Of a DNA stretch of 64,000 nucleotides, positions 1 to 64,000 are shown piece by piece. Below the pieces are notes generated by a model. The model worked only from the letters and a program-made list of their open reading frames with translations, did no database searches and had not been told where the DNA came from. Position 1 is the stretch's first letter; each line of letters begins with the position of its first letter. Made by a program: the position numbers and the translations under genes. Origin of the DNA: Kineococcus siccus. Its GTDB lineage: Bacteria > Actinomycetota > Actinomycetes > Actinomycetales > Kineococcaceae. The stretch covers positions 1-64,000 of the forward strand of contig NZ_JAAALN010000001.1 of the NCBI RefSeq assembly GCF_009906795.1. The letters run 5' to 3'.

Positions 1-1037
1 GCCGCGTCCGCCGGCGCGTGGACGGCACCGCGACGGCGGAGGGCGCGGGCGTGCCGGTAGGCGTCGCGGTGCTGCCGCCCCGCGTCCGCCCAGTCGCGCC
101 GCGAGAGGTCGGGGCGGGCGCTGCGCCCGCGGGTCCGGACGGCCGCGAGCGCCCGCAGGAGGTCGTCACCGCCGAGCCGCCCGCTGAAGGTGTGGACCCA
201 GCCGGGACCGACCTCCCGCGCCAGCCGTGCCGCCCCCTCGTCGTCGGGGACGAGCACGGGCCGGTCGAGGGACAGGGCCAGCAGCTGCGCCCCGGAACCG
301 CCGCGGGCCGCGTAGGGCAGGACCACGAGCTCGCACGCTGCGACCTCGCGCGCCAGCTCGGCGTCGTCGAGGTGGCGCAGCTCGACGGTCACGCGGGGGT
401 CCTCGCGGGCCGCCTGCCGGACCCGGTCCGCCAGCGCGGCGTCGCCGGGCGCGCCCACGACCCGCAGCTGGAGGGCACCCGTCGTGGCCCGGAACGCGGC
501 CAGGAGGTCGTCGACGTTCTTGTAGGGGCGCAGGAGCCCCAGGTGCAGGAGCCGGCCCGGCACGGTTCGCACGCCGGCGGCCGGCGGGTACCAGTCCCGG
601 TAGTGCCCGTGCGGCACGACGACGGACGGCCCGGGGCGCACGGCGGGCAGCGTCCGGTCGCTCAGGTGGACCGTCAGCGTCGTGCCGGCGTCGAGGGCCG
701 CGAGCAGCGCGCCCTCCAGAGGAGTTCCCGCCTCGTGGGGGGAGGGGTTGTGCACCGTCCGGACGACGGCTGTGCGCGCCAGCCGCAGGCGCAGGACCAG
801 CGCGGCCGTCGCGGCCGCGCGCAGGGCGCGGCGCGAGGGGCGGTCGCTGCGCAGCAGCAGTTCCGGCCAGTGCAGGTGCAGGACGTCGTAGCGGCCGAGG
901 AGGGCGCGCGACCAGGAGAAGGTGCGCACGTCGACGTCGGGCGGCAGGGCCCGCAGGAGGAGGGTCAGGTAGGGGTTCGAGGTGGGCCGCGGACTCCGGA
1001 ACGACTGCAGGACCGCGATGCGCCGCTCGTGCGCCAC
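1..1037 (-). CDS. Glycosyltransferase, GT4-like (C-terminus cut by window edge)
   Basis: Translated from a GTG at 1037 the frame stays open to the window edge, about 345 residues, so the C-terminus is missing. The N-terminus (VAHERRIAVLQSF, then a YDVLHLHWPE segment) and a later GRLLHLGLLRPYKN segment look like a GT4/GT-B glycosyltransferase: acceptor-side Rossmann half first, then the nucleotide-sugar half. It is the last gene of a leftward operon, starting 5 bases after the cytidylyltransferase stop. A role in building an envelope polysaccharide or glycolipid is inferred from context; the sugar cannot be told. Confidence 0.75.
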   Translation of the reverse strand, partial: MAHERRIAVLQSFRSPRPTSNPYLTLLLRALPPDVDVRTFSWSRALLGRYDVLHLHWPELLLRSDRPSRRALRAAATAALVLRLRLARTAVVRTVHNPSPHEAGTPLEGALLAALDAGTTLTVHLSDRTLPAVRPGPSVVVPHGHYRDWYPPAAGVRTVPGRLLHLGLLRPYKNVDDLLAAFRATTGALQLRVVGAPGDAALADRVRQAAREDPRVTVELRHLDDAELAREVAACELVVLPYAARGGSGAQLLALSLDRPVLVPDDEGAARLAREVGPGWVHTFSGRLGGDDLLRALAAVRTRGRSARPDLSRRDWADAGRQHRDAYRHARALRRRGAVHAPADA

Positions 1038-1042
1038 GACCC

Positions 1043-1483
1043 TCAGCCGTGCGCTTCGATGAACTGCCGCAGCAGCGTCGAGGTCGTTGCGTGGGTGTAC
1101 GGGAAGTACACGACGCTCGCCCCCACGGCGGCCATGCTGGCCTCGAGCACCGCGCCCTTCGGGGTGCCCTGCCAGTCGTCGCCCTTGAACAGCACGTCGA
1201 ACCGCAGGCGCTGCCACATGGGCAGCTTGTCGCTCGTGCAGTCGTCCGCGACGACGCGGTCGACGAGGGCGAGGCTCTCGAGGATCTCCATGCGCTCCAC
1301 CAGCGGGATGACGGGACGCCGGCCCTTGGTGAGTTCGACGACCTCGTCGGTGACGGCGCCGACGATCAGCTCGTCGCAGTGCAGGCGCGCCCGTCGCAGG
1401 ATGTTGAGGTGGCCGATGTGGAAAAGGTCGTAGACCCCGGGCACGTAGCCGAGGACCGGCCGCGCCCCGTCCGGGGCGCTCAC
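1043..1483 (-). CDS. TagD-like cytidylyltransferase (146 aa)
   Basis: Small nucleotidyltransferase of the glycerol-3-phosphate cytidylyltransferase type. It shows GYVPGVYDLFHIGHLNILRR at residues 11-30, with the HIGH nucleotide-binding motif, and near the C-terminus an HATTSTLLR segment resembling the RTxGISTT motif of the family. About 140-150 residues is normal. The GTG start at 1483 overlaps the stop of the upstream CDP-alcohol phosphatidyltransferase by 4 bases, so the pair is translationally coupled. The likely reaction makes CDP-glycerol or another CDP-polyol from CTP in the cytosol, feeding the neighbouring membrane transferase. The exact substrate is not visible. Confidence 0.85.
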   Translation of the reverse strand: MSAPDGARPVLGYVPGVYDLFHIGHLNILRRARLHCDELIVGAVTDEVVELTKGRRPVIPLVERMEILESLALVDRVVADDCTSDKLPMWQRLRFDVLFKGDDWQGTPKGAVLEASMAAVGASVVYFPYTHATTSTLLRQFIEAHG

Positions 1484-2262
1484 GACGTGCCCCGACCCAG
1501 GGCGTCGACCTGGCGGTACCAGCTCACCATCGAGGCGGCGGTGACGAGGACGAAACCCGCGGCCAGCGCGCCGTAGACCCAGGCGAAGACGGCCGGCCAG
1601 CCGGCCAGCAGCATCACCAGGCACAGCACGCCGTAGTCGACCGGCACGGAGGCCAGCGACCGCAGGCGCGAGTGCTGCCGCGCCTCGCCGGCGCGCACGA
1701 CGGCCTGCCCGTCCCGCGTCCCGGCCGCCCGGCGGAGGTGGTCGTTGAGGATGATGGTGAAGAACCACGTCGACGCGACGGCGCTGAAGACGAGGGGGAC
1801 GAGCAGCCAGGCCTCCGGCCGCGGGTCCCACGTGCGGTAGGCGCCGATGAGGACGGCCAGGTGCAGGGTCGCGGTCTTCGCCGCGTCGACCACGTGGTCC
1901 AGCCACTCGCCGACCGCGGAACCCCCGCCGCGCAGCCGGGCCAGCTGCCCGTCGGCCGCGTCGAGGCCGTAGCCGAGGACGAGCAGCGCCCCCACGAGCA
2001 GACCGGTCCACCACGCGGGGGTCACGAGCGCGAGGACCGCGATCCCGGCCGCGGTGCACACGGCCGACGCCGCGGTGACCTGGTTGGGCGTGCGCCCGAG
2101 GACGTGGGCGGCGGCCGCGAGGCGGCGGCCCAGCGGGCGGTTCACGAAGCGCGAGTAGGCGGGTGCGCCCTTGGCGCTCTTCTGGGCCTGGCCGAGGCGG
2201 GCCACGGCCTCGGCGTAGCGCGAGGGGGCCGTCACCGTGGCCCCGGGCGTCGCGCTGCTCAC
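1480..2262 (-). CDS. CDP-alcohol phosphatidyltransferase family membrane protein
   Basis: The integral-membrane CDP-alcohol phosphotransferase signature DG(x)2AR(x)8G(x)3D(x)3D is complete: DGQLAR, then GEWLDHVVD. Several hydrophobic segments follow (LVGALLVLGYGLDA, VLIGAYRTW, LCLVMLLAGWPAVFAW). The family moves a phospho-alcohol from a CDP donor to a hydroxyl acceptor. I chose GTG 2262 (about 260 aa) because GGGGAG sits 7 bases upstream; the frame is open further upstream, but that part reads as low-complexity antisense. A possible 28-codon upstream frame (ATG 2345, stop 2259) overlaps this start. First gene of the leftward operon with the TagD-like enzyme and a glycosyltransferase. Confidence 0.85.
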   Translation of the reverse strand: MSSATPGATVTAPSRYAEAVARLGQAQKSAKGAPAYSRFVNRPLGRRLAAAAHVLGRTPNQVTAASAVCTAAGIAVLALVTPAWWTGLLVGALLVLGYGLDAADGQLARLRGGGSAVGEWLDHVVDAAKTATLHLAVLIGAYRTWDPRPEAWLLVPLVFSAVASTWFFTIILNDHLRRAAGTRDGQAVVRAGEARQHSRLRSLASVPVDYGVLCLVMLLAGWPAVFAWVYGALAAGFVLVTAASMVSWYRQVDALGRGTS

Positions 2263-2549
2263 GACGCCGCTCCCCGCCGCCGCCGGGGCGAGCCCGCGCG
2301 CCGCGGTGCAGCGCCGGCCGGTGCGGGGGTGGGGTTGGTCTCCATGGTCCGACCAAGGGTGCCAGCCGGGGTCCGCACGCGGGGCGGAACCGGTCGATCC
2401 GCGCGGTCCGGCCGGTGGTCGGCCGACGTCGCCGTTCCCCCACCTCGGGCCCACCCGCTGTGCGAAGCTGACGGCCGCCGCCGCGTCGGTCACCTCCGCG
2501 CCGGGTCGTCGGGGCGGGGGCGGGCTCGCAGCCCCGGAGAGCGAGGAGC

Positions 2550-2600
2550 GTGCGCATGCAGGCCACGGGCGAACTCCCCCCGTGCGCGGGGCACCGGTGA
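2550..2600 (+). CDS. Possible 16-aa leader peptide of the acyltransferase operon
   Basis: A GTG at 2550 preceded by GAGGAG opens a 17-codon frame whose TGA overlaps the GTG start of the acyltransferase at 2597 in a GTGA. The good ribosome site lies in front of this frame, not in front of the acyltransferase, so it may serve to couple translation. Too short to support by protein content. Confidence 0.3.
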   Translation: MRMQATGELPPCAGHR

Positions 2601-3649
2601 CGACGCCGGGCGACGCGGACGGTGCGGGGCGGCTCGACGGGCGCCACGACTGGCTGGACGCCGTGCGCGGCACGGCCGTCGTGCTGGTGGTCCTCTACCA
2701 CGCGGTCATCGCGCTGGACGTCGTCGGCGTCGAGCCGCCGCGGTGGGTGGCCGCGACGACGAACGGGCTGTCCCCGCTGCGGATCCCGGTGCTGGTCCTG
2801 CTGTCGGGCCTGCTCCTGCCGCTGTCGCTGCGCAAGCCGCCGGGGACCTACGTCGACGGCAAGCTCCGGCTGATCGGCTGGCCGTGGCTGGTGTGGACCT
2901 GCGTCACGGTGCTGGTCCTCACCGCCGGCAGCCACGTCGCCGGGGACGGGAACTTCGGCCCGGCCCGGATCGCGCAGTTCGTCGTCTCGCCGCAGACGTA
3001 CACCTGGTACCTGCTCCACCTCCTCCTCTACTACCTGCTGGCCCTCGTGCTGCCGCCCCGGGTCCGGTCCGCGCTCGTGGTGCCGCTGCTGCTCGTGGCG
3101 TTCCTGGACCAGCCGGAGGCGTTGCGGCGCCTGCTGTTCCTGTTCGGCGTCTTCCTGCTCGGCGACCACCTGGCGCGCGTGCGCCCGTCCCTGGCCCTGC
3201 CGCGGCACCCGGCCGTAGTGCCCGTCGCCGCGGTCTGCGCCGCGGTGTTCGCGGGGCTGTCGGCCGGGGGCGTGGACACCCGCTACCGGCCGGTGTCGGT
3301 CGTCGGGGTGCTCGCCACCGTCGTGGTTCTCGCCGCGGTCGCCCGGCGCTGGCGCTCGGCGGCGCCCGTGCGGGCGGCGGCCGCGCTGGGCCGGGACTCG
3401 ATCGTCTACTACACGACCCACTGGGTCGCGGTGGCCGTCACGGCCAACGTCCTGGCGCTCGCGGGGGTGCGGCGTGCGGTGCTCGCCACCGCGCTGCTGG
3501 TGCTGGTCGGCCTGCTCGTCCCGGCGGTGGCGGTGCGCTACCGCGCCGTCCCGGTGGTGGGCCTCCTGTACGCGCTGCCGCCGTGGTCGCGTTCCGGGAC
3601 GCCCACCCTGCAGCGGCCGGCGCGGGCCGCGCGCCGGGGACGGGCCTGA
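2597..3649 (+). CDS. Acyltransferase 3 family membrane protein (1 of 2)
   Basis: Polytopic membrane protein of about 350 residues with the acyltransferase-3 opening RHDWLDAVRGTAVVLVVLYH. The conserved R and H follow a D/E-rich start and the first membrane helix. Around ten hydrophobic segments follow (VLVLLSGLLLPLSL, LLHLLLYYLLALVL, VVLAAVARRW). Family members O-acetylate or O-acylate exported glycans, antibiotics or lipids. Two GTG starts are possible (2582 and 2597); 2597 is preferred because it overlaps the leader frame stop. The next acyltransferase starts 1 base downstream. Diverges from the CDP-alcohol transferase operon. Confidence 0.85.
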   Translation: MTTPGDADGAGRLDGRHDWLDAVRGTAVVLVVLYHAVIALDVVGVEPPRWVAATTNGLSPLRIPVLVLLSGLLLPLSLRKPPGTYVDGKLRLIGWPWLVWTCVTVLVLTAGSHVAGDGNFGPARIAQFVVSPQTYTWYLLHLLLYYLLALVLPPRVRSALVVPLLLVAFLDQPEALRRLLFLFGVFLLGDHLARVRPSLALPRHPAVVPVAAVCAAVFAGLSAGGVDTRYRPVSVVGVLATVVVLAAVARRWRSAAPVRAAAALGRDSIVYYTTHWVAVAVTANVLALAGVRRAVLATALLVLVGLLVPAVAVRYRAVPVVGLLYALPPWSRSGTPTLQRPARAARRGRA

Positions 3650-3650
3650 C

Positions 3651-4754
3651 GTGAGCAGCGGTCCGACGACGCTGCCGTCCCCCGGGCGCACGCCGGTCGC
3701 GCGGGTGGCCTGGGTCGACAGCGCCCGGGGCCTCGCCATCGTCCTCGTCGTGCTCTACCACAGCGCGAACTGGCTCTCCTCGGTCGGACTGCCCGTGCGC
3801 GAGTGGCTCGCGGTGAACGACGCCCTGGTGTCGGTGCGGATGCCGCTGTTCTTCACCACGGCCGGTCTCTTCGCGGCCAAGTGGTTCACCGCGGGCTGGG
3901 GTCCGCTGTGGCGGGCCAAGCTCTCGCTGTACCTGTGGGTCCTCCTGGTGTGGTCGGCCGTCGGTGCGGCGTTCTTCCTGGCGGGCGTTGCGGCGCAGGG
4001 GAACTGCTGCAGCCTGCGGGGGCTGTTCCTCTCGGGGGCCGGTGTCGTCGTCGCCCCCGTCGCCCCCCGGCTGGAACTCTGGTTCGTCTGGGCCCTCGGG
4101 TTGTTCTACGTGCTCGGGCGCTGCCTGCGCGGGGTCGACCACCGCCTGCAGCTGCTCGCGGCGCTCGCGCTGTCGATGGCGGCGACGGGCCACCTCGAGC
4201 TCTCCAACGTGGGCTGGACGAAGGCCCCGCAGTACTGGTTCTTCTTCCTCGCCGGCGCGCACCTGCGCCACCTCGTGCTCCGCGTCGGGGCGGCGGGCCG
4301 GGTCCCCACCGTCGCGGCGGTCGTCGCCGCGGCCGCGCTGGCCGGGGCCGCGCAGCGCTGGGACCTCGCGCGCCTGCCCGTCGTCCCCTTCGTCCTCGCC
4401 GTGTGCGGCGTCGTCCTGGGCGTCGCCGCGAGCCGGGTGCTGCGCCACCTGCGCGTCGTCCCCTGGCTGGGTGCGCGCACCCTGCAGGTCTACGTCGCGC
4501 ACACCCCGCTGGTCATCACCGCCGTCGTCGTCCTGGTCGCCCTCGGCCGGATCGACGACCTCGGGCCCTGGGCGCCGTTCGTCGTGCCCGTCGTCGCCGC
4601 GGTCGCGGTCGTCCTCGCCCTCGCGCTGCACGAGGTTCCCCGGCTGCAGGTCCTCTACCGGCAACCCGGGTGGCTGCAGGAGCTGCCGGTGACCGTGCGG
4701 CGGGCCCGCGGCCGCGGGGCCGCGGGGCGCACCGGCGACGGGGGGCCCGCGTGA
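3651..4754 (+). CDS. Acyltransferase 3 family membrane protein (2 of 2)
   Basis: 367-aa polytopic protein with the same layout as its upstream neighbour: RVAWVDSARGLAIVLVVLYH near residue 20, then MPLFFTTAGLFAAKWF and repeated hydrophobic helices to KLSLYLWVLLVW and beyond. It is a separate gene rather than a close duplicate, since the two are similar only in the family motif. It probably O-acylates a surface glycan from the inner face of the membrane or as a transporter-transferase. GTG start one base after the previous stop; its own stop overlaps the next GTG by 4 bases, so three genes are co-translated. Confidence 0.85.
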   Translation: MSSGPTTLPSPGRTPVARVAWVDSARGLAIVLVVLYHSANWLSSVGLPVREWLAVNDALVSVRMPLFFTTAGLFAAKWFTAGWGPLWRAKLSLYLWVLLVWSAVGAAFFLAGVAAQGNCCSLRGLFLSGAGVVVAPVAPRLELWFVWALGLFYVLGRCLRGVDHRLQLLAALALSMAATGHLELSNVGWTKAPQYWFFFLAGAHLRHLVLRVGAAGRVPTVAAVVAAAALAGAAQRWDLARLPVVPFVLAVCGVVLGVAASRVLRHLRVVPWLGARTLQVYVAHTPLVITAVVVLVALGRIDDLGPWAPFVVPVVAAVAVVLALALHEVPRLQVLYRQPGWLQELPVTVRRARGRGAAGRTGDGGPA

Positions 4755-5725
4755 GCGGCGACGTGCCCGGTCGGCACCCGGCACCCGGCACCGCGCGGGT
4801 CGTGGTGGCCGTCCTGACCTACCGGCGCCCCGCCGACCTCGCGGAGCTGCTGCCGCTCGTGCTGGCCCAGGCGGCCCGGCTGCCCGCGGCGCGCGTGCTC
4901 GTCGTGGACAACGACCCGGACGCCGGGGCCGGGGAGCTCGTCGCGGCGGCGGCCGCCACCGCGACGGCCCCCCTGGACTACGCCCACGAGCCGCGGCCCG
5001 GCATCGCGGCGGCGCGCAACCGGGCCCTGGCCGAGGCCGCCGCCGACGACCTCCTGGTGTTCCTCGACGACGACGAGCGGCCGGGACCGCGGTGGCTGGC
5101 GGACCTGCTCGCCGTCCACGAGGAGACGGGGGCGGCGGGGGTCGTCGGCCCGGTCGTCTCCTCCTTCGCCGAACCGCTGGACCCGTGGATCGTCGCCGGC
5201 CGGTTCTTCGACCGCCGCCGGCTGCCCACGGGGACGCGCGTGCACGTCGCCGCCACCAACAACCTGCTGCTGGACCTGCGGGCCGTGCGCGCCACGGGCG
5301 TCGTCTTCGACGAGCGCTTCGGCCTGAGCGGCGGGTCCGACACCCTCTTCACGCGCGAGCTGACCGCCGCCGGGCTGTCCCTGGTGTGGTGCGACGAGGC
5401 GGTGGTGACCGACGTCGTCCCGGCGGCCCGCGCGACGCGCGACTGGGTGCTGCGGCGGGCCCTGCGCAGCGGCAACGGGTGGAGCCGGACGTCCCTGGCC
5501 CTGGCGCCGGACCCGCTGCGGCGCTGGCGCACCCGCGGGGGGCTGACGGTGCGGGGTGCCGCGCGCGTCGCGACGGGCGCGGTGTCCGTGGGGGCCGGTG
5601 TCCTCACCCGGCGCCCCGCCCTGGTGGCGCGGGGCGCGCGGACGCTGGCGCGGGGCGCCGGGTTCGTCAGCGGCGCGTGGGGCTGGACGTACGTCGAGTA
5701 CCGCCGTCCGCGGGAGGCGTCGTGA
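4751..5725 (+). CDS. Family 2 glycosyltransferase (324 aa)
   Basis: GT2/GT-A inverting glycosyltransferase. VVVAVLTYRRPADL opens the nucleotide-sugar fold, EPRPGIAAARNRAL is the typical middle motif, and LLVFLDDDERPGPRWL carries the metal-binding DxD near residue 105. The later VVTDVVPAARATRDWVLRR segment is common in GT2 proteins of exopolysaccharide clusters. GTG start overlaps the acyltransferase stop by 4 bases; last gene of the rightward three-gene operon, converging on rmlC. Donor and acceptor are unknown; rhamnose transfer is possible because the rml genes are adjacent, but this is inference. Confidence 0.85.
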   Translation: MSGDVPGRHPAPGTARVVVAVLTYRRPADLAELLPLVLAQAARLPAARVLVVDNDPDAGAGELVAAAAATATAPLDYAHEPRPGIAAARNRALAEAAADDLLVFLDDDERPGPRWLADLLAVHEETGAAGVVGPVVSSFAEPLDPWIVAGRFFDRRRLPTGTRVHVAATNNLLLDLRAVRATGVVFDERFGLSGGSDTLFTRELTAAGLSLVWCDEAVVTDVVPAARATRDWVLRRALRSGNGWSRTSLALAPDPLRRWRTRGGLTVRGAARVATGAVSVGAGVLTRRPALVARGARTLARGAGFVSGAWGWTYVEYRRPREAS

Positions 5726-5739
5726 GGCGGGCCGGCAGC

Positions 5740-6366
5740 TCAGCCGCGGTCGTCGCCGCGTGTCGCCGCGTGGGCGGTGCACGCCTCGAGGGTCGGCAGC
5801 AGCCCGGTGTCCCGGGCCGTGCGCAGCGACGGTGCCTCGCGGTCCTTGTCCGACAGCCGCAGGGTGAGCGGAGCCCCGTCGCGGCCCGTCGTGGGCCAGG
5901 TGATGCCCAGGTCCGGGTCGAACGGGTCGACGCCGTGCTCGCGGCCCGGCGCGTAGCCCGCGGAGCACAGGTACACGACGGTGGAGGCGTCGGCGAGGGA
6001 CAGGAACGCGTGCCCCAGCCCCACCGGGAGGTGGACGGCGCGCCGGTCGACGTCGTCGAGCACGACCGACTCCCACCGCCCGAACGTCGGCGACCCGACC
6101 CGCAGGTCCACCACGACGTCCAGGACCGCGCCGCTCGCGCAGAACACGTACTTCGCCTGCCCCGGAGGCACGTCGGCGAAGTGCACGCCGCGCAGCACGC
6201 CCGCGGCCGAGACGGAGCAGTTCGCCTGGGCCAGGTCGAAGGGCGCGCCGGTGGCGGCGCGGAACGCGTCGTCGGTGAACCACTCGAGGAACGTGCCGCG
6301 GTCGTCGTCGAACTGCCGGGGCGTCAGCACCTGGGCGCCGGCGATCGCGAGCTGGCGGGTCTGCAC
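5740..6366 (-). CDS. rmlC: dTDP-4-dehydrorhamnose 3,5-epimerase (RmlC)
   Basis: 208-aa cupin-type epimerase for the third step of dTDP-L-rhamnose synthesis. Visible motifs: FDDDRGTFLEWFTDDAF near residue 20, ANCSVSAAGVLRGVHFADVP with the active-site His, VVVDLRVGSPTFGRWESVVL, and PVGLGHAFLSL (family usual PxGxxHGF). Start GTG 6366 follows AGGAG at 8-9 bases. It faces away from rmlD across a 107-bp divergent gap that holds a leftward TAGGCT hexamer at 6428-6433. It differs slightly from the usual RGLHYQ, so an epimerase acting on a related dTDP-sugar cannot be excluded, but all four rml genes are here. Confidence 0.88.
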   Translation of the reverse strand: MQTRQLAIAGAQVLTPRQFDDDRGTFLEWFTDDAFRAATGAPFDLAQANCSVSAAGVLRGVHFADVPPGQAKYVFCASGAVLDVVVDLRVGSPTFGRWESVVLDDVDRRAVHLPVGLGHAFLSLADASTVVYLCSAGYAPGREHGVDPFDPDLGITWPTTGRDGAPLTLRLSDKDREAPSLRTARDTGLLPTLEACTAHAATRGDDRG

Positions 6367-6427
6367 GGGGCGCTCCTGGGGCCGGGGGGTCCTGCCGGGC
6401 CGCGCCCACCGGGGGCGCGGGACCGTC

Positions 6428-6433
6428 AGCCTA
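6428..6433 (-). promoter_or_regulatory. Candidate -10 box for rmlC
   Basis: Read leftward the hexamer is TAGGCT, matching the actinobacterial TANNNT -10 consensus, about 62 bases before the rmlC start inside the rmlC/rmlD divergent region. No convincing -35 is seen. Confidence 0.35.
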
Positions 6434-6473
6434 GGAGCAGCGCACGGCCGTGCGCGGGAGCGGGAGGTCCGTC

Positions 6474-7325
6474 GTGCGCTGGGTCGTGACGGGGGCGGCC
6501 GGCCTGCTGGGCCGGGACGTGGTGCGGGTCCTGTCGGCCGCGCCGGGCGGCGCGGACGTGGTCGCCCTGGCGCGCCGCGATCTCGACGTGGTGGACGCCG
6601 ACGCGTGCGCGGCCGCGGTCGCCGAGGCCGACGTGGTGGTGAACTGCGCGGCCTACACCGCGGTCGACGCCGCGGAGGCGGACGAGGACGCCGCCGCCGC
6701 GGTGAACGCGCGCGGGGCGGGGAACCTGGCCGTCGCCTCGGCCGCCGCCGGGGCCCGGCTCGTCCACGTGTCCACGGACTACGTCTTCGACGGCCGCGCG
6801 AGCACCCCCTACCGGGTGTCGGACGCGACGGCGCCGCTGTCCGCGTACGGCCGCACCAAGCTGGCGGGCGAGCGGGCGGTGCTCGCCGGGAACCCGGACG
6901 CGCTCGTGGTGCGCACGTCGTGGCTCTACGGGCGGCACGGACCGTGCTTCCCCAAGACGATGGTCCGGGTGGGGCGCGAGCGCGGCGCGCTGGCCGTGGT
7001 CGACGACCAGGTCGGTCAGCCGACGTGGACCGCGGACGTCGCTCGCGTCCTGCGCGACCTGGTCGTGCGCGCCGCACCGCCGGGCACCTACCACGCCACG
7101 GCGGGGGGCCGGGCGTCCTGGTTCGCGTTCGCCGGTGCGGTGCTGGGCTCCGCGGGCCTGCACGACGTCGTCCTGCGCCCCGTCCCGTCCGCCGAGTACC
7201 CGACCGCCGCCGTGCGGCCGCGGTTCTCCGTCCTCGACGTGGACCGCCTCGCGGAGGTGGGCGTCTCCCCGCCCGGGGACTGGCGGGAGCGGTGGGCCGC
7301 CGCGGCGGGCACCGTCCTGGCGTGA
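6474..7325 (+). CDS. rmlD: dTDP-4-dehydrorhamnose reductase (RmlD)
   Basis: 283-aa extended short-chain reductase that makes dTDP-L-rhamnose with NAD(P)H. Start GTG 6474 has GGGAGG 7 bases upstream. VVTGAAGLLGRDVVRVL is the nucleotide-binding glycine motif, VHVSTDYVFDG is the RmlD signature, and SAYGRTKLAGE holds the catalytic YxxxK (near residue 123). RTSWLYGRHG and the late YPTAAVRPRFSVLD are also typical. It is alone on its strand, converging on rmlA and diverging from rmlC, so the pathway genes are split between promoters rather than in one operon. Confidence 0.92.
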   Translation: MRWVVTGAAGLLGRDVVRVLSAAPGGADVVALARRDLDVVDADACAAAVAEADVVVNCAAYTAVDAAEADEDAAAAVNARGAGNLAVASAAAGARLVHVSTDYVFDGRASTPYRVSDATAPLSAYGRTKLAGERAVLAGNPDALVVRTSWLYGRHGPCFPKTMVRVGRERGALAVVDDQVGQPTWTADVARVLRDLVVRAAPPGTYHATAGGRASWFAFAGAVLGSAGLHDVVLRPVPSAEYPTAAVRPRFSVLDVDRLAEVGVSPPGDWRERWAAAAGTVLA

Positions 7326-7342
7326 GCTCGGCCCGCGCCGTC

Positions 7343-8215
7343 TCAGCCGCGCTCGCGGTCGAGCAGCTCGAGGAGGTAGCTGCCGTACCCGCTCTTGCTC
7401 AGCGAGGAGCCCCGGGCCCGCAGCTCCTCGTCGCTCAGCCAGCCCTGCCGCCAGGCCACCTCCTCGGGGCAGCCGATCTTCAGGCCCTGCCGCGACTCGA
7501 GCGTGCTCACGTAGTTGCTGGCCGCCAGCATCTGGTCGAAGGTCCCGGTGTCCAGCCAGGCCGTCCCCCGCGGGAGCACCTCGACGTGCAGGTCGCCCCG
7601 GCGCAGGTAGGTGAGGTTCACGTCGGTGATCTCGAGCTCCCCGCGGGCCGAGGGCCGCAGCCCCCGGGCGATCTCGACGACGTCGTTGTCGTAGAAGTAC
7701 AGGCCGGGGACGGCGTAGTTGCTGCGGGGGACGGACGGCTTCTCGGTGAGCGTCAGCACGGTGCCCGCGTCGTCGAACTCGACGATGCCGTACGCCGCCG
7801 GCTCCCGGACCCAGTAGGCGAAGATGGCCGCCCCCCGCACCGCCGAGAACCGTTGCAGCTGCTGGCCGAGGCCGGGTCCGTAGAAGATGTTGTCGCCCAG
7901 CACGAGCGCGACGGTGTCGTCGCCGATGAAGTCGCGGCCGATGAGGAACGCCTGGGCCAGCCCGTCGGGGGAGGGCTGCTGGGCGTACGTCAGGGACATC
8001 CCGAAGTCCGACCCGTCGCCCAGCAACCGGGTGAACTGGTCGGCGTCCTGCGGCGTCGTGATGACGAGCACGTCGCGCACGCCCGCCAGCATCAGCGTGG
8101 ACAGCGGGTAGTAGACCATCGGCTTGTCGTACACCGCGATGAGCTGCTTGCTCGTCGCCCGGGTGATGGGGTGCAACCGGGTGCCGGAGCCACCGGCCAG
8201 GATGATTCCCCGCAT
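7343..8215 (-). CDS. rmlA: Glucose-1-phosphate thymidylyltransferase (RmlA)
   Basis: 290-aa nucleotidyltransferase for the first step of dTDP-rhamnose synthesis. [18 protein letters not shown] is the signature at the N-terminus and fixes the ATG at 8215; [20 protein letters not shown] and [12 protein letters not shown] follow. [19 protein letters not shown] and [15 protein letters not shown] are also family motifs. Length is normal. The upstream in-frame extension overlaps rmlB on the other strand and lacks homology. Only 31 bases separate its start from that of rmlB. Confidence 0.95.
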
Positions 8216-8246
8216 GTCCGGCGAGTATGCCAGTAGCATCCGTCCC
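8216..8246. promoter_or_regulatory. 31-bp divergent leaderless promoter region of rmlA and rmlB
   Basis: Rightward, TAGCAT at 8234-8239 sits 7 bases before the rmlB ATG. Leftward, CATACT sits 8 bases before the rmlA ATG. Both placements imply transcription starting at or next to the start codon, with no room for a Shine-Dalgarno site. The two boxes overlap in an ATGC-N5-GCAT inverted repeat (8226-8238), so a single bound factor could affect both genes. Confidence 0.5.
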
Positions 8247-9215
8247 ATGAGGCTGCTGGTGACGGGTGGTGCCGGTTTCATCGGCAGCCACTTCGTGCGC
8301 AGCGCGCTGAGGGGTTCCGGCACGGGCGACGTCGAACGGCTCGTCGTGCTGGACAAGCTCACCTACGCGGGCAACCCCGCGAACCTCGCGCCGGTCGCGG
8401 AGGACCCGCGGCTGGAGCTCGTGCGCGGGGACATCATCGACCCGGGCGCGGTCGAGGAGGCCCTCGCCGGGTGCGACGCCGTCGTGCACTTCGCGGCCGA
8501 GAGCCACGTCGACCGCTCGATCGGCGGCGCGCTCGACTTCGTCCGGACGAACGTCGTCGGTACCCAGGTGCTGCTCGACGCGGCCCTGCGCCGCGGGGTG
8601 GAGAAGTTCGTGCACGTCTCGACGGACGAGGTGTACGGCAGCATCGCCGAGGGCTCGTGGAGCGAGGACCGGCCGCTGGAGCCGAACTCGCCGTACGCCG
8701 CGTCGAAGGCGTCCAGCGACCTCCTCGCCCGTGCGGCGCACCGCACGCACGGCCTGCCCGTCTGCATCACGCGCTGCTCCAACAACTACGGCCCCTACCA
8801 GTTCCCCGAGAAGGTCATCCCGCTCTTCGTGACGCGCCTGCTCACGGGCGGCACGGTCCCCCTGTACGGGTCGGGCACCAACGTGCGCGACTGGCTCCAC
8901 GTGGACGACCACTGCCGCGGGATCGACCTCGTGCTGCGGTCCGGGCGGCCCGGGGAGACGTACAACATCGGCGGCGGCACCGAGCTGACGAACCGCGAGC
9001 TCACCGTGCGCGTGCTCGCCGAGGTGGGCGCGGACTGGAGCCGGGTGCGCGAGGTGGCGGACCGGCCGGGCCACGACCTGCGGTACTCCGTGGACATCAC
9101 GAAGATCAGCCGTGAGCTCGGGTACGCCCCGCGGCGGGACTTCGCCGAGGGTCTCGCCGAGACGGTGCGCTGGTACCGCGACCGCGCCGACTGGTGGCGG
9201 CCGCTGCTCGCCTGA
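8247..9215 (+). CDS. rmlB: dTDP-glucose 4,6-dehydratase (RmlB)
   Basis: 322-aa extended short-chain dehydratase, second step of the rhamnose pathway. [19 protein letters not shown] gives the NAD-binding GxxGxx[26 protein letters not shown] and VSTDEVYG follow. [11 protein letters not shown] carries the catalytic YxxxK, and [31 protein letters not shown] and AETVRWYRD are typical. ATG 8247 is chosen because the glycine motif starts here; upstream in-frame ATGs overlap rmlA. Confidence 0.95.
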
Positions 9216-9228
9216 GCCCGGGGGCCCC

Positions 9229-11007
9229 TCAGCCGATCGCCTCGGAACCCGTGCCGTCGGCGGGCGCGGCGCCGGCGCGCCAGGCGGCGGCGGCCGGTTG
9301 GTCCGCGGCCGGGGCGTGCGCCACGACGTGGTCGGCGATCAGGTCGTAGAACTCGCGGATGCTCCAGGGCGACCAGCCGTGCGGCTGGTTGCGGCCGAAG
9401 TGGTAGGTGACGTTCGACCCCTCGAGCCGGTCGACGCGCTCCTTGAACCGGTCGACGCCCACGTTGAGGAAGAACGTGTCCGCATCGCCGACGTAGATCG
9501 TCAGCTTCCCGTCGAGCCGGGCGCGCAGGTCGTCCCAGTTCCGCTCGACGTGCGCGGCGAGGTCGTAGTGGTCCTCCCAGTACCGCGCGACGGCGTGGTC
9601 GACGACCCCCGTGGTCTTGTCCCAGATCGGCGCCGGGTAGCCGTCCTCGCCGCACGGGGAGAACACGGCCTGCCAGACGTCCCACTGCCCGAGACCGGAC
9701 CGGCCGCGGCTGCCGAGCGCCCGTTCGCGGGCGTTCTCCTGGGCCGTCGTGAACCGCGCCTTGCCGGACACCTCGCGGGCCGCGGGGACGGGGGCGTCGA
9801 GGTAGGCGTGGCGGGTGACGTAGGCGTTGTCGTCGCCGTAGACGTCGACGAGCTCGAGGGCGTGGAAGTCGAGGGGGTCGGGGTAGCCGATCCAGGCCCC
9901 GCCGTAGAGGTCGGGGTGGAACACCTGCGTCGCGGCGGCCTCCCAGCCGCCCGTGGAACCGCCGGAGAGCACGCGCGCCCAGGGCTGCCCGACGGTGCGG
10001 AACAGCCGGTCCACCTCGGGCAGCAGCTCGGTGTTCAGCGCGGTGCCGTAGGGGCCGAGGTTCGCGCTGTCCACCGCGTAGGAGTCGTCGTAGTAGGGGT
10101 TCTCGTGGCGGAAGGCCACGACGATGAACGCGGGCGCGGTGCCGGACAGCCAGAACGCGCCGAACGGGGTGCTGCCGTCCTCGGTGAACCCCCGGGGTGC
10201 CCCCTGCGGGAAGTGCCCGTGGTTCACCTCGACCGGGTAGCGGGTGCCGGCGTTCGCCGGGTCGTCGTAGCCGGGCGGGAGCAGCACGTCCGCTCCGACG
10301 AACACGTCCCGGCCCCAGAACCGCGACAGGGCGGCGCTGCGGACCTTCACGTGCCGGACGTGCTCGGAGTCGCCCGGGTTGCCCTGCTGCGCGGTGCCCC
10401 CGGCCGGGACGGGCTCACGCGGCGGCAGCACGCGGTCCAGGACGAGCCGCAGCGCTCCTCCCGGCCCGGCCGGCAGCGTCACCTCGACGACGGGCCCGCA
10501 CAGGTTCCCCGTGCCGTCGAACACGTCGTGCCCGTCGCCGCCCGGCAGGTGCAGGTCGACCTCCGCGCCGTCGGACCGGGAGAAGTGCGTGTAGACGTTG
10601 AGGAACGCCTGCGCGCGGTAGGTCCCCGGCGGCAGCGCGGACGCGTCCCGGGCGGGGAAGCCGTCGGCCGGGGCGCCGAGCGGGACGCGGGTGCTGCCGC
10701 CGGGAACCAGGCCCGCGACGTCGAGGCCCCAGAACGGGACGCCGTCGGCGACCCCGCCCACCTGCTCGCGGGGTTCCGCGTCGTCGTCGGTGGTGAGGAC
10801 GACGTACACGCGTCCGGTCACGGTCGCCGCGACCGTCCCGGGAGCGAGCGTGACGTCGGCGGTGAGCGAGGCCGGGGGCACCGGGTCCGCGCCCGCCGCG
10901 AGGGCGCCGCGGGCCGAGGACGCGGACGGGGCGCTGGCGAGCACGGCCGCCGCGGTCCCCACCCCGGCGGCCGCGGCCACGAACTGACGACGCGACGGTC
11001 CGGTCAC
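9229..11007 (-). CDS. Tat-exported esterase/alpha-beta hydrolase (592 aa)
   Basis: GTG 11007 has AGGAG about 8 bases upstream and gives VTGPSRRQFVAAAAGVGTAA, a twin-arginine (SRRQF) signal with a hydrophobic stretch. The first 200 residues form a beta-rich domain; then RYPVEVNHGHFP opens an alpha/beta-hydrolase region with nucleophile elbow GGSTGG and a late RNQPHGWSPWS likely holding the catalytic His. It resembles the esterase D / putative-esterase family of extracellular enzymes. Many Asp/Tyr residues around YPDPLDFHALELVDVYGDDN suggest a sugar- or polymer-ester substrate. It converges on rmlB 13 bases away; the substrate is unknown. Confidence 0.75.
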   Translation of the reverse strand: MTGPSRRQFVAAAAGVGTAAAVLASAPSASSARGALAAGADPVPPASLTADVTLAPGTVAATVTGRVYVVLTTDDDAEPREQVGGVADGVPFWGLDVAGLVPGGSTRVPLGAPADGFPARDASALPPGTYRAQAFLNVYTHFSRSDGAEVDLHLPGGDGHDVFDGTGNLCGPVVEVTLPAGPGGALRLVLDRVLPPREPVPAGGTAQQGNPGDSEHVRHVKVRSAALSRFWGRDVFVGADVLLPPGYDDPANAGTRYPVEVNHGHFPQGAPRGFTEDGSTPFGAFWLSGTAPAFIVVAFRHENPYYDDSYAVDSANLGPYGTALNTELLPEVDRLFRTVGQPWARVLSGGSTGGWEAAATQVFHPDLYGGAWIGYPDPLDFHALELVDVYGDDNAYVTRHAYLDAPVPAAREVSGKARFTTAQENARERALGSRGRSGLGQWDVWQAVFSPCGEDGYPAPIWDKTTGVVDHAVARYWEDHYDLAAHVERNWDDLRARLDGKLTIYVGDADTFFLNVGVDRFKERVDRLEGSNVTYHFGRNQPHGWSPWSIREFYDLIADHVVAHAPAADQPAAAAWRAGAAPADGTGSEAIG

Positions 11008-11119
11008 CGCGGGCTCCTGGGTTCGACGGTCCACGCACGCTCGGTCGTCTGGAACGTAGCAGCGGGTCCTGCGAGGGGGCAGGGAGCGTTCGCCCGCCAG
11101 GGGGTTCCCGTGTGCTTCG

Positions 11120-11770
11120 TCAGGTCGTGGGGGGCTGCCCGTAGCCGCCGAAGCGCTCGACGACGCGCTCGACCTCGTCGGGCGGCAGGAGCGCGGGGAC
11201 GCCGACGGCGCTGGCCCGCATCCAGACGTCGCACAGCCACTCCAGCTGCCGGGCGCGGTCGTACGCCGCGCCCAGCGAGCTGCCCGTGCACAGGGTCCCG
11301 TGGTGCTTCATCACGCAGCCGCTGCGCCCGGCCAGGGCCCGGGACACGTTGTCCCGCAGCTGGGTCGTCCCGTAGGTGGCGTACGGGGCGACGCTCACCG
11401 GGCCCCCGAACATCGCGAGCTGGTAGTGCACGGCGGGCACGTCGTCGCGCAGGAGGGACAGGGCCGTCGCGGCGGTGGAGTGGGTGTGCACGACGGCGCG
11501 GGCCTCGTGCTCGGTGTAGCAGACGAGGTGCAGGGGCAGTTCCACGGTGGGCCGCAGGTCGCCGTCGACGACGGTCCCGTCGAGGTCGACGACGACGACG
11601 TCGGCCGGGCGCATGGTGTCGTAGTCGGTCCCGCTGGGCGTGCAGACGACGAGGTCGCCGCAGCGCTGCGACACGTTGCCGGACGTGCCGACCACGAGGC
11701 GGTCGCGCACCATGCGCTGCGCCAGCGCGACGACGGCCGCGCGCTCGTCGGCCAGGAGCAGGCCGCTCAC
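11120..11770 (-). CDS. Class II aldolase (fuculose-phosphate aldolase family)
   Basis: 216-aa zinc aldolase of the AraD/FucA type. VGTSGNVSQRCGDLVVCTPSG is the family N-terminal motif, and ARAVVHTHSTAATALS has the two metal His. The third His is in CVMKHHGTLCTGSSL. The family splits a sugar phosphate (for example a ketose-1-phosphate) into dihydroxyacetone phosphate and an aldehyde; some members are epimerases. GTG start overlaps the alcohol dehydrogenase stop by 4 bases. With the FGGY kinase across the divergent promoter it suggests a dehydrogenase, kinase, aldolase route for a polyol or rare sugar. Confidence 0.85.
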   Translation of the reverse strand: MSGLLLADERAAVVALAQRMVRDRLVVGTSGNVSQRCGDLVVCTPSGTDYDTMRPADVVVVDLDGTVVDGDLRPTVELPLHLVCYTEHEARAVVHTHSTAATALSLLRDDVPAVHYQLAMFGGPVSVAPYATYGTTQLRDNVSRALAGRSGCVMKHHGTLCTGSSLGAAYDRARQLEWLCDVWMRASAVGVPALLPPDEVERVVERFGGYGQPPTT

Positions 11771-12813
11771 AGCGCACCCAGCGGCGTGAGCAGGTACTTG
11801 GCCCCACGCCCCGCGGCCATGTCCTCGAGGCTGTCGACCAGCGCGTCGAGCGGCCGGTGCTCGGAGATCAGCGACTCGCCGTCGAGGTCCCCGGAGGTCA
11901 GCAGGTCGAGCGCCGTCTTCACGTGCTGCGGGGTGTGGTGGAACACGCCCTTGAGCGTGTACTCGCTGTAGTGCATGGCAACCGCGTCCACGGAGAACCG
12001 CGATCCCGCCTTCGGCCCGCCGAACAGCAGAGCCGTCCCGCCGGGGCGCAGGCTCTCCACGGTCTGCTCCCAGACCTCGGGCAGCCCGACGGCCTCGACC
12101 GCGACGTCGGCGCCGCGGCCCCCCTCGGTGAGCTCCCGGACGGCGGCCGAGCGGTCCGCCGTCGTGGCCAGGTCGGTGAGGTCCACGGTCGTCGCGCCCG
12201 CCTCGCGGGCCTGCGCCAGGCGGGTCGCGGAGCGGTCGGTGGCGATGACGCGCGCACCCCGCAGCCGGGACAGCCGGACGAACATCAGGCCGATGGGACC
12301 GCAGCCGTGCACGACGACCGTGTCGCCCAGCTCCACGCCGGCCTCGGCCATGCCGTGCACCACCGTGGCGAGGGGTTCCAGCGGGGCGGCCGAGGCGAAG
12401 CTCACCGAGTCGGCGAGCACGTAGGTGTTGCGGCTGACGATGGCCGCCGGCACGACGACCTGCTCGGCGAAGGCGCCGTTGAGGAACTCGAGGTTCTCGC
12501 ACAGGCTCGGCCGCTGCTTCGTGCACGCCCAGCAGTGCCCGCACGGGGCGGTGTTCGCCGCGACCACGCGCTGCCCCACCGCGAACTGCCCGACGCCCTC
12601 GCCCACCTCGTCGACGACGCCGGCGAACTCGTGGCCGAACCGGCTGGGCAGGACGGGGAAGAGCTTCGGGTGGCCGCGGCGGTAGGACTTCAGGTCGGTG
12701 CCGCAGGTGGCCGCGGCGTGCACGGCGACCGAGATCTCGCCCGGGCCGGGGACGACCCGGGGGACGTCCTCGATGGTGAGCTTCCCGGGGCCGTGGAAGA
12801 CAGCTGCGCGCAT
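11767..12813 (-). CDS. Zinc-dependent alcohol (polyol) dehydrogenase
   Basis: 348-aa medium-chain dehydrogenase. TCGTDLKSYRRGHPKLFP and RFGHEFAGVVDEVG carry the catalytic zinc ligands, and PCGHCWACTKQRPSLCENLE has the four-Cys structural zinc loop. VVVHGCGPIGLMFVRLSRL is the NAD-binding Rossmann motif (GCGPIG near residue 175). It is most like sorbitol/threonine dehydrogenase-type enzymes that oxidise secondary alcohols. It lies 12 bases after the DeoR repressor and overlaps the aldolase gene, so the three form one leftward operon. Confidence 0.88.
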   Translation of the reverse strand: MRAAVFHGPGKLTIEDVPRVVPGPGEISVAVHAAATCGTDLKSYRRGHPKLFPVLPSRFGHEFAGVVDEVGEGVGQFAVGQRVVAANTAPCGHCWACTKQRPSLCENLEFLNGAFAEQVVVPAAIVSRNTYVLADSVSFASAAPLEPLATVVHGMAEAGVELGDTVVVHGCGPIGLMFVRLSRLRGARVIATDRSATRLAQAREAGATTVDLTDLATTADRSAAVRELTEGGRGADVAVEAVGLPEVWEQTVESLRPGGTALLFGGPKAGSRFSVDAVAMHYSEYTLKGVFHHTPQHVKTALDLLTSGDLDGESLISEHRPLDALVDSLEDMAAGRGAKYLLTPLGAL

Positions 12814-12825
12814 GGGTTTCTCCGG

Positions 12826-13641
12826 TCAGGTCGGGGAGGTGGGGGGGACGGGCTCGTCGTCGGCGGGGAGAACCTCCACGACCTCGACCGCGACGCCCGC
12901 GGCCGCGAGGGCGTCGCGGTGCTCGGGCGCGGTGTCCGCGTCCACGATCACCAGGTCGAACAGCGCGACGGGCGCGACGCGGTAGGAGGCGCGGGCCGCG
13001 AACTTCGTGCTGTCGACGAGCAGGATCTTCAGCTCGCCCATCTCGATGAACACGCGCTTGCGCCGGGCCGCGTCGGGGGTTGGGTAGAGCAGGAACCCCT
13101 GGTGCACCGCGGCCGCCGACATGACGACGGCGTCCGCGGTGAGGGTGAGGAGCTGGTCGGTGACCGAGGGCCCGTCGAAGGAGTCGAGGTTCCGGTCGTA
13201 CTGCCCGCCGAGGCACACGAGGTCGATGTCGGGGTCGGCGGCGCCCGCGATGATCGTCGGTAGGAAGTTCGTGATGATCGTCAGCGGCCGCAGCGCCCCG
13301 AGGTGCGGTTGCAGCGCGGCGACCGTGGTCGAGTCGTCGAGGGCGAGGGACATGCCGGGCCGCAGGTGGGCCATGGCGGCCCGGGCCAGCGCCCGCTTCG
13401 TCGCGGTCTGCTGACGGCGTCGCAGGTTCACGTTCCGCTCGTGCTGGCGCAGGCTCGCCGTCCGGGCGCCGCCGCGCGTCCGCTCCAGCCAGCCCTCGGC
13501 GGCGAGCAGGTCGAGGTCGCGGTGGATCGTCATGGGGCTCACGCCGAAGCGCTCGGCCAGGTCCTCGATGCGGGCCGTCCCGGCGTCCTGGACGTGCTGA
13601 GCGATCGCCTGGCGACGGCGGGTCGGGACGTCGGGGGCCAC
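12826..13641 (-). CDS. DeoR-family transcriptional repressor
   Basis: 271 aa from GTG 13641, which has AAGGAG 7 bases upstream; a longer open frame upstream gives an Arg-rich, unconvincing extension. Residues 5-60 are the winged helix (RRRQAIAQHVQDAGTARIED, then ERFGVSPMTIHRDLDLLAAE). The rest is the DeoR sugar-sensor domain (AMAHLRPGMSLALDDSTTVA, TIITNFLPTI, DLVIVDADTAPEHRDALAAA). It probably senses a phosphorylated sugar intermediate and represses both its own operon and the divergent kinase/ABC operon; the inverted repeat at 13680-13696 is a candidate site. Confidence 0.9.
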   Translation of the reverse strand: MAPDVPTRRRQAIAQHVQDAGTARIEDLAERFGVSPMTIHRDLDLLAAEGWLERTRGGARTASLRQHERNVNLRRRQQTATKRALARAAMAHLRPGMSLALDDSTTVAALQPHLGALRPLTIITNFLPTIIAGAADPDIDLVCLGGQYDRNLDSFDGPSVTDQLLTLTADAVVMSAAAVHQGFLLYPTPDAARRKRVFIEMGELKILLVDSTKFAARASYRVAPVALFDLVIVDADTAPEHRDALAAAGVAVEVVEVLPADDEPVPPTSPT

Positions 13642-13679
13642 GGCGCGTCTCCTTCGGCGGCGGGTGAACGGGCGGAAAC

Positions 13680-13696
13680 GTAACACGATTCGTTAC
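13680..13696. promoter_or_regulatory. Candidate DeoR operator (GTAAC-N7-GTTAC)
   Basis: GTAAC at 13680-13684 and GTTAC at 13692-13696 form an inverted repeat in the only A+T-rich patch between the repressor and the kinase gene. Its place 12 bases upstream of the rightward TTGACA fits an operator controlling both directions. Binding is inferred. Confidence 0.5.
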
Positions 13697-13707
13697 CGAT
13701 CCACCGC

Positions 13708-13737
13708 TTGACATGTGAGGTTCATCATCCGGACGAT
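13708..13737 (+). promoter_or_regulatory. Promoter of the kinase/ABC operon (TTGACA, weak -10)
   Basis: A perfect -35 hexamer TTGACA at 13708-13713 is followed after 18 bases by GACGAT at 13732-13737. The 5' leader to the GTG at 13800 would be about 55 bases. A perfect -35 is rare in this G+C-rich window. Confidence 0.5.
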
Positions 13738-13799
13738 GGGCCGGTGCCCCGCTCGGCGACGACGCCGCGCGGGAACTTGAGGGAGAGGGCGACGGGACT

Positions 13800-15326
13800 G
13801 TGCGCGGACCTGGTGACGGTGCGGACCTCGTGCTGGCCGTCGACTGCTCGACCACCGCGACCAAGGCCGTCGCCTTCGACGCCGCCGGGCACGCCGTCGC
13901 CTCGGGGCGCAGCCCCATCGCGACCCACCGCGGCGCCGCCGGTCTCCCGGGCGCCCACGAGCAGCACGCCGCCGACTGGTGGTCGGCCACGTGCGCCGCG
14001 GTCCGGGCCGTCGTGGCCCAGGTGGCTCCCTCGCGCATCGCCTCCGTCACCGTGACCCACCAGCGCGAGACGTTCGTGTGCCTGGACGGCGTCGAGGAGC
14101 TGCGCCCCGCGATCCTGTGGCTGGACTCCCGCGCCCGGCGGGAGGTCGAGGAGCTCGGCAGCCCCCGCGTGCACGAGGTGTCCGGCCGGCCGCCGGACAC
14201 CACGCCCTCGCTCTACAAGATCGCCTGGCTGGCCCGCCACGAACCCGCTGTGCTGCAGCGCGCGGCGCGCATCGGCGACGTCGGCGCCTACCTGACCCTG
14301 CGGCTGACCGACGCGTGGGCGTCGAGCTGGGCCAGCGCCGACTCCACGGGGCTCATGGACATGCGCACGCTCGACTGGTCCCCGGAGCTGTGCGACCTCG
14401 CCGGGGTCCGCGTCGAGCAGCTGCCCGCTTGCGTCCGACCGGGTGACGTCGTCGGCGAGGTCACGGCCGCCGCGGCGACCGCGACGGGCCTGCGGCCGGG
14501 GACCCGGGTCGTGGCCGGCGGCGGGGACGGCCAGTGCGCAGCGATCGGCGCCGGTGCCGTCGCGCCCGGCACGCTCTACCTGAACGTCGGGACGGCGCTC
14601 GTCTGCGGCAGCGTCCGCCCCGAGTACCGCTGGGACCGCAGCTACCGCACCGTCGCCTCGGCCGGGGGTTCCGGCTACCTGCTCGAGGCGTTCCTCTCCT
14701 CCGGCACGTACCTGGTCACGTGGTTCTGCGACACGTTCGGGCCGTTCGGCGCCACGGGGGTCGACCTGGCGCCCGAGGAACTGCTGGAGGTGGCGGCGTC
14801 GAAGCTCCCCGCGGGCGCGGGTGGCCTGCTCGCCCTGCCGTACTGGAACGGGGCGCAGACCCCGCACTGGGACGCCGCCGCCCGCGGCGCCGTCGTCGGC
14901 TGGACGGGCGGGCACACCCGCGCCCACCTGTACCGCGCTCTGCTCGAGGGCATCGCGTTCGAGGCCAAGGCGCTCGTCGAGGGCGTCGCCGCGGCCGTCG
15001 ACGCCCCGCCCGCGACGTGGCTCGTGACGGGCGGGGGGTCGCGCAGCGGGTTGTGGGCGCAGGTCCTCGCCGACGTCAGCGGCCATCCGATGGACCTGTG
15101 CGCGGAACCCGAGACGACCGCGCTCGGCGCGGGCATGATCGGCGCCACCGCGGCGAGGTTCCACCCCGACCTCACGACGGCGGCCGCCGCCATGGGCCGG
15201 CGGGGGCGCACGGTCCTCCCGGAACCCGCTGCGGTGGAGACCTACGCGGAGCTCGGGGCGGTGCACGCGGGCCTCTACCGCGCCCTGCGGCCCGCGATGG
15301 CCGTCCTCAGCACCTACAGCCCCTGA
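13800..15326 (+). CDS. FGGY-family carbohydrate kinase (508 aa)
   Basis: Two-domain sugar kinase. The first ATPase fold begins LVLAVDCSTTATKAVAFDAA; VTVTHQRETFVCLD and PAILWLDSRARREVE line the sugar site. The second fold has VVAGGGDGQCAAIGAGAVAP and TWLVTGGGSRSGLWAQVLAD. About 500 residues is normal for xylulo-/ribulo-/fuculokinases. It probably phosphorylates the ketose made by the dehydrogenases of this locus, and the paired class II aldolase would then cleave it. First structural gene of the rightward operon, under the TTGACA promoter; substrate not determinable. Confidence 0.88.
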   Translation: MRGPGDGADLVLAVDCSTTATKAVAFDAAGHAVASGRSPIATHRGAAGLPGAHEQHAADWWSATCAAVRAVVAQVAPSRIASVTVTHQRETFVCLDGVEELRPAILWLDSRARREVEELGSPRVHEVSGRPPDTTPSLYKIAWLARHEPAVLQRAARIGDVGAYLTLRLTDAWASSWASADSTGLMDMRTLDWSPELCDLAGVRVEQLPACVRPGDVVGEVTAAAATATGLRPGTRVVAGGGDGQCAAIGAGAVAPGTLYLNVGTALVCGSVRPEYRWDRSYRTVASAGGSGYLLEAFLSSGTYLVTWFCDTFGPFGATGVDLAPEELLEVAASKLPAGAGGLLALPYWNGAQTPHWDAAARGAVVGWTGGHTRAHLYRALLEGIAFEAKALVEGVAAAVDAPPATWLVTGGGSRSGLWAQVLADVSGHPMDLCAEPETTALGAGMIGATAARFHPDLTTAAAAMGRRGRTVLPEPAAVETYAELGAVHAGLYRALRPAMAVLSTYSP

Positions 15327-15396
15327 CCTCGCCTCGTCCCGGACGACCCGGGGCCGGACCCGCAGTGCAGCAGGACACGACACGGAAGGCACCACA

Positions 15397-15446
15397 GTGA
15401 ACCGCGACGACGCAGTCGGCCCGGCCCGCTCCGGGCGGGGGGCCCG

Positions 15447-15450
<4 letters not shown>
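15397..15450 (+). CDS. Possible 17-aa leader peptide before the ABC ATPase
   Basis: GTG 15397 has GGAAGG about 8 bases upstream and opens an 18-codon frame (MNRDDAVGPARSGRGAR) whose TGA overlaps the ABC ATPase GTG at 15447 in a GTGA. The ATPase itself has only a G-rich, poorly spaced site, so its translation may depend on ribosomes finishing this frame. Confidence 0.4.
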
Positions 15451-17045
<1,595 letters not shown>

Positions 17046-17046
17046 C

Positions 17047-18033
17047 ATGAGCGCGACCGCCGCCGCTCCCCTCCCGCGCCGCCGCTTCAGCCGCGAGTGG
17101 TTCGTCGCCCAGCTGATCCGGCGCGCGATGCTGATCGTGATGCTGCTCGTCATCGCGTTCTTCAGCTACCGCAGCCTGCGGTTCTCCAGCCTCGACAACC
17201 TGCAGACGATCCTCGTCGCGGCGGCGCCCTTCGCGCTGATCGCGCTGGGGCAGACCCTCGTCATCCTCACGGGGGGCATCGACCTCTCGGTGGGCAGCAT
17301 CATCGCGGTGTCCGCCATGACCGGGGCGGCGATCGCGAAGGCCAACCCGGGTCAGGTGTGGATGACCGTGGGGGCTGCGATGGCCGTCGGCCTCCTGGCC
17401 GGGGCCATCAACGGGTTCCTCGTCTCCCGGGTGGACGTCCCACCCTTCATCGCGACGCTCGGCATGCTGACCGCCGGGTCGGGCGTCGCGTTCGTCATCG
17501 GCGACGGCGCACCGATCAACGGCCTGCCCGCGGAGTTCGGCAGCATCGCCAACACCCGCGTCCTGGGCCTGCAGATCCCCGTCATCCTCATGATCGTCGG
17601 CATCGTCGGGCTGGGTATCGCCATGCGCCGCACGGCCTACGGCATGCGCATCTACGCGGTCGGCGGCAACCGGACCGCCGCGGAGATCGCGGGCGTCAAC
17701 GCGCGCCGCACGCTGTTCAGCGTCTACGCCGTCAGCGGTCTGCTGGCCGGCGTCTCGGGCGTCATGCTCGCCTCCCGCGTCAGCTCCGGGCCCCCCACGC
17801 TCGGTCAGGGCTACGAGCTGGACGCGATCGCCGCCGTCGTCATCGGCGGGGCCTCCCTCATGGGCGGCCGCGGCACGGTCTGGGGCACCGCCCTGGGCCT
17901 GCTCCTGATCCAGACCCTCAACAACGGCCTGGACATCCTGCTCGTCCCGGCCTACTGGCAGAACGTCATCAAGGGCGTCCTCATCGTCGCCGCCGTCGCC
18001 GTCGACGTGTGGTCCGTCAAGCGCCGCACCTGA
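17047..18033 (+). CDS. Sugar ABC transporter permease (RbsC type)
   Basis: 328-aa membrane protein of the BPD-transp-2 / RbsC family. It has about eight to ten hydrophobic helices, with ALGQTLVILTGGIDLSVGSI (a strong family motif near residue 75), RRTAYGMRIYAVGGNRTAAE (the cytosolic coupling loop) and YELDAIAAVVIGGASLMGGR. It starts 1 base after the ATPase stop. It works as a dimer with the ATPase dimer. Confidence 0.93.
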   Translation: MSATAAAPLPRRRFSREWFVAQLIRRAMLIVMLLVIAFFSYRSLRFSSLDNLQTILVAAAPFALIALGQTLVILTGGIDLSVGSIIAVSAMTGAAIAKANPGQVWMTVGAAMAVGLLAGAINGFLVSRVDVPPFIATLGMLTAGSGVAFVIGDGAPINGLPAEFGSIANTRVLGLQIPVILMIVGIVGLGIAMRRTAYGMRIYAVGGNRTAAEIAGVNARRTLFSVYAVSGLLAGVSGVMLASRVSSGPPTLGQGYELDAIAAVVIGGASLMGGRGTVWGTALGLLLIQTLNNGLDILLVPAYWQNVIKGVLIVAAVAVDVWSVKRRT

Positions 18034-18099
18034 CCACCCCGCAGCAAGACCACCCCGCAGCAAGCCTCCCCCCACGCACCACCACTCCGAGGAGACCCC

Positions 18100-19170
18100 G
18101 TGTTCCGCATCAGCAAGATCCTCACCGGCGCCGCCGCCGCCGGGCTCGCCCTCACCCTCGGTGCCTGCGGTGCCGGTGACCCGACCGCCGACACCGGCGG
18201 TGGCGGGGAGGCGAGCGGCGGCGGTGGCCTGCGCATCGGCGTCAGCGCCTACAACATGACGTCGTTCATCACGGCCGGCAAGGAGGGCATGGAGGCCTAC
18301 GCCAAGGCCAACGACATCGAGCTCCTGTGGAACTCCGCCAACGACGACGTCAACACCCAGGCCGACCAGGTCGACCAGTTCGTCAGCGCGGGCGTCGACG
18401 CGATCATCGTCATCCCCGTGCAGGCCGACTCCCTCGGCCCGCAGGTCGAGGCGGCCAACGCGGCGGGCATCCCGATCCTCGACGTCAACGCCAAGCTGAA
18501 CAACGCCGCGCTCAAGGCGAGCGTGCAGCCCGACGACGTCGCGGCCGGTGCCGCGGAGATGCAGATGATGGCGGACAAGCTGGGCGGCAAGGGCAACATC
18601 GTGGTCCTGCAGGGCCCGATCGGTCAGTCCGGCCAGATCGACCGCCAGACCGGCATCGACGAGACGCTGAAGAAGTACCCGGACATCAAGGTGCTGGCGC
18701 AGGACACCGCGAACTGGGACCGCGACCAGGCCGTGAACCGGATGGCCAACTGGATCTCCGCGTTCAGCGGGCAGATCGACGGCGTCGTCGCGCAGAACGA
18801 CGACATGGGCCTCGGGGCGCTGCAGGCCATGAAGGAGGCCGGCATCAGCAAGCCGGTCGTCGGCATCGACGGCATCGAGGACGGCCTCAACGCGGTCAAG
18901 AGCGGCGAGTTCATCGGCACGATGCTGCAGAACGGCACCGTGGAGCTGTCCGCCGGTCTCGCGGTCGCGGCGGCGCTGGCCAAGGGCGAGCAGGTCGACA
19001 CCAAGCCCGTGTACGACATGCCGCAGATCACCCAGGAGAACGTCGACGTCGCCATGGAGCACGTCGTCACCAAGCGCAGCGAGTTCCTGGCGGCCCTGCC
19101 CGAGCTGACCGCGAAGAACCTGAAGACCGGGAACATCGCCTACGAGGGCATCCCCGGTCAGACCGAGTGA
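18100..19170 (+). CDS. Sugar-binding lipoprotein of the ABC importer
   Basis: 356-aa periplasmic-binding-protein type I (ribose/galactose group). Start GTG 18100 has GAGGAG upstream. The N-terminal hydrophobic stretch ends [10 protein letters not shown], a lipobox, so the protein should be lipid-anchored at Cys24. Domain motifs: [68 protein letters not shown] and [15 protein letters not shown] short Gly/Ser-rich linker follows the Cys. Third transporter component of the operon. Confidence 0.93.
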
Positions 19171-19212
19171 CCCGCTGACCCCCGACGCCACCGAACCCCC
19201 GAGGAGCCCGTC

Positions 19213-19992
19213 ATGAGCAGTCCCGAACCGACCGACGAGGGCGTCGACCTCAGCTTCCGGCTCGACGGCCGCACGGCCCTCATCACCGGCGGCGCCTCGG
19301 GGATCGGCAGCGCCATGGCGGGCGTCTTCGCCTCGGTGGGGGCCCGCCTCGTCGTCGTCGACCTCGACGGCGACGCGGCGGCCCGCCGGGCGGAGGAGCT
19401 GGGCGGCGGGGCGATCGGCCTGCAGGGCGACGTCGCCGACCCCGCGTCGGTCGAGGCCTTCACGGGCGCCGCGGTCGCGGCGACGGGCGGCGTCGACGTC
19501 CTCGTGACCTGCGCCGGCATCGTCGACCTCGCCCCCGCCGAGGAGCTCACCCCCGCGTCCTTCACCCGGACGATCGCCATCAACCTGACGGGCACGTTCC
19601 TCACGGCGCAGGCCGTCGGGCGGGGCATGCTCGAGCGGGGGCACGGCAAGGTCATCACGATGGCCTCGCAGGCGGCGTCGGTCGCCCTCGACGGTCACGC
19701 CGCCTACTGCGCGTCCAAGGCCGGCGTCGTCGGCCTCACGCGGGTGCTGGCGTCGGAGTGGGCGGGGCGCGGCGTCACCGCGAACTCCATCTCGCCGACC
19801 GTCGTCCTCACCGACCTGGGCCGCAAGGCCTGGTCGGGTCCCAAGGGGGACGCGGCGAAGGCCGCCATCCCGACGGGCCGGTTCGCGCTGCCCCGCGAGA
19901 TCGCGGGGGCCGCGCTGTTCCTGGCCTCGGGCGCCGCGGACATGGTCAACGGCACCGACCTCGTCGTCGACGGGGGCTACACGATCCGGTAG
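19213..19992 (+). CDS. Short-chain dehydrogenase (polyol dehydrogenase-like)
   Basis: 259-aa classical SDR. ALITGGASGIGSAMAGVF is the cofactor motif, VVVDLDGDAAARRAEELGG has the Asp that favours NAD, VLVTCAGIVDLAP is NAG-like, and VALDGHAAYCASKAGVVGLT holds the catalytic YxxxK. The end (LASGAADMVNGTDLVVDGGY) is typical. Similar SDRs in actinobacterial polyol loci oxidise tetritols or pentitols. Last gene of the operon, 42 bases after the lipoprotein, so substrate oxidation, phosphorylation and uptake are likely co-regulated by the DeoR repressor. Confidence 0.88.
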   Translation: MSSPEPTDEGVDLSFRLDGRTALITGGASGIGSAMAGVFASVGARLVVVDLDGDAAARRAEELGGGAIGLQGDVADPASVEAFTGAAVAATGGVDVLVTCAGIVDLAPAEELTPASFTRTIAINLTGTFLTAQAVGRGMLERGHGKVITMASQAASVALDGHAAYCASKAGVVGLTRVLASEWAGRGVTANSISPTVVLTDLGRKAWSGPKGDAAKAAIPTGRFALPREIAGAALFLASGAADMVNGTDLVVDGGYTIR

Positions 19993-20035
19993 CGGGTGCG
20001 TGCGCGGCGGGGCCGACCGCGGGCACACTGACGTC

Positions 20036-21031
20036 GTGGAGCTGCTCATCGCGCGCAATCCCGACCCGGACAGCCGGCTCCCCTACCTGCTGCGTCTGCC
20101 GCTCGGGTCGGGGCTGGTGTTCGCCACGAAGGACACCTGGCCCCGGACGAGCGGGCTCTACTGCCACCCGCTGCCGCTGGAGTCCTGGCCGGCCGACGCG
20201 GACATCGTCGAGGAGGTGGGCTTGGAGGCCTGCACCCGCCGCGGCGCCGCGATCGACGTGGTGGCCGACCGGGGGCGGGAGAACCGGTCGCAGATCGTCT
20301 TCACGCGGGCCCGGGGCCGCGAGATGGTGTTCTGGCAGTCACCGCGCACCCGCAAGCAGGCGAGGCCCGACGTCACGCTGCCCACGGCCCGGGCCGCGGG
20401 CCTCGCCGACCTGGAGATCGTCGTCGACGCCCACGAGCGGTACCCGTACCGGTTCTCCACCCAGCAGGTCTCGCTGGTCCGCAGGGGACTGCCGTGCGGC
20501 GACTACGCCGTCGTGGCGGGCGGACGCACCGTGGCCGCGGTGGAGCGGAAGTCGCTCGCGGACCTGGCGTCGAGCCTCACGAGCGGCCGGTTGCGCTACG
20601 CCCTGGGAGAACTGGCCGCCCTGCCGCGGGCGGCGGTCGTCGTCGAGGAGGGCTACGCCAAGGTGTTCGCCCTGGAGCACGTGCGGCCCGCTCAGGTGGC
20701 CGACGGCCTCGCGGAGCTGCAGGTGCGCTTCCCGACGATCCCCGTCGTCTTCTGCGAGAACCGCAAGACGGCGGAGGAGTGGACCTACCGCTGGCTGGCG
20801 GCCGCGTGGACGTGGGCGGGCGAGGAGGGTTCGGCGGTGGCGCGCGTCGGCGAAGGGCAGGCGCCGGGCGGGCTCGAGGCGCCCGAGCCGTCGTCGCGGG
20901 AGGTGCGTGCCTGGGCGCTCGCCCAGGGGCTGCCGGTGTCGGACCGCGGCCGGTTGCGACCCGAGATCGTCGCGGCCTGGCGGGCCGCCCACGGGGGCGC
21001 CGGGCCCAGCGGCCCCGATCAGGTCCAGTAG
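20036..21031 (+). CDS. ERCC4-domain nuclease with Lsr2-like C-terminus
   Basis: 331 aa from GTG 20036 (MELLIARNPD). A middle ERCC4/XPF-type nuclease domain shows LEIVVDAHERYPYRF, RRGLPCGDYAVVAGGRTVAA and then VERKSLADLASSL, with the catalytic ERKxxxD around residues 170-176. The C-terminal 40 residues (SSREVRAWALAQGLPVSDRG then RLRPEIVAAWRAAHG) match the DNA-binding tail of the nucleoid protein Lsr2. The first 100 residues are a domain I do not recognise. A DNA repair or structure-specific nuclease role is likely. Its 3' end overlaps the converging SPL-like gene by 13 bases. Confidence 0.82.
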   Translation: MELLIARNPDPDSRLPYLLRLPLGSGLVFATKDTWPRTSGLYCHPLPLESWPADADIVEEVGLEACTRRGAAIDVVADRGRENRSQIVFTRARGREMVFWQSPRTRKQARPDVTLPTARAAGLADLEIVVDAHERYPYRFSTQQVSLVRRGLPCGDYAVVAGGRTVAAVERKSLADLASSLTSGRLRYALGELAALPRAAVVVEEGYAKVFALEHVRPAQVADGLAELQVRFPTIPVVFCENRKTAEEWTYRWLAAAWTWAGEEGSAVARVGEGQAPGGLEAPEPSSREVRAWALAQGLPVSDRGRLRPEIVAAWRAAHGGAGPSGPDQVQ

Positions 21032-22104
21032 AGGTAGCGGGCCTGGGGCAGGTCCCGCGCGAGGGCCGCCTCGAACCACGTCCGGAGGTCCTTCATGGTG
21101 TCCTTGTCGTAGACGTACTTCACCGCGCCGAACTTGCCGTGCTTGCGCGTGCGGGCGTCCTCGTCGAGGTCGAGCTTGGTGCCCGGGTACCAGCCGAGCT
21201 GGACGTCCTTGCTCTTGGGCGTGAACCGGTGCGTGATGCACTCGACGGTGAGGTCGAGGCCGGGCACGTCCGCGAGCTCCGCCCCGGCGGCGGCGAGCAG
21301 CTGGCCGTACTGCTGCTCCCAGTCCTCGACGGGCATGATCGGGGCGATGGTCAGGCCCACGGGGTAGCCGGCGCGGGCCAGCTTCCCGAGCGCCCGCAGC
21401 CGCGCGGCGACGCGGGCCGTGCCGCCCTCGAAGCGCTCGACGCCGCGGACGTTGACCGAGGCGCGGATGCGCGTGCGGCCGTGGTGCGGCAGGTCGAGGA
21501 GGCCGTCGACGTCGTCGTACTTGGTGGTCAGCCGCAGCTGAACGGGGCCGGCCCAGTCGTGCGTGCCGAAGTGGGTGATCGTCGCGGCGAGCGAACCCGT
21601 GACGTGCTCGACCGCCAGCGGGTCGGTGTAGCAGGACGCCTCGAACGTCGTCCCCTCGTGCCCGCGCGCCTCGGTCCCGGACGTGACCGAACCCGCGCCC
21701 ACGACGTCGTCGAGCCCGGCGAGGATGCGCGGCAGGTCGGCGTAGACGCGCGTGATCGGCGGCCCCGACAGCGAGCCCGCGAGGTAGCAGTACTGGCAGT
21801 GCCCGGGGCAGCCCTCGGCGAGCGGGAACGACCAGTCCGCGCTCGGCGGGATGGGCGTCGGCCTGCGCTTGCTCGCGGCGCTGGTGACCACGGCGAGGGT
21901 GCGCTTGGCGCGGGCGTAGGTGGCGCGCTCGTCGGCCTGGCGCAGGCTGGGGAGGCGGTCACCGGGCAGCAGGGTGACGTCCTCGACGCCCGCCGCGGTG
22001 AGCCGTTCGACGATGCTGCGGCCGTGCGGTTCGGCGGCGGCGGAGGCGGTGACCAGCACGTGCGTCGGGGTCCACAGGATCGGGCGGGCGGGGGCACTCG
22101 GCAC
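21019..22104 (-). CDS. Spore photoproduct lyase-like radical SAM protein
   Basis: 361 aa from GTG 22104 (VPSAPARPILWTPTHVLVTA); a longer upstream frame is rejected because it runs through the divergent promoter region. LAEGCPGHCQYCYLAG at residues 96-110 has the CxxxCxxC iron-sulphur motif of the SPL subgroup, and FEASCYTDPLAVEHVTGSLA and RASVNVRGVERFEGGTARVA resemble SplB. It likely acts on DNA lesions using S-adenosylmethionine. The cell need not sporulate, since such homologues occur in non-sporulating actinobacteria. The neighbouring ERCC4 nuclease suggests a small DNA repair pair, but they converge and are not co-transcribed. Confidence 0.8.
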   Translation of the reverse strand: MPSAPARPILWTPTHVLVTASAAAEPHGRSIVERLTAAGVEDVTLLPGDRLPSLRQADERATYARAKRTLAVVTSAASKRRPTPIPPSADWSFPLAEGCPGHCQYCYLAGSLSGPPITRVYADLPRILAGLDDVVGAGSVTSGTEARGHEGTTFEASCYTDPLAVEHVTGSLAATITHFGTHDWAGPVQLRLTTKYDDVDGLLDLPHHGRTRIRASVNVRGVERFEGGTARVAARLRALGKLARAGYPVGLTIAPIMPVEDWEQQYGQLLAAAGAELADVPGLDLTVECITHRFTPKSKDVQLGWYPGTKLDLDEDARTRKHGKFGAVKYVYDKDTMKDLRTWFEAALARDLPQARYLYWT

Positions 22105-22106
22105 GT

Positions 22107-22121
22107 CAGGTGCAACACCTG
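22107..22121. repeat. Inverted repeat CAGGTG-N3-CACCTG
   Basis: Perfect 6-bp arms around CAA, immediately upstream of the SPL-like gene start (22104), where it could act as an operator. It does not match the actinobacterial SOS box pattern. Confidence 0.45.
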
Positions 22122-22147
22122 GTCCGCCGGGACGCATCCGTCCTGAC

Positions 22148-22169
22148 GGCGTGTGACGGGACACACGCC
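22148..22169. repeat. Inverted repeat, 8-bp arms, between SPL-like and GT4 genes
   Basis: GGCGTGTG (22148-22155) and CACACGCC (22162-22169) are perfect reverse complements around a 6-base loop. It sits between two divergently transcribed genes, so an operator is more likely than a terminator. Confidence 0.5.
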
Positions 22170-22249
22170 GCGCGCTCTTCCCCGGGAGTTCGGTTCGGCG
22201 CCGTGGCGGCGTTCCCCTCCCGTCCTCGCCGCCCGGGGACGCTGGTGCC

Positions 22250-23344
22250 GTGCGCGTCGCGATCGTCACCGAGTCGTTCCTGCCACAGGTCAACGGGGTC
22301 ACGCGGTCCGTCCAGCGGGTGTGCGAGCACCTCGCGCGCCGCGGTCACGAGGCCGTCGTCGTCGCTCCCGGGCGCGGGCCCCGGACGTGCGGTCCCTACC
22401 GCGTCGTGCGGATCCCCTCCGTCCCGCTGCCGGGGCACGCCGCGCAGCGCGTCGCGTACCCGACGCCCGTGCTGGCGCAGGCGCTGGGGAGCTTCCGCCC
22501 CGACGTCGTGCACCTGGCGGCACCCACGGTGCTGGGGGCGCAGGCCGCGACCCTCGCCCGGCGAGCGGGGGTTCCCGCGGTCGCGATCTACCAGACCGAC
22601 CTGCCCGGTTTCGTCGAGCAGTACGGCCTCGGCGGGGTGTCGACGACGCTGTGGCGGTGGCTGCGCCGCGTGCACGGGATGGCCGCGCGCACCCTCGCGC
22701 CGAGCCGGCAGGCGTGCGCGCAGCTGCGCTCGCACGGGGTTCCCGACGTCTCGCGGTGGCCGCGGGGCGTGGACCTCGAGCGGTTCTCGCCGCTGCACCG
22801 CGACGACGACCTGCGGCGCCGGCTCGCGCCGCGCGGCGAGGTCCTCGTCGGCTACGTCGGGCGGCTGGCCCGGGAGAAGGAGCTGCACCTGCTGACCGCC
22901 GTCGACGCCCTCCCGGGGGTGCGGCTCGTGGTGGTCGGGGACGGCCCGCAGCGACCGCAGCTGCAGCGGCTGCTGCCGCGCGCCGAGTTCCTCGGGATGC
23001 TGCACGGGCAGGAGCTGTCGGCCGCGTACGCGTCGCTGGACCTGTTCGTGCACACGGGCCGGCACGAGACGTTCTGCCAGTCGGCTCAGGAGGCGCTCGC
23101 GAGTTCCGTGCCCGTCGTCGCCCCCGCGGCCGGTGGGCTGCTGGACCTCGTCGTCCCGGGCGTCAACGGCTCGATGTTCGCGCCCGGCGCGGCGGCGGAC
23201 CTGCAGGCCGAGGTCGCCCGCCTCGCGCAGGACGCCCAGGCGCGGCAGGAGCTGGCGTTCGCGGCCCGGCCCTCGGTGCAGCACCGCGACTGGTTCTCCA
23301 TCGGCGAGCAGCTGGTCGCGACGTACGACGAGCTCGTCGGGTGA
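22250..23344 (+). CDS. GT4 glycosyltransferase (MgtA/PimB-like mannosyltransferase group)
   Basis: 364-aa retaining GT-B enzyme. MRVAIVTESFLPQVNGVTRS is the characteristic opening of the actinobacterial GDP-mannose-dependent group. DVVHLAAPTVLG, AIYQTDLPGFVEQYGL and WPRGVDLERFSP follow. The donor-binding half has VGYVGRLAREKELHLL, VVVGDGPQRPQL and a later HTGRHETFCQSAQEAL with the ExxFCQ..EA motif. Likely cytosolic and membrane-associated, transferring mannose or another hexose to a lipid acceptor. GTG start 22250; its stop overlaps the next glycosyltransferase by 4 bases. Confidence 0.85.
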   Translation: MRVAIVTESFLPQVNGVTRSVQRVCEHLARRGHEAVVVAPGRGPRTCGPYRVVRIPSVPLPGHAAQRVAYPTPVLAQALGSFRPDVVHLAAPTVLGAQAATLARRAGVPAVAIYQTDLPGFVEQYGLGGVSTTLWRWLRRVHGMAARTLAPSRQACAQLRSHGVPDVSRWPRGVDLERFSPLHRDDDLRRRLAPRGEVLVGYVGRLAREKELHLLTAVDALPGVRLVVVGDGPQRPQLQRLLPRAEFLGMLHGQELSAAYASLDLFVHTGRHETFCQSAQEALASSVPVVAPAAGGLLDLVVPGVNGSMFAPGAAADLQAEVARLAQDAQARQELAFAARPSVQHRDWFSIGEQLVATYDELVG

Positions 23345-24432
23345 CGTCCATCGTCCTGGTGGCGAACTTCGTCGCCCCCCGTTCCGGCGGCATCCGGACG
23401 GTGCTGCAGCAGCTGGCCGCCGGGTACGCGCAGCGGGGGCACGAGGTGACCGTGGTCGTGCCGGGTCCGGTGACCCGGCGGCGGCGCGGACCGTGGGGGA
23501 CCGCGGTGACCATCGCCTCCCCCCGCGTCCCCGGGACCGGGTACCGCCTGACGACGGGGCGCAGCGACCTGCAGCGCGCGCTGGCGGCGTCCTGGCCCGA
23601 GCGCCTCGAGGTCCACGACCGGTCGAGCCTGCTGTGGCTCGGGTCCTGGGCCCGCCGGGAGGGCGTCCCCAGCCTCGCGGTCAGCCACGAGCGCCTCGAC
23701 CGGGTGCTGGGGCAGTGGCTGCCCGGCAGCGGACGGGCCGGCACGGCGGCGGCGGACGCCTGGAACGCGCGGCTGGTCGAGGAGTTCGACACGGTGGTCT
23801 GCACGACGGGGTGGGCGGCGGAGGAGTTCCGGCGGATCGGGGCGCGACCGGCCCTCGTCCCGCTCGGGGTGGACCTCGAGGAGTTCCGGCCGCGACCGCG
23901 CGCGCCGCACGAGGATCCCCTGCTGGTCGTGTCGAGCCGGTTGTCGCGCGAGAAGCGCGTCGACCTGGCCGTCGACGCCGTGCGGCGGCTCGCCGCCCGG
24001 GGCCGGCGGGTGCGCCTCGTCGTCGCGGGTGACGGCCCGCAGCGGCGGTTCCTGGAACGCCGCGCGGCGGGCCTGCCGGTGGAGTTCACGGGTTTCCTCC
24101 GCGACCGCGCGACCGTCGCGGCGCTGCTGGCGAGCGCCGACGTGGTCCTCGCCCCGGGGCCGGTCGAGACGTTCGGGTTGTCGGGGCTCGAGGCCCTCGC
24201 GTGCGGGACGCCCGTCGTGGTGCACGCCGACACCGGGCTCGCGGAGGTCCTCGTCCCGGGCGCGGGGCTCGTCGCGGCCGGGAGCCCCGAGGCGTTCGCG
24301 ACCGCGGTGTCCCGCGTCCTGGACGGGGCCGCGGACGGGCGGCGCGCCCGGGCGCGGGCCGAGCAGTTCCCGTGGTGGGGGACGGTGCAGGGGTTCCTCC
24401 GGGTGCACGGGCTCGTCGCGGCGCGCCGCTGA
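23341..24432 (+). CDS. GT4 glycosyltransferase (363 aa)
   Basis: Second GT-B enzyme, coupled to the first by a GTGA overlap. SIVLVANFVAPRSGGIRTVL opens the acceptor domain, and ERLEVHDRSSLLWLGSWA and LAVSHERLDRVL follow. The donor domain has LLVVSSRLSREKRVDLAVDA, VVAGDGPQRRFLE and PVETFGLSGLEALACGTPVV with the retaining ExxFGxxxxEA motif. The pair probably adds successive sugars to one glycolipid or glycan. Donor sugar unknown. Confidence 0.85.
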   Translation: MTSIVLVANFVAPRSGGIRTVLQQLAAGYAQRGHEVTVVVPGPVTRRRRGPWGTAVTIASPRVPGTGYRLTTGRSDLQRALAASWPERLEVHDRSSLLWLGSWARREGVPSLAVSHERLDRVLGQWLPGSGRAGTAAADAWNARLVEEFDTVVCTTGWAAEEFRRIGARPALVPLGVDLEEFRPRPRAPHEDPLLVVSSRLSREKRVDLAVDAVRRLAARGRRVRLVVAGDGPQRRFLERRAAGLPVEFTGFLRDRATVAALLASADVVLAPGPVETFGLSGLEALACGTPVVVHADTGLAEVLVPGAGLVAAGSPEAFATAVSRVLDGAADGRRARARAEQFPWWGTVQGFLRVHGLVAARR

Positions 24433-24441
24433 GCTCGACGT

Positions 24442-24642
24442 TCACCGCGGCAGCGACACCGCCGTCGCCGGCAGGAGGTCGAACACCCCCGGTTCCCGCC
24501 AGAGCGGGGTGCCGACGGGTGAACCGGCGCACAGCGACGTGGCGGCGCCGATCACGCGGTCGCGGTCGACGGGCCAGCGCAGCGGTGCGGCGATCTCGTC
24601 GAGGTCCGCGGGCCGGCGGGCCAAGGCCGTCGTGACGTGCAC
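24442..24642 (-). CDS. Small hypothetical protein (66 aa), possibly a gene remnant
   Basis: A GTG-started frame reading VHVTTALARRPADLDEIAAP followed by LRWPVDRDRVIGAATSL. Composition looks protein-like rather than like a shadow, and the frame stays open about 30 codons upstream without a good start, so it may be the tail of a lost gene. No family recognised and no ribosome site seen. It converges on the GT4 gene 9 bases away. Confidence 0.35.
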   Translation of the reverse strand: MHVTTALARRPADLDEIAAPLRWPVDRDRVIGAATSLCAGSPVGTPLWREPGVFDLLPATAVSLPR

Positions 24643-24719
24643 GACCGCCGGCAGGCTCGCGGACTTCGCGAGGTTGCAGCGGGTGGCCCTTGCGTCTCGC
24701 GTGGCCTCTCTGGTTCTAT

Positions 24720-24744
24720 CTACCTAGAAAATCAACCTAGGTAG
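24720..24744. promoter_or_regulatory. Candidate PadR operator over the membrane-protein promoter
   Basis: CTACCTAG (24720-24727) and CTAGGTAG (24737-24744) are perfect 8-bp inverted arms around a 9-base A+T-rich spacer, right after a TTCTAT hexamer that would serve as -10 (TTGCGT upstream as -35). It lies 16 bases before the ATG at 24760. PadR repressors bind such dyads, and a padR gene ends this two-gene operon, so autoregulation is likely. Confidence 0.55.
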
Positions 24745-24759
24745 ACGGCGGGGATCGAC

Positions 24760-25761
24760 ATGGATCAGCGGACGTGGCCGGAGCAGGACCGCAAGTGGGT
24801 AGCGCGCTACCAGAGCGCGATCACCGGGAAGCACGTCCCCGCGGACGTGCTCGAGCGGCGCGAGGGCGAACTGCTCGCTGCGGTGCGCGCGGCCGGGCTG
24901 CCGGCGGCCGAGGTCTTCGGTGACGCCGCCGAGCTGGCCGGCGAGGACGCGACCGAGCTGGGGACCACGGGCGAAGCGGTGCGGACTTCTGAGGGTGGGG
25001 GGCGGCGCGCGGCGCTGCGGGAGGTCGGCGGGACGCTACTGGCCCTCGGTGCCGTGGCGGTGGCGTCCACGGCGCTACGCAACGGCTGGTTCGTGGACCT
25101 CGAGCTGGGGGCGACTCTCGTCGCGGTGAGCGTGGCGGCGGTCTTCCTCGGCTGGGTCGTCGGGCGGTCTCTGTTCTCCGCTGGTCGTCCGGCCTGGATG
25201 GCGGGTGTGCTCCTGGGCGTCCTGGCCGTCGCTGTCGCGGGCATCGCTGCGGCGGTCGAAGTGGGTCCTGACGTCGTCGTGGCCGGCGACGTGCCGGTGC
25301 TGCTCCTGGGTGCGGGACTGCTCGTCCCTGGTGTCGTGGTGCTCGTGGTCGCCGCCCGGATGCCGCAGCCGAGTCTGCGGCTGGAGTGGGACGACGCCGA
25401 GTGGCTGCGTCGCTTCCGCGGCGGGCTGGTGTCCCGGCTGGTGCCGCGGGCCACGGCCCGGGCCCACGTCGCGGAGGTCGAGCAGCAGGTGTCTTCGTCC
25501 GGTGTGCCGGCTCATGCGGAGTTCGGTCACCCCCTGGTGCTCGCGCGGGAGGTCGCGCGGGCTGACCGGACCGCCCGGGCGCGGTGGTGGTGGGTGGCCA
25601 CCGTCGCCGGGACCGGCGTTCCCCTCGTGATCGGTCTGCTGATCCTCGTCAACAACAGCTGGGGTGCGCTGAGCATCCCCCTGGGCGCCTTCCTGGTGCT
25701 CGTGGGGCTCTCCCGATCGGTCGCGGCCTGGCGCGGACGACCCTGGGCTCGGCAGGCATGA
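24760..25761 (+). CDS. Membrane protein with DUF1700-like N-terminus, PadR-linked
   Basis: 333 aa. The first 90 residues are soluble (MDQRTWPEQDRKWVARYQSA, with a later VRAAGLPAAEVFGDA), as in HAAS/DUF1700-type proteins that pair with PadR. About seven hydrophobic helices follow in two groups (residues 95-205 and 275-325), with a soluble RLEWDDAEWLRRFRGGLV loop between them. ATG 24760 is 16 bases after the dyad. Stop overlaps the padR ATG by 4 bases. A membrane-stress or efflux-related role is guessed from the pairing only. Confidence 0.75.
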   Translation: MDQRTWPEQDRKWVARYQSAITGKHVPADVLERREGELLAAVRAAGLPAAEVFGDAAELAGEDATELGTTGEAVRTSEGGGRRAALREVGGTLLALGAVAVASTALRNGWFVDLELGATLVAVSVAAVFLGWVVGRSLFSAGRPAWMAGVLLGVLAVAVAGIAAAVEVGPDVVVAGDVPVLLLGAGLLVPGVVVLVVAARMPQPSLRLEWDDAEWLRRFRGGLVSRLVPRATARAHVAEVEQQVSSSGVPAHAEFGHPLVLAREVARADRTARARWWWVATVAGTGVPLVIGLLILVNNSWGALSIPLGAFLVLVGLSRSVAAWRGRPWARQA

Positions 25762-26078
25762 GCCTCGCCGGGTGGCAGCGGGTGTCGCTGCCGATGCTCG
25801 TGCTCGACGTGCTCGCGGCGGCGCCGCGGCACGGGTACGGCATCTCCCAGGCCCTCGTCTCGGCCGGACTCCAACCGATCAAAGGCGCCCAGCTCTACCC
25901 GACCCTGGTCCGCCTGGAGGACGAGGGAGCGGTCACCGCGCGGTGGGAGGAGGGTGAGGCGGGTCCCGCGCGCAAGGTCTACGAGCTGACGACCGCAGGA
26001 CGGGAGCAGCTGGCGGAGCTGCACGCCCAGTGGCGGGCGTTCGTCGCCGCGGCGGAGGCCGTCGGCCGCGCCGAGTGA
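25758..26078 (+). CDS. PadR-family transcriptional regulator
   Basis: 106-aa winged-helix regulator. LPMLVLDVLAAAPRHGYGIS is the family opening, GAQLYPTLVRLEDEGAVTAR is the recognition helix and wing, and ARKVYELTTAGREQLAELHA ends the domain. Typical PadR size. ATGA overlap with the membrane-protein gene shows co-translation. It is the likely ligand-responsive repressor acting at the CTACCTAG dyad upstream of the operon. Confidence 0.9.
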   Translation: MSLAGWQRVSLPMLVLDVLAAAPRHGYGISQALVSAGLQPIKGAQLYPTLVRLEDEGAVTARWEEGEAGPARKVYELTTAGREQLAELHAQWRAFVAAAEAVGRAE

Positions 26079-26365
26079 CCCCCGGTCGCCCGCCACGCGA
26101 GCAGGTGACGCAGACGTGTTCGCGTCGACAGCGCGCTGCTCCTCGACGGATCGGCTGTCACACGCGCTCACCGTCTAGCGCCGCCGCCCGTGTCAGAAAA
26201 CGCCACGAAGACCGCGCCACACACCGCTGAAGGTCACCGCCCTGGGGCGCACCCCTCGTGCCTACCAGAGCGGACCCGCGGCTGCCGCGACCATGCCCAT
26301 CGGCCAGCATGGGACGCGTCGGTGGTCGAGCATCGCGCCGCTGCGACCACCACCCCGGAGGACCC

Positions 26366-27484
26366 GTGAGCCGTTCCGCGCCCCGCGTCGTCGTCATCGG
26401 TGCCGGCATCCTCGGTGCCTCGACCGCGGCGCACCTCGTCCGCCTCGGTGCGCACGTCGACCTCGTGACCGAGGGCGCCGTCGCCTCGGGGGCGTCGGGT
26501 CGCTCGCTGTCGTGGCTGAACTCCGCGGGGGCGCGCACGGACGCCTACCACCGCCTGCGCACCGTGGGCCTCGACCGGTGGCGGACGTTCGCGCACCGGA
26601 CCGGGCTGGACGACCGCGTGCGCTTCGACGGTGGGCTCACGTGGGCCGCGCCGGGGGAGAGCCACCGTGCGCGGCACGAGCACGAGCTGTCGATCGGCTA
26701 CGACTCGGTCTGGCTCGAGCGGAACGAGATCGCCGCGCGCGTGCCGGGCGTGGACGGCTCGGCCGTCGCGGCGGAGGGCGCGGTGTTCAACGCCGGAGAG
26801 GGCTGGGCCGACCTGCCGCTGGTCGTGGACGCGCTCCTGGCGGAGGTCGTCGCGGCGGGCGGCACCGTGCACGAGGGGGCCGGGCGGTGCGTGCCCGTCG
26901 TGAGCGGCGGGCGGGTCACCGGCGTGCGGGCGGCGTCGGGGGCCGAGTTCCCCGCGGACGCCGTCGTCCTCGCCGCGGGCGCGTGGGTGCCGCGGGAGCT
27001 GGCCGCGCTGGGCGTCGCGGTGCCCGAGCAGTCGCCCGTCGCGCTGCTGGTCCGCACCGCGCCCGTCGACGTGGGCCTGCGGGTCGTCCTGAACACCCCG
27101 CGCGTCGCGGTGCGGCCTGCGCCGGGCGGGACGCTCGTGCTCGACGCGGGGTGGTCCGAGCGCGAGGTCGAGGTGCGCGGTGACGGCGACCACCTGGTCC
27201 ACGACTCCACGGTGGCCGGGCTGATCGCCGAGGCGACGCGGGTGCTGGCCGGCACCCCGCGGCTGGAGGTGGCCGGCCTCGGCGTCGGGCCCAAGCCGAT
27301 CCCGGGCGACGGCGAACCCGTCGTCGGCGCGGTGCCCGGAGTCGCAGGCTTGCACGTGCTGTTCACGCACAGCGGCGCGACGCTCGGGCTGGTGCTGGGG
27401 GAGTTCACGGCCCGCGAGGTCGTCACGGGCGCCGAGAACCCGCTGATCGCGTCGTTCCGCCCGTCCCGCTTCGGCTCGCGGTGA
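26366..27484 (+). CDS. FAD-dependent oxidoreductase (DAO family)
   Basis: 372 aa from GTG 26366 with GGAGG upstream. VVVIGAGILGASTAAHLVRL is the dinucleotide-binding motif; GASGRSLSWLNSAGARTD and VLAAGAWVPRELAALGVAVP are typical of D-amino-acid-oxidase-like enzymes. The C-terminus (GDGEPVVGAVPGVAGLHVLF, then THSGATLGLVLGE) closes the FAD site. It oxidises an amine or hydroxy acid; the substrate is unclear. It stands alone: upstream is a 287-bp gap with no other gene seen, downstream it abuts the converging secreted protein. Confidence 0.83.
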   Translation: MSRSAPRVVVIGAGILGASTAAHLVRLGAHVDLVTEGAVASGASGRSLSWLNSAGARTDAYHRLRTVGLDRWRTFAHRTGLDDRVRFDGGLTWAAPGESHRARHEHELSIGYDSVWLERNEIAARVPGVDGSAVAAEGAVFNAGEGWADLPLVVDALLAEVVAAGGTVHEGAGRCVPVVSGGRVTGVRAASGAEFPADAVVLAAGAWVPRELAALGVAVPEQSPVALLVRTAPVDVGLRVVLNTPRVAVRPAPGGTLVLDAGWSEREVEVRGDGDHLVHDSTVAGLIAEATRVLAGTPRLEVAGLGVGPKPIPGDGEPVVGAVPGVAGLHVLFTHSGATLGLVLGEFTAREVVTGAENPLIASFRPSRFGSR

Positions 27485-28342
27485 TCAGGGGGTGAGGACG
27501 GTCGTCCCCGCGAGGGCCGTGACCGGGGTGGCCGGCGAGTCGATCGCCACGGTCCCGGCGATCGGCTGGAACCCGAGGCCCGCGACGGAGTACTCCGCCG
27601 TGTAGGCGGTCGTGAGGGTGATCTCGTAGTTCCCGGGCTGCCGGTAGGTGTGCGTCACCGTGAGCGCCGGCCACGGTGCGCCCGGGTCGCTCGTCGGCCC
27701 GACGACGGCCCCGTCCCCGCACGTCCACCGGTAGGTCACCGGCGTCGCGCGGATCGTCACGGGGAACCCGAGGATGTCCACCGTCCGCGTCACCTGCCCC
27801 GCGGTGGCCATGAGGTTCACGGCCAGGTTGATCGCCACCTGCCCGGAGTCGGGCTGCAGCGTCGCCGTCGCCGGCGGCAACCCGATGCGCCGCACGTCCT
27901 CGATGGTCACGGTCGGCAGGATCACCGCGGCCGCCTCGCCCGCCTCCGCGAGCGACGTGCACCGCGACGCCCCCCGCGCCCACTGGTTCGCTCCCGTCGG
28001 ACTCGTCCAGGTGGTCAGCATCACCTGGCCCGGTGGGCACGTCGTCGCCGCGCCGCACGAGTTGTCGTTGGCGACGCCACCCAAGCGCGGGTCGTTGCGC
28101 GAGCAGGCAGGGGTGCGGCGGATGTCGACGACCGGGGCGACGCTCGCAGCAGGCGTGCCCTTTGCGCCCGATGGTGCGCGGCGCGGAGTGTCGCTGCAAC
28201 GCATAGCACCACGGACGACGATGTCTGTCGCTGCTCGAGCTTGAGTTGAGCCGCTGCAGGAGGCGGCCTGAGCAGGCGTGACCAAGACGCTCATCAAGAC
28301 GCACGTGGTGAGGAGGATCAGTGCAGTAGGACGGTGCTTCAT
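27485..28342 (-). CDS. Secreted PKD-domain protein
   Basis: 285 aa with a Sec signal (ALILLTTCVLMSVLVTPAQA, cut near AQA-A). The middle is Cys-rich (SRNDPRLGGVANDNSCGAAT, TTCPPGQVML). The last 90 residues look like a PKD/Ig fold: TYRWTCGDGAVVGPTSDPGA and TVTHTYRQPGNYEITLTTAY. Binding or wall-scaffolding function at the cell surface is likely; no catalytic motif seen. ATG overlaps the stop of the upstream DUF6318 lipoprotein gene in an ATGA, so the two are a unit. Confidence 0.75.
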   Translation of the reverse strand: MKHRPTALILLTTCVLMSVLVTPAQAASCSGSTQARAATDIVVRGAMRCSDTPRRAPSGAKGTPAASVAPVVDIRRTPACSRNDPRLGGVANDNSCGAATTCPPGQVMLTTWTSPTGANQWARGASRCTSLAEAGEAAAVILPTVTIEDVRRIGLPPATATLQPDSGQVAINLAVNLMATAGQVTRTVDILGFPVTIRATPVTYRWTCGDGAVVGPTSDPGAPWPALTVTHTYRQPGNYEITLTTAYTAEYSVAGLGFQPIAGTVAIDSPATPVTALAGTTVLTP

Positions 28343-28950
28343 CCAGGCAACCCTTGGACGAGCCAGCGCCCGGCCCTCATGTGGACCTCGATGACGCCGG
28401 TCGAGGTCAACGCCGGGACCTGACCGAAGGTCGAGCCGTCTTGCCTGAGGTACTGGCCAGGGCCGTTGCTCATCTCGACCAGGATGTCGGCCTCTTGAGT
28501 TTCAGGTGAGTAGTAGGTCAACATGCCCGAGTCAAAGTGAATGTCGAGGTTCTCACCGACGAGGCGCTGTTCCCTCGCCTGGTCGACCCCTTCCGCGTGG
28601 TAGGCGCAAGTGCCGCAGTCCGGCTCACTGATGCTCCGCAGCAGGGACGGGTCGCCGGTCGCCCGAGCGTGGTTCAACACCAACAGGTAGTACGCCGCGA
28701 AGCCGATCGCGTCGTCCTCGTTGAACGTCCCCTCCGGCCGGAACGTCGGTGCGGGCAGCGAGACCGTGGCGACGGGCGTGGGGGTCGTCGCCTCCGGCGT
28801 CGGGGCCGCCGTGGTCGCGGACGGCGTCGCCACCGGCGTCCTCGCCGGGACGGCCGGCGCCGCGGGCTGCTCCGCGTCGGCGCTGCAGCCCGTCACGGCG
28901 GCGAGGAGCAGCAGGACACCACTCACGGGCAGGGCGGTTCGTCGCAGCAC
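28339..28950 (-). CDS. DUF6318-like lipoprotein
   Basis: 203 aa from GTG 28950: VLRRTALPVSGVLLLLAAVT then a GCSAD lipobox, so likely lipid-anchored. A Pro/Thr/Ala-rich linker (about residues 25-70) leads to a conserved domain: FNEDDAIGFAAYYLLVLNHA, SISEPDCGTCAYHAEGVDQA with two Cys, and GRWLVQGLPG at the end. This matches the actinobacterial DUF6318 family. The longer upstream frame is Cys/Arg-rich and not credible. Operon with the PKD-domain protein; joint surface role inferred. Confidence 0.75.
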   Translation of the reverse strand: MLRRTALPVSGVLLLLAAVTGCSADAEQPAAPAVPARTPVATPSATTAAPTPEATTPTPVATVSLPAPTFRPEGTFNEDDAIGFAAYYLLVLNHARATGDPSLLRSISEPDCGTCAYHAEGVDQAREQRLVGENLDIHFDSGMLTYYSPETQEADILVEMSNGPGQYLRQDGSTFGQVPALTSTGVIEVHMRAGRWLVQGLPG

Positions 28951-29080
28951 CCACTCACGGTAGGTGCGGCAGGCCGGTCCCCGCTGGCTTCGTCCACAGG
29001 CCGGTGGGCCGTCCGGCTGAGTGTCCTCAGCGCACGACACCGGGCGCTGCCCCCTCGTCCGCGCTCCGGGTCGGCACCCG

Positions 29081-30595
29081 TCAGCGAGGAGTCGTGAGCA
29101 CCAGCCGGGCGAACTTCCGGGCGGCCGGACTCTGCTTCGCTCCCGACGCGAGCCGGCTGCGGTAGGCGGCCACTCCGGTCCGCTCGAGCACGTCCAGGGT
29201 CGGTCGTGCGGCGTCGAACACGTCACCGCGTGTCAGCGGGCCCGCAGCGGTGGCCCACCCGAGCGCGGTGAGCACTTCGACGCCCAGGGGGGTGATGCGG
29301 TCGTGCACCGTGGCGTCCCCCGCCGCGACACCGAGGAGCGCCAGAGTCCCGGCGACCTGCGCGGCGTCGTCCCGGCCCGCGGGAAGGCGGGCGGCGATGT
29401 GCCCGACCAGGCGTGCGGGATCCGTGCGCAGCGAGCGGCCGGCAGGGGTGACGAGCAGGCGTCCGCGGTGCTTCCGCAGCAGCCCGAGGTCCTGGACGGC
29501 GGTGCGGAACACCAGCACGGGGAGCGTGTGGACCTCACGATTCCCCGTGCCGATCCACGTGTCGTCGAGGCGCAGGGCCTCGAACGCGTCCTGCACCACG
29601 GCGGGTGGGAGGTACCCCGCGCCCGTCAGCGTCACCCCCTCCTCGCCGATCCGGTCGAGCAGCCACCGGACGTCCCGCGTGATCTCCGCCAGTTCCTCGG
29701 GACTGAGCGCGGCGGCCAGGGTCCCGTGCGGGAGGGCGCGGCGGGCCAGGTCGTGGACCGTGCGGGCCGTGTCGAGGGGGAGGCGGGACAGGAGGTCGGT
29801 CACGATCCCCGGCAGCCCGTCGACGTGGAGTTCCGGGTGCGACGGCACACCGGGGAGTTCCGGCGGCCGCGGCCCGTGCACCAGTTCCTCGTTGACCGCC
29901 TCCGCGGAGAACTCCGCGGGCCGGAGATCGCCGTGCGTGTCGAGGAGTTCCCGCAGGTGCGGCGCGACCGGTGCGCCGTCAACGCGAGTCGCGAGCGCGT
30001 AGAGGAGTTCGGCGTACCCTCCCGGGCCGCCGCAGTCCTCGGGCGGGCAGGCGCGCCTGCCGCTGAGACAGAGGGCATCCGGAGCACCGGGAGGCCGCTC
30101 ACGCACTTCCTCGAGGCGGACGACGTGGTCCCACCCGTCCCCGAAGTCGTACGTGTACCCGAGCCGGTCTCCCGGGTCCGCGAGCACCTGGTCGAGGTGG
30201 ACGTCGGCCTCCGGAGTTCCCGGGTCGCCCTCGGAGACGTCGAAGGCGTTGAGCAGGAACGGCTCCGCGCGGCCGGCGGCCGTGCCCAGGCGGCGGAACG
30301 CGTGCAGGTGGCTGTTGCTCCAGCCCATCGCCGTCTGCAGGACGTCGTGGACGGCGTCCAGCGTCAGGTCGGAGTTCACCTCCAGGCGGCGCCAGACCGG
30401 CGGCCGCGTGCGGGCGAGGTCCACCCGCACGCGGTAGGTGACCGGCGTCGCGCGCCGGGGGAGGAGGGTCAGCGAGGGGACGACGTCGGGACCGGTCGAC
30501 GATCGTCCCGAGAGCAGTTCCCCGAGCTGCTGCGGGGTGAGCGCGTCGACCACAGCCTGCACCGCGGGTGGGATCCCGGGGCGTCGGCGGGGCAC
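29081..30595 (-). CDS. Plasmid pRiA4b ORF-3-like family protein
   Basis: 504 aa from GTG 30595. Residues 50-180 carry the pRiA4b ORF-3 domain: TYRVRVDLARTRPPVWRRLE, then LDAVHDVLQTAMGWSNSHLH, YTYDFGDGWDHVVRLE and later CGGPGGYAELL. The remaining 320 residues are a helical extension seen in larger actinobacterial members, without a motif I can name. The family often lies near transposons (as in IS1096-type elements), but no IS is adjacent here. Molecular role unknown. Confidence 0.78.
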   Translation of the reverse strand: MPRRRPGIPPAVQAVVDALTPQQLGELLSGRSSTGPDVVPSLTLLPRRATPVTYRVRVDLARTRPPVWRRLEVNSDLTLDAVHDVLQTAMGWSNSHLHAFRRLGTAAGRAEPFLLNAFDVSEGDPGTPEADVHLDQVLADPGDRLGYTYDFGDGWDHVVRLEEVRERPPGAPDALCLSGRRACPPEDCGGPGGYAELLYALATRVDGAPVAPHLRELLDTHGDLRPAEFSAEAVNEELVHGPRPPELPGVPSHPELHVDGLPGIVTDLLSRLPLDTARTVHDLARRALPHGTLAAALSPEELAEITRDVRWLLDRIGEEGVTLTGAGYLPPAVVQDAFEALRLDDTWIGTGNREVHTLPVLVFRTAVQDLGLLRKHRGRLLVTPAGRSLRTDPARLVGHIAARLPAGRDDAAQVAGTLALLGVAAGDATVHDRITPLGVEVLTALGWATAAGPLTRGDVFDAARPTLDVLERTGVAAYRSRLASGAKQSPAARKFARLVLTTPR

Positions 30596-30620
30596 CGCAC
30601 AAGCCTAGCGAGCCGCGGGC

Positions 30621-31505
30621 TCAGGCCGCGACGTCCACGATGCCGAGGCGCCGCGAACTGGTGAGCCGTCCGGTGGCCGGGCCGACGTACGTCCCGGCCG
30701 TCGGGGCGACGTCGGTGTAGTCGCGGCCGGTGGCGACCGTGACGTACTTCCGTCCGGCGCGGCGGCCGTTGCAGGGGTCGAACGGCACGGCCACGGCAGC
30801 ACCGTCGGCGGCGACGAGCACCTCGACCCACGCGTGGGTCCCGCCCTGGCCGAGCAGGTGCCCGGAGACGTAGCGCGCGGGAACGCCGAGCTCGTGGCAG
30901 AGCGCCAGCATGATGTGGGCGTAGTCCTGGCAGACGCCGCGGCCGCCGTCGAGCGCTTCGGCGGCGGTGGTGCGGGTGCCGGTCGGGCCGTACTCGTACG
31001 TCATCGTCCGGTGCACGGCATGGCAGACGCGCTCGGCGGTGTCGAGCGTCGTCTCGCGCGGGCGGCGCAACTCGGCGGCCCAGCCGCGGAGCCGCTCGTC
31101 GGCCGCGGTGAGGCGGGTCGGCAGGCGCCAGCGACTGTCCTGCAGCGCAGACCGCGGAAGCACCGGGAGGGCGTCGCCGTCACGTTCCAGGAGGGCGGTG
31201 AGGCGGAACTCGATGTGCTCGTCGACCCGCGCGGCGTGCACCTCGACGAGGTGGTTGCCGACGGAGGTGAGGCGCTCGCGGGGCCGCGCGCGCGATCCCT
31301 CGACGTCCAGCGCGTAGTGCCGGCGGTGCAGGTCGCCGTGGCGCACGGGCGGGACGACGACGAGCCGCTGACGCACCTTGGCCACGGGGAGGTCGTAGTC
31401 GTAGCGGAAGGTCTGCTCGAGCCGGTAGGTGATGCACTCGGCGCCGTCCAGGTCCAGCGCCTTGTGGTCCAGCAGGGGAGCGGACAGCGCGTCGTCGAGG
31501 ATCAC
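30621..31505 (-). CDS. Transglutaminase-like protein with N-terminal beta domain
   Basis: 294 aa. YRLEQTFRYDYDLPVAKVRQ opens the bacterial transglutaminase N-terminal domain. The core shows GRGVCQDYAHIMLALCHELG (catalytic Cys), GGTHAWVEVLVA (His) and VPFDPCNGRRAG (Asp). This is the usual Cys-His-Asp set of proteolytic or cross-linking transglutaminase-like enzymes, often encoded near peptide-modifying genes. GTG 31505 overlaps the upstream paralogue stop by 4 bases. No signal peptide, so cytosolic. Confidence 0.85.
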   Translation of the reverse strand: MILDDALSAPLLDHKALDLDGAECITYRLEQTFRYDYDLPVAKVRQRLVVVPPVRHGDLHRRHYALDVEGSRARPRERLTSVGNHLVEVHAARVDEHIEFRLTALLERDGDALPVLPRSALQDSRWRLPTRLTAADERLRGWAAELRRPRETTLDTAERVCHAVHRTMTYEYGPTGTRTTAAEALDGGRGVCQDYAHIMLALCHELGVPARYVSGHLLGQGGTHAWVEVLVAADGAAVAVPFDPCNGRRAGRKYVTVATGRDYTDVAPTAGTYVGPATGRLTSSRRLGIVDVAA

Positions 31506-32314
31506 TCGACCTCCTCCGCGTGGACGACCATGGACTCCAGCAAGGGTCCCCCGAAGGTGGTCAACATCGCCACATCTGATGCGTCGCGTCCCCGGCCGAT
31601 GAGGACGCGGCCCTTGCGGGGCGTGTTGTTGCGCGGGTCGAAGGTCCACCAGCGGTCGCCGAGCCACACCTCCATCCACGCGGAGAAGTCCGGGACGATG
31701 GCCGTGCCCTCGATGTCCATCTCCGGCAGGTACCCGAAGACATAGCGCGCGGGGATGCTCAGGGCGCGGCAGAAGGTGATCGCGAGGTGGGTGAAGTCGC
31801 GGCAGACGCCGTAGCCGGACGCGTACACGTCGGCCGCGGTCGAGGACGGTGTGCTGCTGCCGTACTGGAACGTCAGGTGCCGGTGGACGTGGTCGCAGAT
31901 GGCCTGGACGCGGGTGTAGCCCTTGGGCAGCTGCGAGAAGCGGGTCCACGCCTCGTCGCCCAGCAGGTCGGGCACGACGTAGCGGCTGGGCAGCGTGTAG
32001 AGCAGGACGTCGTCGGGCAGGTCGATCGGGGCGATCTCCGGCGCGGTGACGTCGACGTCCTCGGTGGCGTCGGGGACCTCGGCGATGGCGTCGTAGCGGA
32101 AGGTCGAACGGCCCGACGGGATGATGAGGCGCAGGCACTCGTTGCCGTAGAGGTCGGTGTAGGTGCGCCCGGGCTGCGCCGGCTCGATCGACCACCGCTC
32201 GTCGGTGACCCGCACGCCCTCGTCGCGGACGGCCATGACCTGCACGACCGACGGTGTGTCGACGGCGGCCTCGTGCACGAACTCGCACCCCACGTGTACC
32301 CGCCGCACCGTCAT
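31502..32314 (-). CDS. Transglutaminase-like protein lacking the usual His
   Basis: 270-aa paralogue of its downstream partner. ECLRLIIPSGRSTFRYDAIA lies in the N-terminal domain; ASGYGVCRDFTHLAITFCRA has the Cys; WWTFDPRNNTPRKGRVLIG has the Asp. At the usual His position the sequence is FSAWMEVW, so Ser replaces His. This variant recurs in one subgroup of the family, so it may be a different chemistry rather than decay. ATG at 32314, first gene of a two-gene leftward operon. Confidence 0.83.
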   Translation of the reverse strand: MTVRRVHVGCEFVHEAAVDTPSVVQVMAVRDEGVRVTDERWSIEPAQPGRTYTDLYGNECLRLIIPSGRSTFRYDAIAEVPDATEDVDVTAPEIAPIDLPDDVLLYTLPSRYVVPDLLGDEAWTRFSQLPKGYTRVQAICDHVHRHLTFQYGSSTPSSTAADVYASGYGVCRDFTHLAITFCRALSIPARYVFGYLPEMDIEGTAIVPDFSAWMEVWLGDRWWTFDPRNNTPRKGRVLIGRGRDASDVAMLTTFGGPLLESMVVHAEEVE

Positions 32315-32515
32315 CCGTGAGCTCCTCGGCGTCCCCCGGCGGGTCCTCCGCCGGCTCCCGGCGCGGTGGCGTCGCAGGGTGCGGTGCCACCTCTGCGTCG
32401 AGTCGTGCAGGGGACGCTAGCCGGTCGGGGGGCCCCGCGGGAGGTGACCCTGTGGACGGGCCGGACGCCGGGTCACCTCAGACTCCTACGGTCGGGGCGT
32501 GCAGCACGGTGCGGG

Positions 32516-32981
32516 GTGACGCCAGCGTGGCAGGACCCGGGCCCGGCGCCACCGCCCTCGTCCTCTTCCGCGGCCCTCCTGTTGAGCCGCACGGGCCGCC
32601 GCGACACCCGGCCTGAGCTCGCGTTGCGCCGCGAGCTGCACCGGCGCGGCCTGCGCTACCTCGTCGACACGACGCCGCCCGGGACCAACCGCCGTCGTCG
32701 CGCGGACCTCGTCTTCCGCGGCGCCCGCGTGGCCGTCTTCGTCGACGGCTGCTTCTGGCACGCCTGCCCGCAGCACTTCCACCCGCCGAAGGCCAACGCC
32801 GAGTGGTGGCGCGTGAAGTTCGCGAGTATCGCTGCGCGGGACCGCGACACCGACGCCCACCTGCTGGGGCTGGGCTGGTGCCCGCTGCGGGTGGGAGTAC
32901 GTGCCCGCCGTCGCGGCCGCCGACCGGGTGGCGGGGGTCGTGCACGCCCGCGCTGCGATTCCACCCCTCTCCCGGCGCTGA
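32516..32981 (+). pseudogene. vsr: Vsr mismatch endonuclease, one-base frameshift near the C-terminus
   Basis: The frame shows the very-short-patch-repair fold: SRTGRRDTRPELALRRELHR, RADLVFRGARVAVFVDGCFW then HACPQHFHPPKANAEWW with catalytic Asp and His residues. After LGWCPLRV at about 32893 the expected WEYVP appears only if one T is restored (GTG GGAG read as GTG TGG GAG); the shifted frame then runs AAADRVAGVVHARA to a stop at 32981. Without the shift the protein ends in an Arg/Gly-rich tail. Either inactive, or a sequencing error in a working gene. No methyltransferase is adjacent. Confidence 0.75.
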
Positions 32982-33067
32982 CGCAGCCCCGTCGGGCACC
33001 AGCCGCACAGTTCACAGTGAGGCGTCACCCAGATGCGGTGAGTCATTGAGCGTGCTACGACAGGTCC

Positions 33068-34108
33068 ATGCTCACGGTCAAGCGGTGGCGGTCCGTGCAC
33101 GACCTGGGCATGGAGCTGCTGGAGGTCACCGACCCCGCAGCGCAGGTGCTGCAGGGCCTGTCGTCGTTGCTGTGCCTGGTGCCGGGTGACGTGGCGGGCG
33201 AGGTCGAAGTCGCTCCCGGGAGGACTCCTCGGATCACGGAGATTCCCGAGCTCCTGCGTCCGATGCTGCACGCGGACGTGCAGGCGATCTTCAGGACCAA
33301 CCCTGCGGTGGTCTACCTCGCTGAGCACCACCACCTGTCGGCCGCGCGCGTCGAGGACCTCTGCGGTCCTGCGCAGTGGGCGCGCAACCTGATGCGCCGA
33401 CAGCTCTTGGAACCGAACCGCGTGCCCTTCGCCCTGCTCGCGGGCGACCTCACCAGCGCCGGCGTCGTTCACGGTTGGGGCGTCAACCGCAGCCGTCCCT
33501 TCGACGACGACGACGTCGAGGTTCTCCGTGCCTTCGCGGGCTTCCTCCGCCGGGCCGGTGCTGATCGCCGTCGCCAGAACCTGGTGATCGACCTCGAGCA
33601 CGCGGTCTCCTCGGGCGCCGGTCTGGTCCTGTTCCGGGGCGACGAGGTCATCCACCTCAACGGCGAAGCGGCTGCCCTCTTGGAACGCCACCAGGTAGCT
33701 CTGACGACGGTGCTGCGCGTGAGCCGAACAGCGCTCGGCCCGTCCCAGCCGGTGGGCGCGCTGCCGACCAGGCGCGGTGCGGTCCGGCTGCGCTGGCGCC
33801 CCGCCTTGCCCGGCTCCAGCGCTGTCGTCATCGACGAGGTGGGCGGAGGTCGGACAACCCTCCGATCCACGTTGACCACGCGCCAGTACGCGATTCTCTG
33901 CCACCTCTCTCACGGTCTCACGGCCGCCGCGATCGGCCGGCAAGTGGGGATCAGCGAACGCACCGTGCACAAGCACCTGGAGAACGTCTACCGCGCGCTG
34001 TCCGTTTCGGATCGGCTCGCCGCGGTGTCTCGAGGGCGCGAGCTCGGACTGCTCCCCGTCGTGGGCGGGTGCGGCCGGCTCGACGGGACGGCGGCGGTCG
34101 GCGGGTGA
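33068..34108 (+). CDS. LuxR-type regulator with N-terminal GAF-like sensor
   Basis: 346 aa. The last 80 residues hold a clear LuxR/FixJ helix-turn-helix: LTTRQYAILCHLSHGLTAAA, then IGRQVGISERTVHKHLENVY and RALSVSDRLAAV. The first 260 residues look like a GAF/PAS-type sensor region (LLCLVPGDVAGEVEVA at residues 38-53, GVVHGWGVNRSRPFDDDDVE). No receiver domain. ATG 33068 follows TACGAC by 7 bases, which would give a near-leaderless mRNA. Ligand and targets unknown. Confidence 0.83.
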   Translation: MLTVKRWRSVHDLGMELLEVTDPAAQVLQGLSSLLCLVPGDVAGEVEVAPGRTPRITEIPELLRPMLHADVQAIFRTNPAVVYLAEHHHLSAARVEDLCGPAQWARNLMRRQLLEPNRVPFALLAGDLTSAGVVHGWGVNRSRPFDDDDVEVLRAFAGFLRRAGADRRRQNLVIDLEHAVSSGAGLVLFRGDEVIHLNGEAAALLERHQVALTTVLRVSRTALGPSQPVGALPTRRGAVRLRWRPALPGSSAVVIDEVGGGRTTLRSTLTTRQYAILCHLSHGLTAAAIGRQVGISERTVHKHLENVYRALSVSDRLAAVSRGRELGLLPVVGGCGRLDGTAAVGG

Positions 34109-34242
34109 CCGCGGTAGCAGGGACCAGCCGGTCACAGGCATGGGTACGCAGGTCTGCGTAGCCCTCGTGGCGCACCCGGTGTCGTTGGTCTCATCCTGGC
34201 TGCGAGGCGACGTCGCCTCACCCTCAGAGCTCAGGAGACACC

Positions 34243-34662
34243 ATGCCTACCAAGCACCTCCGCGCCCTCGCGCTCACCGTGGCCGCCGGCGCGATCGCCT
34301 TGTCCGTGTCCAACGCGGCCGCCGCTTCGGCGGCCAGCGTGACGGTCCTCCGGAGCGGAGACGGGGACACCCTCCGGGCGAAGTTCTACGACGGCCCCAA
34401 CTTCACCGGGGACGTGCTCGTCTACTACGGCGGCAGCGCCTGCACCGCGACGACGACGGACAACGAGTACACGTACTCCGACCTGAGGATCGTCGGCTGG
34501 AACGACCGGATCGAGTCCATCCAGGACTTCAACAGCTGTGACGTGAAGTTGTACAGGGACATCAACCTGGGTGGTCCGTCGGCGTACGCCGACTGGACCC
34601 CTACCGGTCGCAACTGCGTCACGGCCTGGCGGAACGTCGCCTCCGGATTCCGCGTCTCCTGA
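34243..34662 (+). CDS. Small secreted protein, beta/gamma-crystallin or I36-inhibitor like
   Basis: 139 aa with a Sec signal (ALALTVAAGAIALSVSNAAA, cut near ASA-A). The mature part has AKFYDGPNFTGDVLVYYGGS and VKLYRDINLGGPSAYADW, two crystallin-like strands with the Y/F-x-D/E-x-x-F/L-x-G pattern, and single Cys in SACTAT, NSCDVK and GRNCVT. Such folds occur in peptidase-inhibitor family I36 and in secreted stress proteins. ATG has AGGAG 7 bases upstream. Lower G+C than its neighbours. Monocistronic. Confidence 0.7.
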   Translation: MPTKHLRALALTVAAGAIALSVSNAAAASAASVTVLRSGDGDTLRAKFYDGPNFTGDVLVYYGGSACTATTTDNEYTYSDLRIVGWNDRIESIQDFNSCDVKLYRDINLGGPSAYADWTPTGRNCVTAWRNVASGFRVS

Positions 34663-34733
34663 TCGGCGGCGGCGGCGGCGGCACGGACTGAGCGGGCCTG
34701 ATCGGGGGAGATGGGCGGAAGGCGCTCCGTCGG

Positions 34734-36128
34734 TCATTCGCCCTCGGGCCCCCACCTGTCCAGGGCTGTCGTGAAGCTGTCGTTCCAGAGGCTGAGGTGC
34801 GGCCAGACCGCCGCGACCCACTGGGTCGCCTCCTGTGGCGAGAGGCCTTCCTCCCGCATGGCCCATGCCCGCAGCACCAGCCCGGTGCGCGAGGCGCCGG
34901 CGTGGCAGTGCACGAGCACCCGCCGGCCGTCGGCGCGGAGGGCGGCGATGTCGTCCAGGACGTCGTCGAGGACGGTGACGAGCACGGGGTTGCTGTCGTC
35001 GTCGGTGAGGTAGGCGAAGCGCTGCACGTCGTGGCCGAAGCGTCCGCCGGTGCGGCACAGCGAGACGACGGCGAAGTCGCGGTCGCTGCGGCGCGCGCCG
35101 TCCAGGTCCGCCGCCCACACGCCGGGGGTGACCTCGACGGCCTTCTGGCCGCGGGTGGGCGGCGGCTCGTGGAGGCGGACACCGCGGTTCCCGTCCAGAC
35201 GTGCGGCCAGCAGCTGCAGGTCGCGCAGCTCCCATACCTCCGGCCCGAAGCCCGGAATGCGGCCGTGGACGACGGACGTCCAGCGGATCGGGATGCCGGT
35301 GATGCCCGCCCGGGCGCCGGCGAGCGCGCCGGTGACGCAGGCGACCGTGTCGGTGTCCCCGCCGAGGTCGACGACCAGGCGCAGCGCCTCCTCGAACGTG
35401 GTCGAGTGCCGGAGCGCCCACAGCGCCGACCCGAGCGTCGGCCAGACGGCGCCGTTGGCCTCGGCCGCGTCCTCCGGTCGCCACTCCGGCGCGCACACCT
35501 GCGCCCACTTCGCCCGGTGCGGCTCCGCCACGAGCGGCAGCGCCGCAGCCACGGCCTCGTCGGCGTCTCCGCCGTCCAGGAGCACGCGCAGCACCTCGTG
35601 AAAGAGCGCGCACCCCTCCCCGGCCGCGGGATCGCCGTGGGTGAGGGCGCTGATGCGCCGGGCGGCGTCCATCGTCGCCTCCCGCCCGGCGCTCGCGAAG
35701 AAGATCGCCGCCGGGGTGGTGCGCATGAGCGACCCGTTGCCGGCGGCCCGGTTCCCGGCGCGCACGTGCTCAGCCGCGGCGGTGTCCCAGGGCAGTCCCG
35801 ACTGCAGCACCGCGCGGGTCTGGATGCCGATGTCCGGCGGGTCCGCTTCCGCCCAGCGCCGGAAGCGGTCGAAGACGTCGGCCTCGTCGAGGTCGTCGCG
35901 CTCCACGAGCGACTGCCCCACCAGCAGCGCCATCTGCGTGTCGTCGGTGAACTCGCCCAGCTCCCAGTCCAGGGTGCCGCCGCCGCACATCTCGGTGGCG
36001 ACGCCGCGGGCGGAGGTTGGGAAGCGGCCGCAGAAAGCGTCCGGCGGACCGAACTCGAACGGCGCGCCCAGGGCGTCGCCGACGGCCGAGCCCACGAGGG
36101 CGCCCATCACGCGGTGCAGTCGGTCCAC
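34734..36128 (-). CDS. ADP-ribosylglycohydrolase fused to a dual-specificity phosphatase
   Basis: 464 aa. Residues 1-300 are a DraG/ADP-ribosylglycohydrolase: GALVGSAVGDALGAPFEFG, LGEFTDDTQMALLVG (metal Asp pair) and VVDLGGDTDTVACVTGALAG (second metal site). Residues 335-455 are a protein-tyrosine/dual-specificity phosphatase domain with VLVHCHAGASRTGLVLRAW; the Cys is about residue 408 and the Arg about 414. The fusion links removal of ADP-ribose with dephosphorylation. Divergent from the DUF4143 ATPase across a 95-bp gap with 23-bp repeats. Confidence 0.9.
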   Translation of the reverse strand: MDRLHRVMGALVGSAVGDALGAPFEFGPPDAFCGRFPTSARGVATEMCGGGTLDWELGEFTDDTQMALLVGQSLVERDDLDEADVFDRFRRWAEADPPDIGIQTRAVLQSGLPWDTAAAEHVRAGNRAAGNGSLMRTTPAAIFFASAGREATMDAARRISALTHGDPAAGEGCALFHEVLRVLLDGGDADEAVAAALPLVAEPHRAKWAQVCAPEWRPEDAAEANGAVWPTLGSALWALRHSTTFEEALRLVVDLGGDTDTVACVTGALAGARAGITGIPIRWTSVVHGRIPGFGPEVWELRDLQLLAARLDGNRGVRLHEPPPTRGQKAVEVTPGVWAADLDGARRSDRDFAVVSLCRTGGRFGHDVQRFAYLTDDDSNPVLVTVLDDVLDDIAALRADGRRVLVHCHAGASRTGLVLRAWAMREEGLSPQEATQWVAAVWPHLSLWNDSFTTALDRWGPEGE

Positions 36129-36160
36129 GTCCCCTCCTTCGTCGAGCTCGGCGGTCGTCA

Positions 36161-36229
36161 GACGGTAGCGCCGAACGGCGCCAAACAGTAGCGTCTGAAT
36201 CCGCCAAAAGGTAGCCTAGGTGGGTGCCC
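36161..36229. repeat. Three 23-bp units with GTAGC in register
   Basis: GTAGC occurs at 36165, 36188 and 36211, exactly 23 bases apart, each in a unit ending GCC(A/C). The third unit contains TAGCCT (36212-36217), a good leaderless -10 for the GTG at 36224. Two helical turns between sites suits cooperative binding by a regulator. CAGACG/CGTCTG arms also flank the first unit. Confidence 0.5.
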
Positions 36230-37504
36230 AGTCCGCCGCCGTACGCGGCCCGCGTCGTCGATGCAGAGCTGCAGGAGTACCTGGCCGGCCTGGCTGCAGT
36301 CGCTCTGGAGGGCGCGAAGGGCGTCGGCAAGACGCGGACGGCGCTGCAGCACGCCCGCACTGTCGTCCAGCTCGACGACCCCGCGCAGCGAGACCTCGTC
36401 GTCGCGGACCCGAACCGGGCGCTGCGCGGGCCGACGCCCGTCCTCGTCGACGAGTGGCAGCACGTCCCGTCCACCTGGGACGCCGTGCGACGCGCCGTGG
36501 ACGCCGGTGCCGCACCGGGGTCGTACCTGCTCGCACGATCAGCCGTGCCTCGAGACCCCGGTGTGCACAGCGGGGCCGGCCGGATCGTGCGCCTGCGCAT
36601 GAGGCCTATGACCCTCGCCGAGCGCGGCGTCGGCCGACCGACGGTCTCCCTCGCGGACCTGCTGACCGGTCGACGGCCCGCTGTCGCCGGCACCACGACC
36701 GTCGGGCTGGACCAGTACGCCGACGAGATCTGCCGCTCCGGTTTGCCGGCGATCCGTGCGCTGACACCACGGCTGCGCCGGGCCCAGCTCGACGGGTACG
36801 TCGACGCGATCATCGACCGTGACTTCCCCGACCTCGGCCGCGCGGTCCGCAACCCCGCAGCGTTGCGCCGGTGGATGGCCGCCTACGCCGCCGCGGAGTC
36901 GACCACGACCGCGTACGACCGGCTGCTCGAGGCCGCCACCCCCGGCGACGTCGACAAGCCCGCGAAGACCACGACCACCGCCTACCGCGACATCCTCGAA
37001 CGCCTGTGGTTCCTCGACCCTGTTCCGGCGTGGACCCCGTCCCGCAACCACCTGGCCCGCCTCGGTGCCGCCCCCAAGCACCACCTCGCCGACCCGGCCT
37101 TCGCCGCCCGGCTGCTCGGAGTCGATGCCGACTCCCTCCTCGGTGCGGCACCCTCCCGCGGGGCCGGCCGGGAGGCGACGCTGCTCGGGCAGCTGTTCGA
37201 GTCGCTCGTCACCCTCGACGTCCGCGTCCACGCCCAGGCCGCCGAGGCCCGCACGGGTCACCTGCGTCTGCGGGGCGGCGACCACGAGGTCGACCTCGTG
37301 GTGGAACGGGGCGACGGAAAGGTCGTCGCCATCGAGGTGAAGCTCGCCGGCACGGTCACCGACGCGGACGCGAAGCACCTGCACTGGCTGCAAGAGACGC
37401 TCGGCGACGACGTGCTCGACGCGGTGGTGGTCACGTCGGGGGCGGACGCCTACCGGCGGCGGGACGGGATCGCTGTTGTGCCGGCGGCGCTGCTCGGGCC
37501 CTGA
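36224..37504 (+). CDS. AAA ATPase with DUF4143 and nuclease-like C-terminus
   Basis: 426 aa from a likely leaderless GTG. Walker A VALEGAKGVGKTRTALQ near residue 30, Walker B PVLVDEWQHVP near 75. The middle DUF4143 part shows GLDQYADEICRSGLPAIRAL, IIDRDFPDLGRAVRNPAALR and ERLWFLDPVPAWTP. The C-terminus (HEVDLVVERGDGKVVAIEVK) looks like a PD-(D/E)XK core. The sensor stretch reads YLLARSAVPRD where family members usually have LTGSA, so function may be altered. Such genes are common, mobile and of unclear role. Confidence 0.82.
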   Translation: MPSPPPYAARVVDAELQEYLAGLAAVALEGAKGVGKTRTALQHARTVVQLDDPAQRDLVVADPNRALRGPTPVLVDEWQHVPSTWDAVRRAVDAGAAPGSYLLARSAVPRDPGVHSGAGRIVRLRMRPMTLAERGVGRPTVSLADLLTGRRPAVAGTTTVGLDQYADEICRSGLPAIRALTPRLRRAQLDGYVDAIIDRDFPDLGRAVRNPAALRRWMAAYAAAESTTTAYDRLLEAATPGDVDKPAKTTTTAYRDILERLWFLDPVPAWTPSRNHLARLGAAPKHHLADPAFAARLLGVDADSLLGAAPSRGAGREATLLGQLFESLVTLDVRVHAQAAEARTGHLRLRGGDHEVDLVVERGDGKVVAIEVKLAGTVTDADAKHLHWLQETLGDDVLDAVVVTSGADAYRRRDGIAVVPAALLGP

Positions 37505-37517
37505 ACCCGGCTGCCAC

Positions 37518-38738
37518 TCACCAGTCGTGGACGGTTCCGTCCGCAAGCCGGTTCACCGGCAGGTAGGCCGGGACGTAGGGGTGCGCCGCCCCGAGCTCCT
37601 CGTCGTACTCGACGCCGATGCCCGGCGCCTCGCCCGGGTGGAGGTGGCCGTCGGTGAACGTGTAGGCGTGCCGGAACACCTCGTTCGTGGCGTCGGTGTG
37701 GCCCGAGTACTCCTGGATGCCGAAGTTGTGCACGGCGAGGTCGAGGTGGATGGCCGCGGCCATGCCGACGGGGGAGATGTCTTCCGGCCCGTGGATACCG
37801 CTCTTGATCTGGTGCTGGTCGGCGAAGTCGAACAGCTTGCGCAGCGGAGAGACCCCGCCGAAGTGCGTGACGGCGGAGCGGACGTAGTCGATGAGCTGCG
37901 CGCTCACCAGCGTCTGGTAGTCGAAGACCGTGTTGAACACCTCCCCGACCGCGAGGGGGGTGGTGGTGTGCTGCCGCACGACGCGGAACGCCTGCTGGTT
38001 CTCCGCCGGGGTGCAGTCCTCCAGCCAGAACAGCTCGTAGCGCTCGATGTCCTTGCCGAGCTTCGCGGCCTGCAGCGGCGTGAGCCGGTGGTGGGCGTCA
38101 TGCAGCAGTGGGAGCTCCGGCCCGAACTCGTTCCGGACCGCCTCCAGGACCGTCGGTAGGTGCCGAAGATAGGCGGGGGTGTCCCAGTCCTCCACGACGG
38201 GGAGGGCGCGCTGGTCCAGCCTGGTGGCGTTGGCCGCGATCACCTCCCCCGTGTGCACGCCGTAGACCTTCTCCAGCCCGGGGACACCCGTCTGCACACG
38301 GCTCGCCTGGTACCCCTCGGCCTGCCGCGCCCGCACGGAGTCGAGCAGCTCGGGGATGTCCCGACCGTTCGCGTGGCCGTAGGTGCGCACCCGGTCGCGG
38401 GAGGCGCCGCCGAGCAGCTGGTAGAGCGGGAGGTTCGCGACCTTCGCCTTGATGTCCCACAGCGCGACGTCGACGGCCGCGATCGCGGCCATGGTCACCG
38501 GACCCCGGCGCCAGTACGCACCGCGGTACAGCGGCTGCCAGGTGTCCTCGATGCGGTGCGGGTCGGTGCCGATCAGCAGTGGGACGACGTGCTCGCGCAG
38601 GTAGGTGACCACGGCCTGCTCGCGGCCGTTGAGGGTGGCGTCGCCGAGGCCGGTGACACCCTCGTCGGTGGTGATCTTCAAGGTGACGAAGTTGCGGCCG
38701 GGACAGGTGACGAAGACGGCAGCGTCGACGATCTTCAC
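37518..38738 (-). CDS. Enolase-superfamily mannonate/gluconate dehydratase-like enzyme
   Basis: 406 aa from GTG 38738 with GGGAG upstream. It matches the ManD subgroup: [60 protein letters not shown] (metal Asp and the His pair), [20 protein letters not shown] (metal Glu) and [20 protein letters not shown]. The family dehydrates D-mannonate or D-gluconate to 2-keto-3-deoxygluconate, though members vary in activity. No uronate pathway genes are adjacent, so it is orphaned here. It diverges from the McrB fusion. Confidence 0.88.
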
Positions 38739-38869
38739 GGTTCTCCCTGAGGTTGCGTGTCCACTCCCCGGTGGTGTGAGCCTAGGGCGAGGTCGAGACC
38801 CGTGAGGGCGCGACCGGCACGGCCCACGACGTCGTGCGGTCAGGCGGACGGTGACCGGCCAAGCCCCAG

Positions 38870-38875
38870 TACTGT
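38870..38875 (+). promoter_or_regulatory. Candidate -10 box of the McrBC operon
   Basis: TACTGT matches the TANNNT consensus and lies 33 bases before the preferred GTG at 38903. No clear -35. The 149-bp ManD/McrB divergent gap holds nothing else recognisable. Confidence 0.4.
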
Positions 38876-38902
38876 GAGTCATCCCAGGTGACGGAGGATG
38901 GT

Positions 38903-41900
38903 GTGGGCAGCTCAGTGGACCTCTTCGACGGCTTCACAGAGCCCCAGCCGTTCACCCCTTCCGTCTTGCCGACGGCCCCCGAGGGCGCAGCGGTCCACGT
39001 CCTCCGGGACGCGGACGGGACGGTCGTCTACGTGGGCTCGACGGGCGCCCTCCGGCAGCGGCTGCGCCAGCACCTCTCTGGCGGTTCCGTCCTCCGCGAC
39101 CAGGTCCTCGCAGAGCTCGACCCGGCCGTCGAGTCGCTCCCGGAGACATTCGCGCGCCACACGATCGCCTGGCGCGAGGTGGACGACCCGGTCGCCGCGA
39201 AGGCTCGACTGCTCCAGCACCTGCGACCTCGCTACAACCGGCAGGCGAGGCAGAGCGGCACCACGTGGTGGGTCAACCAGGGCCAGGCCTACGCGGACGA
39301 GTCGAGGCTCGGCGTCGTCTTCGCCGGCCTCGTGGGCAACGCTGTCGCTCACCACCTCGACGTCGCTCGGATGGCCCTCGGGGACACCGTCGTGCACTAC
39401 CGGCGGGGTCACGTCGTCGCGCTCGGGGAGGTCGTCGCCGCGCCCGTGCAAGCCCGCCGCCCCTACGGACCTGTGGGCGGACGTGACCACGGGTGGCTGG
39501 TGCGCGTCGAGTACTTCCCCCTCGCGGAGGGGCTTCCGCTGGCCTCCTTGCCCGTCCGGTCGACGAGCGACGGTCCGTTCGACGTCAACGGGAACGTCAA
39601 GCAGGGCTACCTGTTCCGCCTCAGCGACGGCTACGCCGAAGACCTGCAGGCCCTCGTGACGTGGCCGGCGGGATCACCGTGGGCTGACGGCGAGCGGAAG
39701 CTGTGGATGTTCCAGGCGAACCCGAAGCAGTGGGACCTGGCAGCGAAGCTGCCGGACATGCCGCCGGGGCACGTGGAGGACTGGACCGTCACCCGCTACC
39801 GCACGGAGATGCGCCCCGGTGACGGAGTCCTGCTGTGGGCGTCCGGACCCGAGGGAGGCATCCACCTCGTGGGCCGCCTGACGTCCGAGCCCCAGCAGAG
39901 TCCCACCCCCGACTTCCGGCCGGCCGACGCGGATCCGAACGAGTACCGCGTCGACTTCCGCGTGGTGCGACACGTGGTGCCGCACATCACCCGCACCCTC
40001 GCCAAGAATACCCCGGAGCTCGCCGACCTGGCCGTCCTCAAGCTGGCCAACGCCACCAACTTCCGCGTCACCCCGCGTCAGTGGCGGGCCGTGCACGCCC
40101 TCATCCCGCTCGGGGACGGTCCGGAGACCACCGGCTGGACGTCCCTGCTGCACTGGGCCGAGCGCTTCGCTCAGACGGTGGACCTGGACGCCGACCGCCG
40201 AGGCCCGTTGGCCACGGCTGAGCTCCTCGCCATGACGCGGACGGCACTCGCCGACGGGGACTGGCGGACGACGCTCTCGACGGCACTCGGGACCAGCGAG
40301 CTCGACGGTCAGGTCACCGACGAGCTGAGGACGTGGCTGGCGGCCGACGCGCCCTCTGTGCGTCGGGCGCTGGACGCCCTCTGGGCCGACGGTGACGTCG
40401 AGGCCGGGATCACGACCTTCGCGCAGCTCGCACCGTCGACCATGTCGGCCTCCAGCTCGTGCGCGGTCCTGGCGTCCTTCCTGCTCGGTGCACGGGACGT
40501 CACGCGCTACCCGCTGCACCAGCTCCGAATGCTCGAGAAGGCGTACGCCCTCGTCGAGTGGCCGCACGAGCGCAGCCTCGACCCGGCGGTGCTGTACACG
40601 CAGGGGCTCGAGTTCCTCGACGAGTTCCGGGACCGGCTCCAGAGCACGGCGGCGCGAGAACTGCGGGACCGCCTCGACGCAGACGTGCTGCTGCGCCGTG
40701 TGCTGTCGGGGAAGGCGCTGCAGACGTGGAGCCAGCAGGACAAGGACGCGTACGCGCGGTTCGTCGGAGGGAGCGGCATGGATGACCTGGCGGACCTGGT
40801 GGCTCTCTTCCGGCGGGAGCGGGGGTACCCCACGGAGATCGACGTCCAGCGGGGCGTCGAGAGGGCGGAGCTCGCGGTCGCCCTGACTACGGAGGCCCTC
40901 ACCGACCTCAACGTCCCCGTGTTGCACCGTCTCGCCGGCCCCGCTTACGGGTCACCGGGACCGCAGCCCGGCTTCAACGCCCTCCTGAGCGACGACGTGG
41001 GCCGCGCTCAGGTGGCGCGCACGCTGCTGCACCTCCTGCACGGGGACGGTCCCCTCGTCGACCGGCTGGCCGACTGCCTCCAGGGTGGGTACAAGCTGCT
41101 CCGGGTCGGCGAGGCCGTCCTGGTCAAGGCGCTGGCGGTCGCTCAGCCCCAGGCGTGGTTCCCCGGCTACGTGTCCCGCGGGGAGGCGGGGAAGCTCGCC
41201 GTGCTGGATCTGCTGGGTCGTCCTGATTCCCGTGCGGGCTCGCAGGCCGAGGTCGCCGTGCGCACCAACGAGACCATCAGGCGGTTGTTGGAACCCCACT
41301 TCGCCGACGACTCGTGGGCGATGCAGGCCTTCTCCTGGTGGCTGCTGCACCGCGAGCACGTGCCGGAGTCGTCGCTGGCGACGTTGGCCGACGAGCTCTA
41401 CCTGACCGAGGAGTTCCTCGCAGAGAGCGTCGAGCTGCTCGAGGACAAGGGGCAGGTAGTGTTCTACGGTCCGCCCGGGACGGGCAAGACCTTCGTCGCT
41501 CGTCGGCTGGCCGGTCACCTGGCGCGCGGGGGCGGGCTGGTCGAGAAGGTGCAGTTCCACCCGTCCTACGCCTACGAGGACTTCATCGAGGGGTACCGGC
41601 CACGCCTGTCCGACGGCGGTCAGGTCACCTACGAGGTCGTCGACGGCCCGCTGAAGAAGATCGCTGCGCAGGCCAACGAACGTCCGGACGTGACGCACGT
41701 CCTGCTCATCGACGAGCTGAACCGCGGCAACGTCGCGAAGATCCTCGGCGAACTGCTGTTCCTGCTGGAGTACCGCGACGAGGAGATCCGGCTGCAGTAC
41801 TCCGAGACGCCCTTCGCGCTGCCGGTCAACCTGAAGATCATCGCGACGATGAACACGGCCGACCGGTCCATCGCGCTCGTCGACACGGCCCTGCGGCGAC

Positions 41901-42202
41901 GCTTCCACTTCGTGCCCTTCTTCCCCGACACCCCGCCGATCGACGGCGTGCTGCGGCGCTGGCTCGGCGACCACGCTCCGGAGCTCGTTTGGGTGGCTGA
42001 CGTCGTGGACCGGGCGAACGCCGAGCTCGCCGACCGCAACCTCGCCATCGGCCCTAGCCACTTCTTACGACCCGGTCTGACGGAGCAGGTGGTCGAGCGC
42101 GCGTGGCGCTACTCGGTGCTGCCCTTCCTGGAGGAGCACTTCTACGGCGACCCGACGGCGTTGGAGCGCTTCGCCCTGGACCGGCTCCGCTCGGGTGGGT
42201 GA
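38903..42202 (+). CDS. mcrB: GIY-YIG / EVE-like / EVE / McrB AAA+ fusion (modification-dependent restriction)
   Basis: About 1,099 aa. GTG 38903 is chosen because GGAGG precedes it by 5 bases; an in-frame GTG at 38888 is less well placed. Domains: GIY-YIG nuclease, residues 31-115 ([20 protein letters not shown], Arg pair at [13 protein letters not shown] end); an EVE-like reader, about 120-185 ([29 protein letters not shown]); a true EVE domain from about 266 ([27 protein letters not shown]); a long helical middle; and McrB AAA+ at about 852-1050 ([59 protein letters not shown]). Expected to sense modified DNA and drive McrC. The added N-terminal nuclease is unusual. Confidence 0.9.
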
Positions 42203-43433
42203 GCGGTTGCTGGTGCTGACGGAGCACCAGCTGAGCGATCCCGTCGAGCTGTCCGTCGCGGAGAGGGACGCGCTGCGGGACGTGGTCCCCGGCTTGTCCG
42301 TGGTGCCAGAGCCGGGTTCCACCGACCGCTACCGCCTCACGTGTGGGTCGACTGTCGGAGTCGTGCAGGTCGGGGACGTGATGCTCGAACTCCGGCCCAA
42401 GGTCGGTCTCGCGCCATTGCTGTTCATGCTGGCCTACCGAGCGTCGCCCGCGGACTGGCGGTCCGAGACGACGCTCGCGGCAGACACGACGATGAGCGAG
42501 GCGCTGGTCGAGCTCTTCGCCCGCTTCACCCGGAACGCGACCCGCGCCGGGCTGCTGCACTCCTACCGACGCCAGCAGGACGCGGCGACCACGGTGCGCG
42601 GTCGGGTGAGGATGACCGACCAGATGACGCGACGACGGGGGATGGCCCTGCCCGTCGAGGTGGAGTTCGACGAGTTCACTGCCGACATCTTGGAGAACCA
42701 GGTGCTCCGCACCGCGGTCGACGTGCTGCGCCGGCTGCGACTCCGCTCGCAGGGGTCTCGCCGCACCGTCGACCGGTTGCACCACCTCCTCCACGACATC
42801 TCGCCGCTCGCTGACACCCGGCGGGTCCCAACGCCCCTCTGGACCCGGTTGAACGTGCACTACCGACCGGCCTTCTCCCTCGCCGCGAGCCTGATCACCG
42901 GCGGACTCGAAGCGCGCGCCGGCGAACGCTTCGGTGCAGGCCTCCTGGTCGACATGAACGCGGTCTTCGAGGAGTTCGTGCGCGCGGCGCTGCGCGAGGC
43001 GATCGGCGCCAGCGAGAGAGAGTTCCCCGTCGGCAGTGCTGGACTGCGTCGGTGGCTCGACGTCGAGCACCGGGTGCCGCTGGAGCCCGACCTCACCTGG
43101 TGGCAGGACGGCCGCTGCGTGTTCGTCGGGGACTGCAAGTACAAGCGGACGACCGGCAGCATCCCCAACGCGGACGTCTACCAGATGCTCGCGTACCTGA
43201 CCGCGCACGACCTGGACGAGGGCTTGCTGATCTACGCGGCGGGGGAGGCGGACGTCGGAGACGTCCGCATCGCCGCGGCGGGGAAGACGGTGCGGGTACG
43301 GACGTTGGACGTGGCTGTTCGGCCTGGCGCGCTGCTCGAGGCCGTTGCCGTTCTCGCTCAGGCGGTGCGGCTGAGTGCCACTCAGGCTCATGAGGCGTCA
43401 CCCCCGGCGAGGTGGGCAGCTACGCTCCCGTAG
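42195..43433 (+). CDS. mcrC: McrC nuclease subunit
   Basis: 412 aa. GTG 42195 overlaps the McrB stop by 8 bases, so the pair is co-translated. The N-terminal half resembles the McrC adapter (VGDVMLELRPKVGLAPLLFM, SEALVELFARFTRNATRAGL, TVRGRVRM). The C-terminal PD-(D/E)XK nuclease core is intact: PDLTWWQDGRCVFVGDCKYK, then YQMLAYLTAHDLDEGLLIYA. Cuts DNA when McrB translocates or contacts a second site. Ends the operon; a 615-bp stretch with transposase debris follows. Confidence 0.9.
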   Translation: MGERLLVLTEHQLSDPVELSVAERDALRDVVPGLSVVPEPGSTDRYRLTCGSTVGVVQVGDVMLELRPKVGLAPLLFMLAYRASPADWRSETTLAADTTMSEALVELFARFTRNATRAGLLHSYRRQQDAATTVRGRVRMTDQMTRRRGMALPVEVEFDEFTADILENQVLRTAVDVLRRLRLRSQGSRRTVDRLHHLLHDISPLADTRRVPTPLWTRLNVHYRPAFSLAASLITGGLEARAGERFGAGLLVDMNAVFEEFVRAALREAIGASEREFPVGSAGLRRWLDVEHRVPLEPDLTWWQDGRCVFVGDCKYKRTTGSIPNADVYQMLAYLTAHDLDEGLLIYAAGEADVGDVRIAAAGKTVRVRTLDVAVRPGALLEAVAVLAQAVRLSATQAHEASPPARWAATLP

Positions 43434-43613
43434 GCAGCCGTGCGGTGTGCCCCCCACGGCCTCGAGCGTCCGGGTGGAAGAGCGCCTGACGTTTCGGGCG
43501 GAAGCTGGGGTGGTCAACAGGCCAGGTCACTCGGGCCGGAGATCTGGGTGGCGGTGCACGGCGAGCTGGCACCCGCGTTGTGCGTGACGTCCGCCGTCGC
43601 CTCCTCAGCCGTT

Positions 43614-43633
43614 GGTGCATTGGTTGATGCACC
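43614..43633. repeat. Inverted repeat GGTGCAT-N6-ATGCACC
   Basis: Perfect 7-bp arms. About 180 bases downstream of mcrC; it could be an operon-end hairpin, though no T-run follows, or part of a mobile-element end. Confidence 0.4.
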
Positions 43634-43661
43634 GCGGGTAGGCACTCAGAGGTGTGATGGG

Positions 43662-43691
43662 CCGAGGCCGAGGCCGAGGCCGAGGCCGAGG
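43662..43691. repeat. (CCGAGG)5 simple repeat
   Basis: Five perfect tandem hexamers within the debris region, just beyond the point where recognisable transposase sequence stops. Confidence 0.9.
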
Positions 43692-43714
43692 CCCGACGCT
43701 GACACGGCGGCCCG

Positions 43715-43918
43715 ATGGGCCGGCCTTCGCAACCGCAGTGGCGGCACCAGTCGTCGGGTTCGGTGACCCGGCGTTCCAGTGCCCGCGATGCTGGTCAGGC
43801 CCAGGTCGCCCAGACCGGTGAACGTGGTCAGGTCGGGGGTGGCGGAAGGCAGCGTCGGGCACGTCGAGGTCTTCCGGGTGGTACTCGTGTAGACACCTCC
43901 GTCATCGAAAGGCTTCAA
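43715..43918 (-). pseudogene. ISL3-family transposase N-terminal remnant
   Basis: One leftward frame reads SATPDLTTFTGLGDLGLT and another reads ERRVTEPDDWCRHCGCEGRP. Together these are the start of ISL3-family transposases, whose N-terminal zinc finger has a WCxxCG motif. The two pieces are separated by a small deletion and frame change, and everything after the zinc finger is gone. A dead relic that marks past insertion next to the McrBC operon. Confidence 0.65.
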
Positions 43919-44048
43919 CCCCTACCTGGCGTACCTTTGGTCAGGCCGCCTTGTCCTGCATCGTGAAGAGCGTGGAAGAATGACGGCGGCGACCCTGGGG
44001 AGGGGTGCCTCGACGACTGACGATGCATCCCCCCTCGGAAGAGCCCGT

Positions 44049-45443
44049 TCACGAATCGACGCGCCCTGAAGGATGTGGTCGGGGTTCGTCGACCTGTGCT
44101 TCGTGTGCGCGCTTGCGCTGGAACAAGTGGCCAACAGCTCCTGCGACGTCGGTGGCAGCTAGCTTGACCGCCGCTCCGGCAGACTTCGCTGCTGCCGCTG
44201 CTCTTGTCCGGTCCGGGTCTTCGTCGCCGTCGAGGTCGAGGTCGAGGTCGACGGACCGGAAGACCCCGGTGGCGCGGTCGAAGGTTTGGTCGCCGAACCG
44301 CTTTGCAGCAACGGCTCCTTCGGCCGTTCCAACGCGAACCATTTCTAGTACTTCGCCCGCGGCCTGGCTCCAACGCTTTGCCCTTGTCGACTCGACGTCG
44401 GACTCGATTCCAAGCCGTCCACGGAGGCCGCGAACCTCGTCAGCGATCTGGTTGCTCGACTCGACGGCGGCGGGTGAGTCGAACGGGTTGGTGAGCACCT
44501 TAGCGTTGGCCTTGTGCACGGTCGCGTCCATCTGCGCCAGCAGCGCGGCAGTGCTCCGCTCGATCCGCTCGAGACGGTTCTGGCGTGCCTTCAGCAGACC
44601 CGCGTGGTGGCTGTCGAGTTCCTCGGGCGAGGCGTCGAGTACGTGGTCGAGTTCGAGCACCGACACGCCCTCCTGGAGCTGAAACGTGCGCGCGAGGACC
44701 GCGAGCCACTCCCGCACCTTCGGCTCGGCCTCCTGTGTCGCTTTAGCGATCTTGCCGACATCGGCCTTCCTCTGAAGCTTTTCGGCAATCGCGTCCAGCT
44801 CACGCAGCGCATACGCCTGCGTTCGAGCGAGCGTCTGTGAGGTGGCCTGCACCTTCGACCAGGTGATTTGCGACACGCGGCCGACCTCGTCGCGGACGAT
44901 CAGCGCGTCTTCAATCGTCAAGTCCACGCCGATCATGTCAGCGAGCACAGCATCCTTCTGCCCACGGAGGACGTCAGTGACCTTCTCATCGATGAGTTCG
45001 AGGTACTCGACGATCTCGTCCATCTGCTGCTGCATCGCGTACTGCGACATGACTGCTCCGACCCCAGCGAGCACTGCGGGGTTGGTGAGCATCGTTCCCG
45101 ATCTCGTGACGACCTGCAGAATGTGTTGCGTGCTGCCCTTGTTGTTCACCGCGATGGCCCGCGAGACGCCCTCGGTAGCCCCTTTCATCAGCTGCAGGTC
45201 CCTCATGGCCCGCGCCGACTCCTCGGTCAGCTTCACCCATCGCCCAGCGTTCGTCGCGACGGTTTCGCCTGCCTCGGCGACTCCGCCGCCGGTCTTCGTC
45301 GCTGCTCGAACTCGACGGAGGTCGAGAGTCTTCGAGGGAAGCTTGTCGATCCCGGATGACAGGAAGAACCGCTCGACATCGTCCGCCGCGCCGATGACTG
45401 CGAGGCCGCTGCCATCGCTGATCAGTTCGAGTTCACGGCTCAT
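44049..45443 (-). CDS. Unknown coiled-coil protein, low G+C (464 aa)
   Basis: ATG 45443 has GGAG upstream and starts MSRELELISDGSGLAVIGAA; a longer open frame upstream is not protein-like. The region around residues 130-155 (TNPAVLAGVGAVMSQYAMQQ) is hydrophobic and may insert in or touch a membrane. Residues 155-400 are mostly charged helix, probably coiled coil (ALRELDAIAEKLQRKADVGK, LLKARQNRLERIERSTAALL). An acidic VDLDLDLDGDEDPDRT and Ala-rich tail end it. G+C is visibly lower than its neighbours. No known domain recognised; location between two restriction/defence loci suggests an accessory or effector role. Confidence 0.7.
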   Translation of the reverse strand: MSRELELISDGSGLAVIGAADDVERFFLSSGIDKLPSKTLDLRRVRAATKTGGGVAEAGETVATNAGRWVKLTEESARAMRDLQLMKGATEGVSRAIAVNNKGSTQHILQVVTRSGTMLTNPAVLAGVGAVMSQYAMQQQMDEIVEYLELIDEKVTDVLRGQKDAVLADMIGVDLTIEDALIVRDEVGRVSQITWSKVQATSQTLARTQAYALRELDAIAEKLQRKADVGKIAKATQEAEPKVREWLAVLARTFQLQEGVSVLELDHVLDASPEELDSHHAGLLKARQNRLERIERSTAALLAQMDATVHKANAKVLTNPFDSPAAVESSNQIADEVRGLRGRLGIESDVESTRAKRWSQAAGEVLEMVRVGTAEGAVAAKRFGDQTFDRATGVFRSVDLDLDLDGDEDPDRTRAAAAAKSAGAAVKLAATDVAGAVGHLFQRKRAHEAQVDEPRPHPSGRVDS

Positions 45444-45946
45444 CGCTCTCCTCAAGCTGCGCGGGCGTTCGTCGCCCTTCGGGGTGCTTCTACGGGAACG
45501 ATACCTTCGGGCGCCGACGTTGGGGGCGATCACGAGATGCTCTTGAGACACGCCGAGCGGACACGCTTTACATGGTCGCGGGAGTCGGCGTGGGCAGAGG
45601 CTTCGCGGAGAGACCGACGCGCAGGATTTCGTCGCCTTCAAGGCGCGTTGAAACGGATATAGAGGACACCACGGAGAACGGCGCTCGCTTGGTCGGGGCC
45701 GCCTCGACCGGTGTGATGTCGAGAGCGGTGGCGAACGCCGCCGACGTGCTCGCGTACTCAGATCGGACCGGCACCAGCGACGGACCGACCGAGGCCATCG
45801 GCTGTCGACTGGAGCACCTGCACGGGTCGCCGCTCGGGTTCGGATGAAGACGGAGTGCATCGCCCGGTCCAGCTCGAGGCCGGAAGATGCAGACCCTAGC
45901 TACACCCTCGTTCGTGAAGAGCCAAAATGGTCAGTCTCCACGGACA
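45444..45946. other. 503-bp gap with one doubtful small frame
   Basis: Upstream region of the coiled-coil protein (its promoter should lie at the left end) and downstream region of the DUF3427 helicase. A 76-codon leftward frame (45568-45798, ending LEGDEILRVGLSAKPLP) is the only plausible coding piece; it lacks a ribosome site and any recognisable family, so I do not call it a gene. Confidence 0.5.
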
Positions 45947-48900
45947 TCAGCTGGCGTTGACCAGGGCGGCTTCTGCGAAGAAGTCCGTTGGCATCGAGTG
46001 GTGCAGCCGCCAGGTGATGCCGATGGGCCGTTCGCCCTCGTGCGACACGTAGTCGGCTGGCCCGAGGAACAGGTAGGGCTCGGCGCCCATGTCGCCCTGC
46101 TTGCGCTGCCGCGCGAAGAGGAGGACGTGCGTGCCGAGCGTCCGGTGGTTGAGGTAGCGCTGCCCGGTGGCGGACGCCACGGTCGTGCGCGACTGCGACT
46201 CCCAGTGGAAGAGTTCCCGCGTGAGCGGGTAGTCGCGGTACATGGTTGTGGGCGAGTAGTCGGCTTCCGACTTGGCCAGCGTGACGAGGAGGGCGTCGGT
46301 CCGCCGCTCGGGCGCCCAGACGACTCCCTCGCGGAAGGACACCGGCGGCCGCGCCGGGGTGGCCACACCGAGTGCGCTGACGATCTCGTCGCGGGAGTAG
46401 CGCGCGTGGACGCTGAGCGGCAGGTCGGCGCGGTCACCCGTGAGGGCGGTCGTCGGGTGGCGGGCGGCATCGAAGGCGATCTCGACGAGCTGACTCAGCT
46501 CGTCCCGCACCGCGGCCTCTCGCCGCAGGACGTCCAGGACGGTCGGCAGGTCGCCCGGTGCGCCCGATGGCCAGAGGGAGCTCGTGAGCATGCCGGCGAG
46601 GTGGCGTTCGACAGGGGAGAGCGCATCGGGACTGACGTCGTCGGTGAGCATTCGGCGGTAGGCGTCGTGGCGGGCGCGGTCGTCGACGTGGGTGACGGCA
46701 CGGACCCGCCTCAGCAGGGTGGTCTCGAGGGGTCCAGTCGGACGCTCCTCCACGCCGGCGCGTCGCCGCAGGTCCGTCCACGAGCGGTTGGTGCCGAGGA
46801 GTTCGCGCACGCTCAGGCCGCTCTCGTCGAGGAAGTCGGCGATGCGGTTCGCGCCCCTCGCCCGGACCTCGGCCAGGATGGCGCGCGCTCGCGGGCTGAG
46901 CTGGCGCTGGATGCTGGCGAGGACGCGCTGCTGCACCACCTCGTCGAGCACGATCGAGCACCCGGCGGGGAGGAAGGGGAAGCCCTGCTCCGCCTGGTGC
47001 TGTAGGTTGCCGCGGCTCGCGCCCGTGAGGGCGCGGAACCGGGTGTCGAAGCGGAAGTCGGCGTTCTGATGGCCGACGAAGTCCAGGGCTGTCAGCACCG
47101 GCTTGCCGGGCGCCGTCCGCAGCCCACGCCCGAGCTGCTGCAGGAACACGGTGGAGGACTCGGTCGGTCGCAGGAAGAGGACGGTGTCCACCTGGGGGAC
47201 GTCGACGCCCTCGTTGTAGAGGTCGACGGCGAAGACGATGCGGACCTCGCCGTCTCTCAGCCGACGCAGGGCCGCGGCGCGTTCCTCGGGTGTGCTGCTC
47301 CCGCTGACGGCCAGCGCGTCGATGCCCGCGTCGCGGAAGACCCGGGCCATGTAGCGGGCGTGCTCGACGCTGACGCAGAAGCCGATGGCTCGCATGGTGC
47401 GGACGTCGCTCACCCGGCGGCGCAGCTCGCGCAGCACGAGGCGGGCGCGGGCGTCGTCGCCGGTGTAGAGGTTGGTCAGCCCTTCGACGGCGTACCCGCC
47501 GCGGCGCCACGTGAGGTCGCGGAGATCCGTACCGTCGTCGACCGCGAAGTAGTGGAACGGTACGAGCAGGTCGTCCGCCAACGCGTCCCACAGGCGCAGT
47601 TCGGCCGCTGTGCGACCACCGAAGACGGCCAACACGTCCTGCCCGTCGGCGCGCTCCGGCGTCGCCGTCAGGCCCAGCAGCTCGATCGGCTGGAGCCGCC
47701 CGAGGATCCGCTGGTAGCTGCTCGCGCTGGCGTGGTGGCACTCGTCGAGCACCACGACGTCGTACCGGTGGGGGTCCAAGGCTTCGACCACGTCGGCGCT
47801 CAGCGACTGCACGCTCGCGAAGACGTGCGTGCCCCTCCGCGGGCGCTCGCCTCCGACGAGCAGCTCACCGAAGGCGCCGTCTCCCAGCACCTCACGGTAG
47901 GTGCGGCGCGCCTGCTCGAGGAGTTCGCGACGGTGCGCGACGAACAGCAGCGTGAGGTCCCGGCCGTGCTGCTCGCGCAGCTGTCGGTAGTCGAACGCGG
48001 CGAGGACGGTCTTGCCGGTGCCGGTGGCAGCGACGACCAGGTTGCGGTGGCGGTCGTGCAGCTGGCGCTCGCCGGCGAGCTGCTCGAGCATCTCCTGCTG
48101 GTGAGGGCGAGGGGTGACCTCCAGGCCCGAGAGGTCGACGGGTGTGCCGGGACCGCGCTGGCCACCCGCGTCGGCGAGCGCCGCGTCCAACCGCTCGCCG
48201 TCGCGTGCGGGCACGTACGTCTCGAACGAGCTGCTGGCCCAGTAGCTGGCGAAGGTCGCGTCGAACTTCGCCAGCAACGCCGGGTTGGCCACGGCGGAGA
48301 GCCGGACGTTCCACTCCAGGCCGTCCAGCAACGCTGAGCGCGAGAGGTTGGACGACCCGACGTACGCGGTGCTGAACCCGGTCTCTCGGTGGACCACCCA
48401 CGCCTTGCCGTGCAGTCTGGTCCGCGTCGTCTCGTAGATGACCTTGACGTCGGCGCCGAAGTCGTTGACCAGGGCGTCCACGGCCCGGCGCTCCGTCGCT
48501 CCCATGTACGTCGTCGTGATGACACGGAAGGGGACGCCGCGGTCCCTCAAGTCCGTGAGAGCCCGCTCCAGCAGCTGCATCCCGGACCACTTCACGAAGG
48601 CGCACAGCAAGTCGACGCGGTCCGCACTGGCCAGCTCGGCGCGCAGCTCCGCCGCGAGGCTCGGGTCGGCTGAGCTGTTGGTCAGCAGGGCCGCCTCGGA
48701 CAGGGGAGTCGCGGGTCGAGTGGTCGCCGGCTGCGCGAGGGCGCGTGCCCGGTGGGCTGACAAGAGCTGTCGAGGCGCATCGGCTGTGTCGGCCATCGGC
48801 ATCGCTCGCGACTCCCCTAGGGCGTCGAGAACACCGCGCACGAGCGCGAGGCGCTCGGAGCGGTCCGTCGTCGCTTCCAGCGACCGCTGAACCAGGGCGC

Positions 48901-49054
48901 TGACGTGCCGAGCCAAGACGTGCGGCGCATCCGCGTCATCAACGCTGCTGACGACCGTCGTCCAGTCCTGTGCGCTGGCAAGCGCAGCTGCGAGGTCTTC
49001 CGCGATGAGGACTTCGTGCAGGCCTTCAACGAGTCTCACGTCTTCCGTGCTCAC
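45947..49054 (-). CDS. PLD nuclease / SF2 helicase / DUF3427 defence protein
   Basis: 1,035 aa. An N-terminal helical region leads to a phospholipase-D-type nuclease, about residues 110-260 (LLCAFVKWSGMQLLERALTD, RTRLHGKAWVVHR with HxK, AYVGSSNLSRSAL). Then comes an SF2 helicase: VVAATGTGKTVLAAFDYRQL, VVLDECHHASASSYQRIL, LLGLTATPERADG and QQLGRGLRTAPGKPVL. The last 250 residues are DUF3427 (HYDR-type fold; FREGVVWAPERRTDALLVTL, YRDYPLTRELFHWESQSRTT). This architecture is widespread in defence islands and is thought to cut incoming DNA. GTG start at 49054. No partner gene is needed in known cases. Confidence 0.88.
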   Translation of the reverse strand: MSTEDVRLVEGLHEVLIAEDLAAALASAQDWTTVVSSVDDADAPHVLARHVSALVQRSLEATTDRSERLALVRGVLDALGESRAMPMADTADAPRQLLSAHRARALAQPATTRPATPLSEAALLTNSSADPSLAAELRAELASADRVDLLCAFVKWSGMQLLERALTDLRDRGVPFRVITTTYMGATERRAVDALVNDFGADVKVIYETTRTRLHGKAWVVHRETGFSTAYVGSSNLSRSALLDGLEWNVRLSAVANPALLAKFDATFASYWASSSFETYVPARDGERLDAALADAGGQRGPGTPVDLSGLEVTPRPHQQEMLEQLAGERQLHDRHRNLVVAATGTGKTVLAAFDYRQLREQHGRDLTLLFVAHRRELLEQARRTYREVLGDGAFGELLVGGERPRRGTHVFASVQSLSADVVEALDPHRYDVVVLDECHHASASSYQRILGRLQPIELLGLTATPERADGQDVLAVFGGRTAAELRLWDALADDLLVPFHYFAVDDGTDLRDLTWRRGGYAVEGLTNLYTGDDARARLVLRELRRRVSDVRTMRAIGFCVSVEHARYMARVFRDAGIDALAVSGSSTPEERAAALRRLRDGEVRIVFAVDLYNEGVDVPQVDTVLFLRPTESSTVFLQQLGRGLRTAPGKPVLTALDFVGHQNADFRFDTRFRALTGASRGNLQHQAEQGFPFLPAGCSIVLDEVVQQRVLASIQRQLSPRARAILAEVRARGANRIADFLDESGLSVRELLGTNRSWTDLRRRAGVEERPTGPLETTLLRRVRAVTHVDDRARHDAYRRMLTDDVSPDALSPVERHLAGMLTSSLWPSGAPGDLPTVLDVLRREAAVRDELSQLVEIAFDAARHPTTALTGDRADLPLSVHARYSRDEIVSALGVATPARPPVSFREGVVWAPERRTDALLVTLAKSEADYSPTTMYRDYPLTRELFHWESQSRTTVASATGQRYLNHRTLGTHVLLFARQRKQGDMGAEPYLFLGPADYVSHEGERPIGITWRLHHSMPTDFFAEAALVNAS

Positions 49055-49109
49055 CTTTGCACCTTCTCAGACGAGGACACCGATCGTCCGGGATGGCCGG
49101 CGCGCGGCC

Positions 49110-49540
49110 TCAGCGGGACTGCGACCGCGTGACCACCACGAGCTCGACGGGGGAGTCGTCGCCGGCTCGTGTGAGCACCGCTGATAGGTCGGACCAGCGC
49201 AGCCCGCCGATGCCGGCCCCGATGCGTGGGACGCCGAGCCTGGCGAGGTCACGGCCCTCCTCCGCATCGAGCAGGGCGGCGCTGAGGCTGATGTCGATCG
49301 CGTCGAGCCGCGCGTCTGAGCCGGACTCGAGCTGGGTCGCGCGGTTGTAGAAACGACGCCGTGCGTGGCTGAGTGCATGACGTCACTGAGCTGGAGTCCG
49401 CCGGTGACGTAGTGATGGTGAGAGCCGGCAGCCATGTCGGCCCAGCGCGCCCGGAACTCTCGAGCGACCCGCCGGCCTTCGACCCCCGGCAGTGGCAGCG
49501 GTGCGCCAAGACCGGGAGCCCGAGTTGAAGATGTCGCGCG
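49110..49540 (-). pseudogene. Macro-domain (ADP-ribose binding) gene remnant, frameshifted
   Basis: Leftward, one frame reads EGRRVAREFRARWADMAAGS then GGLQLSDVMHSATHGVV. The next frame continues FYNRATQLESGSDARLDAID and RLGVPRIGAGIGGLRW, the conserved end of YmdB/ALC1-type macro domains, to a stop at 49110. The frames join cleanly if one T is restored in the T-run at 49351-49353. Farther upstream a RDIFNSGS piece in another frame resembles the family's GDIF start, so there is probably a second break. Likely inactive. Ends 55 bases from the DUF3427 helicase start. Confidence 0.6.
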
Positions 49541-49601
49541 ACGTACGGGTGGCGTTGCTTCGACTAGCTTCGGTCGATCACTGATGACATGCGGTACAGC
49601 C

Positions 49602-50486
49602 TCACCGACCCCGAGTGTGGACACGGTCGTCACCGAGGTGCTTGTAGCGAACCGGACCACCGCGGGGGTCGACCTGCACGTAGGCAGTACGAAAAGGAGC
49701 GTCAAGCGTTTGCAGATACTCTTCGATCTTCGGAGCATCTCGGATGGCGACGCGCGAGAGGTGCAAGAGATAGGGAAAGGCGACCTGACTGTTGCTGAAC
49801 TTGTAGGCGTCCTGTCGCAGGTGCTTGAGGCCGTAGTCGAGCCCCACTTCGATGACGATCGGCGCCTCGATTCGACCGTCACGCAGTTGCCTGAAGGTTG
49901 CTCGCTGCACCTGCGCTGGCGCCAGGATCGCCAGATCGAAGTTCCCGCGTCCTTGTCCTTCCTTGTCTGGGCGAGGTCTTGTTTCAGGCCACTCCTTGTG
50001 AACTAGTTGAGTGCTCAGGGCGCCACCGGCAAAGGTGACTATCTGAGACAGCACCTCATGCTCCTTGACGAAGTGGAACAACTCGGCATGCAGGGAGTGC
50101 TCAACGCGGTGCAAGTACGGGTTGTCGATGAACTCGGTCACGACGGCCGTGATGGCCCGCTCTACCGCGGGCCGCGCCTGCTCCGCCCACGCTCTGTCCG
50201 CGGCCGTCAGGCCGACCAGGGGTTCAAGACCCGGCCCTGTACCGCCTCCACCTTCGCCCGGCAGCTCGAGCATTCCGCCCCGAACGACGAGCCACTCCTT
50301 CAGTGAGCCGATCTCGTTGTGCTGGTAAATAAGTTCCCGGGAGACCTCCTGAGCGATCGGTAGCCGGTAGCAGGCGTCGACGCCGCTGTTGACCTCGGGG
50401 CCGACAAAGATGCGCACCGTCTGCGTCAACCGGCCACGCACGTGCTTCACGAACTGACCGTCCACGAGGGAGTCATCGCCACTCAT
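49602..50486 (-). CDS. Unknown protein with PD-(D/E)XK-like core (294 aa)
   Basis: ATG start; low G+C for the window. The helix RVEHSLHAELFHFVKEHEVL, then TQLVHKEWPETRPRP, then GRGNFDLAILAP and APIVIEVGLDYGLKHLRQDA, have the order E, D, ExG of a restriction-endonuclease-like fold, where a Gly stands in place of the usual Lys. That fold is inferred, not certain. It lies 66 bases after the DUF6308 gene end and may still be read from the same leftward operon. No named family recognised. Confidence 0.6.
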   Translation of the reverse strand: MSGDDSLVDGQFVKHVRGRLTQTVRIFVGPEVNSGVDACYRLPIAQEVSRELIYQHNEIGSLKEWLVVRGGMLELPGEGGGGTGPGLEPLVGLTAADRAWAEQARPAVERAITAVVTEFIDNPYLHRVEHSLHAELFHFVKEHEVLSQIVTFAGGALSTQLVHKEWPETRPRPDKEGQGRGNFDLAILAPAQVQRATFRQLRDGRIEAPIVIEVGLDYGLKHLRQDAYKFSNSQVAFPYLLHLSRVAIRDAPKIEEYLQTLDAPFRTAYVQVDPRGGPVRYKHLGDDRVHTRGR

Positions 50487-50552
50487 GCTTTGAGCATGCC
50501 CCGGTCCGCGTCCCGTGCACCGGTAGTGCGTGTCGGTAGCCTGCTGTCCTTC

Positions 50553-51262
50553 TCACGCCAGTTTGTGCGACACCGGAAGCTCGTCGAGGTCGAGCTGTAC
50601 CGCGTCCCTGCGGTGGCCCATCCACAGAGCGACGTCGAGGACCCGCAGGGCGGAGACGCGAAAGTGCAGGTCGGCTTCTGCGGCGAGACGACGGAGCGCG
50701 ACTGATAGTGCTGGGTCCTGAAACTCCTCCCACATGGTCAGCCAGAAGCGGTTGCGGGACCACCCCAAGGCGGCCCTGACCACGCCGTCGTGGACCGGGA
50801 TCAAGGCGGGCCGCTTCGAGCGAGCAGCTTGCCGGCGGTCACGGAACCGACGCCCTTCAACTCCTGCACAGTCCTCCAGAAATCGGCGGCCGCCCCATCG
50901 TCCGACACGACGAGGACCTCGGAACCAGCCAGGTCGACGCCAACGGGGATCTGGGGGAGCAGCGCAGCGAGCCTCCGCCCGACGGGACCGTCCACCAGGT
51001 CCAGCGCCGCCGGCGCGGGAATCGCGACGCTCAACGCGCCGACCGCGAGGACGTCGACGGCCGTGATGACGTCGGCGACCGCTGGGCGATCACCGCCGCC
51101 GTCGATGGCCTCGAACCACCCGCCGGTGACGGGGGGCATCTCGTCGGCTGGTCGTCCGACGCCGAAGTAGGTCTTGAGGTCTTGCACGACTGACGGACGG
51201 TCGAGCCAAGCGTGCAGGTCGGCTCCGCGCAGGGGCGTTGTCGTGCTGGGCACCAGAGTCAC
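50553..51262 (-). pseudogene. DUF6308 family gene split by a one-base deletion
   Basis: The first frame (GTG 51262) runs to GVGSVTAGKLLARSGPP and stops at 50801. The second frame carries the rest: LIPVHDGVVRAALGW, then HFRVSALRVLDVALWMGHRR. Adding one base between 50816 and 50819 joins them as GKLLARKRPALIPVHD, the expected family sequence. The start overlaps the AddA-like stop in a GTGA, so it is the tail gene of the big defence operon. Either a real loss of function or an assembly indel. Confidence 0.72.
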
Positions 51263-54200
51263 TCCTCAGAGGTGGGACGGGCGAAGACGAGGTGGGTCTC
51301 GGGACGGCGTCCGAGGACGCGCTCCACCGCGTCGGCGTAGGCGGACAGCTGCGGTCGGTAGAGCTCTCGCTTGGCGGCCATCTCCGCGGCGGTGACGGCC
51401 CTGTCGGTCTTCCAGTCCACCACCACCAGACGGCCGTCGTCGGTCTCCGCAAGCAGGTCGATGTAGCCCTCGACGTACCGCGTGCCGTCGTCGACGACGA
51501 GGTACACCTCTCGCCACGACGACTCCGGTGTGAGGTGCTGGGCCACGTCAGAGGCCAGTGCGGTCCGCACACGACCGGCGACGTCGGTGACCAGGTCCGG
51601 AATGCCCTGCGCTAGGCACGCCGCAAGCGCCAGTGCCTGCAGCTCCTCCTCCGCGGGTGTCGGAAGGGTGGCGAGCTCGAGGACCCGGTGCACGGCGGTA
51701 CCGATGGCCGCGCCGCGGCCACCACGGCGAGTAGACCCCCTCGACCGCTGTGGAGCGGTCAGCGGGACGTCCACCGGAACGGTCGACTCGTCGGAGCTTG
51801 CTCGTTCCCGCGCCAGCGCTGTGGGGCTGGTCGCCACTCGCGCGGCGAGGTCAGCGAGCAGCTGGGCGCGGTCGCGCGAGAAGGCGTCGCGGTCGGGGAT
51901 CGACCACGTGGTCACGGGCTCGAGCAGAGGGTCGGTGGCCGAGGGGGGCGGGGCTGCCTCCGTGCGGACCAGGCCGGCCGGCGACAACAGCTCCCACAGG
52001 CGCTGTGCAGCACTGGTCTTGCTCGACTTCGTCTTCGGGGGCCGGTAGTAGCAACCGATGACGAGATGGTCCATGGCCCGGGTGAGCGCGACGTACAGGA
52101 GACGCGTTGCTTCCCGTGCGCGTTCGGCGTCCTCGGTGGTGGTGGCGTCCGGCCAGCCGGCCATCTCGAGGACGTCGGCCTTGAAGCGGACGAGCGGCCC
52201 GGTGTCCGCCCAGAGCACGCTGTCCGTGCGGCGGCCGGAGCTGCTGAGGCCAGCTACCACCGTGATCGGGAACTCGAGCCCCTTGGACCCGTGGACCGTG
52301 AGTATGCGCACCGCGTCGTCGTCGGCCTCGGGGACCACCGTCTCGAGCAGGTCAGCGTCGCTCTCCGTCTGCTGGACGGCCCACGCGACGAACCCGCTCA
52401 GCCCGGCGCCACCGGCGTCGCACCAGGCTCGTGCCTGGTCGACGACGAAGCGGAGCCGACGCCAGTGGTCACGCGGTCGTGGCTGAGACGCCGTCAGCTC
52501 AACGAGGCGCAGCTCGCGCACGACCTCGTCGACGAGGTGGTTGACGGGGATCCACCAACGGCGCTCGTGCCAGCCGCGCAAGAGCTGCAAGGCCGATGCG
52601 ACGGGGTGCTCGGTGGTCAGCTCGTCGGGAGTGCGCGCGAACAGCGACCACCGCCCACCGGCGGCCCGCCACTCGAGGAGGTCGACGTCCGAGCACGCGA
52701 GCCCCGGCTGCCGCAGCGCCGCGAGCAGCGCGACCTCGTCGGCGGGGGAGTCGATCGCCTGCAGGAGCGTCACGAGGTTGCGGACGGCCTCGGTCGACCA
52801 CACGAGACTGCGGCTCTCGATCCGGTACGGAACACCCCGAGCGTCCAGCGCCCGCTGCAGCGCGGGCAGCGTCGTCCGGGTGGGGAGCAGGACCGCGACG
52901 TCCGAGAAGGTCGCGGGTCGCCCGTCGCCCACGAGCCACCCCTCGGCCTTCGCCCGCACGATGACGTCGGCGATGTGTTCGGTCTCCTGCTGCCGCAGTG
53001 TGGCTGCCCCGGCGCCAGGGTGCGGGCCACCGAGGAGCAGGACCGGAGGCTGGTCGGCGACCACGGCCGCGCGGGCGGGGTGCAGCCGCGAGTAAGGCAT
53101 GCCGGCGCCCGGGTCGGAGCCGATCAGCTCGTCGAAGGCGTGGTTGGCTGCGGCCAGCACTCCGGGCACGCTGCGGAAGTTGACGGTCAGTCCGCTGCGG
53201 CCGGAGTCGTGCTCGTCGCCGACCGCCGCAAAGGTCGCGACATCGGCCCGGCGGAAGCGGTAGATGGACTGCTTGGCGTCGCCGACGAAGAACAGGCGAC
53301 CGTCCGGGATGGGAATCTGCGACCAGTGCGTCGGAGGGGCCGCGCCGCAGTCCCCCGCGATGAGGCAGGCGATCTCGATCTGCAGCGGGTCCGTGTCCTG
53401 GAACTCGTCGATCATGAGCACGGGCCACGCCGCGTGGAGCTTCTCCCGGACTGACCGCTCCGCGCGCAACAGGTCCCGCGCGTGCACCAGGAGGTCGTGG
53501 TAGTCGAGCGCCCCTTCGGTTCGTCGGCGCGTCGACTGCTCGAGCACCCAGTCCTGCAGGCGGGCCGCGAGTGTCTCGGTGACCGCCGCCCCTACGGCAC
53601 CGAGCAGGGCCAGCCGCTCGTCTTCAGCGCGTGTCAGCGCGTCGATGACGCGGCCCTTGTCGAGACCGGCGGCCGTCCAGGCAGCCTTGTTGCCGACGTT
53701 CTTCAGCACCTTCTCGGTCAGCAGGTCGAGGACGTCGGCTTCCTCGCGGGCGTGCTCGAGAGCGTCGAGCAGGGGGACGATCCACTCCTGCAGGAAGTCC
53801 GTCAGACGGTCGCCGGCGGGCCACGCCGGGGCGTCCTGCACGGCGCGGCGCAGGTGGCCCGTGATGGACGACGCGTCGACCCTCGGCATGGGCCGCGCTC
53901 GCAGCGGACGTGTCACCAGCCGGTCCCACGACTGCGACAGTGCGGTCGCGACTTCGCGCAGCTTGTCGAGGGAGAGGCCGAGCGTGAGGCCGGCGACGAC
54001 GTGCCGCTGCAGCGTCTCGTCAGCGAGCAGGTCGGAGAGGGCGTCCTGCCAGTCCTCGGCGACGAGGTCGTGCCCGCCCGCGGCGGTAGCGATCGTGAAG
54101 GTCGGTGGGAGGCCTGCCTCCAGCGGTGCCTCGCCGAGGATACGGGTAGCCCACCCGTGCAACGTCGCGATCACAGCGTCGTCGAGGTGGTCCAGCGCGC

Positions 54201-54495
54201 TCCGGCACCGCGCTCGTTGTGCGTCGTCGTACGCGGCGCCGCGGTGCGCCCCGCGCGCACCGTCCTCGAGGCCCTCCCGGATGCGGCTGCGCAGCTCTGC
54301 CGCCGCGTTCTCGGTGAAGGTGATGGCTGCCAGTCCGTCGATGGACGTCAAGTGCGCGGTGGCGACCATGTCGACGACGCGAGCGACCAGGGCCGTCGTC
54401 TTCCCCGTGCCTGCACCGGCCTCGACGAAGAGGGTGTTTGTGTGGGCAGTGCGGATGCGGTTCCGGTCTGCTTGGTCGGCGAAGGGGGTACTCAC
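51259..54495 (-). CDS. UvrD/AddA-like helicase-nuclease
   Basis: 1,078 aa from GTG 54495. SF1A helicase: Walker A VEAGAGTGKTTALVARVVDM at about 24-43, VLMIDEFQDTDPLQIEIACL, VGDAKQSIYRFRRADV, ILTVHGSKGLEFPITVVAGL and LLYVALTRAMDHLVIG. A C-terminal RecB-type PD-(D/E)XK nuclease is intact: GAAIGTAVHRVLELA, then YVEGYIDLLAETDDGRLVVV and DWKTDRA. It is like AddA of AddAB recombination nucleases, but is co-translated with an AddB-like nuclease inside a defence operon, so a private, non-housekeeping pair is likely. Confidence 0.88.
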   Translation of the reverse strand: MSTPFADQADRNRIRTAHTNTLFVEAGAGTGKTTALVARVVDMVATAHLTSIDGLAAITFTENAAAELRSRIREGLEDGARGAHRGAAYDDAQRARCRSALDHLDDAVIATLHGWATRILGEAPLEAGLPPTFTIATAAGGHDLVAEDWQDALSDLLADETLQRHVVAGLTLGLSLDKLREVATALSQSWDRLVTRPLRARPMPRVDASSITGHLRRAVQDAPAWPAGDRLTDFLQEWIVPLLDALEHAREEADVLDLLTEKVLKNVGNKAAWTAAGLDKGRVIDALTRAEDERLALLGAVGAAVTETLAARLQDWVLEQSTRRRTEGALDYHDLLVHARDLLRAERSVREKLHAAWPVLMIDEFQDTDPLQIEIACLIAGDCGAAPPTHWSQIPIPDGRLFFVGDAKQSIYRFRRADVATFAAVGDEHDSGRSGLTVNFRSVPGVLAAANHAFDELIGSDPGAGMPYSRLHPARAAVVADQPPVLLLGGPHPGAGAATLRQQETEHIADVIVRAKAEGWLVGDGRPATFSDVAVLLPTRTTLPALQRALDARGVPYRIESRSLVWSTEAVRNLVTLLQAIDSPADEVALLAALRQPGLACSDVDLLEWRAAGGRWSLFARTPDELTTEHPVASALQLLRGWHERRWWIPVNHLVDEVVRELRLVELTASQPRPRDHWRRLRFVVDQARAWCDAGGAGLSGFVAWAVQQTESDADLLETVVPEADDDAVRILTVHGSKGLEFPITVVAGLSSSGRRTDSVLWADTGPLVRFKADVLEMAGWPDATTTEDAERAREATRLLYVALTRAMDHLVIGCYYRPPKTKSSKTSAAQRLWELLSPAGLVRTEAAPPPSATDPLLEPVTTWSIPDRDAFSRDRAQLLADLAARVATSPTALARERASSDESTVPVDVPLTAPQRSRGSTRRGGRGAAIGTAVHRVLELATLPTPAEEELQALALAACLAQGIPDLVTDVAGRVRTALASDVAQHLTPESSWREVYLVVDDGTRYVEGYIDLLAETDDGRLVVVDWKTDRAVTAAEMAAKRELYRPQLSAYADAVERVLGRRPETHLVFARPTSEE

Positions 54496-57400
54496 GCCTC
54501 CTCCTCCGTGCCGACGAGACGGCGGTACTCGGCGACCGCGGGGCTCTCGCGCGCCGCGCGCCACTGCTCCCCCCGGGTGTCGGGGCACACCCGGTCGAAC
54601 GCGCAGTAGCGGCACGCGTCCCACCCGCGGCTGTCGTCCGGTTTGCCGGGGTTGGCGGGGAAGATCCCCAAACGGATGCCGGAGACGGAGACCTCGAGGG
54701 CGTCCGTGAGCCGCTCGACCGCGGCGTCGTCGATCGCCGATCCGACCTCGACGCCCCCGCGCTCCACCAGCGAGAAGTAACCCTCGACAGGTGTCCGATC
54801 TGATCCGAACCGAGCTCGAGAGGCGAGGGCGTACAGCGGGAGCTGCAGCATGCGTCCCCGGTCGACGACGTCTGGCGCCGCCTCGCCGCTGCCCCGCACC
54901 GGCAGGTCGGCGTACTTCGCCGCCTTCCCGGCCTTGTAGTCGAGGACCACCAGTCCGCCGTCGATGGTGGCGTCGACCCGGTCGACGAAGCCCGCGAAGG
55001 TGACCGGACCCTGCGTCGGCAGGTACACCTCGAGGTCGGGGTGACCATCGCGGCCGAACGGCATCTCCAGGGCGATGGGCCACGAACCGTTGCGGCGGCG
55101 GGACTCGCTGTCGGCCTGCAGCGCTGCGGTGAGCGCTCGCCGCAGCCGGGACCGTTCCACGGACCAGACGGCGGCGTGACGACCCGCGAGGCCCTCGGCG
55201 ACGAAGCCGGCAACGCGGTCTTCGAAGATGCGCAGGAGGTCGTCGAGGTCGGCGTCGGACCAGGCCTCCCCCGGGTCACGGCCGGGCCGCTCCGTGTCTC
55301 CGAGGTGATCCGACAGGAACTGCTCGAGGACGGCGTGCACCAGGGTCCCGCGCTCCCGGGGGTCCACCCCGTCCCGGGCACCGACGTCCTCGACGTCGCG
55401 GATCCCCAGCACGTACTGGAACAGGTGCCGGGTGGGGCAGGTCGCCCACTCCTGGAGGGCGCTCGCCGAGTGGCGCTGGTCGATCTCCGTGCGCACGACC
55501 GCTGGCAGTGCGCCTACGCCTCCTGTCCACTCCCCGAAGGTGCCGCGCGCTCGGGTGCGGGCGGCGCGCAGACCACGGCGCAGACGGTGGTCGTGGGAAG
55601 CCAGGACGTCGACGCCGCCGCGCACCGCGATGGCGACGTCCAGCTCGTGCGGGGAGGCGAAGACTCCGGTGCGGAGCAGGGCGTCGGTGGACGAGTCGTA
55701 CGTCGTGAGCCAGTCGGCGGTGAGGGCCGTGAGGTCTTCCATCGACACCCGTCGGCCGGCCAGCCGCTCAGCTTCCTCGAGGAACCAGGGCGAGGGGAAC
55801 TGACGACGTTGGGAGCGGGTGTTGGCTCGTGCCGTGGACAGGTGCACGTGCCGTGCCGCGCCGAGTGCTGCGACCCAGGCATCTCGCGCGTCCGCACGAC
55901 GGGAGGCCACTGTGGCGAGGTGCGGTGACAGGAGCTCGCGATCGGCGTCTCGTAGGACGGGGTGTTCGCGTTGCCGGGCGGGCGCCGCGTCCTCGGTGAG
56001 CCCCACGACGACCAGCAGGTCGAGCTCCGCTCCGGTGAAGTCAGCGATGGAGCCCACGAGGATGCCTCGGCCGAGGGTCGTGGTGCCGGGCACGGAGGCG
56101 CGGAGCTCGTCGGCGACGACGTCCGCGACCGAGGCCGGGGTCGGTGGAGCTGACGTGCGGTCCAGCTCGGCGAGGTCTGTGAGCGCCCGGGTCACGTCGG
56201 TGTGCGCCTGCTGCTCGCGCTCGACCACCGCGTCGAGGTCGGCAGAGGTGCTCCGCGACCAGCCGTCCACCACCGTCGGCTCACCCAGGCACTGCCGGAG
56301 CAGGGCGAGCAAGCCGTTCGACACGTCGGTCCACGTCGTTGCCGTGAGGGCCGCGTCGGCGAGCCCAGCGATCGCCTCCACGGTGTCGCCGAGGCTCGCC
56401 GCGTCGGCCAGTCGCCGGTCGCGGGCCTCTCGAGCAGCCCCGTCGGTGGTGTCGTGGGCCGCTTGTTTGCGGCTCCAGCGGTCCAGCCGCAACCGCCAGG
56501 TGTCCAGCCCGCGGGAGACGCCGGCTTCTCGGGAGATCTGCTCCCACCGCCACGACGGCACCGGCTCCCCGTCCGCCGTCCTCATCGGCGCCGCGGAGAG
56601 CCACGTCAGCGTGTCAGCGCGGGGGTACCCGCGACGGTGCAGCTGAAGAGCGGACAGCAGGGTGCGGCCCGCGAGGGTCTCGTCCAGGCGACGCCGCACC
56701 GCGACGTGGTGCGGAAGGCCAGCGGCGCTGAGCTGCTCGGCGAGCATCCGGGCGTACGGCACCTCGGTGCTGAAGGCGATCCCGAGGCGCTCCGGCCGCA
56801 CGGGGTGCCGTTCGAGGTGGTCGACCACGCGGCGCACCGCCGTGCGCACCTCCTCCTCCGCGTCCGGGGCCACGGTGAGGTGGACGTCGACGGTCGTCGG
56901 GGACGCCTCCCGCGGCACGCGGTGGAGGTGACCGGCGGCGCTGAGCTCCTCCAGGAGTTCACGTTCGGCGGCGTTGACCGGCTCGTCGGTGGCCAGGAGC
57001 ACCCGCACCGGCAGGTCGGTGCCCGCTCTGACCGCTGCTGCCGCCGCCCGCAGCAGCTCCGGAGGGGTGAGCGCACCGCCGAGGTGGTGGCGGTAGTCCG
57101 CGTACAGGTCGAGGACGTCCCCGGCGCGTGGAGAGAGATCGGTCGGGCGGTGAAGGGGGTCGACGTCCGCCCGGTCGAGCTCGCCCACCAGCCTCTCGAG
57201 CAGCCGGGCGCCGGCGAGGTCGTCGGCCATGGTCGTGACTGAGCTGGGGGAGGAGGTGGCGAGGGCGCGGCGCAGGGCCTCGCATCGGCGGCCTGGTGTC
57301 ACCAGTGAGCGTGGGCCGGCGAGATCCAGAGCCAAGTGAAGGGCGGCCAGCTGCTCGGCGAGCTGGCTGACGGACCCGAACCGGACGTTGGCGAGACCGG

Positions 57401-57539
57401 ACGAGGCCGCGAGCGTGCGCCGCAGGGTGATGGCCGCGATGGTGCCGGGGACGATCACGTGGGTGCGAGCCAGCGGATCCCCGGCGCGAGCGTCGAGCAG
57501 CGTGGCTCGCGCGGCCTCGAACCGGTCAGCGCTCACCAT
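54492..57539 (-). CDS. AddB-like PD-(D/E)XK nuclease with Fe-S cysteines
   Basis: About 1,015 aa; ATG 57539 preferred (GTG 57536 and TTG 57563 are alternatives). The N-terminal helicase-like part (THVIVPGTIAAITLRRTLAA) has no working Walker A. The C-terminal nuclease has EMPFGRDGHPDLEVYLP, FAGFVDRVDATIDGGLVVLD and YKAGKAAKY. Cys residues in EWATCPTRHLFQYV and in ACRYCAFDRVC form the four-Cys iron-sulphur set of AddB. Stop overlaps the AddA-like GTG by 4 bases, which supports a heterodimer. Confidence 0.83.
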   Translation of the reverse strand: MVSADRFEAARATLLDARAGDPLARTHVIVPGTIAAITLRRTLAASSGLANVRFGSVSQLAEQLAALHLALDLAGPRSLVTPGRRCEALRRALATSSPSSVTTMADDLAGARLLERLVGELDRADVDPLHRPTDLSPRAGDVLDLYADYRHHLGGALTPPELLRAAAAAVRAGTDLPVRVLLATDEPVNAAERELLEELSAAGHLHRVPREASPTTVDVHLTVAPDAEEEVRTAVRRVVDHLERHPVRPERLGIAFSTEVPYARMLAEQLSAAGLPHHVAVRRRLDETLAGRTLLSALQLHRRGYPRADTLTWLSAAPMRTADGEPVPSWRWEQISREAGVSRGLDTWRLRLDRWSRKQAAHDTTDGAAREARDRRLADAASLGDTVEAIAGLADAALTATTWTDVSNGLLALLRQCLGEPTVVDGWSRSTSADLDAVVEREQQAHTDVTRALTDLAELDRTSAPPTPASVADVVADELRASVPGTTTLGRGILVGSIADFTGAELDLLVVVGLTEDAAPARQREHPVLRDADRELLSPHLATVASRRADARDAWVAALGAARHVHLSTARANTRSQRRQFPSPWFLEEAERLAGRRVSMEDLTALTADWLTTYDSSTDALLRTGVFASPHELDVAIAVRGGVDVLASHDHRLRRGLRAARTRARGTFGEWTGGVGALPAVVRTEIDQRHSASALQEWATCPTRHLFQYVLGIRDVEDVGARDGVDPRERGTLVHAVLEQFLSDHLGDTERPGRDPGEAWSDADLDDLLRIFEDRVAGFVAEGLAGRHAAVWSVERSRLRRALTAALQADSESRRRNGSWPIALEMPFGRDGHPDLEVYLPTQGPVTFAGFVDRVDATIDGGLVVLDYKAGKAAKYADLPVRGSGEAAPDVVDRGRMLQLPLYALASRARFGSDRTPVEGYFSLVERGGVEVGSAIDDAAVERLTDALEVSVSGIRLGIFPANPGKPDDSRGWDACRYCAFDRVCPDTRGEQWRAARESPAVAEYRRLVGTEEEA

Positions 57540-57626
57540 CGGACCGTAGTCAGACGGTTGCAATCTGTCGATGCGGCGCCCATCGCTACGTCCTTCGGGC
57601 CGGGCAACTTGTGAAGGCGACGGACC

Positions 57627-58175
57627 TCAGCCCCCGTTACGCGCGGGTCCTGTCGTCCGCGCGCGGAAGGCCGACGCCATCGAAGGCCGGACGGGGCCCG
57701 CATCCCCCTCGACCACGCCGCTCCTGCGCGCTGCCAGGCCTGGCGCCTGAGCTCGCAGGGTCACCAGCCGTCGGTGCTGCTCGAGCCCCCTCTCCTCGAC
57801 GGCCGTCTGCTGCGCTCGGGTGGCCTCCACCTCGAGCCGAGCCTGATCCAGCTGTCGGGTGAGCTCGTCGATCTGGGACTGCATCGCCACGGTGCCGACC
57901 TGAGCCTCTGCGACAACTGCCTCCGCGATCGCCGCCGCGTCCTCCCTGCGTCCCCGCTCGTGGTCGAGCAGCTGCTCGAGCTTCGCTTCGACCGCCCGGC
58001 ACCGCTGATGATCAGGCGACGCGCGGTGGGCGTCGTCACGCGCAGCCGAGAGGTGTTCGTCGAACTCGTCCATCTGTTCGAAGACCAGGCCGAAGAGCTC
58101 TGACATGGAAGCTCGAGCGGCGTCCAGCAGTTGCCGCGATCGGGCGGGCGACAAGAGTTCGGCGATCTCCGTCAC
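57627..58175 (-). CDS. Small coiled-coil protein of the defence operon (182 aa)
   Basis: From GTG 58175 with GGAG 7 bases upstream: VTEIAELLSPARSRQLLDAA opens a helical head, and residues 55-145 are near-continuous charged helix (EAKLEQLLDHERGRREDAAA, QSQIDELTRQLDQARLEVEA), a predicted coiled coil. The tail is Pro/Arg-rich. No enzyme motif. It lies 49 bases after the helicase and 87 bases before the AddB-like gene, joining the two halves of the operon; a bridging or oligomerising role is guessed. Confidence 0.7.
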   Translation of the reverse strand: MTEIAELLSPARSRQLLDAARASMSELFGLVFEQMDEFDEHLSAARDDAHRASPDHQRCRAVEAKLEQLLDHERGRREDAAAIAEAVVAEAQVGTVAMQSQIDELTRQLDQARLEVEATRAQQTAVEERGLEQHRRLVTLRAQAPGLAARRSGVVEGDAGPVRPSMASAFRARTTGPARNGG

Positions 58176-58224
58176 GAGGGGGCTCCGAGACTGGACAGGT
58201 GGATGGGCTGGTCGTTCAGTCGCC

Positions 58225-60546
58225 TCACTGCGGGGAGCCGATCGAGAGGGCTGCGCTGAGGGCAGCCGTGGCACCCATCACGTCGATCATGCGACTGGCG
58301 TACTCCGCGGTCAGGAGATCGTCGGGCAGCAGGTAGTCGTAGCGCCCGACCTGGCGAAGGGCGACACCGGTGGCCAGAGCCAGGGGCTCGGGCGGTGCCT
58401 CCGCGACCATGCGGTGGAGCAGGAGCTCCACGACGTCGACGTCCTCGGCGACCTGGAGCCCCGCGGGCTCAGCGAGCACGCTCACGCCGGGAGCGACCAG
58501 GTGCAGCCACCGCCGGATCGTCTCTTGCTCCCGGTCCCCGGTGAAGAGGGCGACGAAGCAGCCAGTGCCTTCGGCGACGACTGCCCGCTGGGCGAGCTGC
58601 AAGCGCTGGAACTCCTGACGGCCTTGCTGCAGCAGGGCGACGGCGGGTTCGTCGAGGTACGTGGGGACGACGGACGACTGGTACAGCCGGCGCATCGTCT
58701 CGCGGACGTAGCGGTGCACGGATCCGGAGCCGCCGCCGCTGAAGTGGCGAGGAAGGCCCTTGCCGTAGGGCACGACGTCCACCTTCCAGCCGCTCGGGTG
58801 GATGGCGGTGACCTTCCACGTCCGGCCCGCGAGGGCGAGCGTCGAGTCGACTCCGAGCGGCTGCCGCGAGGGGAGGGTGCCGATCTCCTTGCCATCGTGA
58901 CGCACGGAGTACTCGGCGGAGGTGGTGAAGACAGACAGGAAGTCCCGCTTCGACACCAGGTCGTGCCCCTGCTCGTCGAGGTGCAAGCCGCCGCTCGCCG
59001 CGTCCTGTCGCACCACTGCCCGCGCTGCCAAGGCGCGCAGGACCTCCCCGTACGCGGCGGGAGTGACGCGTCGCCAAGGCCCACGTCGGCAGAGGAGCTC
59101 GTAGAGATCCTTGGGCGTCGCCCCTGCGGGTGAGGCCAGGAGACACAGGGTCTGGTGCACCAGTGTCGACAGGCCGAGGACCTCCGCGTCGGGCGGCTCG
59201 ACCCACCCCTCTTCGACCACGAGGTGCACGGACGCCATGTTCTGCAGCAGGTTCGTGCGCAGTCGAGCTGACGTGCCGAGGGGCCGCGGTGGGGCCAGCT
59301 CGTCCTGCCCGGCCTCGTCGGGGACCGGTGACTCCGTCACGTGCAGGCGCAAGGCCGGGCGCGTGCCGGCTTCCCGGCCGCTGCGGCCCAACCGCTGACG
59401 GAGGCTCGCCACCGACAGGCAGGTGTCGATCTGCGTGACCTGGTCGAGGTGCGGCAGGTCGACACCGAGCTCGAGCGTGCTGGTGCAGACGATGGTGGTG
59501 TCGCTCGCCTCTCGCATCGCCCGCTCCGCTGCACGACGCACCGGTGCGGAGAGGGACCCGTGGTGGGCGAAGTAGCGCTCGGGGCGTCGCGACGTCGTCA
59601 CCTCGTCGTCGGCCAGCAGGGTGGCCATCTCCTCGACCGCGCCGCGACTGCTCGCGAAGACAAGACTCCGACGGCCCCGCGTGTCTGCGTCGATGCGGCG
59701 GGCCATGTCCAGTCGCTCCCCCCGGGCGGTGTCGCGCGTGGACAACTCGGTGGTGGGGTGTCGTGCGGTGAGGGTATCGATGGCGGGCGGACGTTCGAGG
59801 TACCCGTACAGCGCGACGTCGAGGTCGAGTCGGCTGGCCCCCGGCGTCCGGACGACCGTCACCTCGCGGCCCTGACCGGGTCGGAGGAAGTCGCACATCG
59901 CCGCTTCGTCGGAGACAGTGGCGCTCAGTGCGATGCGGGGCACTCGGCGACCGACGACGGCGTCGAGCTGGGTGAGCAGGGACTGCACCTGGTGTCCCCG
60001 GTCAGTGCCGGCGAAGGCGTGGACCTCGTCGATGATCACGTACTGCAGGGGTGCCAACCACTGCGCCAGCCCGAGAGGTCGGCGCAGCAGCAGTCCCTGC
60101 AAGGACTCGGGCGTCGTCAGCACCGCGGCTGGCGGCTCGCGCAGGATGCGCTTCTTCCGCGTATCGGCGACGTCGCCGTGCCACGCCTCCACCTGCAGGT
60201 CCAGCCGGCCGGCGTAGTCGGACAGTCGCAGGACCTGGTCGTCGATGAGCGCCTTGAGCGGACTGAGCGACAGGGTCCCGAGGGCGGTGTGACTCTGGTC
60301 GAGGAGGCGGGAGAAGATCGGCAACCACGCAGCCTCGGTCTTCCCGCTGGCCGTGCCGGCGATGATCAGGACGTCCTGATCGGCCGACTGGACGGCGGCC
60401 GCGGCGGCCACCTGGATCGGTCGCAGAGCACGCCAGTCGAGCTGCCGCACCAGGCGCTGTACACCGGGGTGCCAGCTCGAGAGGACGCCGTCCTGGGAGG
60501 GGGCCGTTGCGAGTTCAGACGCGGAAGCCGGCGAGATCACCGTCAT
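58225..60546 (-). CDS. SF2 DEVH-box helicase (Shango SngC-like)
   Basis: 773 aa. Q-like motif LRPIQVAAAAAVQSADQDVL, Walker A IIAGTASGKTEAAW (residues 61-74), TLSLSPLKALIDDQVLRL, AVLTTPESLQG, DEVH at 173-176, IALSATVSDEA, TTIVCTSTLELGVDLPHLDQ and ASLRQRLGRSGREAGTRPAL. It is Lhr/DpdF-like in the core. The C-terminal third is a family-specific extension. It overlaps the ATPase gene by 32 bases. The trio TerB-C protein, BrxD-like ATPase and this helicase corresponds to the Shango defence system as I know it (Sng A, B, C). Confidence 0.85.
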   Translation of the reverse strand: MTVISPASASELATAPSQDGVLSSWHPGVQRLVRQLDWRALRPIQVAAAAAVQSADQDVLIIAGTASGKTEAAWLPIFSRLLDQSHTALGTLSLSPLKALIDDQVLRLSDYAGRLDLQVEAWHGDVADTRKKRILREPPAAVLTTPESLQGLLLRRPLGLAQWLAPLQYVIIDEVHAFAGTDRGHQVQSLLTQLDAVVGRRVPRIALSATVSDEAAMCDFLRPGQGREVTVVRTPGASRLDLDVALYGYLERPPAIDTLTARHPTTELSTRDTARGERLDMARRIDADTRGRRSLVFASSRGAVEEMATLLADDEVTTSRRPERYFAHHGSLSAPVRRAAERAMREASDTTIVCTSTLELGVDLPHLDQVTQIDTCLSVASLRQRLGRSGREAGTRPALRLHVTESPVPDEAGQDELAPPRPLGTSARLRTNLLQNMASVHLVVEEGWVEPPDAEVLGLSTLVHQTLCLLASPAGATPKDLYELLCRRGPWRRVTPAAYGEVLRALAARAVVRQDAASGGLHLDEQGHDLVSKRDFLSVFTTSAEYSVRHDGKEIGTLPSRQPLGVDSTLALAGRTWKVTAIHPSGWKVDVVPYGKGLPRHFSGGGSGSVHRYVRETMRRLYQSSVVPTYLDEPAVALLQQGRQEFQRLQLAQRAVVAEGTGCFVALFTGDREQETIRRWLHLVAPGVSVLAEPAGLQVAEDVDVVELLLHRMVAEAPPEPLALATGVALRQVGRYDYLLPDDLLTAEYASRMIDVMGATAALSAALSIGSPQ

Positions 60547-61852
60547 TGCTGTCGCTCACCTCCGCAGTGCTGGAGGAGAAGAGGGGGAACGAGTCGGTCA
60601 CCGCCGGGCCGGTGTCCTCATGAACTCCCACCTGCCCCAGCAGGGGACGCCAGGCCTGTCGGGGGTTCTGCACCAGGATGCTGAGGAACTGCAACCAGCT
60701 CCGCGTCGCTTCCCGGGGGGTGAGTTGCGTGAATCCACCGAGTTGGGCCCCCGCGTGCTCGAGGAAGGCGGAGATGGCCTCCCCCAGCTCGCCGTCCACG
60801 GGGTCGCGCTGGCCGTTGCTGCAGAAGACGCGGTGGACGTTCTCCAGCAGGACGTACAGGTCCTCCACCACCAGCTGCTGCAGCTCGATGACGGGACCGC
60901 TGTTGTCCTGGAGGTCCCCGCCGGCGAACCTGTTGCCCGACAGCCGCTGGCGCAGGGCCCCGTAGCTGTACAGACCCGTCGTCGGGTGGGTGACGAACTC
61001 GGGAACGCCGGCGAAGACCATCATGAGGTGGTCGGCGTGCCCGCCAAGCAGGCTGTTGACCATCGTCAGGACCTGCTCGTAGTTGGCGTCCCGCGTGACG
61101 CGGTTGAGGCGGAGCAGGACGCCCATCTCGTCCAGCTCGACGAGGAGGCCGGCGTAGCCGGCCAACCGGACGAGCGACGCCATCAGACGCATGGACGGGA
61201 AGAGGTCCGCGTCCCCGATCATCCCGTTGACGCCGATGGCCGCCCGCGCCTCGCTCTTGATGCGGTACTCGCCGCGCAACCAGCGCAGCACGCCGCTGCG
61301 CCGCTCCTCGTCGCCCTGGCGCACAGCCTCGGCGTAGGAGAGGATCACGTCGACGAACTCGTAGCCGCCGCGGTACTTCTCCAAGGCGACCAGCCGTTCC
61401 CGGATGACGTCTTCCCGGTCCTCACCGCGCTCGCGGGCGATGACGCCGCAGGAGTCGATGAACCGCTCGAGGACCTCGCCCATCGCGCCGCCCTCGGGTT
61501 GCGTCTTGGTGCCCGCGGAGGCGACGAGCGAGGAGTGCAGGGCCCTGACACGACCGTCCGTCCCGTACAGGCGGGAGTCCTGGGTGATGTCCGCCTGCAT
61601 CGTGACGAAACCGGCGCGCTGGGCCGCCTGCCGGATGACCTGGAGGAAGAAGCTCTTCCCGGCGCCATACTCGCCCACGATGAAGCGGACGGCAGAACCA
61701 CCGTCCTTGACGTGCCCGAGGTCCTGCGTCAGGGCGGAGACTTCCTCGCCCCGCCCGACCTGGAGGTGCTCCAGGCCTCGGCTCGGAGCCACTCCGGCTT
61801 GGAGAGCGTTGAGGATGGCGATGCGGTCGTTCTTGCGGACAGGCGTGGTCAT
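60515..61852 (-). CDS. BrxD-like ATP-binding protein, DUF2791 (Shango SngB-like)
   Basis: 445 aa from ATG 61852. It opens with RIAILNALQAGVAPSRGLEH, then VRFIVGEYGAGKSFFLQVIR (Walker A at 60-67) and GLLVELDEMGVLLRLN (Walker B). MMVFAGVPEFVTHPTTGLYS and YGALRQRLSGNRFAGG are family motifs of the BREX BrxD/DUF2791 group, and LTPREATRSWLQFLSIL is near the end. ATPase regulator or loader for the helicase is the likely role. ATGA overlap with the TerB-C gene. Confidence 0.87.
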   Translation of the reverse strand: MTTPVRKNDRIAILNALQAGVAPSRGLEHLQVGRGEEVSALTQDLGHVKDGGSAVRFIVGEYGAGKSFFLQVIRQAAQRAGFVTMQADITQDSRLYGTDGRVRALHSSLVASAGTKTQPEGGAMGEVLERFIDSCGVIARERGEDREDVIRERLVALEKYRGGYEFVDVILSYAEAVRQGDEERRSGVLRWLRGEYRIKSEARAAIGVNGMIGDADLFPSMRLMASLVRLAGYAGLLVELDEMGVLLRLNRVTRDANYEQVLTMVNSLLGGHADHLMMVFAGVPEFVTHPTTGLYSYGALRQRLSGNRFAGGDLQDNSGPVIELQQLVVEDLYVLLENVHRVFCSNGQRDPVDGELGEAISAFLEHAGAQLGGFTQLTPREATRSWLQFLSILVQNPRQAWRPLLGQVGVHEDTGPAVTDSFPLFSSSTAEVSDSNDGDLAGFRV

Positions 61853-63579
61853 GACAGGAGTTCCTTCGCAGAGTCGTCGACCCACACCGCACGGTTCGGG
61901 TCATCCACTTCGATGAGCGGCACGTCCAAGGGGGTGCCACGGTCTTCCATGCGGCGCTCAGCCCAGTCGTTGATCCGCTGCAGTGCTGACAGGGGGACGA
62001 GGTCCAGGTCCCTGGCCCAGGTGCGGACGTCGTCGATGGCGTGAACTTCGGCCGACACGAGCTGCAGGAACAGCGCCGTGGTCGCGGCGTCGAGGATCAC
62101 CGCGGAGTCGACGAGCGGGGCGGAGTCGTCGTCCGTGTCGGCGTCCCCGTCGTCCTCGGGAGCCAACCCCTCCAGCGCGGCCCGGGCCCGCTCCGCGTTG
62201 AGCCGCAACGCGGCGATCCGGCCGAAGTCCATCGAGCCGGTGGTACCCGCCGCCTCGGCGGCCGGCGCCTCGGTCGTGGCGGGGTCGATCTGCTCGGAGA
62301 ACTCGTCGACCACCGCAGAGTCGACAGGCGCCGCGACCTCGACGGAGGACTCGGTAGCCGCGGTTCCGAGGAGCGCGCTGGTGAGGACCGTCATCGCCTC
62401 GAAGTAGGGGGAGTCCTCCGACACGAGGGTGGTGAGCCACTCGGCCAGGTGACGCGAGCCGCGGGAGCCTGCGCGGGTGACGTAGGAGCGGACGGCCTCG
62501 CTGGTGGCCGGCTCCGAACGGCGCCACTGGGCTCGCGCTTCCAAGTGCTCTCGGTGCGACGGGCTGACGTCTCGCAGGTCAGCGAGGTGGTGGACCAGAG
62601 CTTCGTGGAGCTCAGGGTCCAGCGTGCCGCTGGAGTCCAGCAGGGCGAGAGCGTCGACGCACGCGAAGGCGCGGCCGAGCATGCCGTCGTGCCCCCCGAT
62701 CGGTGCGGTGGGGCGGTACACGAGGGCGGTGCGCACCTCGGGCTGGTCACCGTCGGGCTGGATCGCCCAGCCGTGGGGCAGGTGACGTCGCAGGACGTTG
62801 CCGGTCACGACCTCGGACAGGCTGACCAGGCGCGTCCGGCCGTCCTCGAGGGCGGAGAAGTCGAGCGGTGCGTCGTCGCCGAGGTGCACCGCCGGCAGCA
62901 GCCAGGACTCGACGTCCGACGTCAGGAGCAGGGGCTCCTCCTCCTCCTCCTCGAGGTCGTCCTCGTCGTCGTCCTCGTCTTCCCAGTCGTCACCCTCGTG
63001 CAGGTCGTCCTCGCTCAGGAGGTGGTCGACCTCGTCGTGCTGCTCCTCGAGGTCCTCCGTCGCCTTCTGCTCGACGACCTCCGCGGTGGCGACGGCGGGC
63101 GCCGCCCACGCGACGGGCGCCGACACCTCAGAGTGGTCTGGAGGAGCGATCAGCTGCGGCGGGTCGCCGGCGGGCAGCTCACGGGCGAGAACCGCCTCGG
63201 TGGCGGCTGACCTCTCGGCCGTCTCCGTGTCGTCCAGCGCCTGGCCGGCGGTCACGACGAGACGGCGGTGCAGCTGCGCGCGCTCCTGCTCTGCCACCGC
63301 GAGGTCCTGCCGCAGCGCTGCGACCTGCTCCTCGACGCGCTCCAGTTCGGCGAGCAGCGTCCGCACGGTCGGCGGGACGAGGTGGTTCGCCGCCGCTGTG
63401 GTGGGCGTGCGACCGAACCACCCGAGCGCGGAGGACGTGCTGTGGGAGCTTCCGCGGGCTCCTGCGGCTGCGGCGTCGCTCGTGGGAGGCGCCGGGGCGG
63501 GAGCCGCCGACGCAGGGGAGGAGAGCATGGATGGTTGGTCGGGTGTCCGCTCGGCGCACTTGAGCGGCACGGCGAGCAT
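61849..63579 (-). CDS. TerB-C domain protein (Shango SngA-like)
   Basis: About 576 aa from ATG 63579; ATG 63528 is an alternative and neither has a clear ribosome site. A short coiled coil (LLAELERVEEQVAALRQDLA) precedes a very acidic linker (DDWEDEDDDEDDLEEEEEE). A helical TerB-type middle follows (HHLADLRDVSPSHREHLEAR, YVTRAGSRGSRHLAEWLTTL). The end matches TerB-C: TWARDLDLVPLSALQRINDW, then VPLIEVDDPNRAVW. TerB-C proteins of this kind partner the ATPase and helicase of Shango. First gene of the seven-gene leftward operon. Confidence 0.75.
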   Translation of the reverse strand: MLAVPLKCAERTPDQPSMLSSPASAAPAPAPPTSDAAAAGARGSSHSTSSALGWFGRTPTTAAANHLVPPTVRTLLAELERVEEQVAALRQDLAVAEQERAQLHRRLVVTAGQALDDTETAERSAATEAVLARELPAGDPPQLIAPPDHSEVSAPVAWAAPAVATAEVVEQKATEDLEEQHDEVDHLLSEDDLHEGDDWEDEDDDEDDLEEEEEEPLLLTSDVESWLLPAVHLGDDAPLDFSALEDGRTRLVSLSEVVTGNVLRRHLPHGWAIQPDGDQPEVRTALVYRPTAPIGGHDGMLGRAFACVDALALLDSSGTLDPELHEALVHHLADLRDVSPSHREHLEARAQWRRSEPATSEAVRSYVTRAGSRGSRHLAEWLTTLVSEDSPYFEAMTVLTSALLGTAATESSVEVAAPVDSAVVDEFSEQIDPATTEAPAAEAAGTTGSMDFGRIAALRLNAERARAALEGLAPEDDGDADTDDDSAPLVDSAVILDAATTALFLQLVSAEVHAIDDVRTWARDLDLVPLSALQRINDWAERRMEDRGTPLDVPLIEVDDPNRAVWVDDSAKELLS

Positions 63580-63768
63580 CTCAAGGCGACCGCACCCCCC
63601 GCCGATCCTCCCCAGGTGCCCCGGCGGCCCTCGGCGGTGACCGCGAGGGCGTACCGCCACCTCAGGCTTCTGAGACGCGTCGAGCCGCGTTCGCCAGCCC
63701 CACCACTTCGTCTCGTCCGTTCCGGTCAGCTGCCCGACGGTGCGGACCGTGACCCCAGGAGAGCTCCA

Positions 63769-64000
63769 TGACGGTTGTGCATCCGGACCTGGCGTCCGAG
63801 CAGGAGTACGTCGCGACGGCGTACCGGTCCCTGGACCTCGGGCTCGCCTCGGCGGAGCGCAACATCGCCGACCACCAGGCCACCGATCGAGGCGTGCACC
63901 GCGCGATGCAGCGGGCGCTCGCGATCCTGCGCGACTCCAAGACGCAGGGCCAGCTGGTCTTCGGTCGGATCGACAAGGGCGCCGACGATCCGCTCTACGT
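63769..64000 (+). CDS. HelR/HelD-like helicase, N-terminal fragment at window edge
   Basis: ATG 63769 with AGGAG 7 bases upstream starts MTVVHPDLASEQEYVATAYR, then LDLGLASAERNIADHQ and a charged helix, as in the N-terminal antiparallel coiled coil of UvrD-like HelD/HelR RNA-polymerase-associated helicases. Only 77 codons are in the window, so the call rests on this start. HelR is linked to rifampicin tolerance in actinobacteria. It diverges from the TerB-C operon across about 190 bases. Confidence 0.6.

Follow-up and report, generated by a model that had tools for sequence, protein, structure and literature searches.

Can a single McrB-like protein bring two types of nuclease into one restriction complex? 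This question is raised by a locus in a 64,000-nucleotide stretch of the Kineococcus siccus genome, which was analyzed as a whole and is referred to here as the window. The original prediction described a four-part McrB consisting of a GIY-YIG nuclease, an EVE-like reader, an EVE reader, and an AAA+ motor, encoded next to a normal McrC, and it proposed that the GIY-YIG domain either adds a second nuclease activity or has become a DNA-binding module. According to the main text of Bell et al. 2020 (PMC7641849), EVE-McrB is the most common EVE fusion in defense, present in nearly 300 genera and frequently with extra domains, and GIY-YIG-EVE fusions exist as well.

A single gene encodes the four-part McrB and is coupled to mcrC

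The mcrB-like gene is open on the plus strand from a GTG at 38903 to 42202 and encodes a protein (P0001) of 1,099 amino acids plus stop. A well-spaced Shine-Dalgarno sequence, GGAGG (38893 to 38897), lies five bases upstream of the GTG, and the GC3 is 90 to 93% in every domain or segment. Because the Shine-Dalgarno sequence is well placed and the GC3 is this high in all segments, the reading frame represents a single genuine gene. A gene prediction or frameshift artifact was ruled out by the even GC3 and by the identical domain order in a sister species (G006). Minus-strand open reading frames across the gene, with no homology support among the matches examined, were taken for shadow frames such as GC-rich coding sequence produces. 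The predicted layout proved to be real, with a GIY-YIG fold, two readers, and an AAA+ motor in the order proposed.

The motor and its partner are those of a McrBC system. The McrB AAA+ motor occupies residues 830 to 1090 (41390 to 42172, plus strand), in which Pfam detected AAA_5 at residues 852 to 1001 (E = 2.4e-20). It matched solved McrB structures (E = 2e-43), and its motifs are intact: Walker A GPPGTGKT, Walker B LLIDELNR, and the signature MNTADRS (NxxD). The motor is preceded by a helical middle (residues 400 to 829; 40100 to 41389, plus strand) which from residue 628 onward is common to the McrB at L003 (genome G058); that protein is 45% identical to P0001 over 628 to 1100 and has a different N terminus. 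The gene that follows, mcrC (412 amino acids; 42195 to 43433, plus strand), starts with an 8-nt overlap with the mcrB stop and belongs to the McrBC family (Pfam, E = 9e-49). Its nuclease motif, PD ... DCK (PD-(D/E)xK), is present, so the expected normal McrC was indeed found, coupled to mcrB and with an intact motif. The locus thus combines a McrB-type motor carrying Walker A, Walker B, and Nx(xx)D signature motifs with an adjacent mcrC carrying PD-(D/E)xK, as in type IV McrBC systems, and it has an EVE-family reader N-terminal to the motor, as in EVE-McrB, here in two copies.

By its gene content, the McrBC operon is located in a defense island. On the minus strand downstream, a 603-amino-acid frame (44049 to 45860) had no convincing family match and a GC3 of 74%, lower than that of its neighbors. 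It is followed by a PLDc-helicase-DUF3427 protein (45947 to 49054, minus strand), which PADLOC classes as a methyl-directed type IV enzyme (1080 bits); located 2.5 kb from McrBC, it is predicted to be another type IV system. Farther along, a UvrD helicase with PD-(D/E)XK and a neighboring PD-(D/E)XK protein (51259 to 57563, minus strand) form an AddAB-like pair beside the Shango genes (58225 to 63660, minus strand), which encode the SngC helicase (PADLOC, E = 3e-189), SngB (E = 3e-122), and a TerB_C protein. On the other side are an ADP-ribosylglycohydrolase fused to a dual-specificity phosphatase (34734 to 36128, minus strand) and an AAA_14-DUF4143 protein of the PADLOC candidate defense family PDC-S01 (36224 to 37504, plus strand; E = 1e-76).

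Two different EVE-family readers stand in tandem

Both tandem readers of the original prediction belong to the EVE family, the second by Pfam and the first by its matches to VcaM4I (6YEX). The first, domain B (residues 119 to 262; 39257 to 39688, plus strand), was not detected by Pfam. Its model, built with 12 sequences, had a pLDDT of 86, and the structure it matched first was 6YEX (E = 5e-11), with canonical EVE and YTH structures next. A domain B profile also matched 6YEX, with an E value of 3e-44 that was aided by close HNH-fused members in the profile. These matches of model and profile ruled out an unrelated fold, and the label "EVE-like" can be sharpened to a genuine VcaM4I-type EVE. 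Domains of this type precede HNH-like regions at L024, L025, L032, L037, L048, L049, L052, L054, and L110 to L112 (called as HNH_2 by Pfam in two of the three proteins scanned, the rest by eye) and an AAA domain at L045 and L046.

In VcaM4I, 5mC or 5hmC is flipped into a pocket formed by P24, W82, and Y130, and Q128 acts as the wedge (PMC7897488). Domain B keeps E133 (VcaM4I E15), Q234 (the wedge Q128), and Y236 (Y130), and it has Gly at the positions of P24 and W82, two of the three hydrophobic walls of the pocket. These two residues are also absent from the G006 copy and from a Deinococcus tandem described below; both are kept in single-reader proteins in which domain B is joined to AAA. Their replacement suggests a changed ligand; domain B may have changed its ligand or may have lost base recognition.

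The second reader is a canonical EVE domain (PF01878, residues 267 to 399, E = 3.4e-15; 39701 to 40099, plus strand) whose profile matched 2eve (E = 2e-7) and also 2gbs. Pocket residues noted for 2eve are W26 and Y82 (PMC7897488). In P0001, W26 is replaced by Pro and Y82 falls in a gap beside a Phe, so that neither aligned column is aromatic; the nearby Phe may stand in for the missing aromatic. For the aromatic pocket that the original prediction had asked about, the picture is mixed: the equivalents of Y130, Q128, and E15 are kept in domain B, those of P24 and W82 are lost, and the 2eve positions have no aromatic in the aligned columns.

The GIY-YIG fold has lost two catalytic residues

The N-terminal domain (residues 1 to 118; 38903 to 39256, plus strand) gave a weak, borderline Pfam match to GIY-YIG (E = 5e-4). 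A profile of P0001, the G006 copy, and one standalone relative matched UvrC in the PDB, both 1yd6 (E = 9e-6) and, nearly full length, 1ycz (E = 4e-4). The AlphaFold2 model, built with 21 sequences, was confident (mean pLDDT 87), and each of its nine best Foldseek matches was a GIY-YIG domain of UvrC (E = 1.1e-4 to 1.6e-3). Judged by profile and model, the domain is a GIY-YIG fold, and on this point structure prediction upheld the original assignment.

The active-site positions of UvrC are Tyr19, Tyr29, Arg39, Glu76, and Asn88. In the profile alignment with Thermotoga UvrC, three of these are kept in P0001, namely, Tyr43 (39029 to 39031; Tyr29), the catalytic Arg53 (39059 to 39061; Arg39), and Asn112 (39236 to 39238; Asn88), and all three are conserved across the subfamily. 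The other two are replaced: His32 (38996 to 38998) stands at Tyr19, the Tyr of the GIY motif, and Lys100 (39200 to 39202) stands at the metal-binding Glu76. A MAFFT alignment of 21 sequences placed Lys100 in the column where UvrC and the GIY-YIG domains of DEDD exonucleases have their Glu. Catalytic Arg and Glu had been named together as the residues to check in all homologues; the Glu was found to be lost and the Arg kept.

Both replacements were present in all 10 of the nearest relatives readable at both positions, i.e., the fused pseudogene of G006 and nine standalone proteins from Micromonospora, Dactylosporangium, and genome G577. The GIY-motif His was found in 11 of 11 readable near relatives, the additional one being a truncated standalone protein (L079) that shows the His only. 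As all 10 share both changes, loss of these two catalytic residues dates far back and has become fixed. The residue after the Lys is acidic in most standalone relatives, but the fused proteins have Ala there and L075 has Arg, so there is no conserved acidic residue beside the Lys, and a Glu shifted by one position was ruled out. The standalone GIY-YIG-like proteins of Micromonospora and Dactylosporangium (L071 to L079 and L069), in which Tyr-to-His and Glu-to-Lys are fixed, are about 125 amino acids long. A 338-amino-acid frame farther downstream on this contig, outside the window, contains another GIY-YIG match (E = 5e-5; G000:C111:70852-70983, minus strand).

These replacements make it very probable that the domain is not a nuclease. 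Most likely it is a module that binds DNA and does not cut; this fallback of the original prediction fits better than the two-nuclease reading. The basic run LRxRLRQ (residues 50 to 56) is invariant in the subfamily, which suggests that nucleic acid contact was retained. A purely structural or protein-protein module, serving to oligomerize or to bind McrC or a host factor and having no DNA role, would also account for the lost Glu, and the standalone relative L075, which lies amid nondefense genes such as a glyoxalase, indicates that use of the family is not tied to restriction. We consider this reading unlikely since the invariant basic run looks more like retained nucleic acid binding. Less likely still is a variant in which the fixed His and Lys mark a noncanonical active nuclease, or a domain that senses nicks or branches in DNA, and in which McrC cutting, with two readers, needs several signals at once.

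The proposal of two nuclease types in one complex fared worse. It would have the domain make nicks close to the modified base as McrC does its cutting, using an altered catalytic set with His32 in place of the Tyr and another metal ligand. The fold is intact and confidently modeled, Arg53, Tyr43, and Asn112 are conserved, and most standalone relatives have the acidic residue one position past the Lys. However, in the UvrC alignment the Lys occupies precisely the position of the metal-ligand Glu, all readable relatives have it there too, and the Ala and Arg found after it leave no conserved acid. GIY-YIG enzymes bind one metal, and their water is activated by a tyrosine, most likely that of the GIY motif (PMC11037411). 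CMoRE is a modification-dependent nuclease of the GIY-YIG type, and every single active-site change tested in it abolished nuclease activity in vitro (PMC12923530). An active second nuclease is therefore very improbable, and a domain that binds DNA and leaves the cutting to McrC is the preferred reading.

The full arrangement appears rare, but stacked readers recur

The search for other genomes with the same domain order yielded one more copy, in the sister species (G006:C25), which is a decayed pseudogene that carries a TAG stop and frameshifts and whose motor is truncated. Whole genomes, up to 400 per rank, were also searched, and no further fused GIY-YIG-McrB came up in these pattern- or sample-based searches. 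A single-sequence scan of genome contigs with residues 1 to 409 gave no match, and a scan with an alignment of the GIY-YIG part gave the nine standalone relatives, none of them fused. No relative of the GIY-YIG part was found in IMG/VR and none of residues 1 to 409 among named phages. In the literature, supplementary tables apart, we found no description of GIY-YIG fused to McrB. That only two copies were found, one of them a pseudogene, could mean a rare, recently acquired assembly that is decaying or dispensable and in which selection maintains none of the extra domains, but this is very improbable given that the copy in the window is fully open, its GC3 is even at about 90%, and the motifs of the motor and of McrC are intact.

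Stacked readers, on the other hand, are not unique to P0001, and multireader McrBs recur. A good example of this is WP_249395086.1 (L130:343-3867), a plasmid-encoded McrB of Deinococcus sp. QL22 with the same tandem of a VcaM4I-type EVE followed by an EVE, 35% identical to P0001 over the tandem. Its AAA+ is of another McrB clade (NVDE motif), it adjoins a DUF2357/PD-(D/E)xK McrC, and it showed no match to GIY-YIG. The N terminus of this protein gave a weak match to DUF4357 (E = 6.5e-4), one of the domains given as McrB aliases in the CoCoNuT paper. A second example is a 1,419-amino-acid McrB in another Actinomycetota genome (G752; L145:2562-6821), in which a VcaM4I-type EVE and an EVE are followed by a further domain, PUA-like by eye, and the neighboring gene is McrC-like in appearance. 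McrB front ends look like swappable cassettes, since the same EVE tandem occurs on two motor lineages and the L003 McrB has a similar motor behind another N terminus.

Proposed mechanism and comparison with known systems

Our best explanation, to which we assign a probability of roughly 0.64, is a type IV modification-dependent McrBC system with two stacked base-flipping readers, a pseudonuclease GIY-YIG domain, and McrC as the sole cutter. McrB subunits would form a hexamer and probe DNA for a presumed modified base, using one after the other two EVE-family readers of different types that flip bases. The N-terminal GIY-YIG fold, its catalysis lost, would add a DNA contact. Finally, NTP-driven translocation by the AAA+ ring would lead to cutting by McrC, the single active nuclease. 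Counting against this explanation are the altered reader pockets, with P24 and W82 missing from domain B and the 2eve aromatics unmatched at the aligned columns of the canonical EVE, and also the conserved GIY-YIG Tyr, Arg, and Asn, which go beyond what a mere scaffold would require.

P0001 resembles the EVE-McrB systems of PMC7641849 in having an EVE reader fused to a McrB GTPase with a McrC partner, and it differs from them as described there in its two different EVE-family readers per chain and its N-terminal GIY-YIG fold; the main text of that paper contains no description of the four-part layout. Its domain B is of the same type as the EVE of the EVE-HNH endonuclease VcaM4I (PMC7897488, 6YEX), with equivalents of the wedge Gln, E15, and Y130, but it is fused to McrB rather than HNH, and P24 and W82 are replaced. 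With the UvrC N-terminal GIY-YIG domain (1YCZ, 1YD6), P0001 shares the fold and the equivalents of Tyr29, Arg39, and Asn88, whereas Lys for Glu76 and His for Tyr19 predict that it is inactive. The CMoRE and wH-GIY-YIG modification-dependent nucleases (PMC12923530, PMC11037411) likewise combine a GIY-YIG fold and a modification sensor on one chain; in those enzymes the GIY-YIG site is active and a motor is absent, whereas P0001 has an AAA+ motor, a McrC partner, and a degenerate site. PD-(D/E)XK-wH-NTPase fusions (PMC11037411) also join a nuclease fold and a reader to a McrB-like NTPase, although both the nuclease fold and the reader differ. A parallel in its readers, WP_249395086.1, has the EVE tandem beside McrC but lacks a GIY-YIG match and carries the AAA+ of the other clade.

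These comparisons have several implications. First, a repair-nuclease fold can apparently ride on a restriction motor after loss of its active site. Second, the finding draws attention to GIY-YIG-like proteins that form a small family in actinomycetes and in which the Tyr-to-His and Glu-to-Lys changes are fixed. Third, stacked readers raise the question of whether they form an AND gate for two modifications or widen the target range. Finally, one EVE tandem on two McrB motor lineages suggests that McrB front ends are built from interchangeable cassettes.
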